NCBI GenBank assembly: GCA_018823025.1 | Contig: JAHJJI010000003.1 | Coordinates: forward strand, 1-40,415 | Reading direction: 5' to 3' | DNA length: 40,415 bases | Source of the DNA: Gammaproteobacteria bacterium | GTDB taxonomy: Bacteria; Pseudomonadota; Gammaproteobacteria; Burkholderiales; Sulfuricellaceae | Shown: positions 1 through 40,415 of the stretch, piece by piece | Position numbering within the stretch: the first letter of the stretch is position 1 | Layout of the letters: each line of letters starts with the position of its first letter | The notes under the pieces: generated by a model | What the model was told of the DNA's origin: nothing | What the model saw: only the letters and a program-made list of their open reading frames with translations | Database searches by the model: none | Translations under genes and position numbers: made by a program

Positions 1-301
1 CCGTCACTTTCCCCGCCCCTGGTGTGGTCGTGTCTCCGTTTCCCCCCATGAAATAGCCCGCTTCTGGCGCGCTGCTACTGAAATTGTAGTAGCTCGGATT
101 AAAGCTGTTGACCGTGGTCGCTATCGTGCCGTTGGTGATGTTTGTCGAGGCACTGGGTGTGGCACTTTGCGCGGTTGCTTGACCGTCTATGAACGCCTGT
201 TCCAAGGGTGTGGCGGCGTGTGACAGCGCCTGGATTGCGCCACCCAGATACAGGAGCATGAGACACAAGGACATGGCAAATTTTATGCACCTTGTTCTCA
301 C
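1..301 (-). CDS. traN: TraN-like mating-pair stabilisation protein, N-terminal part (cut by window edge)
   Basis: The reading frame starts with GTG at 301 and is open to position 1, so only about 100 residues are visible. They begin with a basic stretch and a hydrophobic segment (MSLCLMLLYLGGAIQALS), a plausible signal peptide, followed by a Thr/Ser/Asn-rich region. The GTGA overlap with the trbC stop indicates translational coupling. Family knowledge: TraN is a large Cys-rich outer-membrane protein that stabilises mating pairs and follows trbC in F-type and SXT-type operons. The call rests mainly on gene order (traW-traU-trbC-traN) and the signal peptide, because the Cys-rich core lies outside the window. 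Confidence 0.65.
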   Translation of the reverse strand, partial: MRTRCIKFAMSLCLMLLYLGGAIQALSHAATPLEQAFIDGQATAQSATPSASTNITNGTIATTVNSFNPSYYNFSSSAPEAGYFMGGNGDTTTPGAGKVT

Positions 302-954
302 TGCTGATCCACCTTGATTTTGTGGCCAAACAAGCGCGCGGTCGCCGCCCATTGCGGTGAAGTGCGCTCGATGTATTCCAGCGCGTAGTCCTGACTGACA
401 TCGCCAGCAACCTTCACATAGCGATCCGGTTGGGCACAGCCGCTGTCCAGCTGGTCACCAGCATCGGATTGAGCGAGCACCAGTGCAGGCACCTGATTTA
501 CCTTGAACAGGCCGAATGCGGGCGGATGGATAACCGCTTCGACACGGTGCTTGCCCAGCAGCGCGCTGATGTGCGCTGCCATGTCGGTCATCTTGTCGCC
601 ATGGAATCCACGGAAAATCAGCCGCGCACCGGTTCTTTCCGACTGCTCAACAATGCGCAGCAGACTTTCTCGCGGCATCGAGAACGACACAAATATCATC
701 ATCTCTGGTGTTGCTGGCTTTGTTTGTATGGGCGACCGGCGGAATTGCTTTGCCAGGTCTGCCGGGTTTGCGGTGGTCGCCGGTTGAGGCAATGCGGTTA
801 CATCAGGTGCAGGGGCGCGGTATTGATTAACAACGCGCTCGTTAATCTCACCTATAATCCGGTTTGATCTTTCCAGTTCTGTTTCCGCGCTGGCTTGCTG
901 TACCAGCAAAACAAGTGCACAGGCCAATATGATGCGCGACATGAGGTTCACCAT
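298..954 (-). CDS. trbC: TrbC, F-type conjugal pilus assembly protein
   Basis: 218 aa starting at the ATG that overlaps the traU stop (TGATG); a longer in-frame extension upstream lies inside traU and was not used. A signal peptide (MSRIILACALVLLVQQASA) precedes a charged helix and then the conserved TrbC_Ftype core, beginning near MMIFVSFSMPRESL, a thioredoxin-like fold segment also found in TraW. Length matches F-plasmid TrbC (about 212 aa). Family knowledge: a periplasmic component of F-type type IV secretion needed for pilus assembly, working with TraW and TraU. It sits between traU and traN as in SXT/R391 and F. An alternative start is the next ATG at 942. Confidence 0.9.
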   Translation of the reverse strand: MVNLMSRIILACALVLLVQQASAETELERSNRIIGEINERVVNQYRAPAPDVTALPQPATTANPADLAKQFRRSPIQTKPATPEMMIFVSFSMPRESLLRIVEQSERTGARLIFRGFHGDKMTDMAAHISALLGKHRVEAVIHPPAFGLFKVNQVPALVLAQSDAGDQLDSGCAQPDRYVKVAGDVSQDYALEYIERTSPQWAATARLFGHKIKVDQQ

Positions 955-1961
955 CAGAACGCTCCCTGGCAACAGTTGCGCTTGCGGAAGATCATGTAGG
1001 CAAAGTCTTCGCCAATGGCCGGTATTTCCTTGCCCGCTCCCCAAATGACTGTTGTGCGGCCTAGCGGCTGGCAACACCTGCCATTGATCTTGTCTTGCGC
1101 TACCGGAAAGTGCATCTGGTATTTGTAGTTGGTCTTGTCCATGAGCAGTTGCGGGTAATACCCACACATGCCGGAACTCCCCGATGCGGCCCACATCAGC
1201 CCTTCGCGATGCATCTTGGCAATGATGCGCGACACCAGCAGGCTAGATGCTTGCACACCCCCTATATGCGAGGCGACATGTCCGTTCAACGGGTACATCG
1301 AACCCTGACAACCGGCGCACCAGAACAGCGTATTGCTGCCAAATCCGAGCGAGGACGCAACACAGTCCGCGCCACAGGCAAGTCTGGCCACCAGGTTTCC
1401 GAACAGGAATGAATCCGGGTTGAGGATGCTGGTCATTTCGTCATCATTCCAAAGCGGATCGAGTTCCGTGAGATAGGCCACATCGAACACCTGCTGTTCG
1501 AGACAGGGGCTGTCCACAACGGCTTCGAGCAATATCAATATCGGATCAATGTACCAATGCACCTGATAGAACGAGCTGGTGTCGGAGTTATCTTTTTTCA
1601 CTTGTGTGCCGTGCGGCGCGTCAAAGCCGGGGTTCATGTCAATACCGCCCAGCGATGTCATGCAGAATGGTTTTCGCACCACATCGACGTGACGCACCGG
1701 CTCCCAGAAACTGATTCTGATGCCTGGATTTACACCGCACAGGCAAATCGGCGAACCCCCCGGATTCGGCGTGTCCTCTTGTCCTAGCGATACTGGTAGC
1801 GACAGTGCGCCCGCACCTAAGGTGATCGGGAAAACACAACTCCAACAGATGTCGGTGATCGGATTGGGAAATCGCCCCTGGCAATCAAGAGAGGCCAACG
1901 CATTCTGCCCACCTAACAGCAGGCCGAACGCACAGAGCAATGTTTTAGTAACGCAGTTCAT
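954..1961 (-). CDS. traU: TraU, conjugal transfer pilus assembly / mating protein
   Basis: 335 aa from the ATG at 1961 (MNCVTKTLLCAFG), giving a clear signal peptide ending near NALAS; an in-frame upstream ATG would add 11 charged residues and spoil it. The mature protein is Cys-rich (CQGRFPNPITDICWSCVFP, ICLCG, FWCAGCQGSMYP, RKRNCC), typical of TraU, whose many cysteines need periplasmic disulphide formation. Length agrees with F TraU (about 330 aa). Family knowledge: a periplasmic protein required for DNA transfer more than for pilus assembly. The start overlaps the traW end by 17 nt and the stop overlaps trbC, so it is part of a coupled operon. Confidence 0.92.
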   Translation of the reverse strand: MNCVTKTLLCAFGLLLGGQNALASLDCQGRFPNPITDICWSCVFPITLGAGALSLPVSLGQEDTPNPGGSPICLCGVNPGIRISFWEPVRHVDVVRKPFCMTSLGGIDMNPGFDAPHGTQVKKDNSDTSSFYQVHWYIDPILILLEAVVDSPCLEQQVFDVAYLTELDPLWNDDEMTSILNPDSFLFGNLVARLACGADCVASSLGFGSNTLFWCAGCQGSMYPLNGHVASHIGGVQASSLLVSRIIAKMHREGLMWAASGSSGMCGYYPQLLMDKTNYKYQMHFPVAQDKINGRCCQPLGRTTVIWGAGKEIPAIGEDFAYMIFRKRNCCQGAF

Positions 1962-2577
1962 CAATACGCAGCCTCTTCCCTTCCTGTCGGACAATGGCGG
2001 GCACCTGGGTGATGGCGAAACGTCGGGTCAGCTTGCCGCCTTGATCGAAATAAACTGGCATCTTCCATTTCCGCATCAGATCCAGCGGGGCGCCTGCTAC
2101 CAGCACCAGCTTGACCGGCTTGTCGGATGCGGCGCTAATTCTTTTGCTGAATTCCAACTGTCTGGCATCGCGTGCATCCACGAACAGCAGGTATTTGTTC
2201 CAGCCGATGTAATCGAGCGGATTGACGCGCGTGCCACGTGGATAAAGGATTTTGCCGGTTGCGTCGGCAATATCCTTGTCCGTGACAATGGAAGGGTCGT
2301 AATAGTGTGTATTGGCTGTTTCTGTGGCTTGAATGCCCGGTATCGGCCTGGGGTGTTCAATGCCCGACATCACGCGGTTTTTGTATTCAGCCTGCTTTTT
2401 TGCCAGCTCGCCGGTTTTCTCCATGTGGCGCAGCTTGTCCTTGATGACCTCGATGAGGTCGCGCTCGGCAATGTCATACGTCTTGCCGATGACACCGAGG
2501 TCTTCTGCGTGAACCAACACTACCTGAGTGGCGATCACCAAAGCACAAAGCGCAGCAAGACAGGAGTGGTTTCGCAT
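1945..2577 (-). CDS. traW: TraW, conjugal pilus assembly protein
   Basis: 210 aa with an N-terminal signal peptide (ALVIATQVVLVHA), then the characteristic TraW beginning EDLGVIGKTYDIAERDLIEVI. The C-terminal half has the thioredoxin-like TraW/TrbC fold signature (YLLFVDARDARQLEF, VKLVLVAGAPLDLMRKW, FAITQVPAIV). F TraW has the same length (210 aa). Family knowledge: a periplasmic F-type secretion protein interacting with TrbC and TraU. It begins 1 nt after the stop of the small 74-aa gene and overlaps traU at its end. In SXT-type elements traW normally follows trhF directly; here two genes, including the relaxase, lie between them. Confidence 0.93.
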   Translation of the reverse strand: MRNHSCLAALCALVIATQVVLVHAEDLGVIGKTYDIAERDLIEVIKDKLRHMEKTGELAKKQAEYKNRVMSGIEHPRPIPGIQATETANTHYYDPSIVTDKDIADATGKILYPRGTRVNPLDYIGWNKYLLFVDARDARQLEFSKRISAASDKPVKLVLVAGAPLDLMRKWKMPVYFDQGGKLTRRFAITQVPAIVRQEGKRLRIDELRY

Positions 2578-2578
2578 C

Positions 2579-2803
2579 TCAGATTTCGTTTTGCAAGTCT
2601 GAATTTATCGAATGCCAGACCAGCTCAATCGGTTTCTCGATGCCATGCATGCTTGCCAGTCCCGGCGCAATATCGGCCACGGTCTTACGGGCAGCCGCGA
2701 ACGATTCGCCTTCTGCGGCCAACCAGGGGATGTCGGGAGAGAGCGCGAACCATTGTCCGAGCGTGTCTTCTCCGGTGAAGATCGTTATCTGCTTTGTGTT
2801 CAT
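2579..2803 (-). CDS. Small DUF1902/HicB-like protein inside the transfer operon
   Basis: 74 aa. The pattern GQWFALSPDIPWLAAEGESFAAARKTV, followed by a short amphipathic segment, resembles DUF1902 and the HicB-like antitoxin fold (typically WVATSPDIPGL then an acidic helix). No HicA-like partner (a small dsRBD-fold mRNA interferase) is visible on either side, so this is not obviously a toxin-antitoxin pair. The start overlaps the relaxase stop by 4 nt (ATGA) and the gene ends 1 nt before traW starts, so it is co-translated with transfer genes. Role unknown; an accessory or regulatory function is inference. Confidence 0.6.
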   Translation of the reverse strand: MNTKQITIFTGEDTLGQWFALSPDIPWLAAEGESFAAARKTVADIAPGLASMHGIEKPIELVWHSINSDLQNEI

Positions 2804-4899
2804 GCTTTCAATTCAGTGATGTCGGAAAGTGCGATACCTTGCATGAGGCTCGCTGCTGCCAAGCTCACCACTTTCTGCCGCGCAAGCAAATTGATGTCAC
2901 GCTTGGTGAGTTCTTTGCCGTCACTCTTGGCCGCTTGCAACAATTCATTCAGCCTGGCAATTTGGCTCGGCAGATCAACAGGCGGTAGCGATTGGTCTTT
3001 GACCACTGCAACACGAGCCGTGCCTGGCTTTGGCGCAGCACGCTTCTTGGGCTTATTGGGTGGTTTGACGATGTTCTTCTGCTCAGGCACATCGCTCGTG
3101 ACAGGCTGTCGAACTGCCTTTGACTCCTGTTGCGGTTCGTCTGCGGAATCCGTATTGGCAGGAGCACATTGAGGTGCGGTTGTTGCGCGCTGCGGAAAAA
3201 GATGGCTGATCGACCGGGTAAGCCTGATGGCCTTGGCCATACCGCTGGCGAACTCGGCTTCACCCACCTTGGCAACCTCACTGTCCGCCTCCATCCAGCC
3301 GCGCTCGGTAAGGCCGTCCAGTATCTGTTTGGGAGTGAATCCGTAACCAGCAAAGGCTTGTGGCCATTTGAGGCGCAGGCAGCCGTCTTCGGGACACACG
3401 GCAAGATCGTTCAATGCTTTCTTGCCTGTTCGGAAATCCTCGATCAATCCCTTGAGCATTTCGCCCATGCTGCCGGTGAGCTGCTCGGCATTGACAGGCG
3501 TTGCTGGCCCAAGCGTTTCTGGCTCAGGTGTACTGGAGACGTGCTGTAGAGGTACTGGGTTTTCTGTGCCGGCGCTGGTCGCTGGCTCAGACGTGCTGGA
3601 GAGGTGCTGGGGATGTTCTGAGTTTTCTGCGTCAACAGGGGTTTCGCTACTGCCGACAGCTTCGGTGCCGCCGATGACGCGGCCAGCGACAGGCGCAATT
3701 GGCATCGTGCTGATGAGCGCCTGATCGCGCAATCGAATCGACTTCAGTTTCAGGGTGGGTATTTTTTCAGTGAGTACGTCGGGCGCGATGTAGAAATACG
3801 GATCACCATCGCCTTCGCGCATACAGGCAATCCCTCTCTCAACCATCATGTCGAGGATGCCATCCGGTGTTTTGGGCAAACCGGGAATGTCTTCATCGTT
3901 GGTGCGCCGGGCAATCTCTTCACCCGCCATCGGCCAGACAAGGTAGGTAATGCCGTCGATATTCCATACTCGGGCGGAGGGTTCGTTGATGCGCCACACG
4001 CCCTCTCGCACCAGACGACGCATGATGTCGGTCAGATACCGTTCGACGGGCACGCCGATCTCGTAGCCTGCCATCGCCACGCCCATGGTTTTCAGGTCAC
4101 GCTCGACGCTCAACTGGTCGGCTCTGACCACATAGTCATGTATCTGGTTGGTTTGACCGGGGTTGCTGTTGAGCGATTCCGTCAGCCAGATCACCACATC
4201 CGTGCTGCCATCGCTGATCCAGTCGAACGACTGTTTCGCGATCACCGCATCAATCAAGGTACTGGACACATTGGTGTGATGTCTTCCTCTCCCCTCTTGC
4301 CAGTGCAAAAAATAATTCTCGATGTCGTGCGACAGTGCCCAGTCATAAACACCTTGATGGTAAGGCCGCCATCTTTGTGCGTTCGCGCGGTCGGTGACAG
4401 TCAAGTCGGTCACCACCTTGCCGAGGTCGTGGCAGGCTCCCGCCAGGAACACGGCCAACCGCCAGCGCGGTTCTATCACCCGCCGTTGCTGTGGCGTGGT
4501 CACGCCGCGTATCAGCTTGCCCTCGGTTTGTTGCAGCGCCCACAACCCGACTTCGAGAGAATGGCGCAACATGCCGCCCGCACCGCGATGATGATGCGCT
4601 TGCGAGGCTGGCAAGAGATGAACGAAGGCGGCAAGGCGTAACATCGCCGGGTTGTAGTGAGTTGCCAGCAGCTCCGCATCAGCAATCAGTTGGCGAATTC
4701 CGCCCGTGAGTTCGTGTTGCGTGGCGAGCAGTTCTGCAGGGGCATACACAGGCAATCCCTCCATGAATGGCGGGTAGCGCGGTATCCTTTGCAGGTCTTC
4801 AATCCGCCTGGCAGACGCAATCTGTTTGATTTGCACAGCATCATGCGCGCTCGGCAGAAAGCGAAATTTGCGCAGCAGTCGATCAGTCAAGGTTTCCAT
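2800..4899 (-). CDS. traI: MobH-family relaxase TraI (TraI_2 / HD-type)
   Basis: 699 aa. The N-terminal 300 residues match the TraI_2 relaxase domain: the histidine-rich motif HHHRGAGGMLRHSLEV at about residues 102-117 and the HD motif CHDLGK at 156-161, the metal-binding signature of MobH (SXT/R391, IncA/C, IncHI) relaxases, which lack the usual catalytic Tyr HUH fold. A Pro/Ser/Thr-rich linker (about 400-480) contains a 21-residue imperfect repeat. The next ~100 residues match the C-terminal TraI_2_C region, and the tail is basic (KPPNKPKKRAAPK). Family knowledge: it nicks oriT and is led to the channel by TraD. Unusually it lies within the pilus-assembly operon, between the S26 peptidase (3-nt gap) and the small gene before traW, about 11 kb from traD. 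Confidence 0.92.
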   Translation of the reverse strand: METLTDRLLRKFRFLPSAHDAVQIKQIASARRIEDLQRIPRYPPFMEGLPVYAPAELLATQHELTGGIRQLIADAELLATHYNPAMLRLAAFVHLLPASQAHHHRGAGGMLRHSLEVGLWALQQTEGKLIRGVTTPQQRRVIEPRWRLAVFLAGACHDLGKVVTDLTVTDRANAQRWRPYHQGVYDWALSHDIENYFLHWQEGRGRHHTNVSSTLIDAVIAKQSFDWISDGSTDVVIWLTESLNSNPGQTNQIHDYVVRADQLSVERDLKTMGVAMAGYEIGVPVERYLTDIMRRLVREGVWRINEPSARVWNIDGITYLVWPMAGEEIARRTNDEDIPGLPKTPDGILDMMVERGIACMREGDGDPYFYIAPDVLTEKIPTLKLKSIRLRDQALISTMPIAPVAGRVIGGTEAVGSSETPVDAENSEHPQHLSSTSEPATSAGTENPVPLQHVSSTPEPETLGPATPVNAEQLTGSMGEMLKGLIEDFRTGKKALNDLAVCPEDGCLRLKWPQAFAGYGFTPKQILDGLTERGWMEADSEVAKVGEAEFASGMAKAIRLTRSISHLFPQRATTAPQCAPANTDSADEPQQESKAVRQPVTSDVPEQKNIVKPPNKPKKRAAPKPGTARVAVVKDQSLPPVDLPSQIARLNELLQAAKSDGKELTKRDINLLARQKVVSLAAASLMQGIALSDITELKA
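3521..3646 (-). repeat. Imperfect 63-bp tandem repeat (2 copies) in the traI linker
   Basis: Two copies begin at GGCTCAG (3521 and 3584), period 63 bp, and encode the related peptides PLQHVSSTPEPE and PQHLSSTSEPA in the relaxase linker. The first ~46 bp of each unit are the better conserved part. Part of copy 2 (3588-3609) is identical to a stretch between repA and parM. Confidence 0.7.
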
Positions 4900-4902
4900 G
4901 AA

Positions 4903-5433
4903 TCAGAACAGCTTGAACGCCTTGCCGATGACCTTGTTGGCTGATACCAATCCAACGGCTTCATACCGGGAATCAAGACTCAGCGGGTGATCAGCCATTG
5001 TGTAATAGTGACCAGCTGGGATTACGCCATTGAACCCCAGTTCCAGAATCGGTCGCCCAGTGCTGGTCGTTGGTTTTGCCTCACCCACGAATGTCCCGTT
5101 GACATAGTATTTGTGGTCGCGGGATTGGACAGAATCGCCCGCTGTGCCCATGACGCGCTTCAAGAAGCGTGTGCCTTGTGGGTACAGAAAATCACTCTGG
5201 TAGTTGAAGGCGACGTACTCCCCTCGTTTGGGGAGGTCTCCCTTCTCTATCAGATACAGCGTGCCCGGCAGGCTGACGCTGGCGTTGATGGCAAACTCAT
5301 ATCGCAGCGAGAAAGCGAGATAGGTAAGCAGCAGCAGGATGTAGGTTTTGTACTGGCGGCAGAGATGCTCGTACAACACATCCAGCTTGCCTGAAAACCA
5401 GAATAACGCCTTGAGGGATCGAATGTCTTCCAT
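4903..5433 (-). CDS. trhF: S26-family signal peptidase, TrhF/TraF-like
   Basis: 176 aa from the ATG at 5433 (MEDIRSLKAL); a longer in-frame start is possible but gives an unlikely extra N-terminus. One membrane segment (YILLLLTYLAFSL, about 31-43) is followed by the S26 serine motif in NASVSLPGTLYLI (candidate nucleophile Ser54) and the general-base lysine in RFLKRVMGTAGDSV (Lys92). A C-terminal box (MADHPLSLDSRYEAVG) matches S26 box E, with its usual G-D-N-x-x-x-S-x-D-S-R spacing modified. Family knowledge: TraF/TrhF peptidases process pilin or other transfer proteins. It is the first recognisable gene of the transfer operon and ends 3 nt before traI. Confidence 0.85.
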   Translation of the reverse strand: MEDIRSLKALFWFSGKLDVLYEHLCRQYKTYILLLLTYLAFSLRYEFAINASVSLPGTLYLIEKGDLPKRGEYVAFNYQSDFLYPQGTRFLKRVMGTAGDSVQSRDHKYYVNGTFVGEAKPTTSTGRPILELGFNGVIPAGHYYTMADHPLSLDSRYEAVGLVSANKVIGKAFKLF

Positions 5434-5649
5434 GCAACAATTGTCGCGTGGGAAGCACAATAAAATCAGGTGGGTTCTGAGCAAATATGCGCAGAATCTG
5501 TGTTGCAATTTATGGGGTGGTGTGACTGACAGAAAACGACACTGTCGGTCGAAGATGTTGATCGAATGACAAGCTCCTCGACCTGCCCTTCAGCTTCTCT
5601 CAATGCCTGCCCCAGCGACATTCGCGGCATCCTAAAATTTGTGAACTAA

Positions 5650-5689
5650 TAGTCGATAGTAGGCAATATAATCAGAAATTGATCGACTA
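5650..5689. promoter_or_regulatory. Inverted repeat upstream of the 119-aa gene
   Basis: TAGTCGAT (5650-5657) and its exact complement ATCGACTA (5682-5689) are separated by 24 bp of AT-rich sequence containing TATAAT-like bases. It lies between the divergent transfer operon and the small gene starting at 5723, where a promoter or operator for either would be expected. Function is inferred from position only. Confidence 0.35.
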
Positions 5690-5722
5690 CTGGATGCGAA
5701 TTTTCTTGCAAGGCTAACATTA

Positions 5723-6082
5723 ATGAATAACGATGATCCATTTAAGGTTTTTATTACCGATCCTGAAATGCAGCAGCGACTCGCCAAGCACATTGCTTTG
5801 AGGTGTTTTCGGAATTCAATCTTGGAAGATTTACACGCTGGAAAAGTTCCAGATTCCAGAAGCGGCGACTATTCAGATGTCGAAGTCCATACGCCTTACG
5901 GGGAAATTCCGTGGAATGATCTCTCACGAATCAGCAATGCCGAAATAAAAGCACTGATGGTTGATGTCGTGAATCACACGTACCATTTCATCCAAGAACT
6001 GTTCAACGATGAACGGGGAGGTGAACTGCTCCTTAAATTGGCTAATAAAGACCCCGCACCTGATTGGGATGATCCGAAATAA
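5723..6082 (+). CDS. Conserved-looking hypothetical protein
   Basis: 119 aa, acidic, no signal peptide or membrane segment. The middle (YSDVEVHTPYGEIPWNDLSRISNAEIKALMVDVVNHTYHF) is rich in ordered hydrophobic/charged alternation, like a small folded domain, and ends in an acidic Asp/Pro-rich tail (PAPDWDDPK). No Shine-Dalgarno is evident, but the ATG at 5723 is the first possible start and follows an AT-rich region. I do not recognise the family. It is transcribed away from the transfer operon and toward the Gabija genes. Probably a real accessory gene; function unknown. Confidence 0.65.
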   Translation: MNNDDPFKVFITDPEMQQRLAKHIALRCFRNSILEDLHAGKVPDSRSGDYSDVEVHTPYGEIPWNDLSRISNAEIKALMVDVVNHTYHFIQELFNDERGGELLLKLANKDPAPDWDDPK

Positions 6083-6199
6083 ATGTACGGGTTTTTACCC
6101 AGCAAAGAATTTCTTCGCTTCACTGAAGCGAAAGTTCGCGGCGGATAGGTAAGCGTAATTCTAACTGTGCGTCCCGTCCGTCCCCTCCTCGGCCGAAAT

Positions 6200-6228
6200 C
6201 GACATAGCCAAAAGATTTGGCTATGTCG
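6200..6228. repeat. Perfect 13-bp stem-loop downstream of the Gabija operon
   Basis: CGACATAGCCAAA (6200-6212) pairs exactly with TTTGGCTATGTCG (6216-6228) across a 3-nt loop. It lies 46 bp beyond the helicase stop codon, between convergent genes. There is no T-tract on either side, so it is not a canonical Rho-independent terminator; it may still act as a bidirectional terminator or an RNA 3' end stabiliser. Confidence 0.6.
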
Positions 6229-6274
6229 GCATCAAGCTAGAAGCTGACGGCGAAACTCAACGCAGTCCGTTCGT

Positions 6275-7699
6275 TTATCGTGCCGGCGTAAGGACAGGCG
6301 TCTGCGAGCACACGACTAGACTCTTTGCCCCACGGGTAAGCGCCACATAGAGGTGTTGCGCACTCATGGCCGAAGGATTCAGTACGACGGCGACATCCGC
6401 CTCCAGTCCTTTCAACAAGAGGGTGCTTCCAACTGCACGACGGGTCATCGGCCGAGCAAGGTGACGGTTTCTCTCTCGTGCGCGGATTACCGCCTCGTAG
6501 AACGTGCATTCGCCAGTCGCCGCAGTTTGCATCGCGGACTTGCAGACATTCAGCGCTTCCGGTCGATAGACCCGGACGCCAGGGGCATCCGCAAAGGCTC
6601 GAAGCGCCTCCAGAGAATTGCCGAACGATGGTGCCGACTTAAAGGCTAGGGCGGCAGCCTCCGCCGCCGTGGCATCCTTGCGGGCAGTTCCCTTTGCTAG
6701 AGTCTCGACGCGGCGCTGCAGGTCGGCAGCTCCAAGGTTAGCCATCATCTCCGAGGCGAAGCCGACTAGCGTTTTGAGGGCTCCAGTAGAGCTTGGGTCG
6801 AAAGTCCGACCGAACGCTGTCAGGTCTCTGAGGTCGACTGCTTCTACAGTGGTCGCGCCAGGCGTCTGGGAGGCAAGCTGGCGCTGCCCTTGTGGATTGG
6901 TGCTGTCACCAATGATAAGGATCGTACCATCGGTCACAGGGCTCCTGATCTTGGCTGCTTCCAGGCGCTGAAGGTGCGCAGCATTGGTGTCTACGGGAAG
7001 TTGGATCCATGAGACCTCGGATGGGGCACCACGTAGATCAAGAGACCGGCCCGCAAGGAGGTGCTGACGCGCTTCAAGAAGCCAGCGTCCAAGGGATTCG
7101 GCACCGGCATTACGCCAACGCCAGGGGGTTTCCAATTCACCAATTGGCGGAAAGACATGCTGCACATCCTTTAGCCAGTCCACGGTCGGCTCGCGAAACC
7201 CGAAAATGGCTTGTAGCGGGTCCCCAAGCACATAGGTTGGCAGTACGTTGGCCGCCCAGCCTACGATGTGGTGCTGAGGTAGGGTGCAATCCTGGTACTC
7301 ATCGACAACGAGTCGGCTGTAGGTGGCTCGGAGGGCATCACTGACGTCCCCTTTGCTGAGCAAGTTCCACGCGGCCCTACGTACCGCCTCATAGTCGCTG
7401 CCAGGGTTCTCCAACCTGAGAACCTCCGGCCTATGTCCACTGCGAGCAGGAAACTTTGAAATCAGCCGAATGGCCCAGCTATCGATGGTGGAGACGCGGT
7501 AGGCCCTCTTGGGAACCGCAGCCTTGGTGAGACGATCCTCCAAGGCACCCTTGCCTGCGTTGGTATGGGTGAGAACAAGGACAGGTTTGTCACTCACATG
7601 AAGCTTCAGCGTGTCTGCAATCAGTTGCGTCTTACCGCACCCGGCTGGGGCCGTGACCATACCCCGATGGACTGAGAATAGGTCAATCTCAGGCTGCAT
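6275..7699 (-). CDS. gajB: Gabija GajB-like UvrD/PcrA-family helicase
   Basis: 474 aa, close to the usual GajB size (~490). SF1 helicase motifs are visible: Walker A TAPAGCGKT (16-24), motif Ia LTHTNAGKGALEDRL (43-57), Walker B VVDEYQDC (131-138), motif III LGDPLQAIFGF (158-168), motif IV region with GETPWRWRN-like residues, and motifs V-VI in the C-terminus (LLKGLEADVAVV, LYVALTRGAKSLVV). The start overlaps the end of the upstream OLD nuclease by 11 nt, the hallmark two-gene arrangement of Gabija / class 2 OLD systems. Family knowledge: GajB binds DNA ends and helps activate GajA during phage infection. A housekeeping UvrD is excluded by the small size and the partner gene. Confidence 0.88.
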   Translation of the reverse strand: MQPEIDLFSVHRGMVTAPAGCGKTQLIADTLKLHVSDKPVLVLTHTNAGKGALEDRLTKAAVPKRAYRVSTIDSWAIRLISKFPARSGHRPEVLRLENPGSDYEAVRRAAWNLLSKGDVSDALRATYSRLVVDEYQDCTLPQHHIVGWAANVLPTYVLGDPLQAIFGFREPTVDWLKDVQHVFPPIGELETPWRWRNAGAESLGRWLLEARQHLLAGRSLDLRGAPSEVSWIQLPVDTNAAHLQRLEAAKIRSPVTDGTILIIGDSTNPQGQRQLASQTPGATTVEAVDLRDLTAFGRTFDPSSTGALKTLVGFASEMMANLGAADLQRRVETLAKGTARKDATAAEAAALAFKSAPSFGNSLEALRAFADAPGVRVYRPEALNVCKSAMQTAATGECTFYEAVIRARERNRHLARPMTRRAVGSTLLLKGLEADVAVVLNPSAMSAQHLYVALTRGAKSLVVCSQTPVLTPAR

Positions 7700-9416
7700 G
7701 CGTCCACCTGTACAGCCGCTCGACCAATGTGACGAAGTCTTTATCTGCGGTAGCCAAGTTTGGGCCGACGATGTCCTTGGCGACGCCCTCGAATTTGGTT
7801 ACCGACTTGAACCAGCTATTCTTCCCCTTACGGGAGGCAAGGCCAAGAAGCGATCTCGTCGGAATCGAGTAGCCGTCTGTTAAGCCCTCGCCTAAGACAC
7901 TATCCAGGTTCTGCTTGCCGTCGCTCTGAGACTGAATATGCGAGTTGACAAGGTCCTCCTCGACCAGTTCGACAGCCCGTTGAAGTAGTGAGTGAATGGC
8001 ACCGACATCGAGACTCAGGAAGAGCTCATCCTCCAGCGCTCGACCAATGCGCCAGGTGATGGCTTCCCCGCCCGCAGCCGCGAACGCGGCAACGGTCTCC
8101 GGTTTTGGCTCTTTGTCGGCGTCCACCAGCACAAGGACGCGGTAGCCAAGCCGTAGTAGGGCGGCTCCACGCGTGTAGCACCTGTCAGGGTCGCTACCAC
8201 CTACGTCAACAAAGGCACCCCCAAGAGCAAAGAACGACTGCTGCTTCAGTCCGACCCAGTACTGATCCAGCCCGCGTGCAAACCCAACCTCGCTCGCGCC
8301 TTCGCAAACCACGACGGACTTGGCGAGGAATGCTTCCGGGTCAGCCCGGAGGGTGCTCTGTACATCATCGGCCATGCCGACTTCGAGCACTTGATGCTGC
8401 TTGGGTCCTGCTCGAACAACATAGACTTGGTTGCCAGTGAGCTCGCGTACTGCTACGGGTGAATGCGTGGTCATGAAAACCTGCAGTGGAACCGTCGAGT
8501 CTTTTGCTCCGAGAGAATGAAGGAGACGAATCAGGCGATGAGGCTCAAGGCCGTATTCGACCTCATCCACCAAGGCAAGCGTGGCTGCTTCAGCAGCGGC
8601 GCGTTGGAGGCCGGCGATAAGCAGGCGTGATGAGCCTGTGCCAAGGGACCGAAGTGGTATGCCCGCCTCACTGTGCAACGCGATAGCTCCGTCGCCAATG
8701 GATATAGAGTGGGCATCGAGCAAAGCCTGAGCACAGGCCCCTACGTGGACACCAAGCCCGTTGGCTGTGTCCGTGACAACCTTCAGCGAGGCACCAAGTT
8801 GGGTGGCAGCCTGAGTGCCGAAGTTCGCTCGGGCCTCACGAGCCGCTTTGGCGAGTTCCTCACCAAGGTTTGCCCTCTCCTCAGTCAGCCGATTCAGGAC
8901 GGAGCCGCGCGTCCAGGAGAGATTTGTATTTGCGTAGCTGCCAATGCGCGCAGGTGAAAGCGCGGCACGGTCCTTCCAGGCAAGGCCCCGTTCAAGCCCT
9001 GCCGCTGTCGCACGCTCGGAGAATAGTGTCCAGACCGGCTCTAGGTCGCTCGATACGGTGAGACGCAGGGTGAGCACCGTCTCGATGGATGCACGTGGCT
9101 CGTCCTCGAACGTCTTGGTGGATGCATCGAAGCCGCGCAGGAAGTCACCGTAGATCTCCAGGTTCTTCAGCGTGTCGGGCAGGGAGCCCAATGTTATGGA
9201 GATGACAATGGGTCGAGTGACATCCAGTTGGAAGAAGTCGGTATCACCGAAGGGCGCACTCCGACGTGCCCCCAAGCACAAGTCGATGGCATCCAGGATG
9301 GTGGACTTGCCGCTATCGCCCGGTCCGATGAGGCAGTTGACGCCAGCTGATGGCACCCAGTCCAGGCTTCGGATGGAACGAAAGTTGCATATTTCGATTC
9401 GGCGGATTCGTACCAT
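7689..9416 (-). CDS. gajA: Gabija GajA-like OLD-family ATPase/TOPRIM nuclease
   Basis: 575 aa from the ATG at 9416, chosen for the AGGAG five bases upstream; an in-frame ATG 30 nt earlier has no such site. The N-terminal ABC-type ATPase begins MVRIRRIEICNFRSI and has Walker A GPGDSGKST (31-39), signature LGTGSSRLL (258-266), Walker B ALVDEVEYGL (281-290) and H-loop TTHSP (316-320). The C-terminal TOPRIM nuclease has VVCEGASEVGF (369-379), VLVDADKEP (429-437) and a later acidic GRALEDELF (458-466). GajA of characterised systems is about 578 aa. Family knowledge: GajA is a site-specific DNA nickase held off by nucleotides and released on phage-induced depletion. It is the first gene of the pair with gajB. 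Confidence 0.9.
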   Translation of the reverse strand: MVRIRRIEICNFRSIRSLDWVPSAGVNCLIGPGDSGKSTILDAIDLCLGARRSAPFGDTDFFQLDVTRPIVISITLGSLPDTLKNLEIYGDFLRGFDASTKTFEDEPRASIETVLTLRLTVSSDLEPVWTLFSERATAAGLERGLAWKDRAALSPARIGSYANTNLSWTRGSVLNRLTEERANLGEELAKAAREARANFGTQAATQLGASLKVVTDTANGLGVHVGACAQALLDAHSISIGDGAIALHSEAGIPLRSLGTGSSRLLIAGLQRAAAEAATLALVDEVEYGLEPHRLIRLLHSLGAKDSTVPLQVFMTTHSPVAVRELTGNQVYVVRAGPKQHQVLEVGMADDVQSTLRADPEAFLAKSVVVCEGASEVGFARGLDQYWVGLKQQSFFALGGAFVDVGGSDPDRCYTRGAALLRLGYRVLVLVDADKEPKPETVAAFAAAGGEAITWRIGRALEDELFLSLDVGAIHSLLQRAVELVEEDLVNSHIQSQSDGKQNLDSVLGEGLTDGYSIPTRSLLGLASRKGKNSWFKSVTKFEGVAKDIVGPNLATADKDFVTLVERLYRWTHAA

Positions 9417-9450
9417 GTGTTCTCCTGTGGCCTGGTTTCTGTCCAATCAT

Positions 9451-9467
9451 TTTGAACGGCGTTCAAA
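9451..9467. promoter_or_regulatory. 17-bp palindrome upstream of gajA
   Basis: TTTGAAC (9451-9457) and GTTCAAA (9461-9467) form a perfect inverted repeat with a 3-bp spacer, centred about 43 bp upstream of the gajA start. On the gajA strand one arm contains TTGAAC, similar to a -35 element, so it could overlap the promoter and serve as an operator. No regulator gene lies next to it. Confidence 0.4.
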
Positions 9468-9765
9468 GTTATGTCATCCGGTTTGGCTGCTGCACAGGCT
9501 AACCTAGAAACGAACCATCCGCAACGTGGAAGGGTGCAGCCGATTCAGCCGTGGGGCTCTCTTGAGAGTCGCTCTGGGAAATGGCTGCGGAGCTTAGTGC
9601 TAGCGTCGTTAGCGTAGCTGGCTGACGGTACCATTAACAGGCTGATAAGCTCATGACCGAGCTCGGAAGCGCCGTCTTGGCGCCTAAGGTTCGATGACTG
9701 TAGCGGGCGCGCGTCGGCGGTATCGGTTAACATACACAGTTGTTACTAACTCAATAGTTATCTGG

Positions 9766-10605
9766 ATGCAACCTGAACCCGACAGCCCCGAGCACCACCG
9801 ACAGCGCTCAGAGTTCATCAGAAATCTGGTTCAAAGCCAGTTCGATCAGCAGCCCCTCAACGATCGGCACGTGCAAGGCACGCCCAGAACGGTCGTGCAG
9901 TTTTGGCACAACCAACGACAGTTGCCGGAGGACGTCAAAGAGTGCATTGCCTCTTGGGCCAGCTGGGAGACGAAAGGTTTTAGGCATCGATTGTTCGACG
10001 AGCGTAGCGCCAAGGCGTTCATCGGTCACTCGTTGGGTGCGCGCCACGAGCACGCCTTCGAACGTTGCTACCACCCGGCCATGCAGGCCGACTACTTCCG
10101 GCTCTGCTACCTGTTAGTCGAAGGCGGCCTCTATGTCGATGCGGACGACGTCTGCGTTTGTACCGACATCGGTTGTTTGTTTGACGACGGTCGGCTGAAG
10201 GTTCAGCCCCTGTGCTATGACATCAATTCTGGAACAATGGTGAGCCCGTCCGTGTTCCTACGTGTTGATGCCTACGCTTCGAGTTGGATTTTCTACTTCA
10301 ATAACAATCCACTCATTGCAAGCCGAGGGCATCCGATCATCGAAAATGCGCTCAGCCGGGCAACAGGTCTTCTCGAGCTCGCCGGCAAGGACGAGTTGCC
10401 GGAAATCCAGACGACGACCGGCCCGGGGAACCTTTCGAAGTCGATTTTTGATTTTGGTACCACCTTGGGAGGTGTCGAAAGCGACCTGATGATATTACGA
10501 GACTGGGATTCATTTGCCGTCTCAAGATGGCCATTGAGCTACCGCAACGATGCCCGGAATTGGCGACTCTCCAATCAACAGAAGTTCTATCGTAACGGCG
10601 TGTAA
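9766..10605 (+). CDS. GT32-like (DXD sugar-binding) glycosyltransferase
   Basis: 279 aa from the ATG at 9766; an in-frame start at 9694 would add 24 basic residues, and no Shine-Dalgarno decides between them. Recognisable features of the Gly_transf_sug / OCH1-like family: RTVVQFWHN near the N-terminus, MQADYFRLCYLLVEGGLYVDADD (donor-binding DXD motif, with the typical D-x-x-R-Y-x-x-L-x-x-x-G-G-x-Y context) and TTGPGNLSKS toward the C-terminus. Family knowledge: such enzymes transfer hexoses onto capsule, lipopolysaccharide or toxin-like acceptors. No signal peptide. It ends 8 bp before the large fusion gene, so the two probably form an operon. Acceptor and sugar are unknown. Confidence 0.8.
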   Translation: MQPEPDSPEHHRQRSEFIRNLVQSQFDQQPLNDRHVQGTPRTVVQFWHNQRQLPEDVKECIASWASWETKGFRHRLFDERSAKAFIGHSLGARHEHAFERCYHPAMQADYFRLCYLLVEGGLYVDADDVCVCTDIGCLFDDGRLKVQPLCYDINSGTMVSPSVFLRVDAYASSWIFYFNNNPLIASRGHPIIENALSRATGLLELAGKDELPEIQTTTGPGNLSKSIFDFGTTLGGVESDLMILRDWDSFAVSRWPLSYRNDARNWRLSNQQKFYRNGV

Positions 10606-10612
10606 TTTCCGA

Positions 10613-12841
10613 ATGAACCTTTCGAAGCCCCTACGCGCGGCATCGCGCCTTCTGTATTCATTGTTCCTGCAATTCCGAATCCGCCTGCCGCGGCAGCAGT
10701 GCCTTGCGTTCATCTCGCACTCTGATGGTCGGCAACCAGGCATCGGCCCGATTTTCGTCATCAACTTGGACAGGCAGCCGGACCGTTGGACTGACGTGCG
10801 TCGCGAGCTCGACCGCATCGTAGACGCCGCAGGCAAACCGCTATCGGAGCGGGTCGTAAGATATTCGGCATGCGATGCGCAGGCCAATCCCGACGAATTG
10901 TTTGGCACCGTTGACATTGAGCCTTTTTACACGCTCGGCGACCAGCTGTTCGTCGAACCGCAACCTAACGCAGTCCCAGACGCGTTCGACTTGGAGCGCC
11001 CGATTAGGATGAGTGGCGCAGAAGTCGCCGTTGCACGCTCGCATATCGGTATCTGGAAAACGATTGCACAGTCCGATGCCCCCTATGCCCTTGTACTCGA
11101 GGACGACGTCTGGTTCGAGCGTAGCTTCGGGCGGCTTGTCGATCAGGCTTGGCGCGAGATGGAAGCCGCCGACCGCACCAGCCCTGCGTTCGATGTGTTG
11201 TACCTATCTTACAAGGAAGTGCGCCACGGTGCTCCAAAGAAACTGATTTCAAAGAGCGTGTTTAGCCCGGAACGCGGCCTCTGGTACCTGTCCGGGTATG
11301 TGCTGTCGAAGAAAGGCGCGCAGAGGCTGCTTGGGCTTCTTCCGTGTCGTGGCCCCGTCGACCTCTGGATCAATCACAAGTTCCGAGAGATGGACGTCCG
11401 GGCTTTGCGCCGCTCGGTGATCAGCCAGCGTCTCGATCTTAACTCGACGAACTCATACTCGATCCTGCCGACACTGAGCCGGATCGGCATCCTCGACGGC
11501 GGTGACGCGGCGCTTTTTCAGAAGCGGCCGACCCACTCCCCCGTGTTCGCGTTCGGAACCCCAGGGTTCGGGCTGTCATCGCTCGCTATGGCCCTCTCGA
11601 TGCTTGGTTATCGCTGCTGTAGCGATTTTGAGCGGATTCCGGAATGTGAGTTAGAGAGCCTTCTCGCCGGCCGCGCCGATCGCGTTTTCGACGCCTACGT
11701 CAACATCGAATCGCTGACGCCGCATGTTCGCGTGCTCACACAGCGCTATCCGCGCGCCAAGTTCATCGTGATCGACGACGTAGCGGGAACCGCTGACCGC
11801 CAAGGTGGCGGTGTGCTGAACGAGCTGGAAGGGGCAGACGTACTTCGTATACATGGTGAAAACGCCAACACTTGGCGTTCGCTTTGCGAGCACTTGAGAC
11901 TTGCGCCCCCGAGCGCACCCTACCCTGTTGTTCGGGATATTGGACAGCGAAGGCATCGGCGCGCCCCGGTCGACACGCTAACGGCTCGCCCAGCAAAGCG
12001 GCTTCGGCACGACCTGTCACCGTGGGTCGTGGAACCGCGCGCGGGTTGGGCGGGAATCAGCGCGAGTGCATTCGATCAGCTGGAATCATCAGCCTCATCG
12101 CGGGTGCGCTTCGAGGACGATCTGGCTGATATCCAGCCGGCGCGGTGGCTGTTGCGAAACGACACGTTCCCCGGAAACCTTGGACTGTTTCGCCCGGCCA
12201 ACGTCACCCCACAACCGAGCGGCGGTCTTTCACTCGCGGTCATCGAGGAACCGCTTGGCGTTCGGAATCTTAGCGCGGCGGCGGTCTCGAGCAGAAGTAG
12301 TTTTTTGTTTGGGCGCTTCGAAGTCACACTGCAAGCGACGAACGTCCCGGGCCTGGTGACCGGCTTTTTCCTTCACCGCGATTCGCCCCGACAGGAGATC
12401 GACGTCGAGATCGCAGGAAATCGCCCTGACCGGCTACTGGTCAACGTATTCTACAACCCGGGCTCCGAGGGCGCGAAGTTTGACTACGGCTACCGGGGAA
12501 CCCCCGTTAGCATTCCGTTGGGGTTCGACGCATCAAAAGCCTTACATCGGTTTGCCATTGAATGGGATCCATGCGAGATCCGGTGGTTCGTCGACGATGA
12601 ATTAGTTCACCGTCGCGCTACATGGGGCCCGACCCCAATTCCGCACCTGCCCATGATGTTACATGTTAATACGTGGCCGACCCGCTCACGTGAACTTGCA
12701 GGCCGGTTAGCACTCCACGCGCTGCCAGCGTCAGCGATCGTGCGCCGAATCGCCGTTGACTCGTTCAATGCGGACGCGCAGCCGCCATTAGCTTCCGCTT
12801 CGGAGGGTATTTCGAACACGTCCGAAGCTCAGCTACGGTAA
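10613..12841 (+). CDS. Three-part glycan enzyme: GT25 + sulfotransferase-like + GH16
   Basis: 742 aa from the ATG at 10613, just after the GT32 stop; an earlier in-frame ATG at 10550 lies inside that gene. Part 1 (about 45-290) is a family 25 glycosyltransferase: FVINLDRQPDRW, MSGAEVAVARSHIGIW, YALVLEDDVWF, DLWINHKF. Part 2 (about 310-430) resembles the P-loop sulfotransferase fold (FAFGTPGFGLSSLAMALSML, later DAYVNIESLTPHVRVL and YPRAKFIVIDD), but the P-loop is atypical and could be inactive. Part 3 (about 500-725) is a GH16 jelly-roll with the catalytic EIDVE motif (about 595-599) and FGRFEVTLQA before it. No signal peptide, so cytoplasmic or peripheral. Likely makes or edits a surface polysaccharide; order of action is inference. 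Confidence 0.78.
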   Translation: MNLSKPLRAASRLLYSLFLQFRIRLPRQQCLAFISHSDGRQPGIGPIFVINLDRQPDRWTDVRRELDRIVDAAGKPLSERVVRYSACDAQANPDELFGTVDIEPFYTLGDQLFVEPQPNAVPDAFDLERPIRMSGAEVAVARSHIGIWKTIAQSDAPYALVLEDDVWFERSFGRLVDQAWREMEAADRTSPAFDVLYLSYKEVRHGAPKKLISKSVFSPERGLWYLSGYVLSKKGAQRLLGLLPCRGPVDLWINHKFREMDVRALRRSVISQRLDLNSTNSYSILPTLSRIGILDGGDAALFQKRPTHSPVFAFGTPGFGLSSLAMALSMLGYRCCSDFERIPECELESLLAGRADRVFDAYVNIESLTPHVRVLTQRYPRAKFIVIDDVAGTADRQGGGVLNELEGADVLRIHGENANTWRSLCEHLRLAPPSAPYPVVRDIGQRRHRRAPVDTLTARPAKRLRHDLSPWVVEPRAGWAGISASAFDQLESSASSRVRFEDDLADIQPARWLLRNDTFPGNLGLFRPANVTPQPSGGLSLAVIEEPLGVRNLSAAAVSSRSSFLFGRFEVTLQATNVPGLVTGFFLHRDSPRQEIDVEIAGNRPDRLLVNVFYNPGSEGAKFDYGYRGTPVSIPLGFDASKALHRFAIEWDPCEIRWFVDDELVHRRATWGPTPIPHLPMMLHVNTWPTRSRELAGRLALHALPASAIVRRIAVDSFNADAQPPLASASEGISNTSEAQLR

Positions 12842-13219
12842 GAAACCGACGATAGGTGACTGCTTTGGATCGGATGTGTAAGTACGTCGGTGCTGGAAGT
12901 TGACGTTCAACTGTTCGATACTGCCACCATCGGCAACCGGCCACATTGCTGACGTAGAGCGGGAGGCGTCCCAACGACAGCACCGAACTGCTGCCAGATG
13001 GCCCGCAGATCCGAAGGTCTCATTCGGCAGGAGTTGCCCGCCATTTAAATCGAAGCATTTTTTGCAGTTGCTATGACCGCAGCACATCGCTGTCAGTCAA
13101 ATCTACAGTCTTATCGTGCCGCGAATATCAGGTTCGGAACTGATACCGAACATTCATCAGCACAACAACTCTCCCTTCTCGTAATACCACACAGCTAGCT
13201 GAAGGTTGGTCATATCGGC
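12842..13219. other. Intergenic stretch without recognisable gene
   Basis: About 380 bp between the convergent GT25/GH16 gene and the AbiEii-like gene. No open frame of convincing composition, no strong terminator and no repeat was seen. It may be decayed sequence from an earlier insertion; this is only inferred from its lack of coding signal. Confidence 0.4.
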
Positions 13220-13978
13220 TCAAACGAGCCCATACGCTTCACGGATGCGGTCAACAATCGTCGTCAGATTTGTTTGTCCCAATCCCATGCTCTTCAGGTC
13301 AATAGTTTCTTGCAAGATCAGTCCAAGAAAGCGGTTCAAATCCTCCGCAACCTGAACGGGCAAATCGATCCGCATTGCGGGCGAAAGTAATTGGGAGAGG
13401 CGCACGACATCGTTCAGGTGCTTGCGCACATTCTTGTGATCGATAGCTTCGCCCTGCTGCTGCCTTGCACTCAGATCGAGCCATGCATTGGCCTTCAATG
13501 GAATCAGCCGATCCGGCCCCACCCAGGAAATCGCATCCTTCGCAGTAGCACCCGCCAGGATGAAGGCGTAATAGTCGTCATCCAGCAAAATGGCCGACAG
13601 GCTCGACACCGCCTCATCAAGGGGGATTGGCGTCAGGTGTGCATCGGTCGACAAAGCCAGTCCATCAGGCATACGGGAAAACAGTTCCAGCATCACAGGA
13701 AAGCTCAGGTTCGTCGGCTTCTGAAAACGATAGAAGTGCGGCTTGCCTTCGCTACGCTCGCGAACCTGATAGCCCCCATCCTTGACGAACTGCCAGAAGT
13801 GCTGGCCAAACTCGACATCCATCGCCTCGACCACCAACACGAGATCGATATCCTTGGTTGCCCGGAAATCCAGCCCCGCTTCTTCCATCGCCAGGGTGGC
13901 GGCCACACCGCCAATCAGCACATACCGGTCGGTGTAGTGTTCGAAGTGACGACGAAAAACATCCAGCCCTTTCACCAC
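13220..13978 (-). CDS. AbiEii-like nucleotidyltransferase (candidate toxin)
   Basis: 252 aa. The N-terminus has a minimal nucleotidyltransferase signature: YVLIGGVAATLAMEE (GG at 23-24) followed by TKDIDLVLVV (Asp43 and Asp45), with a possible third acid in VMLELFSR (Glu98). This fits the AbiEii/AbiGii and DUF1814-like group, which includes toxins that add nucleotides to tRNA. The start is GTG at 13978, or the next GTG at 13975, which overlaps the regulator stop as GTGA, so translation is coupled to the upstream regulator. Family knowledge: type IV-like toxin-antitoxin or abortive-infection modules. Toxicity here is inference, and the regulator is not a classical AbiEi sequence. Confidence 0.72.
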   Translation of the reverse strand: MVKGLDVFRRHFEHYTDRYVLIGGVAATLAMEEAGLDFRATKDIDLVLVVEAMDVEFGQHFWQFVKDGGYQVRERSEGKPHFYRFQKPTNLSFPVMLELFSRMPDGLALSTDAHLTPIPLDEAVSSLSAILLDDDYYAFILAGATAKDAISWVGPDRLIPLKANAWLDLSARQQQGEAIDHKNVRKHLNDVVRLSQLLSPAMRIDLPVQVAEDLNRFLGLILQETIDLKSMGLGQTNLTTIVDRIREAYGLV

Positions 13979-14949
13979 GTCAAGCCCTCCTCAAATTTAA
14001 TCAGCGCTTGCTGAACACGTTCGTCGCGCTCGTTGCGCAAACTCAATATCAACGACAAAGGATCTACCGACCCAGCTAGCGGACTGATATCCGGGTTATA
14101 ACTCCATATCTGCCATAGACAGGCAGCGGGTTCGGGCGACGGTAACGCACACATTCCCCGTTGCTGCGCATGCTTCCATTGTTCTGCGCTGATTGCATAA
14201 ACCGGGTGCGCTGGCTCCGCAAGCAAAGTCGCACGGGCAAGCGCACTTTCACCAGCCAGACGAACTTGTTTCTGCACTGTTGGATCAGGTATAGCCCATA
14301 CACTTTTCTTCACCGGGTCGCGCAACATGGGCAACGCTCTGCGCCAAATCGCCTGCGCATTATCATCAAAGCACAACCGGCGCGCTCGACCAACATCTAC
14401 GACCGAGGCGAGTCCTGCGTGCTCCAGCTCCTTCACCGCGCGCGACAACGTCATCGTGGTGTAGCTCAGTCGCTCCCCCAGCTCAGCCGGATGCATCTCC
14501 GCTTTCCACGGTTTCAGTAAAGCGCTAATCAGCAACGCCTGTGTCGCTGGACTCAAGTTCTTGTCGGCGGTTTCGCGGCACTGGCGAAAATACTCGCGCA
14601 GGTCGATGCCCAGATCGGGCAGATAGAGTTGGTTGCCGGGCACAATGAAAGGCACGTGCTGCCCGACCAGTCGCTTGCGGTCGTAGGAACTCAAAGCCGC
14701 TGCCACATAAATACCCACTGCTCCGCTTGCTTGCGCCAGCGTATCCAGATGCTTGCGCACTTTGCTCGCGCTGGTTGCTTTATCCCGTTCCAGCATCAAC
14801 ACATACGGCGCACCGATAAGCTCAATGCTGGCGAACTCATAAGCGTCTTGCAGAAAATATGGCAAAGCAGTGCCCCCAGCCCAAGGCTTGACGATGGCAG
14901 TCAGTCCCAGCACATCCTGAAGGTAGCGTTCAATATCTACGTGGCGCAT
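13972..14949 (-). CDS. Winged-helix regulator paired with the nucleotidyltransferase
   Basis: 325 aa from the ATG at 14949 (TTG at 14955 is also possible). A central winged-helix domain is visible around residues 130-200: LSPATQALLISALL, then LGERLSYTTMTLSRAVKELEHAGLASVVDVGRARRLCF, resembling MarR-type DNA-binding folds. The N-terminal 120 residues resemble a degenerate nuclease-like or sensing domain (IELIGAPYVLMLERDKATSASKVRKHLDTL). It precedes the nucleotidyltransferase with overlapping stop and start, and a perfect palindrome lies 28 bp upstream of the ATG. No Shine-Dalgarno is present, so the message may be leaderless. Probable role: autoregulator and antitoxin or silencer; inference from context. 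Confidence 0.7.
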   Translation of the reverse strand: MRHVDIERYLQDVLGLTAIVKPWAGGTALPYFLQDAYEFASIELIGAPYVLMLERDKATSASKVRKHLDTLAQASGAVGIYVAAALSSYDRKRLVGQHVPFIVPGNQLYLPDLGIDLREYFRQCRETADKNLSPATQALLISALLKPWKAEMHPAELGERLSYTTMTLSRAVKELEHAGLASVVDVGRARRLCFDDNAQAIWRRALPMLRDPVKKSVWAIPDPTVQKQVRLAGESALARATLLAEPAHPVYAISAEQWKHAQQRGMCALPSPEPAACLWQIWSYNPDISPLAGSVDPLSLILSLRNERDERVQQALIKFEEGLTW

Positions 14950-14976
14950 GATCAAATGATTTGTAACGTTGTATTA

Positions 14977-15005
14977 GCACGATAACATGAACGATGTTAT
15001 CGTGC
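14977..15005. promoter_or_regulatory. Perfect 12-bp inverted repeat, probable operator
   Basis: GCACGATAACAT (14977-14988) and ATGTTATCGTGC (14994-15005) are exact complements separated by 5 bp. They sit just upstream of the regulator start, where the operon's promoter must be. A dimeric winged-helix regulator encoded by the next gene is the obvious ligand; this is inferred. Confidence 0.75.
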
Positions 15006-15126
15006 AATTTATATGTTTCTAGAAGCAATTACCCCGACTATTACCCTTCATGCCACCAGCGCCATCACATAATGTCATATCAGGCTGGCCGCCTGAATGC
15101 GACCGTCTGCACCAGGTCTGGATTAT

Positions 15127-15630
15127 TCACCTCAGCACCCTCAGACATTCCATCAATGACCAGCCATACATCCCGAACGCCAACAGATACTCGCGCAGAT
15201 CACCCGTGCATAACTTGAGCGGCGATACGAACCGCCTGTTGCTTGGCCACAACAGCGGTACGCCTGAGTTGGTAAGCCAGTCGCCAACAAGGTGGGACAA
15301 GTAGCCCGTCGCGACCCCCACTACCACCGGCACTGCATATCCTTGATGCCAGTGCAAATGATGCAGTGACCACCAAATCAGCCACGACATACCCGCAACA
15401 GCGAGCAGGCTATGAGTGATGCCGCGATGCCCGAACACGGCTGCAATCGGGATAGAGAGCGGCAGAACACGTTTGCCAAATGCGCTTTGCGGGTGGTCGA
15501 TGTCCGGCAACATGCTGCCAAGGATTCCGCCGCCAAGCACAAGTATCGTCTGCGAGGGTTGCGCATGGAGCGCACCAGAGACCAGCAACGAGGATGCGCA
15601 GCCTGCCGCAATATGGGTGAATGCCAGCAT
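15127..15630 (-). CDS. YdjM-like metal-dependent membrane hydrolase family protein
   Basis: 167 aa from the ATG at 15630 (MLAFTHIAAGCASSLLV), just after the DUF4400 stop. It shows the YdjM / LexA-regulated membrane-bound hydrolase (PF04307) pattern: N-terminal THIAAG, MLPDIDHPQS, FGHRGITHSLLA and HLVGDWLTNSGVPLLWP, all His/Asp metal-ligand motifs, with several hydrophobic segments. Such genes follow traD-region genes in some MobH plasmids. Function in transfer is not established. It is the last gene of the traD operon (2-nt gap from the DUF4400 gene). Confidence 0.85.
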   Translation of the reverse strand: MLAFTHIAAGCASSLLVSGALHAQPSQTILVLGGGILGSMLPDIDHPQSAFGKRVLPLSIPIAAVFGHRGITHSLLAVAGMSWLIWWSLHHLHWHQGYAVPVVVGVATGYLSHLVGDWLTNSGVPLLWPSNRRFVSPLKLCTGDLREYLLAFGMYGWSLMECLRVLR

Positions 15631-15632
15631 CT

Positions 15633-16244
15633 CTAAATCCGTTTCTGCAAATTGCTGACCCACATCCATGTTGCCCACCCGATGAATACAATCGCCAGAG
15701 GAGCAACCATAGAAGGCACAGGTATCGGCAGCACCAGCCAGATTGCCACGCCAAACATCACGACCGTGGAGATGAGCACGCCTATCCTGTGACGAATGGG
15801 CGACTGCGAAGAAAACTGGAAGGTGCGGATCATCCTTGTTGAATACCCGTCTGTCGCCACCGCAATGGTGAATGGCATCAGGATGAACCAGAACAGCATA
15901 AGTAGGTTGATGCGGTACACAATCAACGAACCCCACAACCACGTTACAATAATCCGGTTTTGAATCCACTCTTTGAGCGGTCTCGGCGTGTCTTTGCTGG
16001 CAGTTGCGTCCTTGATCGCATCCGACATGCCCCGGACCTGACCCGCGCTGACCGAAATCATTTTGCCAAATACCCACTGATCGGCTTGCTGCCCGGACAG
16101 CTGAGTTACAAATGCACGTTCACCTACAAGTGATTTCAGCAGATGCTCCGGGGTAATGAACATCCAGGTACCGATTGCCACGATCAAAGCTAAAACCATC
16201 CATAAGGCGGTAAAGCTCCCCTGCTCTTTCTGGTCTTTTGCCAT
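15633..16244 (-). CDS. DUF4400 membrane protein, transfer-associated (OrfJ-like)
   Basis: 203 aa with at least three or four membrane segments (LWMVLALIVAIGTWMFI at the N-terminus, INLLMLFWFILMPFTIAVA, IGVLISTVVMFGVAIWLVL and VAPLAIVFIGWATWMWV). Sequence style and position directly after traD match the DUF4400 protein of SXT/R391 and related elements. It begins 1 nt after the traD stop. Family knowledge: needed for or associated with conjugation in MobH systems; mechanism unknown. Confidence 0.85.
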   Translation of the reverse strand: MAKDQKEQGSFTALWMVLALIVAIGTWMFITPEHLLKSLVGERAFVTQLSGQQADQWVFGKMISVSAGQVRGMSDAIKDATASKDTPRPLKEWIQNRIIVTWLWGSLIVYRINLLMLFWFILMPFTIAVATDGYSTRMIRTFQFSSQSPIRHRIGVLISTVVMFGVAIWLVLPIPVPSMVAPLAIVFIGWATWMWVSNLQKRI

Positions 16245-16245
16245 G

Positions 16246-18066
16246 TCACTCTGCCTTCAAGATAGGCAATCTGCCTTTGATGATCCGCCCGCCCGACATC
16301 CTGGCCAGAAAGTGCAGCGGAGGCAGGTTGCCAAGCATCGCAGCGGGGAACAGCTCCACTTCTTCCGCCATCATGGATTCCTGATAGGACGACTGATATT
16401 CGTCCTGGATTTTTGCATCAACGCCATGGCCGTACCTGATGCTCAGTGATTGGGCTTTGATCTTGGGCATGCTGTCGGCGATGTATTGTTGAGTCTCCGC
16501 ATCGATCACGCGCAGAACGATTTGATTGTTGATGTTGGCGAGTACCTGGCGCGCCTTGTTCTCATCGCCGAGACGCGCAGGAAAATCCGCGAATGTCTGC
16601 GCTGCAATCGTCACTCTAAAGAGCGCACCTCCGCCTTTGTTCATGAGCTGGATGGTGGGCTGGTTGATGACCTCTGCGGCTTCGTCGATGAAGAGATTGA
16701 CTGGCTTGTTCGAGCTGATTCCATAGTTATAGCGATCACCGGCCACTGCGGTCAGATCGGCCAGCATGATCGAGCCGATGGCGCTCCCGACCGTGCCATC
16801 AGCCAGGCTATCAAGGCCGAGATAGAGCACCTGGTTGTTGTTGATGATCTTCGCCATGTCGGTCGCGTGTTTCTGATCGCCAATCTTGAATTCCGGCGAC
16901 AAGAGTTCCGCCAGCGGCTCGGAGGTCAGCATGGACAGAATCGGGATGAGCGAGGCGACCATCTTCTGGAAGTGGTCGCGATTATGCTCAAAGGTGGAAA
17001 TCAGGCCATCCAGGTCCGACGACTGCGCTTCATGGATGGCGATCTGCTTGTAGAAGTCGATATAGGCTTCCAGTATCCGGTCACGATGTTTTTTCACAAA
17101 ACTGCTGGAGCGAGTCTCCCATTCCGGCACAGTGTCGATGAAGTGACGGCGTAACGTGTTCAGCAGCAGGTTGTCCGCGCCGCCCTCAATATACCGCTTC
17201 ATGTGAACCAGATTGGGGCTTACGCCAGTGGCCACCAAGCCATTCACAATGTCGTTGAGCACTTTCCAGCCAAAGGCCGCAAACGGGTCAGCGCCGGTTT
17301 CGGATGGAATCAGTGCGGCAACCCGACTGGCGAGTTCGGTCCGGCGATTCCAGTTACGCATCGGGTCGATGGGCGTGGACTTCTCCGGATGGGCGGGATG
17401 GAAATACACGAAGCGCTCCGGTTGCCCCATCGCCGCACATATCCGTTTGGCGTTTTCCGCCAGGGCATGATCCCCTTTCGGGTCAATGATGATGACGGTT
17501 TCGTTGCGAATGATCGCCTGACCAATCAACAGCTCCATCATTCTGGTTTTACCAACCCGCGTCGTTCCAACCAGCAAGGTATGGCCGACCAGATTAGCGA
17601 TGTCCATGAACCGGTCAGTTTCCTTGTCCAGACCATGTATCCAGTACGCGCCGTCCAGGTGGCGCTCGTTGGTGATCTTGCCGATGGTCTGGGCAACACC
17701 CTGTCCGATCAGCGCGTGCATCTTCTGCGATTCAACATCCGTCCAGTCAAAACCCTTGCCAAGCCACACAGAGTTTTTTTTGGCCGCCACTTCGGTCTTG
17801 CTTATCAACTCGGGAATGCTGATGAACTCTTTGCCGTAATTGTCCAGGCGCGTCAAATTGACGTAACGCCGCCAGGCCCAGATACCACGATACAAGGCCA
17901 TGCCGGTACAGACAGTCATCGCAATCGCGCTGAATTTCACAGGGAGCGGGACTGGCATGTATTTGGCCGCAATCAGTGTGAACAATGCAGCACCTGCCCA
18001 TGAGGCCGACATCGTTGCTTCAAAGTTCGGACGCCACGGCGACTCCCACTCGTAGAATGCTTTCAT
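16246..18066 (-). CDS. traD: TraD type IV coupling protein (SXT/TOL subfamily)
   Basis: 606 aa. Two N-terminal membrane segments (about 20-36 and 43-63) are followed by the VirD4/TraG-type ATPase: Walker A VGTTRVGKTRMME (from about 166), VIIIDPKGD (191-199), Walker B VNLFIDEAAEVIN (456-468) and the downstream FRVTIAAQTFADFPARLG motif. Length fits the SXT TraD family. Family knowledge: a hexameric inner-membrane pump linking the MobH relaxosome to the secretion channel. It overlaps the upstream 152-aa gene by 4 nt. In SXT-type elements traI and traD are adjacent; here they are about 11 kb apart. Confidence 0.94.
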   Translation of the reverse strand: MKAFYEWESPWRPNFEATMSASWAGAALFTLIAAKYMPVPLPVKFSAIAMTVCTGMALYRGIWAWRRYVNLTRLDNYGKEFISIPELISKTEVAAKKNSVWLGKGFDWTDVESQKMHALIGQGVAQTIGKITNERHLDGAYWIHGLDKETDRFMDIANLVGHTLLVGTTRVGKTRMMELLIGQAIIRNETVIIIDPKGDHALAENAKRICAAMGQPERFVYFHPAHPEKSTPIDPMRNWNRRTELASRVAALIPSETGADPFAAFGWKVLNDIVNGLVATGVSPNLVHMKRYIEGGADNLLLNTLRRHFIDTVPEWETRSSSFVKKHRDRILEAYIDFYKQIAIHEAQSSDLDGLISTFEHNRDHFQKMVASLIPILSMLTSEPLAELLSPEFKIGDQKHATDMAKIINNNQVLYLGLDSLADGTVGSAIGSIMLADLTAVAGDRYNYGISSNKPVNLFIDEAAEVINQPTIQLMNKGGGALFRVTIAAQTFADFPARLGDENKARQVLANINNQIVLRVIDAETQQYIADSMPKIKAQSLSIRYGHGVDAKIQDEYQSSYQESMMAEEVELFPAAMLGNLPPLHFLARMSGGRIIKGRLPILKAE

Positions 18067-18521
18067 CGGAAGCCACCCTCACGCTTGCTGATGTGATTAA
18101 GCTGCCCGATAGCCTTGCCAATGAATGTCGCCTCTCGGCGTATGGGAAGCAGTTCCTGTTCGATGTCTCGCACCCTATCCGCTTCCCATGGCTGGGCCAA
18201 CTTGAGTAACGCATCCAGGTTGTAGCCGTGTTTGTCTTTGGGTTTACGAATAAGCTTCTTGGTCATCCTGCGGGTCTTGGCGGCCTTTGACCCGTACCAA
18301 CGAACCTCGTACCACGCAACACTCAAGGTGTTGTCACGCATTCTTGCTTGCGCATACAAGACGCTCTTGTGCTCCCATGCTCTTGTCTTGTTTTCTGCCA
18401 TGGCAAAATCAAAGTGTTGCTTGCACAAATCTGCCGCCTTCGTTTCAAGTGCTGCCAGTCTGACTCGCAAGAGCCTGATCGCATCAACCACTTCCAGTTC
18501 ATCCATGACTTGCTTTCCCAT
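18063..18521 (-). CDS. Hypothetical transfer-operon protein upstream of traD
   Basis: 152 aa, basic and predicted mainly helical, with a Lys/Arg-rich centre (SKAAKTRRMTKKLIRKPKDKH). The ATG at 18521 is preceded by GGAGAGAG, a good ribosome site. It overlaps traD by 4 nt (ATGA), so it is the first gene of the traD operon. Similar basic proteins sit next to traD in MobH plasmids, but I do not know a function. DNA binding at or near the relaxosome is possible from charge and context only. Confidence 0.75.
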   Translation of the reverse strand: MGKQVMDELEVVDAIRLLRVRLAALETKAADLCKQHFDFAMAENKTRAWEHKSVLYAQARMRDNTLSVAWYEVRWYGSKAAKTRRMTKKLIRKPKDKHGYNLDALLKLAQPWEADRVRDIEQELLPIRREATFIGKAIGQLNHISKREGGFR

Positions 18522-18624
18522 GATTCTCTCTCCACCAAAACAACAACGATTTTGCTGCCGTGCGGAATCTGTCGTTTCAGCGCAACTTTACATCTACGCG
18601 CACCGCCGATTCCGCGCGGCAGAT

Positions 18625-18773
18625 GGAACCGATTTACAGCGCATCGAAAAGATCAAAGTGGAACGTTTTACAGAATTTATTTGCTTGTTTTTCAAATTGT
18701 TAAATGCGGAACGATTTACAGAATCACTCAAACACAAGCGGAACGATTTACAGGAACCCGGAACGATTTACAG
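18625..18773. repeat. Iteron array and AT-rich segment, probable oriV
   Basis: Five copies of a GGAACGATTTACAG-type repeat in the same orientation: 18625-18639 (one extra C), 18660-18673 (one mismatch), and three with the full CGGAACGATTTACAG at 18707-18721, 18739-18753 and 18759-18773. An AT-rich stretch (18674-18706) lies between copies 2 and 3 and may be the unwinding element. The last two copies overlap the repA stop and 3' coding end. Pattern is that of RepA-bound iterons; no convincing DnaA box was found. Confidence 0.85.
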
Positions 18774-19599
18774 GAATCTGCGCAAGCCTTGGAGTCGCCT
18801 CTGGCAAACGGTAAAAAGTAACCGTCATCTCTTGCGCGTCCATTTCAATTAGGTATTCCGGGATAGGGTTATCCGTCAGCAGCCCTTGCACGGAATTTTT
18901 GAATTTACGCATAGGCGAGGAACAGCCAGTCAAACGGTGTAATTCATTGAGTGAGACAACCCACGGCTGCCACTCGCCACACTGTATTTTGGCGAGGATG
19001 TAGATCAGCCTGTGCAATGGCGTGAGCGAGAAGTAGTCCGGGTGCATGGCGCATACTTCTGTCCAGTCTGTCGCGCAATGATATAGCCGCTCGGGCAGCT
19101 CAATACTCACCGCATCAATGCGGCCCTCACGATCCCGTTCTGCCTCGTAACGAATCAAATTGAAACTGTCTCCGCATTCCTTGATTTCATCTGGTGGGCG
19201 AATGTTCGTTGTGATCTTGCTTCCTGCAAGCCGATCCAGCGCCTGAGCAAAGCCATCGTATTGAGCCCCGCCGTTCCCGCGTTTGCTGAAATCAAAAAAA
19301 TCGCGAGTAGTAAATCGCAAACTGCGGCTCAAATCATCGTGCCGCTCATCAAACAGGGCATTGGCCAACCAGCTCACGCAGTAAATCAGGACATCCTTGT
19401 CGCGCACGGTCGGAAGCCCCGTTGCGCCGGGTGTGATCTCGAAGAATTGACCATCCAGATCGAAGCGCCGAGCCTTCAAATCCCCAGCAGACAAAGCAAA
19501 ATGTGGGTAATGGACAGGATTGCGGGAAGTGTTGTCGGCACTCAATACATCAGCAAAGTAAACGTAAGTGAAGGACGCGGGCGATAGGTGAACCGGCAT
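18748..19599 (-). CDS. repA: Plasmid replication initiator RepA (RPA family)
   Basis: 283 aa. It matches the plasmid 'replication initiator protein A' family: LIYCVSWLANALFDE, SLRFTTRDFFDFSKRG, FAQALDRLAGSKITTNI, ERLYHCATDW, DYFSLTPLHRLIYILAK and SLNELHRLTGCSSPMRKFK, the last resembling the second winged-helix of these initiators. Downstream iterons overlap its final codons, and the stop codon itself lies in an iteron. No clear Shine-Dalgarno precedes the ATG at 19599, so the exact start is uncertain. It is divergent from parM across a palindrome and repeat region. Family knowledge: it binds iterons to open the origin and limits copy number by handcuffing. Confidence 0.88.
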   Translation of the reverse strand: MPVHLSPASFTYVYFADVLSADNTSRNPVHYPHFALSAGDLKARRFDLDGQFFEITPGATGLPTVRDKDVLIYCVSWLANALFDERHDDLSRSLRFTTRDFFDFSKRGNGGAQYDGFAQALDRLAGSKITTNIRPPDEIKECGDSFNLIRYEAERDREGRIDAVSIELPERLYHCATDWTEVCAMHPDYFSLTPLHRLIYILAKIQCGEWQPWVVSLNELHRLTGCSSPMRKFKNSVQGLLTDNPIPEYLIEMDAQEMTVTFYRLPEATPRLAQIPVNRSGFL

Positions 19600-19659
19600 G
19601 TGGTGTGTCGCTCAATGAATGTCCTGGGATTTTAGTTGGTTCGATTTGGCGCGATAGAG

Positions 19660-19687
19660 AGATTCTCGGCAAATTTGCCGAGAATCT
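19660..19687. promoter_or_regulatory. 28-bp perfect palindrome between repA and parM
   Basis: The 28 bp are identical to their own complement, with half-site AGATTCTCGGCAAA and no spacer. It sits about 60 bp upstream of repA and 140 bp upstream of parM. It could be an operator for divergent promoters or, if single-stranded, a 14-bp hairpin. No T-run follows, so a terminator is unlikely. Confidence 0.7.
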
Positions 19688-19721
19688 GCCGAATTATATT
19701 TTCTCGCTCATCAATAATTCG

Positions 19722-19798
19722 CAGACGTGCTGGAGAGGTGCTGTGGCGCTTGTTGGCTGCGGTGGCTGCGGTGCAGGCGTACTGGAGACGCTCTGGGG
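19722..19798. repeat. CTGGAGA-containing repeats upstream of parM (possible parC centromere)
   Basis: Two related units, GTGCTGGAGAGGTGCTG (19727-19743) and GTACTGGAGACGCTCTGG (19779-19796), flank GGCTGCGGT direct repeats. This is where ParM/ParR systems carry their ParR-binding centromere. The sequence also resembles the linker-coding part of traI: 19722-19743 is identical to 3588-3609. Confidence 0.45.
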
Positions 19799-19827
19799 TT
19801 GTTGTGAAGTTACTCAAGGAGAAGGTA

Positions 19828-20799
19828 ATGAGCGTGATTGGAATGGATATTGGTTACTCGAACCTGAAGATTGCCTATGGCGACAAGGGGGGCGACCCCG
19901 TATTGGTGAACCGCCCGGCAGGCGCAGCTCCATCGGATCACATCGGGCAAAGAATCATGGGGGATGACGATGCCGTGCGCGTCCTGGTGGATGGCCGCGA
20001 GTTCGCCGCTGCGATCAGCCACGACAGAATCGAAAATTGGGCGCGCGAACTGCACAAGGATTACACCGCAACTGATTCCTACCGCGCGTTGTTTTATTCC
20101 GGCCTCTTGCTGTCCGGTTTGAGTGAGGTTGACAAGGTTGTGACCGGATTGCCAACCAGCCAATACTTCGATGCCAACCTTCGTGCGCGTCTGGTCGAGA
20201 CCATGAAAGGCGAGCATCAGGTTACGCCGCGCCGGAAGGTTGTAGTAAAGGATGTCAAGATCGTGCCTCAACCTTTGGGCGGGTTTGTGGACTATTTGCA
20301 CGGCCTTGATGATCCGAGCCAGGTTGAGGATGCCAGTGTTCTGGTGGTCGATCCCGGCTTCTTCTCGGTGGATTGGGTGTTGCTGGTCAATGGCGAATTC
20401 AAGCGAGCCTCATCTGGAACGAGCCTGGATGCGGCCTCGGTCATTCTGGCTGAGACTGCGGCGTTAATTTCCAGGGATCATGGCGGCAACCCAGGCAGAG
20501 GAAAGCTGGAGAACGCGATCAGATCGGGACGCAACACCGTGTCCGTGTTTGGGGAGCGGATAGATATTGACCCGTATCTGGCGGATGCGTCGTCCAAGGT
20601 TGGCCACATTGTTGGCGCGCAACTGCAAGAGTCGCTCAGAAAAGAGGATTCTGACATCGACACGATTGTGTTGGTTGGAGGAGGCGCTCCGTTCTACGAG
20701 GCAGCAATCAAGGCCGCTTTCCATCAGGTACCGGTATCCGTTGCCCATGATTCGGTATTCGCAAATGCGCGAGGGTTCTGGCGTGGAGGTGCTGCCTGA
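19828..20799 (+). CDS. parM: ParM/StbA-like plasmid segregation actin
   Basis: 323 aa from the ATG at 19828, chosen for the strong AAGGAGAAGG upstream; an in-frame extension into the repeat region was rejected. Actin-fold motifs: phosphate-1 GMDIGYSNLKIAYG (residues 5-18), a phosphate-2 / connect region VLVVDPGFFSVDWVLL (about 171-186), and the adenosine motif TIVLVGGGAPFY (about 278-289), then FANARGFWRGG as in plasmid actin-like proteins. Family knowledge: filaments push sister plasmids apart when capped by ParR bound to a centromere. A small gene starting 1 bp after its stop is the likely adaptor. Confidence 0.87.
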   Translation: MSVIGMDIGYSNLKIAYGDKGGDPVLVNRPAGAAPSDHIGQRIMGDDDAVRVLVDGREFAAAISHDRIENWARELHKDYTATDSYRALFYSGLLLSGLSEVDKVVTGLPTSQYFDANLRARLVETMKGEHQVTPRRKVVVKDVKIVPQPLGGFVDYLHGLDDPSQVEDASVLVVDPGFFSVDWVLLVNGEFKRASSGTSLDAASVILAETAALISRDHGGNPGRGKLENAIRSGRNTVSVFGERIDIDPYLADASSKVGHIVGAQLQESLRKEDSDIDTIVLVGGGAPFYEAAIKAAFHQVPVSVAHDSVFANARGFWRGGAA

Positions 20800-20800
20800 G

Positions 20801-21052
20801 ATGCGCATCACCATCAATTATTTCGAGGGATATCCAGAATTGCAGGCCGACCTGTCTGCTTTTCCGCTACGCGCCAGAGCGGAACGGATGCGGATGCTTG
20901 CCTCGCTGGGTTTGTCAGTTCTGAATGGCGGGAGAGTCATAAACAAAGCTCCAGCAGTTACCCCCAATCAAGAAGCTACTCCTGAGGCAACTCAGCCAGC
21001 CGGTCACGGTAGCCCGTCTGGGATCGTGAAAAGAATATTCGATCAGGTTTGA
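20801..21052 (+). CDS. ParR/StbB-like small adaptor protein
   Basis: 83 aa from the ATG at 20801, with GAGGTG about 10 bases upstream; it begins 1 nt after the parM stop. The N-terminus MRITINYFEG then LRARAERMRMLASLGLSVLNGG looks like a ribbon-helix-helix protein (beta strand plus helices), with a flexible Pro/Thr/Ala-rich tail ending in SGIVKRIFDQV. Short RHH proteins downstream of ParM-type actins bind the centromere and cap filaments. Assignment depends mainly on position. Confidence 0.7.
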   Translation: MRITINYFEGYPELQADLSAFPLRARAERMRMLASLGLSVLNGGRVINKAPAVTPNQEATPEATQPAGHGSPSGIVKRIFDQV

Positions 21053-21196
21053 TGCATGGTAGTGCTTGCGGAAACACCAATTAACGTTGAGATGCGTCCG
21101 CGCACAATTACTACGCTAACCGCGCAGCATTCACCCCAAAATTCTTGAAAACGGCCCCGGCAGTAACCCCCTTTACATAATTGGATGATCGTACTA

Positions 21197-21226
21197 TTAT
21201 TAATTGGACGACTATCCAATTAATAA
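21197..21226. promoter_or_regulatory. Palindromic operator upstream of the SDR operon
   Basis: TTATTAATTGGA (21197-21208) and TCCAATTAATAA (21215-21226) are exact complements with a 6-bp spacer; another ATTGGATGA half-site lies at about 21180. The second arm ends 18 bp before the start of the SDR gene and probably overlaps the promoter. The TetR regulator encoded at the end of this operon is the likely ligand, so the operon would be autoregulated. Confidence 0.7.
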
Positions 21227-21244
21227 AAAACACAGGGGGCAACT

Positions 21245-22258
21245 ATGCCGCAAACAGTGCTTGTAACGGGTGCCAATGGTTTTGTAGGAAGTCATATTCT
21301 TGAAGCTCTTCAGCAACGCAAAGATGTTAAAATCATCGCAGCTTGCCGTAACCGAAATAAATTACTCCCCCAATTTGATGGCGAGGTACGTGAAGGCGAT
21401 CTCCGCGACGAAAACTACCGAAGATCGGTCGTTGAAGGTGTAGACATTCTGTGTCATGCGGCAGCGTGGACATCGCTATGGGGGAACGATAAAAATTCGC
21501 GTCAGCTGTATCTTGAGCCCACATTTGGCCTAATCGAGGCCGCCCGCTCTGCCGGGGTCAAAAGATTCGTCAACACCAGCACCACAAGCGCAGCTTCTCC
21601 AGAGCACTCTGCCGACCCCATGAGCAGAGGAATCCCGCGCCCATTCTGGCCGCATCTATGCAACGTTATCGCAATCGAAGATGCGCTTCGAGAGCGGGCA
21701 GGGCAAAACTTTCAGGTCGTCAACCTGCGTCTGGGAATTTTCGCCGGGAAGCGCTATTCCCTCGGGGTTATACCCATCCTGGTACCGAGACTCAAAACTC
21801 ATCTTGTCCCTTGGGTGGCCGGCGGTAAAACTCATCTGCCTATCATCGACGGACGAGATATCGGCCAGGCTTTTGCTTTGGCAGCTACAGCACAGGGGAT
21901 CAATGACTACGAAGGATTCAACATCGTTGGCCCGGAGGCGCCTACAGTGCGCCAGATCATTTCGCTACTGCACGAAGAGTTTGGCTTACCCATACCCAAT
22001 TTTGGGGTGCCATTCGCCATTGCCTACCCCTTCGCCTGGCTGATGGAAAAGATCGATCCAATAGTGCCTTGGGAACCGTTAATTACGCGCAGCATTGTCC
22101 ATTTAATCGAAGATGTGGGTGCTGATAACAGCAAAGCGGAACGCTTGCTGGGCTACAAGCCCGTCCACTCCTGGCAAGACGCGCTCCGCGCGCAGATGTC
22201 AGAGATGGCCTTGCGCCAGACTCGGCCCATGTCCATGGCACGTCCTGTCGCAGGATGA
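21245..22258 (+). CDS. NAD(P)-dependent epimerase/dehydratase-like SDR, atypical active site
   Basis: 337 aa. Extended SDR fold: Rossmann motif TGANGFVG (8-15), GDLRDENYRR (51-60), ILCHAAAW (68-75), VKRFVNTSTTS (105-115), and a late LRLGIFAG and IDGRDIGQAF. The usual catalytic YxxxK lies at HLCNV (137-141), so both the Tyr and Lys are replaced by His and Val. It may be a binding or scaffold protein, or use other chemistry. AGGGGGC upstream is a weak ribosome site. First gene of a plus-strand operon with a TetR regulator and a PhzF enzyme. Substrate unknown. Confidence 0.82.
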   Translation: MPQTVLVTGANGFVGSHILEALQQRKDVKIIAACRNRNKLLPQFDGEVREGDLRDENYRRSVVEGVDILCHAAAWTSLWGNDKNSRQLYLEPTFGLIEAARSAGVKRFVNTSTTSAASPEHSADPMSRGIPRPFWPHLCNVIAIEDALRERAGQNFQVVNLRLGIFAGKRYSLGVIPILVPRLKTHLVPWVAGGKTHLPIIDGRDIGQAFALAATAQGINDYEGFNIVGPEAPTVRQIISLLHEEFGLPIPNFGVPFAIAYPFAWLMEKIDPIVPWEPLITRSIVHLIEDVGADNSKAERLLGYKPVHSWQDALRAQMSEMALRQTRPMSMARPVAG

Positions 22259-22332
22259 TAGCGGCTATCCTCATTGATCTTGCATTGTCAATTTCTACTT
22301 GCTCAACATCCACATCAAATTGAGAGAAAATT

Positions 22333-22806
22333 ATGACAACTTTTACCGGTATTCTCAACGGGACTCTTTATGGGATCATGCACTGGGACAAATGGGATGA
22401 GTTATGCGACCATATCCAGGCAAGTGGTGATCCCTGGTTTGCGTATTCTGTCGGCCATGCCGTCCCGGAATTCCCTGTTAAGGATGCAGAGCTGGCGATT
22501 GCCTTGGATGAAATTCGTGCGCTCTTGAAGCGTGAGCACGAAGAGGATTATCTGGGCATCGTTTTTGTAGATGATTTAACCAGCCCAGCACTGATAAAGA
22601 TTTACGATCCAAGCAATCTGGGGTCTAGTTGTGGCAGTAGCGGGCGGAATATTCCACCGGGTTGGATATTGAGTCGTCTACCGCCCAGCCCTATCGCCAG
22701 CGATATTCCCTTACCCAATAATCGTCGGCGCTGGTGGCAAGGATTATTAACCAGGCTGGCAGATTCATCAGTAAATGCTGGAGAAAAGATTGAAGGCCAT
22801 CACTAA
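22333..22806 (+). CDS. Hypothetical protein between the SDR and TetR genes
   Basis: 157 aa, acidic N-terminal two thirds with WDKWDELCDHIQASGDPWFAY and a second WYxx-like pattern, then a Gly/Ser stretch (GSSCGSSGRN) and a basic Trp-containing tail (NRRRWWQGLL). The ATG at 22333 follows TTGAGAGAAAA. It overlaps the TetR start by about 30 nt, suggesting co-regulation. I do not recognise the family. No signal peptide or membrane helix. Confidence 0.7.
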   Translation: MTTFTGILNGTLYGIMHWDKWDELCDHIQASGDPWFAYSVGHAVPEFPVKDAELAIALDEIRALLKREHEEDYLGIVFVDDLTSPALIKIYDPSNLGSSCGSSGRNIPPGWILSRLPPSPIASDIPLPNNRRRWWQGLLTRLADSSVNAGEKIEGHH

Positions 22807-23362
22807 AGGCGAAAAAACGCGCGCTGGAATTGTCAATTGCGCCAAACAACTCTTTTATGAGCACGGTTATGGCAGCACGTCGTTTTCTGACATTGTGGAC
22901 GCGTCTGGTTTATATCGTGGCAATATCTATCACTACTTCAAAACCAAGGACGAAATCCTGCAAGCCGTCATTGAACAGCATCTGGCAGACTTCAGAGGCC
23001 TGATGGCTCAATGGGACAAGGAAATTGCCGATCCCAAATTAGAGCTGCTCGCTTTCATTCACATGATTACAGGTCGGCAGAGTGAATTGGCTGAGTATGG
23101 TTGCCCAATCGGCACATTGAACACTGAATTGGGAAAAGACCGGCGCGACCTGCAACAAGCTGCTCGTGCCCTGTTCGACCTGTTTCGCGACTGGATTGCT
23201 GCACGTCTTGTGGAGATGGGGTATCGAGATGAGGCGGCATCGCTGGCCCTGCATTTACTTGGTCGAGCTCAGGGCATTGCGGTGATCACGCATGTCTATC
23301 AGGACGCAAAACTTTTACAGCAAGAGACTGGCCAACTCGAAGCATGGGTAAACAAATTATAG
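22775..23362 (+). CDS. TetR/AcrR-family repressor
   Basis: 195 aa. The N-terminal DNA-binding domain is typical: RAGIVNCAKQLFYEHGYGSTSFSDIVDASGLYRGNIYHYFKTKDEIL. The C-terminal ligand-binding region resembles AcrR/YcdC-type helices (WIAARLVEMGYRDEAASLALHLLGRAQG). The N-terminus overlaps the preceding gene, and the exact start is uncertain. It probably binds the inverted repeat upstream of the SDR gene and controls this four-gene set. Effector unknown; small electrophiles are common for TetR-SDR pairs, but this is inference. Confidence 0.87.
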   Translation: MLEKRLKAITKGEKTRAGIVNCAKQLFYEHGYGSTSFSDIVDASGLYRGNIYHYFKTKDEILQAVIEQHLADFRGLMAQWDKEIADPKLELLAFIHMITGRQSELAEYGCPIGTLNTELGKDRRDLQQAARALFDLFRDWIAARLVEMGYRDEAASLALHLLGRAQGIAVITHVYQDAKLLQQETGQLEAWVNKL

Positions 23363-23448
23363 TTTTCCCATTCAGAGCCACCTTGCGTTCTCTAACTAAG
23401 CTTAATTAATTTCCTTGATACCACCTCGTTCGTTCCAATTTAACTGAA

Positions 23449-24228
23449 ATGAAAATCAAACAATATCAAGTTGACGCCTTTGCGACCAAAGCCTTTGAGG
23501 GCAATCCAGCTGCTGTGTGTCCGTTGGAAAACTGGCTGGACGATAGTTTGCTTCAAGCTATTGCAGAAGAAAACAACCTGTCTGAGACGGCCTTCTTTGT
23601 ACCTTCGGCCAAAGGGTTCAAGTTGCGTTGGTTCACTCCGGTCAAGGAAGTTGACCTATGTGGCCATGCCACTTTGGCAACAGCACATGTCATCTTTGAT
23701 ATTTTGGGTTATGCCAATCAGGTCATCATCTTTGAAACCCGTAGCGGTGAACTGTTCGTTCGAAGGAATGGGAAATTGTTGGAAATGGATTTCCCTGCAT
23801 CCCGACTAAAACCCTGCAAGATTTCAGATATTCTGGCACAAGGGCTAGGTCAGCGTCCTATTGAGGTATGGGCTGCTGAAGATTACCTGGCCGTATTCGA
23901 TAGTGAAGCTACCATTCGCGCCATCACACCGAATCAAGCACTGCTCGGCCAGCTTGATTTGCGTGGTGTCATCATTACTGCGCTCGGCGAAGATGTCGAT
24001 TTTGTCAGCCGCTTTTTCGCGCCCAAATTTGGTATCCCTGAAGACCCTGTTACAGGCTCCGCCCATTGTGAACTTGCACCATACTGGGCCAACAAGCTTG
24101 GCAAGAACATCCTGAGCGCCAAACAGGTTTCCAAGCGTGGTGGCAACATCGCTTGCGAGGTAAAAGGCGACCGAGTCATTCTCTCTGGTTGTGCCGTCAT
24201 ATTTATGGAAGCAGAAATTACCTTTTAA
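23449..24228 (+). CDS. PhzF-family isomerase/epimerase
   Basis: 259 aa with the PhzF signatures: VDAFATKAFEGNPAAVCPL at the N-terminus, NNLSETAFF carrying the conserved acid (Glu46), DLCGHATLATAH (69-80) and IPEDPVTGSAHC near residue 200. Family knowledge: a diaminopimelate-epimerase-like double fold catalysing proton shifts; PhzF itself acts in phenazine synthesis, but most homologues are general isomerases and no other phz gene is present. Phenazine synthesis is therefore not supported. It starts 86 bp after the TetR gene and is probably its co-transcribed or downstream target. Confidence 0.88.
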   Translation: MKIKQYQVDAFATKAFEGNPAAVCPLENWLDDSLLQAIAEENNLSETAFFVPSAKGFKLRWFTPVKEVDLCGHATLATAHVIFDILGYANQVIIFETRSGELFVRRNGKLLEMDFPASRLKPCKISDILAQGLGQRPIEVWAAEDYLAVFDSEATIRAITPNQALLGQLDLRGVIITALGEDVDFVSRFFAPKFGIPEDPVTGSAHCELAPYWANKLGKNILSAKQVSKRGGNIACEVKGDRVILSGCAVIFMEAEITF

Positions 24229-24480
24229 GCTTTTAGCTTTGCGGAAAACCGGGACGATTTGGGGGACGCTTGCCGAAATTGAAAGTAAAGTACGTTAAGC
24301 TGAAATGTGTCCATTTTAGGCACATAGAACCGACTGGCAGTTTGCAGAGCAGAGCCTATTCTGATGTGTTTTTGGCTATTGAGTGATGACAAACATGGGC
24401 ATAGCTCACATTGACACCCACCAGAGAAGCCCACTATGCACCTGCCGAATGCTAACCGGGACGCCCTGCGCAGTGGCTAG
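24229..24480. other. Non-coding stretch before the exbD fragment
   Basis: About 250 bp between the PhzF gene and the exbD-like fragment. It contains no convincing open frame. The composition changes here to a patchy, low-similarity sequence, compatible with the join between the SDR operon and the captured methionine island. Confidence 0.35.
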
Positions 24481-24621
24481 AGAAACAATGCGGTTGAAAG
24501 GAGCCTGCCAAGCGTGCATATCCGGGCGGACCGGCATGTTCATCACGAAGTGGTGGCCCAGGTTATGGCTGTTGCCGCCAACGCTGGGTTGGTTCGCATT
24601 GGTTTGGCCATTGATTTGCCG
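24481..24621 (+). pseudogene. Fragment of ExbD/TolR C-terminus
   Basis: Following an in-frame stop (24478-24480), the frame reads RNNAVERSLPSVHIRADRHV then HHEVVAQVMAVAANAGLVRIGLAID, an excellent match to the periplasmic C-terminal domain of ExbD/TolR (typically LHIRAD, then a helix ending VMDAxQxAGLxKVGFVTE). The N-terminal membrane helix and proton-channel Asp are missing, and no ExbB lies beside it. It ends next to the glyA stop in convergent orientation. It is a remnant, probably carried in with the glyA flank from a chromosome. Confidence 0.75.
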
Positions 24622-24631
24622 GCGCTGTGCA

Positions 24632-25879
24632 TCAACCGTAGACGGGAAACCGTTTTGTCAGCGCTGTCACCTGCTCTCGCACATGGCCAATGTTGGCCTC
24701 GTCGTGCGGATTCTCCAGCACGTCGGCGATCAGATTGCCGACTTGGCGCGCTTCCTCTTCCATGAAGCCGCGCGTAGTCATGGCCGGCGAACCTAAGCGG
24801 ATGCCCGAGGTGACGAAGGGCTTCTCCGGATCATTGGGAATGGCGTTCTTGTTGACCGTAATGTGCGCGTCACCGAGAATTTTCTCGGCTTCTTTGCCTG
24901 TGATCTTCTTGGCGCGCAGGTCAACCAGCATGACGTGGCTCTCTGTACGGCCAGAGACGATGCGCAAGCCGCGCCCGGTCAGTGCTTCGGCCAGCACGGC
25001 GGCATTCTTGACCACTTGTTGCTGGTAGGCCTTGAACTCTGGCGCCAGCGCTTCCTTGAAGGCCACGGCCTTGCCGGCGATCACATGCATCAGCGGACCG
25101 CCCTGGATGCCAGGGAAGATAGCCGAGTTTATGGCCTTCTCTTGCTCGGCCTTCATCAGGATCACGCCGCCGCGCGGGCCACGCAGGCTCTTGTGCGTGG
25201 TGGTGGTCACGAAGTCGGCATGTGGCACTGGATTCGGGTAGACGCCGGCAGCGATCAGGCCGGCGTAGTGGGCCATGTCGACCATGAAGTACGCGCCGAT
25301 GGAGCGAGCGACGCGGGCAATGCGCTCGAAGTCGATGCGTAGCGCGAAGGCGGAGGCGCCAGCGATAATCAGCTTGGGATTTTTCTCTTGGGCGAGCTTT
25401 TCGAGGGCTTCGTAATCGATATCTTCCTGTGTGTTCAGGCCATAGCTGATGGCGTTGAACCACTTGCCGCTCATGTTGAGTGACATACCGTGTGTCAGGT
25501 GGCCGCCTTCGGCCAAGCTCATGCCCATGATGGTATCGCCCGGCTTGAGCACGGCGAAAAACACGCCCTGGTTAGCCTGGGAGCCGGAATTTGGCTGCAC
25601 GTTGGCCGCCTCGGCACCGAACAGGAGCTTGACGCGGTCGATGGCGATCTGTTCGACGATGTCGACGTATTCACAGCCGCCGTAGTAACGTTTGCCAGGG
25701 TAGCCTTCTGCATATTTGTTGGTCAGTTGCGAACCCTGGACGGCCATCACGGCTGGTGAGGTGTAGTTCTCCGAGGCGATCAGCTCAATGTGATCTTCCT
25801 GGCGTTGGTTTTCCTGCTGGATGGCGGCGAAGATTTCGGGGTCGATCTGCTCGATCGTGTAGTGGCTGCGTTCAAACAT
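24632..25879 (-). CDS. glyA: Serine hydroxymethyltransferase GlyA
   Basis: 415 aa, full-length (E. coli GlyA 417). Catalyses serine plus tetrahydrofolate to glycine plus 5,10-methylene-THF. Visible motifs: [40 protein letters not shown], and the PLP lysine in [14 protein letters not shown] (Lys about 229), plus [18 protein letters not shown] second, plasmid-borne copy of a housekeeping enzyme would be unusual; it lies 102 bp downstream of metE, on the same strand, with an intervening terminator. In enteric bacteria MetR activates glyA as well as metE, which fits the nearby metR. Confidence 0.97.
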
Positions 25880-25934
25880 GGCGAAATTCCTGAATAAATA
25901 TCAGTCCCGAGGCAGTCTCAGGATGGTTTGATGG

Positions 25935-25969
25935 AAAACGCCGCGTTCATCAGGTCAATGTGCGCGGCG
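25935..25969 (-). terminator. Rho-independent terminator after metE
   Basis: On the minus strand CGCCGCG (25969-25963) pairs with CGCGGCG (25945-25939) across a 17-nt loop and is followed by TTTT (25938-25935). The hairpin lies just past the metE stop and before glyA, so metE and glyA are probably separate or partly coupled transcripts. Confidence 0.65.
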
Positions 25970-25981
25970 GATGGTATGGCT

Positions 25982-28273
25982 TCAGGCCGAAGCGCGCAGC
26001 GCCTTGGCCGCCGCCACCATGTTGGTCAGCGCCGGAATGACTTCGGCCCACTGGCGCGTCTTCAGACCACAGTCTGGATTGACCCACAGCCTCTCGACCG
26101 GAATGCGCTCGGCGGCCTTCTTCATCAGTTGCACGATATGCTCCTGTGTCGGGATGTTGGGCGAGTGGATGTCATACACGCCTGGACCGATTTCATTCGG
26201 ATACTTGAAATCGTCGAAAACATCGAGCAACTCCATATCCGAACGAGAGGTCTCGATCGTAATCACGTCCGCGTCCATGTCGGCGATCGAGGCGATGATG
26301 TCGTTGAACTCCGAGTAGCACATGTGCGTGTGGATCTGAGTTTCGTCTGCCACGCCATTGGCGGTGATGCGGAAGGACTCCACCGCCCAGTCCAGGTACT
26401 GCTTCCACTGCGACTTGCGCAGTGGCAAACCTTCGCGCAGGGCTGCCTCATCGATCTGGATCACCTTCACACCGGCCTTCTCCAGGTCCAGTACTTCTTC
26501 GCGTATGGCCAGCGCGAGTTGGTAGCAGGACACCGAGCGCGGCTGATCGTCGCGGACGAAAGACCAGTTCAGGATCGTCACCGGGCCGGTCAACATGCCC
26601 TTCATCGGTTTGCTGGTCAGCGACTGGGCGTATTTAATCCACTCGACGGTCATCGCCTTCGGACGACTGATGTCGCCGAACAGGATGGGCGGCTTCACGC
26701 AACGCGAGCCATAGGACTGCACCCAGCCGAACTGGCTGAAGGCGTACCCGTCGAGTTGCTCGCCGAAATATTCAACCATGTCGTTGCGCTCGGCTTCGCC
26801 GTGCACCAGCACGTCAAGCCCCAAGGCCTCCTGCTCGCGCACACTGCGAGTGATCTCAGCCTGCATGGCGACCTTGTAGCCTACTTCATCCAACTCCCCT
26901 GACTTGAACTGGCTGCGTGCCTGACGGATTTCCGCAGTTTGTGGGAAGGAACCGATGGTTGTGGTCGGATAAGCCGGCAGGTTCAGCAGGGCGGCTTGCT
27001 TCCTGGCGCGCGCCGGATAGGGACTTTTGCGCTGGCCCAGCGCCGGGTTGATGCTGGCGATGGCGGCCTTGACCGCCGGGTTGTTCACCAGCGGCGAGGC
27101 ACTGCGAGCGGCGATGGCGACCTGGTTGGCAGCCAGCTCAACCTTGACGGTATCACGACCCTTGTCTAGCGCGGTGGCCAAAACCTTCAGCTCGTCCAAC
27201 TTCTGCAACGCGAAAGCCAGCCATGACTTGATCTCGGAGTCCAGCTTCTGCTCGCTGACAAGATCTACTGGTACGTGCAGCAGCGAGCATGACGGAGCAA
27301 TCCACAACCGTTCTCCCAGTCGCTCTGCAATCGGCTCCAGCCAATTCAGCACAGCGCCGAGGTCGGTCTTCCAGATGTTGCGGCCATTGATCACTCCCAG
27401 CGACAGCACCTTGTGCGACGGCAGAAGGTTAAGGAGCGACGGAATCTCGTCACGCGCATTGATCGCATCAAGGTGCAGACCCGCAACCGGCAGATTACTA
27501 GCGAGATACAGGTTCTCCTGCAACGGCCCGAAATAGGTGGCCAGCAGCAACTTAACGCGGCTGGTTTTGAGGTGATGATAAGCAAGGTTAAACGCATGCT
27601 GCCAATCAGCGTCCAACTCGGTGACAAGCACTGGCTCATCGATTTGCACCCACTCCACACCCTGCGTGGCCAGTTGATCCAGCAACTCGACATAGACGGG
27701 CAACAAGCGCTCCAGTAAAGCCAGCTTGTTGGAGTCGTCCTTGGCCTTGCCCACCCACAAGTAGGTGACCGGGCCGATGATCACCGGCTTGGCATTGATG
27801 CCCTGCACCTTGGCCTCATTCAGCTGTTCCAATAGGCGTGAGGCGTCCAGCTTGAACTCGGTAGCGGCGGTGAACTCAGGGACAATGTAGTGGTAGTTGG
27901 TGTCGAACCACTTGGTCATCTCGCCTGCGGAAACACCGCCGCAGCAGCCCGCATGTTCTTCTGCTCCCACGGCTGAACGGCCGCGTGCCACGCGGAAGTA
28001 GTTGTCCAGTTGATCGCCGTGGAAGCCGCGCACTCGCTCGGGCAGATTACCCAGCGTGAAGCTCATATCCAGCACCTGATCGTAGAAGGCGAAATCTCCC
28101 ACCGGTACCAGGTCTAGGTGGGACTGGTTTTGCCAGTGGCGCTGGCGCAGTTGTGCGCCGAGCGCTTTCAACTCGTCACTGGAGGACTGTCCTTTCCAGT
28201 AAGACTCGAGGGCGAATTTCAGCTCACGCTTCGCGCCGATACGTGGAAAACCGAGATTATGTGTGGTGACCAT
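25982..28273 (-). CDS. metE: Cobalamin-independent methionine synthase MetE
   Basis: 763 aa, close to E. coli MetE (753). Transfers a methyl from 5-methyl-THF-polyglutamate to homocysteine. The N-terminus [19 protein letters not shown] is diagnostic, and the catalytic domain carries [29 protein letters not shown] and the zinc ligands in [11 protein letters not shown] and NPDCGLKTR. An insertion with [21 protein letters not shown] sits where others read [15 protein letters not shown]; this small Cys-containing change looks tolerated. Transcribed divergently from metR, whose product should activate it when homocysteine is high. Plasmid carriage suggests a benefit when B12 is lacking or MetH is inhibited. 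Confidence 0.97.
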
Positions 28274-28389
28274 GCTTATGCTTACCTTTACTTCGAATAA
28301 TTAGAGGAATGACATCATCTTAATAATCGCAATCAATGAAGTAAAATGGTATTATTTCAACAATCAATTAATTTTATTCATAGATACGT
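28274..28389. promoter_or_regulatory. metE-metR divergent promoter region
   Basis: 116 bp of AT-rich DNA between divergent metE and metR. TGAAGTAAAATGG... ...ATTATTTCA (28336-28360) resembles two separated halves of the MetR site TGAA-N5-TTCA, and further TGAA/TTCA halves occur nearby. Arrangement matches the classical MetR-controlled metE regulatory region; precise site spacing here is uncertain. Confidence 0.5.
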
Positions 28390-29277
28390 ATGCTTGAAAG
28401 ATCTCATCTAACGATCATTCGCGAAGTTGATCGGCAAGGCTCCCTGACAGCTGCTGCCGGCGTGTTATGCCTGACTCAGTCCGCCTTGAGCCATACGATG
28501 AAAAAACTGGAGCAGGCGCTGGGCACCGACATCTGGCTGCGCGAGGGGCGCAGCCTTCGCTTGACGCAGGCCGGCCAGTACCTGCTGGATGTGGCCAACC
28601 GACTGTTGCCTCAACTGGATCGGGCAGAAGAGCGCTTGAGTCAGTATGCTCAGGGGCAGCGCGGCACTCTGCGTATCGGCATGGAATGCCACCCCTGTTA
28701 CCAGTGGCTGCTCAAGATCGTTTCACCCTACTTGGCCCAGTGGTCGGACGTCGATGTGGACGTCAAGCAGAAGTTTCAGTTCGGAGGTATCGGCGCCTTG
28801 TTCGGTTTTGAAATCGATCTACTGGTAACGCCTGACCCCTTGTACAAGCCGGGACTGCGCTTCGAACCAGTGTTCGATTATGAACAGGTACTGGTCGTGA
28901 GCCGCCACCATGCTTTGGCCATGGCAACGCATGTCGAGCCGGAACAACTGAGTAGCGAGATACTGCTCACCTACCCGGTGGAAACTGACCGGCTGGATAT
29001 TTATAACCAGTTCCTCCAACCGGCAGGCATCAGCCCCAAACGCCACAAGGTCATTGAGACAACCGAGATCATGCTGCAAATGGTCGCCAGCGGGCGTGGT
29101 GTGGCGGCTTTACCGCGCTGGCTAGTGGAGAGGTATGCAAACGAGATGGAGGTTGTTCCTGTGCGGCTAGGTCAACAAGGGATTGCCAAACAGATTTTCC
29201 TTGGGGCACGCGAAGCGGACGCCAATATCGATTATTTGAAAGCCTTTTTTGAGTTGGCGCGACAACAGATGTCCTGA
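28390..29277 (+). CDS. metR: MetR, LysR-family activator of methionine genes
   Basis: 295 aa. LysR-type N-terminus: LTIIREVDRQGSLTAAAGVLCLTQSALSHTMKKLEQALG gives a helix-turn-helix at about 20-39, followed by a LysR substrate-binding domain (TLRIGMECHPCYQWLLKIV, FEIDLLVTPDP). This matches MetR closely, including the GMECHPCY(Q)W segment characteristic of the family. Divergent from metE. Family knowledge: homocysteine is the coactivator. It is transcribed toward the Nudix gene, which is convergent. Confidence 0.96.
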   Translation: MLERSHLTIIREVDRQGSLTAAAGVLCLTQSALSHTMKKLEQALGTDIWLREGRSLRLTQAGQYLLDVANRLLPQLDRAEERLSQYAQGQRGTLRIGMECHPCYQWLLKIVSPYLAQWSDVDVDVKQKFQFGGIGALFGFEIDLLVTPDPLYKPGLRFEPVFDYEQVLVVSRHHALAMATHVEPEQLSSEILLTYPVETDRLDIYNQFLQPAGISPKRHKVIETTEIMLQMVASGRGVAALPRWLVERYANEMEVVPVRLGQQGIAKQIFLGAREADANIDYLKAFFELARQQMS

Positions 29278-29369
29278 GTGAGCCGTCTTTCGAATGGTTT
29301 GCCTTAGTGTAGATTTCTACGACCGCTGCAACAGGCTTAGCGTGCTTTATTTTCCCTTTTCTGAGGCGG

Positions 29370-29765
29370 CTATATATAGGCAAACCCTTCGACGGCAGCC
29401 AAATAATTGTGATTGTTCTTATCTGGGAATAGCTGGTCGAGCTCTTCGCGACCCACCCAAAGAATTTCAGAGTTATCCAGCGGATCTGGTCTCAACGCCG
29501 TTCTTGGCACTTCTAAATGGACGGCATAGACAATGCCGAAGGTGCGGTGTTGGTTTTCGACGTATTCAAAAACGTGCAGTGGCTCTCCAGCTTGCACCTG
29601 TACACCGAATTCTTCTTCGATCTCACGATACAAGGCGGCCACAGGATATTCTCCGACTTCAACATGGCCGCCTGGCAGATGCAGTTGACCGGGGGCAGTG
29701 GATTTGGAGAGCGCTCGCAGGGAGACAAGAGCACGTCCTTCGCTATAAATGAAACCGGCGACCAC
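29370..29765 (-). CDS. Nudix hydrolase
   Basis: 131 aa from GTG at 29765; similarity to typical members (KHYVVVAGFI) suggests the true start may be slightly upstream, perhaps the ATT at 29786 behind GGGGGA. The Nudix box GGHVEVGEYPVAALYREIEE(EFGV) fits G-x5-E-x7-REUxEExGU with every key residue (residues 33-55). Family knowledge: hydrolyses nucleoside diphosphate-linked compounds such as oxidised nucleotides. It is the last gene of the metal island and may simply be a passenger; sanitation of oxidised nucleotides under metal stress is inference. Confidence 0.88.
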   Translation of the reverse strand: MVAGFIYSEGRALVSLRALSKSTAPGQLHLPGGHVEVGEYPVAALYREIEEEFGVQVQAGEPLHVFEYVENQHRTFGIVYAVHLEVPRTALRPDPLDNSEILWVGREELDQLFPDKNNHNYLAAVEGFAYI

Positions 29766-29811
29766 TACATAGTGCTTTACTTGAATCGAATGGAAGTCCC
29801 CCAGTCAAGAG

Positions 29812-30306
29812 CTAGTGCCCGCTGCCGTGAACATGCCTCTCCTGGACTTCCAGGTTCCCAACTTCGCATTCTTCCTGGTAATGGATGAATGCAAGGCGGA
29901 GTCGTTCCGACCAGCCTTCTCCCAAGCGGATGCCAATCTCGGCGATTTTCGCCTCAATTTGCTCGACCGTTACCTGCAACAGATCATATGTCAACTCTAC
30001 CCGATCCCCCTCGGCTAACACTTTCTTCACGCCCATCATGGCCACCAAAGTGTCGTTCAGAAGCAAAGCCTGATCGGTAGAAAGCGCAGGGGACAGATGC
30101 AAGCGGCGGCGCTTCAGCACTTCCATTCCATCCAGTTTTGGCGCCTTGCGTCCAGGAAAGCCCACGTACAGGTGTGGATGTGCGGTAAAGCTGTCCAGGC
30201 ATTGCTGTGAACAGAAAGCGTAATGGATGCCCAAATAAACGGTCTCGTTCTGGTGGGCAGTTACTTCCATTCCACATACAGGGTCTATCCGATGGCTATT
30301 GTCCAT
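29812..30306 (-). CDS. YHS-domain metal-associated protein
   Basis: 164 aa from the ATG at 30306, preceded by AGGACG; a longer frame exists but has no ribosome site. The N-terminal YHS domain reads IDPVCGMEVTAHQNETVYLG then YAFCSQQCLDSF (about 7-47), with the conserved Cys residues found in YHS domains of metal ATPases and mercury/copper genes. The rest is a helical region with an acidic C-terminus and a His-rich end (HVHGSGH). It lies in the metal-resistance cluster, between the Nudix gene and the methyltransferase-like gene. Likely metal binding or delivery to the P-type ATPase; inference. Confidence 0.75.
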   Translation of the reverse strand: MDNSHRIDPVCGMEVTAHQNETVYLGIHYAFCSQQCLDSFTAHPHLYVGFPGRKAPKLDGMEVLKRRRLHLSPALSTDQALLLNDTLVAMMGVKKVLAEGDRVELTYDLLQVTVEQIEAKIAEIGIRLGEGWSERLRLAFIHYQEECEVGNLEVQERHVHGSGH

Positions 30307-30470
30307 GATCGTCCTATCATTTACTTTAATTCGCCTGGCGCAGTTCAGTCTAATCACCAACAGGAGTGCAGCCAAATTGAGTAGTCAATATGGAAACACC
30401 CCAGCCTGCCGCAAGCCATAGCGCAGTCCAGAGACATCACCATGACCATTTGTTCATCATGCAAAATCCT

Positions 30471-31121
30471 TCATTTTTGGCTTGTGGCTGAGCCGTAGCG
30501 TGGAAAGAACGCCGGGGTGTCAGCGGCGTAACGCATATAGGCGTCGCCGAACTCGGCCGACACCTCGCGCTCTTCAATTCGCGCCAAGCGGACATACATG
30601 ACCACCAGCACCGGAAACATCGGCACGGTCAGCACGGTTGGCCACTGCAACAAGAAACCCAGCATGATCAGCACGAATCCGGCGTACTGGGGATGGCGGA
30701 TGCGCGCATAAGGCCCGGCCACTGCCAGGGTGTGGGTCTGCTGCACTTTGTAAAGCACCTTCCAGGAGTTCGCCAGCAGGATGAACCCGCCAAAGATCAG
30801 GATGTTGCTGAGTAGATGAAACGGTCCGAAATGGGGATGGCTGCGCCAGCCGAACAGTGCCTCCAACAAATGGCCCGCATCGTGGGAAAAAGGATCGAGG
30901 CCGGGATAGCGGCTTTGCAGCCAACCAGACAGCAGGTAGATGGTCAGCGGAAAGCCATACATTTCCGCGAAAAGCGCCACGATGAAGGCGGAGAACGCAC
31001 TGAACGAACGCCAGTCGCGCGGCGTTTTCGGCTTGGTGAAGCTGAATGCGAAGATGATGAACACCAGAGAGTTGATGATGACCAGCGACCACAGACCATA
31101 AGCATTTCCCGTGGAATTCAT
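30471..31121 (-). CDS. Isoprenylcysteine methyltransferase-like membrane protein
   Basis: 216 aa with about five membrane segments and the C-terminal ICMT/PEMT methyltransferase signature: GPYARIRHPQYAGFVL (RHPQY at 142-146) and IEEREVSAEFGDAYMRY (EER at 183-185). These bind S-adenosylmethionine in the family. Such proteins are repeatedly found next to copper P-type ATPase genes with DUF2933 and YHS genes; the methylated substrate in bacteria is unknown. The stop of the next upstream gene (DUF2933) overlaps its start, suggesting one transcript. Confidence 0.85.
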   Translation of the reverse strand: MNSTGNAYGLWSLVIINSLVFIIFAFSFTKPKTPRDWRSFSAFSAFIVALFAEMYGFPLTIYLLSGWLQSRYPGLDPFSHDAGHLLEALFGWRSHPHFGPFHLLSNILIFGGFILLANSWKVLYKVQQTHTLAVAGPYARIRHPQYAGFVLIMLGFLLQWPTVLTVPMFPVLVVMYVRLARIEEREVSAEFGDAYMRYAADTPAFFPRYGSATSQK

Positions 31122-31366
31122 TTTTCGCTCCTCTCTGAATTCTCATCATGCCCGCCGTGTGCTCCATGCCCTCCATGCCCTCCATGCATGAACAGATGCA
31201 TCAACGGACAGGCGAGTAGCAACAGAAACGGCAACGCCCCAAGCAGGTGGGCACGGTGTTCGGAAAACAGAAAAAAAGCGGCAATAGCCAGAAATGCAAC
31301 CAGAATCCAGTTGAATCCCCGTGGCGCACTATGTGCAGTATGTTCGATAGGTTCGTCATGTTCCAT
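31118..31366 (-). CDS. DUF2933 family small membrane protein
   Basis: 82 aa. Two hydrophobic stretches (WILVAFLAIAAFFLF and LLGALPFLLLLACPLMHLFM) are followed by a Gly/His tail (HGGHGGHGAHGGHDENS), the DUF2933 layout. The ATG is preceded by AAAGGGGAGCATC. It overlaps the methyltransferase-like gene by 4 nt. Found next to copper P-type ATPases in many proteobacteria; probably metal-interacting, function unproven. Confidence 0.85.
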   Translation of the reverse strand: MEHDEPIEHTAHSAPRGFNWILVAFLAIAAFFLFSEHRAHLLGALPFLLLLACPLMHLFMHGGHGGHGAHGGHDENSERSEK

Positions 31367-31409
31367 GATGCTCCCCTTTCAAAAAAGTTCACCTACACAA
31401 AACCCCAAC

Positions 31410-33818
31410 TCACAGCTTCACCCGATTCAACCTGAGTGCATTGCTGATCACCGACACCGAACTGAAACTCATTGCGGCAGCGGCGATGATGGGTGAGAGC
31501 AACAAGCCGAAAAACGGATACAGCACGCCTGCCGCAACGGGGATACCGAGTACGTTGTAGATGAACGCAAAGAACAAGTTCTGCCGAATGTTGCGCATGG
31601 TGGCGCGGCTCAGACGTAGCGCACGCACGATGCCGCGCAGATCACCCTTGACCAGTGTGATACCCGCGCTTTCCATCGCGACATCGGTGCCGGTGCCCAT
31701 GGCAATGCCTACTTGCGCCTGCGCCAATGCAGGAGCGTCGTTAATGCCGTCTCCCGCCATCGCCACGATACGCCCCTGCGCTTGCAGTTGCTTGACGATG
31801 GAAGCCTTCTGTTCGGGCAGAACTTCCGCCTCGATACGGTCTATGCCCAGTTTGTTTGCTACCGCTTCTGCCGTGATGCGATTGTCTCCAGTGAGCATGA
31901 TGACCTGCACACCTTCTTCGTGCAGGGTTCGAATCGCGTCCAGCGTGGAATCCTTGATTGGATCGGCCACCCCGATCAGTCCCGCCGCCTTCCCGTCTAT
32001 CGCCAGCAGCATCACCGTCTGTCCATCGCTACGCAGCGTGTCGGCGCGCGCGCCTAGCTCGCCGGGTGCGATACCCAATTCCTCGAACAGCTTGAGGTTA
32101 CCCAACACGACCGCGCGCTTCTCAACTGTCCCCGTCACGCCCTTGCCGGTGAACGAGTGAAACTCGCTAACCGGTACCAGCGCCAGTCCCTTTTCCTGCG
32201 CACCGTTCACGATCGCCGCCGCCAGCGGATGCTCGCTGGCGCGCTCCAGACTAGCACCCAGGCGCAACACCTCACCTTCGTCGAATCCGGCAAGCGGAAT
32301 GACCGATGTCAGTTTTGGTTTGCCTTCAGTCAATGTGCCGGTCTTGTCCACCACCAGCGTGTTGACCTTTTCCATGATCTCCAGTGCTTCGGCGTTCTTG
32401 ATCAGAACTCCGGCCAGCGCGCCGCGCCCGGTGCCAACCATGATGGACATCGGCGTGGCCAGCCCCAGTGCGCACGGGCAGGCGATGATCAGCACCGCCA
32501 CCGCGTTGACGATGGCGTGCGCCAGGCGCGGCTCTGGCCCCCAGATGCCCCATACCGCCAGCGTGGCGAATGCGGCTAGCACCACCGCCGGAACAAAATA
32601 ACCCGCAGTGACATCGGCCAGACGCTGGATCGGCGCGCGCGAACGCTGCGCCTCACTCACCATGTGCACGATCTGCGCCAGCAGGGTATCGGCGCCGACG
32701 CGCTCGGCACGCATCAACAAGCCACCGGTGCCGTTCACTGTGGCGCCGATCAGCCGCGCGTCTGCGGTCTTCTCTACCGGGATGGATTCGCCGGTCACCA
32801 TCGATTCGTCCAGTGCGCTCGTCCCTTCCAGCACCACGCCGTCCACCGGCACTTTCTCGCCAGGACGCACGCGCAGTACATCGCCCGGCTGCACCTGTTC
32901 CAGCGTAATGTCTTCTTCGCTGCCGTCAGTGCGCACGATGCGTGCGGTTTTTGGCGCAAGTCCCAACAGCAACTTGATCGCAGTGCTGGTCTGGCTGCGC
33001 GCACGCAGTTCCATCACCTGCCCAAGCAGTACCAGCGCCATGATGACCGCCGCTGCCTCGAAATAAACCGGCACAGCGCCACCCATGCTGCGCATCACGG
33101 GTGGGAAAATACCTGGCAACAGCATCGCCACTATGCTGTATGTCCATGCCACACCGACGCCAAGCGCAATCAGACTGAACATGTTGAGGCTACGGTTAAC
33201 CACGGATGCCCAGCCGCGCTGGAATATCGGCCAGCCGCCCCACAGTACGACCGGTGTTGCCAGCGCGAATTCCAGCCATTGCAAAACAGGCATCGAAACG
33301 AAGTCAGGTATTGCTTGAGGAATAAGATCGGCAACCATCGCCATCAGGAAAACCGGCAAGGCCAAGGCCGTGCTTATCCAGAAGCGGCGCGTCATGTCGG
33401 CAAGCTCGGCATTGTCTTCCATCGGCACATTGCGCGGCTCCAGCGTCATGCCGCATTTGGGACAGTTACCCGGTTCGCTGCGCACCACTTCGGGGTGCAT
33501 CGGACAAGTGTATTCGACAGCCGCCTTCGACGGTGGAGCGAGGACTTCCAGGGTCATGCCGCACTTCGGACAGTTCCCTGGCGATGGCTGGCGGATTTCC
33601 GTGTGCATCGGGCAGGTATAGATAACACCGCTACTGGAGGGAGCCGGTGCTACTGCTACTGCCACCGTCACAGGATCGGCGTTCGCGTAACTCGACGGCG
33701 CGGCCTGAAATTTCGCCAGGCAATGTTCACTGCAGAACAAATACGTGTGGCCTGCGTGAACCTGGCGGAAAAGGCTGTCGGGTGGCACTGTCATGCCGCA
33801 TACCGGATCAGTTACCAT
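31410..33818 (-). CDS. copA: P1B copper/silver-transporting ATPase with YHS and heavy-metal-binding domains
   Basis: 802 aa. Order: YHS domain (about 1-45, [25 protein letters not shown]), two heavy-metal-binding HMBD repeats ([20 protein letters not shown] and [20 protein letters not shown], about 65-92 and 101-129), then eight membrane segments and the P-type core: [12 protein letters not shown] (CPC metal site, about 446), [11 protein letters not shown] (Asp about 485), MLTGDN and [11 protein letters not shown]. The CPC motif and the N-terminal domains place it in the Cu(I)/Ag(I) group (CopA/SilP type). Pumps the metal out of the cytoplasm. GGGGAGG precedes the ATG closely. Start of the metal island's main transporter. 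Confidence 0.95.
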
Positions 33819-33827
33819 GCACCTCCC

Positions 33828-34106
33828 CTATACGGTCGACGCGAAAATGAAAACATATTCGTGGTGATTGATGTTTACCCTCAGCTCACCGCCATGACCT
33901 TCCGCATAGGCCAGCCATCCGGGCTTGTCCGTGCATTCACTGGCGTCGGGATGCCCCTTGCCGGCTGCACCGTCGTACCATGCCACCATCATCGCGTCTG
34001 CCATGACCTTCCTGGCAAGCAGGCCGGCCATGGCGCGAGCGCTGTCGAAATCCAGCTCCACGCCCTGCGTGGCGACATCAATGACCCGCATGCGTTGGCC
34101 GGTCAT
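33828..34106 (-). CDS. DUF5619 (AF1514-type) family small protein
   Basis: 92 aa from the ATG at 34106, which overlaps the previous gene's stop (ATGA), or from the ATG at 34091. Conserved pattern: MRVIDVATQGVELDFDSARAMAGLL, MMVAWYDGAAGKGHP, KPGWLAYAEGHGGELRVNIN then HHEYVFIF. A small cytosolic fold with no metal-binding Cys cluster. It is directly upstream of copA (9-bp gap) and probably co-transcribed. Role unknown. Confidence 0.8.
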   Translation of the reverse strand: MTGQRMRVIDVATQGVELDFDSARAMAGLLARKVMADAMMVAWYDGAAGKGHPDASECTDKPGWLAYAEGHGGELRVNINHHEYVFIFASTV

Positions 34107-34582
34107 TTGGCCGGCATTGGCTGTCCCTGAGATTTCGTCATCTGCTCCATCATCATTTGCATCATGTCCATGCGCTTTTCCATCATTTGCATGCGGTTCA
34201 TCGTGGCATCCTGCGACATACCCACACCACCGCCTGGACTTCCCATCATGTCCATGCCGCCGCCCTTCATCCCGTCTTTCATCATGGGACAATCCATCAT
34301 CCCATCCATCATGCCCTTGCTCGCCATCATGTTGTCCCGCATGGTTTGCATATGCTCGTGCAGCAACTTTTGGCGTTCCTTGGCATCTTTGGTTTTAGCA
34401 ATGCGGTCGATCTGGCCTTGCATCTTCTTCACGTTATCTTGCATTTTCTGCACCGTCTTACCGGTATCCGGTGCTAGCGCTTTTGCGGATTGCACCTGGT
34501 CGGGATGATGTTCATCCACTGCCAACACATTCCAGGATGCAAATGTCAGTGCGCAAGCAGTTGCAATCAATAATTTCTTCAT
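34103..34582 (-). CDS. Met-rich exported protein (copy 1)
   Basis: 159 aa from the ATG at 34582, chosen for GGAGGGCATT just upstream. A signal peptide (MKKLLIATACALTFASWNVLA) precedes a His-Asp start (VDEHHPDQ), a lysine-rich coiled helix (KMQDNVKKMQGQIDRIAKTKDAKERQKLLHEHMQ), then a Met/Gly/Asp-rich C-terminal half (DNMMASKGMMDGMMDCPMMKD, MEKRMDMMQMMMEQM). Met clusters bind Cu(I) and Ag(I), as in CopC/CusF-type chaperones, but the fold here is different. It shares the same overall plan with the protein at 37463-37924. Likely a periplasmic metal buffer; inference. Confidence 0.78.
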   Translation of the reverse strand: MKKLLIATACALTFASWNVLAVDEHHPDQVQSAKALAPDTGKTVQKMQDNVKKMQGQIDRIAKTKDAKERQKLLHEHMQTMRDNMMASKGMMDGMMDCPMMKDGMKGGGMDMMGSPGGGVGMSQDATMNRMQMMEKRMDMMQMMMEQMTKSQGQPMPAK

Positions 34583-34806
34583 AATGCCCTCCATAGGCTT
34601 AGTGGTAAAACAAGAATAAATTAAAAAATAAAAGTGAGCAGGTTCGATACATATTCGTGAAATTATCGAGCTTGGCTCCATTTGATTGGGTGCGTATCGA
34701 GCACAATGGCAAACTCCCAGTTGCCTGAGTTATTCGCCAAGTTGTTGGGTGTAATTTTGATCCTCACCCCACGTGTGCCGATGGTCTGGGCCGTGCATCA
34801 TGGCCA

Positions 34807-34932
34807 TCACTTTTTACGAATGACAGCAACAATTCCAACAATGACTAAAATCACGACCAGTATCATCCAAAATCCGCCCCCTCCGCCCATGTAACCAGTT
34901 CCCCAGCCTCCCATCCAATTACCTTGCATCAT
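34807..34932 (-). CDS. Small Gly/Trp-rich single-span membrane protein
   Basis: 41 aa from the ATG at 34932, preferred because GAGG lies 8 bases upstream (two more in-frame ATGs at 34938 and 34929). MMQGNWMGGWGTGYMGGGGG leads into one membrane helix (FWMILVVILVIVGIVAVI) and a basic end (RKK). Such mini-proteins are common in copper islands. Real because of the ribosome site and the hydrophobic/basic end; function unknown. Confidence 0.6.
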   Translation of the reverse strand: MMQGNWMGGWGTGYMGGGGGFWMILVVILVIVGIVAVIRKK

Positions 34933-35142
34933 AGTCATCACCTCTTGATTGTTTTGATTGCTGCCTATCGTTACGGGCAGGTCACGGCAATTATTTTCCG
35001 CCCCCGCAAAATTCTCTGTGCGGTGACGCACACTTGATGCAACAGGCCAGGCAACATCACGGTCGGTGGTAAAAAATGAACGCGCAATAGCAAACGCCGC
35101 TTCGCCCAGGTTAGCGGCAAGCGGGATCAAAATACGGAAGGG

Positions 35143-35595
35143 TCAAATCAGCAAACGTCGAGTGCGCAGATAGCGGCTCGGAGGCGGATGCGATTGCTGA
35201 TAGAGGGTATGACTGGAAGGAGTGCTGAAGATCGAGAGCGGGATAACAAGGAAGAGCAATGCCATGAGAAACGGCTTTGGTACGCTATTCATCAGCAGCT
35301 CCGTCGAGGCCGGACCAAGTTCGGCGCTCTTCAGTTGAGGACAGTGTTCATGATCTATCGGTGCAGCCGGTTCAAGGGCTGCCAACCCATCATTATGATG
35401 GGCGTCATGGTCGTCTGTATGGGATGAATGATGCGTATCGGACAACAGAGGTTGGCAGCAGGCTTGGGAAACCATCCCTACCCAATACGCAAACCACACT
35501 ATCATAACCAGCGGGGCGAGTGTAATAAGCCCCTTGCGCCGCAATCGCTTGGGCCGTGTTTCTGATTCAAGGGTGAGAGGGAATGCGTATCGCAT
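35143..35595 (-). CDS. His-rich small membrane protein
   Basis: 150 aa with two membrane segments (LAPLVMIVWFAYWVGMV and FLMALLFLVIPLSIF). Between them is a His/Asp cluster, SDTHHSSHTDDHDAHHND, then DHEHCPQ, a likely periplasmic metal-binding loop. A TATACAT-like sequence lies just before the ATG and the message may be leaderless; the start could also be an internal Met. Possibly DUF2946-like; no firm family. Transcribed with the surrounding metal genes. Confidence 0.6.
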   Translation of the reverse strand: MRYAFPLTLESETRPKRLRRKGLITLAPLVMIVWFAYWVGMVSQACCQPLLSDTHHSSHTDDHDAHHNDGLAALEPAAPIDHEHCPQLKSAELGPASTELLMNSVPKPFLMALLFLVIPLSIFSTPSSHTLYQQSHPPPSRYLRTRRLLI

Positions 35596-35787
35596 TTAAT
35601 ATGTATAGCACAAAAAATAGGGGCTACAAGTCGCTTCGATGTTTACTTGCCTTCCGGCAAACTAGTCTGCTAAAACGGCGTCAGTCAAACGGTGCAAAAG
35701 CAGCTTGACGGAAAAAGATATCTATCCACCATGCTTTGCCCTTAATTAGCAAGGCTAAAGCCGTATCTTAAACCTTGCGATAGATAA

Positions 35788-36741
35788 TTAGTGCATTCCG
35801 CCCATCATCGTATTTACCGTATTCGCAGCAGAACCCACTGTCATGCCTGCATTTTGCATCGCGGATTGCATGGATGCAAAAGAAGTCATGTCAGCAATTT
35901 CCATGACAATAGTTCCATCTGTTTTGAGGATGGGCATACTAATATTCGTTACATTCTGTGCGTTCAAGGCTGCAAGCATATTCGCTGATTTCGTCGCGTC
36001 AGACGTGACATAACTGTTCATGACGCCAGACATTGCCGCGACAGCACAAGCCATTTGCTGTGAAGTCGTGTTGCCCCCAGCATTGCAAGCGACCCCGTTG
36101 GCATCCTTAAGCAAACTTGAGTTTTTAGCCGCCATTGCCACCCTACCCAACTGTTTGACCATGTTAGATTGCAAAGTCAACATTGCGGGATCGGAGCCAC
36201 TGTTTTTAAGGTCCACTATCGGCATTACACTCATATCAACACCCAGCGGTAACATGAGTGTTTGGACAGCGGCGATTGATAGTCTGATGTTTGCCGCATC
36301 TATCGTAGTCATACTCACAGCACTGGCAGCCATTTCACTAAACGGGGTGACGTGAACAGCCGTCGTATTGGAAACTGCGGGAATGACTGCGCGCATTGTC
36401 ATGCTGTAGGGAATATCAGTACCCGTCGTTTCATCCATCATCGTACTTGACGTGCCTGCCATAATCTTGACTATCGCGGGGCCAGTGTAACCGTCACTAA
36501 ATGTAACGCTATAGGAGCCATCATTTCCTGTGGTCGTTGATGCACAGGAAGCATCGGGTTCTGGCGCGCCACCAATGATTCGGCAAACAAGAACGTTCGC
36601 TTGCTTAATGATTCCTTTAACTGCCGTGCCACTAACAGTGGTTGGGGTTGGCGAAGCCGCAGAGCCACCACCTCCGCCACCCCCGCCACAGCCAGTCAGA
36701 ATTAAAGTGGTTGCTAAGGCCATTTCAGTAATCTTGTTCAT
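35788..36741 (-). CDS. Predicted lipoprotein with a Gly tract
   Basis: 317 aa from the ATG at 36741 (MNKITEMALATTLILTGC), chosen because it gives a lipoprotein signal with lipobox LTGC (Cys18) followed by eight glycines; a longer frame upstream lacks a signal. The mature region begins with an Ig-like or carboxypeptidase-regulatory-like beta segment (VSGTAVKGIIKQANVLVC, GNDGSYSVTFSDGYTGP) and continues as a Met/Ala/Ser/Thr-rich helical region. AGGAATAAAA precedes the start. An outer-membrane or surface lipoprotein of unknown role; membership of the metal island rests on position. Confidence 0.75.
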   Translation of the reverse strand: MNKITEMALATTLILTGCGGGGGGGGSAASPTPTTVSGTAVKGIIKQANVLVCRIIGGAPEPDASCASTTTGNDGSYSVTFSDGYTGPAIVKIMAGTSSTMMDETTGTDIPYSMTMRAVIPAVSNTTAVHVTPFSEMAASAVSMTTIDAANIRLSIAAVQTLMLPLGVDMSVMPIVDLKNSGSDPAMLTLQSNMVKQLGRVAMAAKNSSLLKDANGVACNAGGNTTSQQMACAVAAMSGVMNSYVTSDATKSANMLAALNAQNVTNISMPILKTDGTIVMEIADMTSFASMQSAMQNAGMTVGSAANTVNTMMGGMH

Positions 36742-36970
36742 TTTTATTCCTTTCAGGATTAAGTTTTTCTTCCCCCGCAAAGTCGGGCTTACCCGCACAA
36801 AAACACGCATATTTAGGAATATTTCCCATTGTTTTGTAACAAGCAAGCCGGGAATGTACGTAGCGAACAAATGCATATCTAGTCCAGAGGTTGCCGAGCG
36901 AAGTCTGTAGATCAGTAGAGTTCACCGCACCTTATGAAACTATCCCTCGCATGTCTCTATAAAACCGACC

Positions 36971-37387
36971 TCACTTGCCTTCCGGCTTCGATTTTTGCAG
37001 CGGCGTGAAGCGCGCCTGATCTGCGGCTTGGCCCGGCATGGCGACGGAAACCACTACCTTCATGTCCGGCGCGAGGCCGAACTTGCCCGCACCCTTCATG
37101 ACATTGTCACCGGCAGGGGCGAGCTTGACGGCGGCCTTGCTTTTTCCGGAAAGCACTGTAGCCGTTCCGGTCGCACCGTTGCTCGGTATTTTCGTGCCCG
37201 CATGGTCAGTGAGGTAAACCGTAATTTCGTTGGTCTTCACCACAAGCTCGTAGTGCCGTATCCCCGCCATGCGCAGTTGCCCACCGTGAGGCGCGGTTTG
37301 GGTGTCGAGATATTCATCGCTGTGAGCAAATGTGCCTTGCGAAAGGATCAAGGACAATGTCAAAAATGATAATTTCAGATAGAGCAT
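36971..37387 (-). CDS. Exported protein related to RND metal-efflux adaptor N-termini
   Basis: 138 aa from the ATG at 37387, with AAAGGAAC upstream and a signal peptide (LTLSLILSQGTFAHS). The mature part contains APHGGQLRMAGIRHYELVV, TVYLTDHAGTKIPSNGA and TATVLSGKSKAAVKLAP, close in style to the short N-terminal domain seen on some heavy-metal RND periplasmic adaptors. It may be a free-standing metal-binding accessory to the RND pump encoded nearby. Role inferred. Confidence 0.72.
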   Translation of the reverse strand: MLYLKLSFLTLSLILSQGTFAHSDEYLDTQTAPHGGQLRMAGIRHYELVVKTNEITVYLTDHAGTKIPSNGATGTATVLSGKSKAAVKLAPAGDNVMKGAGKFGLAPDMKVVVSVAMPGQAADQARFTPLQKSKPEGK

Positions 37388-37462
37388 TACGTGTTCCTTT
37401 TCGATTGTAGTCAATGAGTGCGTCAATGAAGTCCGCGCCTGTACTGGACGCGGACAGGATGC

Positions 37463-37924
37463 TTATTTCGGCATAGGCATGGATTCTTGCTGACCCTGGT
37501 GTTCCATCATTTGGTCCATCATCATCTGCATCATCTCCATGTGTTTTTCCATCATGTCGCCTCCCTTCATTCCTCTTTTCATGTCGCCGCCCATCATGCC
37601 GCCGCCCCCCTTCATGTCGCCCATACCGCGCATCATCTTCATGCCCTCGCGCATGCTCTGCATGTGCTCCTGCATGAGATTCTGGCGTTCCTTGGGGTCC
37701 GTGGTTTTGCGGATTTTTTCCATCTGCGCTTGCATTTTTTTCATCTGCTCCTGCATCTGGCCCATTTGCATATCGGTTTGTTTATCCGCAGCACCCGCAG
37801 TCTTGCCTGATTTGGCTGGCACGGCTTTTTTATCCTGCTCCGGGTGGTGTGCGTCATCGGCAAAAGCAATGGGTGCGGATAGCGCAACCGTGGTGAGAAC
37901 GGCAAACAAAATTGATTTTTTCAT
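37463..37924 (-). CDS. Met-rich exported protein (copy 2)
   Basis: 153 aa. A signal peptide (MKKSILFAVLTTVALSAPIAFA) is followed by DDAHHPEQ, a charged coiled region (DMQMGQMQEQMKKMQAQMEKI) and a Met/Gly-rich tail (MMRGMGDMKGGGGMMGG, MEKHMEMMQMMMDQMM). Same layout as the protein at 34103-34582: HH-start, KERQ-L-EHMQ-MR segment and Met-rich end; the two are clearly paralogues. AAGGAGATAC precedes the ATG. Likely a periplasmic Cu/Ag-binding protein; inference. Confidence 0.8.
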   Translation of the reverse strand: MKKSILFAVLTTVALSAPIAFADDAHHPEQDKKAVPAKSGKTAGAADKQTDMQMGQMQEQMKKMQAQMEKIRKTTDPKERQNLMQEHMQSMREGMKMMRGMGDMKGGGGMMGGDMKRGMKGGDMMEKHMEMMQMMMDQMMEHQGQQESMPMPK

Positions 37925-38060
37925 GATGTATCTCCTTAACTTAATGTAAAAAAACTACTGTTTTTAGCAATTACTCGTTACTACTTTTACCAGTCGTCAC
38001 GCCATCGATAAAACATTGCGCCGCCGACTTCCCCCTTGCCCTCCTTAAATTTGTGTGAAT

Positions 38061-40415
38061 TCAGAAGTTTTCCTTGTTGCCCTGCGCCAGCAGTCTCATC
38101 ATTGGATTCTCGCCCCACAAATAAAACATCACCGGCGTGAGCAAGGTATCCAGCAGCGTGGAGCTCACCAGGCCGCCGAAAATCACCACCGCCACCGGGT
38201 GCAGGATTTCCTTGCCCGGATCGCCTCCGGCCAGCATCAACGGGATCAAGGCGAAAGCCGCAACCAGCGCGGTCATCAGCACCGGTGTCAGGCGTTCCAG
38301 GCTGCCGCGGATGATCATTTTCTTGCCGAAGGTTTCGCCCTCGTGCGCCACCAGATTGATGTAGTGGCTGATCTTCAGTATGCCGTTGCGCGTGCTGATG
38401 CCGGCCAGGGTGATGAAGCCGATCAGGCTGGCCACCGACAGCGCGCCGCCGGAGAGCCAGAGCGCGATGACGCTGCCAACCAGCGCGAGCGGGATGTTGC
38501 CCATGATCATCAGCGATAGCACGGTAGATTTGTAGCGGCTATACAAAACCAGAAAGATCATGGCCAATGACACCAGCGACAGCCCCGCAATCAGTTGGCT
38601 GGCTTCTTCCTGTGCCTGGAACTGGCCTTCCAGTTTAGTGAAATAACCTTCTGGCAGCGGGTATCTGGCAAGCTCGGCGCGGATGTCGCGGATGATTTGC
38701 GCCATGTCGGTGCCGTCGCTGTTGCCCATCAGCACCATACGGCGGCGGCTGTTTTCGCGCAATATCTGGTTGGGGCCGTCGCTGTCCTCGATCTCCGCGA
38801 TCAGGCGTAGCGGGATGCGCCCGCTCGGCGTTTCCACCAAAAGATTGCTCAAGCCTTGCGCAGTGCGGTCGGTATCAGCAAGGCGGATCACCACGTCGAA
38901 GCGGCGGTTGCCTTCGATCACCTGTGCTGCGGTAGCGCCATTGGACAGCGTTTCCAGCGCGGCATTGATCGCTGCCGGAGTGACGCCGTACTGTCTGGCC
39001 TTGGCGTAATCGACGCTGATTTTCAGCTGCGGAATGCGCACCTGTTTTTCCAATTGCAAATCCACCAGGCCGGGGATGTTGGCGAGCCGGGTTTGCAGAT
39101 CCGCCGCCAGTCCGCGCAGCGTATCCACGTCGTCGCCGAAGATTTTCAGCACGATCTGCGCACGTACCCCGGACAGCATATGGTCGAGCCGGTGCGAGAT
39201 CGGCTGGCCGGTATTGACCGAGGCGGGCAGCGGCGCGAGGCGATCGCGGATGTCCTGCAAAACGGCCTCGCGGGAGCGAGCGGATTTCTTCAGGTCCACC
39301 TCGATCTCGCCATAGTGCACGCCTTCCGCATGCTCATCCAGTTCGGCTCGGCCAGTGCGCCGTCCCACCTGAGTCACTTCGGGCACCTGCAGAATCAACT
39401 GTTCCGCCATGGTGCCGATGCGATTGGATTCAGACAGCGAAGTGCCTGGGTTCATGATGGCCGTGACGGTGAGCGTGCCTTCGTTGAACGCGGGCAGGAA
39501 GGAGCGGGCGAAAAACGGCACTGCGGCTGCGGCGAGCACCACCGCGAGCAGCCCCGCGGCGAGTACCAACTTGCTGTGGTCGAATGACCATCGCAGCAGG
39601 CCCGTATCCCATTGCTTGAGCTTTTTGACGACCGGGCTGTCGTCGTGTTCCAGCCGCTTCATTTTCGGCAACAAGTAATAGCACAGCACCGGCGTTAGCG
39701 TCACCGACACCAGCATACTGGCCAAGATGGACACGATGTAGGCCACGCCGAGCGGTGCGAACAACTTGCCCTCGATGCCGGAAAGGACGAACAGCGGCAC
39801 GAACACCAGCACGATGATGAGGGTGGCATAGACGATGGCGGAACGCACTTCCAGGGTGGCGGCGGCGATGACTTCCAGCACGGATGTCTTATCGCCTTCC
39901 ACCCGGTTCTGCTTGAGTCGCCGGAATACGTTTTCCACTCCCACCACCGCATCATCGACCAGCTCGCCGATGGCGATGGCCAATCCACCCAGCGTCATGG
40001 TGTTGATTGACAGCCCGAAGTATTTGAACACCAGTACCGTGATCAGGATGGAGACGGGAATCGCGGTGAGCGAGATGAAGGTGGTGCGGAAATTGAGCAG
40101 GAACAGGAACAGCACCACCGCCACCATGATGGCGCCGTCGCGCAACGCTTCTTCCACGTTGCTCACTGAGCTTTCGATGAAATTGGCCTGCTTGAACAGG
40201 ATGTCTTTCACGGCGATGCCGGCGGGCATGCTCTTGTTCATTTCCTGGAGCGCCGCCTCGACTTCGCGCGTGAGCTTGACCGTATCCGCCGCCGGCTGCT
40301 TCTGCACCGACAGGATCACCGCCGGCTTGCCCATGAAGCTCGCGTCACCGCGCTTCAGGCGGGCGGCGAACTCCACTTTGGCGACTTGCTTGAGCAAGAT
40401 AGCCACGCCCGCGCG
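38061..40415 (-). CDS. Heavy-metal RND efflux pump CzcA/CusA-like, C-terminal part (runs off window)
   Basis: At least 784 residues, with the N-terminal ~250 missing beyond the right edge; the GTG at 40406 is internal. HME-RND features: RRGD-like start of a porter domain (VEFAARLKRGDASFMGKPAV), several 12-helix transmembrane blocks, the proton-relay helix IAIGELVDDAVVGVENVFRRL, RTGRAELDEHAEGVHYGEIEV, and the end LIGFITLAGISTRNGILKISHY then LTPVLMTALVAAFALIPLML. The VDDAVVGVEN relay differs from CusA (VDAAIVMIEN) and CzcA (VDGAVVIVEN), so the metal cannot be read from it. Assembles with an adaptor and outer-membrane factor not in view. Confidence 0.9.
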   Translation of the reverse strand, partial: RAGVAILLKQVAKVEFAARLKRGDASFMGKPAVILSVQKQPAADTVKLTREVEAALQEMNKSMPAGIAVKDILFKQANFIESSVSNVEEALRDGAIMVAVVLFLFLLNFRTTFISLTAIPVSILITVLVFKYFGLSINTMTLGGLAIAIGELVDDAVVGVENVFRRLKQNRVEGDKTSVLEVIAAATLEVRSAIVYATLIIVLVFVPLFVLSGIEGKLFAPLGVAYIVSILASMLVSVTLTPVLCYYLLPKMKRLEHDDSPVVKKLKQWDTGLLRWSFDHSKLVLAAGLLAVVLAAAAVPFFARSFLPAFNEGTLTVTAIMNPGTSLSESNRIGTMAEQLILQVPEVTQVGRRTGRAELDEHAEGVHYGEIEVDLKKSARSREAVLQDIRDRLAPLPASVNTGQPISHRLDHMLSGVRAQIVLKIFGDDVDTLRGLAADLQTRLANIPGLVDLQLEKQVRIPQLKISVDYAKARQYGVTPAAINAALETLSNGATAAQVIEGNRRFDVVIRLADTDRTAQGLSNLLVETPSGRIPLRLIAEIEDSDGPNQILRENSRRRMVLMGNSDGTDMAQIIRDIRAELARYPLPEGYFTKLEGQFQAQEEASQLIAGLSLVSLAMIFLVLYSRYKSTVLSLMIMGNIPLALVGSVIALWLSGGALSVASLIGFITLAGISTRNGILKISHYINLVAHEGETFGKKMIIRGSLERLTPVLMTALVAAFALIPLMLAGGDPGKEILHPVAVVIFGGLVSSTLLDTLLTPVMFYLWGENPMMRLLAQGNKENF

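Follow-up and report, generated by a model that had tools for sequence, protein, structure and literature searches.

The window analysed here, a stretch of 40,415 nucleotides from a gammaproteobacterium, encodes a single protein in which a GT25 domain, a sulfotransferase-like domain and a GH16 domain follow one another. This fusion is under selection, and it is both widespread and mobile: the same domain order is found in 17 distinct loci, at 38-73% identity to the window protein, in Alpha-, Gamma- and Epsilonproteobacteria as well as one acidobacterial MAG, on plasmids, in ICE-like regions and on contigs classed as viral. The reading we favour, at a little under even confidence, is that the fusion serves as the large subunit of a mobile cassette, made up of two or three genes, that acts on an envelope glycan and probably confers resistance to phages.

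Domains and predicted location of the fusion protein

The forward-strand frame is open over 10550-12841, and a start at 10613 yields a single chain of 742 residues. We preferred this start to the one at 10550 for its place 7 bases past the stop codon of the preceding GT32 gene; the preference relies on position and on the starts of homologues, which were partly of our own choosing. The features of the chain are as follows.

10613..12841, + strand: GT25 - sulfotransferase-like - GH16 fusion, 742 aa (Pfam, family alignment, structure model)
10634..10681, + strand: N-terminal cationic amphipathic helix, residues 8-23 (structure model, of low confidence there)
10748..11362, + strand: GT25 domain, residues 46-250 (PF01755, E 1.4e-14)
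11099..11107, + strand: GT25 E-D-D motif, residues 163-165 (unchanged in 16 of 16 aligned copies)
11534..11953, + strand: degenerate sulfotransferase-like P-loop domain, residues 308-447
11555..11581, + strand: remnant P-loop GTPGFGLSS, residues 315-323
12143..12769, + strand: GH16 domain with lichenase-type jelly roll, residues 511-719 (PF00722, E 2.2e-25)
12395..12409, + strand: GH16 catalytic motif E-I-D-V-E, residues 595-599

The three-part order that the initial annotation had read from the letters is borne out by Pfam and by the sulfotransferase fold, both outer domains scoring above their Pfam cutoffs. For GT25, the match to PF01755 reaches 54.9 bits against a curated cutoff of 24, the same profile is matched by 11 of the 11 family members scanned (E up to 1), and a phmmer search of PDB sequences with the N-terminal part finds procollagen galactosyltransferase 1 (best E 1.8e-7). 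By this profile and by the conserved E-D-D, which we take to be the functional GT25 motif, the domain belongs to GT25 and is a predicted glycosyltransferase. It thus shares domain and motif with the GT25 LPS/LOS glycosyltransferases and the procollagen galactosyltransferases; it differs from them in being fused to two further domains, and no cluster of LPS genes is annotated in its surroundings.

The PF00722 match spans residues 551-693 (89.6 bits, cutoff 22), the C-terminal part retrieves beta-1,3-1,4-glucanases among PDB sequences (best E 7.9e-12), and Foldseek recognises the GH16 jelly-roll fold (1mac, TMt 0.88), the best 50 matches listed for the model all being GH16-type enzymes. The NCBIfam equivalog cutoffs were missed, with 78.8 of 300 bits for BglS and 43.3 of 350 bits for ExoK. 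What we presume to be the GH16 catalytic motif, E-x-D-x-E, is intact as initially claimed, reading E-I-D-[IV]-E in 16 of 16 aligned copies. Fold and site are those of the GH16 lichenases, laminarinases and XTH and Crh transglycosylases (PF00722). In contrast to those enzymes, the fusion is probably cytoplasmic, since no signal peptide is evident and the domain is fused to a glycosyltransferase. Hydropathy revealed neither a signal peptide nor a convincing membrane span in 16 fusions, the maximal 19-residue values being 1.03-1.70 and the N-terminal value staying below 1.2 in 15 of the 16 (1.64 in locus L020). The N-terminal helix may possibly contact the membrane: its best 18-residue hydrophobic moment, taken over 27 windows per sequence with no null run, is 0.35-0.55, with K/R exceeding D/E, in all 14 distinct sequences. 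The whole-chain model (mf4e5e88727cd) has a mean pLDDT of 65 and a pTM of 0.43, a low overall confidence, and therefore the relative placing of the domains is not readable from it.

The middle domain has the sulfotransferase fold. Pfam gives a sub-threshold Sulfotransfer_4 match over residues 311-387 (E 5e-4); PF17784 scores 20.4 bits in the window protein, short of its cutoff of 22.8, and is matched by 9 of 11 family members (E up to 1, best 5.5e-6). The best match of the domain in a profile search of PDB sequences is a sulfotransferase (E 0.062). It shares fold and colinear blocks with sulfotransferase family PF17784 and resembles, by fold, SgdX2, Cpz8 and a schistosome sulfotransferase, from which the middle domain differs in being shortened, in lacking the Lys/Arg of the PAPS loop and, in L019 and L020, in having lost the loop. 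This Lys/Arg, which we take to be needed for PAPS binding, is missing at position 318 in 16 of 16 aligned copies, so the domain is probably not a working sulfotransferase; a Lys or Arg stands one or two places away in L018, L019 and L020, where the loops are otherwise lost or changed. Purifying selection is weaker here than on the other domains in the one pair compared: between the Klebsiella and E. coli copies, dN/dS is 0.347 for the middle part, 0.104 for residues 1-290, which include GT25, and 0.066 for GH16. Of the decorating sulfotransferase suggested initially, the fold thus stands and the activity was dropped, the PAPS-loop residue being gone and selection relaxed.

Spread of the fusion and its partner genes

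The 17 loci (the window, L002-L005, L014-L016, L018-L020, L022-L025, L037 and L038) were counted after collapsing near-identical copies, namely four Aliarcobacter plasmids, the E. coli genomes and repeat fetches of one genome. A search of genome contigs gave four of them (an Acidobacteria MAG, a Gammaproteobacteria MAG, Bradyrhizobium diversitatis and a Hyphomonadaceae MAG), and three lie on contigs which IMG/VR classes as viral. Some match was present in 35 of 72,556 plasmid records, with at least 80% of the query covered in nine (Rhizorhabdus, Citrobacter, Klebsiella, four Aliarcobacter, Sphingobium and Rhizobium), and the fusion protein was found in 0 of 50,697 records of a phage collection at E 1e-5. 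DNA similarity to the Klebsiella pair identified 4 of 5,426 E. coli genomes, all with chromosomal copies and two sharing one strain name; both regions that were opened adjoin type IV secretion genes. Among 200 related genomes, eight matched at E 1e-3 including that of the window, the only one with a full-length match, the other seven having single domains only, and none of 11 listed genomes of the same genus carries the fusion. Two matches at 1e-40 came from 398 genomes of the phylum (the window genome and G396), and two from 385 genomes of the class of G396 (G396 and G661).

A trivial explanation would be that three genes were joined artificially, in assembly or in annotation. The L004 relative, the one exception to a single frame in 16 of the 17 loci, is indeed broken between its middle and GH16 parts, and only the GH16 end is annotated in the Rhizorhabdus record. 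Against this, full-length single-frame homologues occur in independent complete plasmids and chromosomes, and because the same order is found in 17 distinct loci we rule out an artefact, whose probability we regard as practically nil; the frameshift or assembly join considered at the outset is excluded by the same records.

The fusion does not travel alone, its constant partner in the window being the following gene.

9694..10605, + strand: GT32 glycosyltransferase (PF04488, E 7.7e-7), constant upstream partner

It matches PF04488 with 30.2 bits (cutoff 23). Whether such a gene always precedes the fusion had been raised as a question; it lies directly upstream, with a D-x-D-D motif, in 17 of 17 loci. 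L017, another Aliarcobacter copy that was not counted separately, has it in two pieces. Distances in the fusion and GT32 trees are correlated over 16 loci (Mantel rho 0.87), a value that 0 of 2000 permutations reached.

A NodU/TobZ-type carbamoyltransferase gene adjoins the fusion and GT32 genes in 12 of the 17 loci and in three arrangements: divergent upstream (L002, L003, L004, L005, L022), same strand downstream (L014, L015, L023, L037, L038) and same strand upstream (L019, L020). In L014 a transposase gene separates its two pieces; in L037 the three cassette genes overlap by 4 bp. Both PF02543 and PF16861 are present in the five proteins scanned of these 12 (L003, L004, L005, L022 and L023). 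Tree distances again correlate with those of the fusion (rho 0.70, n=10; 0 of 2000 permutations as high); since L005 and L022 group differently in the two trees, whose support values were not read, the gene may have been swapped. It is absent beside the cassette in the window, L016, L018, L024 and E. coli, and was not found in the whole genome of the window; with the window and four other lineages lacking it, it cannot be essential. The divergent slot that it occupies in the closest relatives of the window is taken by Gabija in the window itself. Where a decorating enzyme is sought, this carbamoyltransferase is a likelier candidate than the middle domain, though the window lacks the gene.

Some relatives of the carbamoyltransferase are annotated as NodU (about 31% identity), which, together with the likeness of the middle domain to natural-product sulfotransferases such as Cpz8, could point to a small secreted or signalling glycan, Nod-factor-like and carbamoylated, or to an antiviral or antibacterial oligosaccharide. 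No recurring exporter or regulator was seen beside the cassette, the sulfotransferase is probably inactive and some cassette hosts have no plant partner; we regard such a product as very improbable.

The same Pfam pair also opens an intracellular reading, either of defence or of counter-defence, in which the substrate of the transferases and carbamoyltransferase would be a nucleotide, nucleic acid or some part of a phage, with GH16 trimming the product or serving as its glycan-binding module. Passages of one study (PMC8670742) describe a carbamoyltransferase with this pair that modifies 5-hydroxymethylcytosine, probably in phage DNA; moreover, nothing for envelope export was seen among the genes next to the cassette, and the envelopes of its hosts are very different. 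However, the partners named in those passages (thymidylate synthase, deaminases and pyrophosphohydrolase) were unseen among those neighbours that happened to be annotated or scanned; the same passages place the carbamoyltransferases of unmodified contigs next to, for example, group 1 glycosyltransferases (PMC8670742); and GH16 enzymes act on polysaccharides. We consider this reading improbable. The Pseudomonas LPS core offers a precedent for an envelope sugar that carries a carbamoyl group: there the putative carbamoyltransferase WapO adjoins the glycosyltransferase WapH (PMC8005017). The likeness lies in the pairing of a glycosyltransferase with a putative carbamoyltransferase whose substrate is an envelope glycan; the difference is that these are core-LPS genes, and the passages describing them mention neither a fusion nor GH16.

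Genes around the cassette

The neighbours of the cassette in the window are listed below.

2800..4899, - strand: TraI_2 helicase/relaxase-type conjugation gene (PF07514, E 2.9e-67)
6275..7699, - strand: Gabija GajB, UvrD-like helicase (PADLOC PDLC04173, E 2.3e-188)
7689..9446, - strand: Gabija GajA, OLD-type ATPase/TOPRIM nuclease (PADLOC PDLC04168, E 1.1e-238)
13220..14955, - strand: two-gene unit of a weak AbiEii-like nucleotidyltransferase (PF08843, E 0.066) and a winged-helix protein (MarR-type HTH, E 4e-4), both below cutoff
16246..18066, - strand: TraD/TraG-like coupling ATPase (PF10412, PF12696)
18748..19599, - strand: replication initiator protein A (PF10134, E 5.7e-47)

The Gabija pair lies immediately upstream of the cassette, and both, with the AbiEii-like pair, stand between the TraI_2 and TraD-like genes. 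The AbiEii-like pair, which had no PADLOC match at 1e-3, is a possible toxin-antitoxin neighbour; a DUF1814 gene and a regulator are annotated near the Rhizorhabdus cassette (L014, 27817-29390). The TraI_2 gene, TraD-like ATPase and replication initiator A suggest a conjugative element, integrated or plasmid-borne. Mobile carriage, as initially described, is borne out, and the term plasmid cargo fits many relatives; for the window an integrated element is equally likely, because the cassette sits between conjugation genes on a contig with glyA- and metE-type genes (24632-28273). When plasmids were searched for DNA close to that of the carrying element, glyA-type sequence was the only one to match among the features listed. 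Further along the contig are a heavy-metal P-type ATPase gene (31410-33818) and an RND efflux pump gene (38061-40406).

Location in a defence island is frequent, a feature that the initial description of the fusion leaves unmentioned. At E<=1e-30, 97 proteins encoded near the cassette match 68 PADLOC families and 97 replicon-matched controls match 8, counts that come from redundant, overlapping models and, for the controls, are lowered by plasmid backbone and catabolic genes, and therefore the comparison shows clustering with defence genes, not function. The near set comprises ORFs of at least 150 aa from 9 of the 17 loci with midpoints within 10 kb, cassette genes excluded. The controls are a random sample of 251 control ORFs on the same nine replicons, ORFs of 2500 aa or more being left out, and total lengths are nearly equal (38,527 aa near, 38,657 aa control). 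The near matches come from no fewer than 12 distinct ORFs, a minimum obtained from the names of 25 of the 68 near families and from single scans, and two of these ORFs are apparently pieces of one GajA gene; at most 8 control ORFs matched (C3a139, DpdF, dGTPase, three DrmD models, mad3 and BrxH).

The systems themselves vary from locus to locus, and Gabija in the window, Lit, GajB with PDC-S53, BilD and type I restriction come on top of the counts just given. The same Gabija PADLOC subtype as in the window stands beside the cassette of L038 (fusion 53% identical), its GajA apparently in two open frames, and GajB recurs with PDC-S53 near that of L024. PDC-S06 and PtuA (L037) and type I restriction (L003) lie within about 10 kb; BilD is beside the Bradyrhizobium cassette (L004, 12177-13547), and a long SIR2-Argonaute (PADLOC pAgo, Aga_SIR2 class; L005, 3971-7216) comes directly beyond the divergent carbamoyltransferase. 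Nearby are also Lit (L022), SngB (L014), Shedu (L018), ABC-three-component genes (E. coli) and DUF262 proteins matching NsnA in L015 and Orf5/HEC-06 in L020. Some loci show no such neighbour: in L002 neither of the large downstream genes, for a peptidase and for a BNR/sortilin protein, had a PADLOC match, nor had the two upstream genes scanned in L023, and the annotation of L016 has only antirestriction and plasmid genes near the cassette. A few kb from the Sphingobium cassette are multiubiquitin-domain and ThiF-type genes of ubiquitin-like conjugation (L019, 5962-8385). The cassette proteins tested match no PADLOC family at E<=1e-3, be it the fusion (window, L016, L018, L020), GT32 (window) or the carbamoyltransferase (L037, L003, L020), and membership in a defence system known to PADLOC was rejected.

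These neighbourhoods bear on a more ordinary explanation, in which the cassette edits an exopolysaccharide or another surface polymer or sets its length for biofilm, desiccation or host interaction and meets defence genes through shared accessory hotspots. GT25, GT32 and GH16 are all families of glycan enzymes, several plasmid neighbours are ordinary cargo, and passages of PMC11340318 describe an altered colony texture in Sphingomonas when a GH16 gene belonging to an exopolysaccharide cluster is deleted. Yet no polysaccharide cluster is annotated around the cassette in nine annotated loci, and its surroundings are richer in defence genes than other parts of the same replicons. We judge this explanation unlikely, while taking it seriously.

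Proposed role of the cassette

The cassette as we picture it consists of GT32, then the GT25-pseudosulfotransferase-GH16 fusion, and optionally the NodU/TobZ-type carbamoyltransferase; we derive its role from conserved motifs, partner genes and location. The fusion would sit at the cytoplasmic side, with its N-terminal amphipathic helix holding it to the inner membrane, where GT32 and GT25 would add sugars onto an envelope glycan precursor and the GH16 module would cut or transglycosylate the same chain, setting or re-grafting it. Polymer length control or glycan editing, as suggested initially, is thus a possible role. The carbamoyltransferase, where present, would cap the glycan, and the inactive sulfotransferase-like domain may be a scaffold or binding module. 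Phages would be denied their receptor by the altered glycan, and this would account for the frequent company of Gabija, Shedu, pAgo, Lit and other defence systems; argued from location, the defence role is a case of guilt by association. Since sphingomonads, two of which are carriers, are not known to make LPS, the acceptor cannot be LPS alone. The annotation of seven plasmid loci, whose gene tables are incomplete, and of two E. coli loci places no glycan flippase, polymerase or ligase next to the cassette. The more specific form of this proposal, an undescribed mobile anti-phage class in which GT25 extends, GH16 cuts or re-grafts, GT32 primes or branches, the carbamoyltransferase caps and a dead sulfotransferase reads or scaffolds, we put forward only tentatively.

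Parts of such a scheme are known elsewhere. NdvB of cyclic beta-glucan synthesis is a GT/GH17 fusion in which one chain adds sugars and transglycosylates; unlike the fusion described here, it combines GT2 with GH17 and is a chromosomally encoded membrane protein. Prophage gtr serotype-conversion cassettes are small and mobile, alter a surface glycan and block phage adsorption. They use bactoprenol-linked donors and the flippase GtrA, whereas no such flippase is annotated beside the fusion cassette. Open-access literature gave no description of the fusion or cassette among the titles and abstract openings of the matches listed, and the main text of a survey of GH16 subfamilies (PMC6827312) is without the terms GT25, GT2 and fused, mentioning glycosyltransferase twice, in general terms.

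Being mobile, accompanied by GT32 in every copy examined, often located among virus-defence genes and present in distant hosts, the cassette may be an undescribed route by which bacteria alter their own glycans against viruses. Its genes are few and self-contained. Most catalogued defence systems act through nucleases, nucleotide signals or cell death; if our proposal is true, receptor and glycan chemistry would join this repertoire as a transferable, trans-phylum, multi-enzyme module of defence islands, built around an unusual single chain that would both make and cut a glycan, apparently on the cytoplasmic side.
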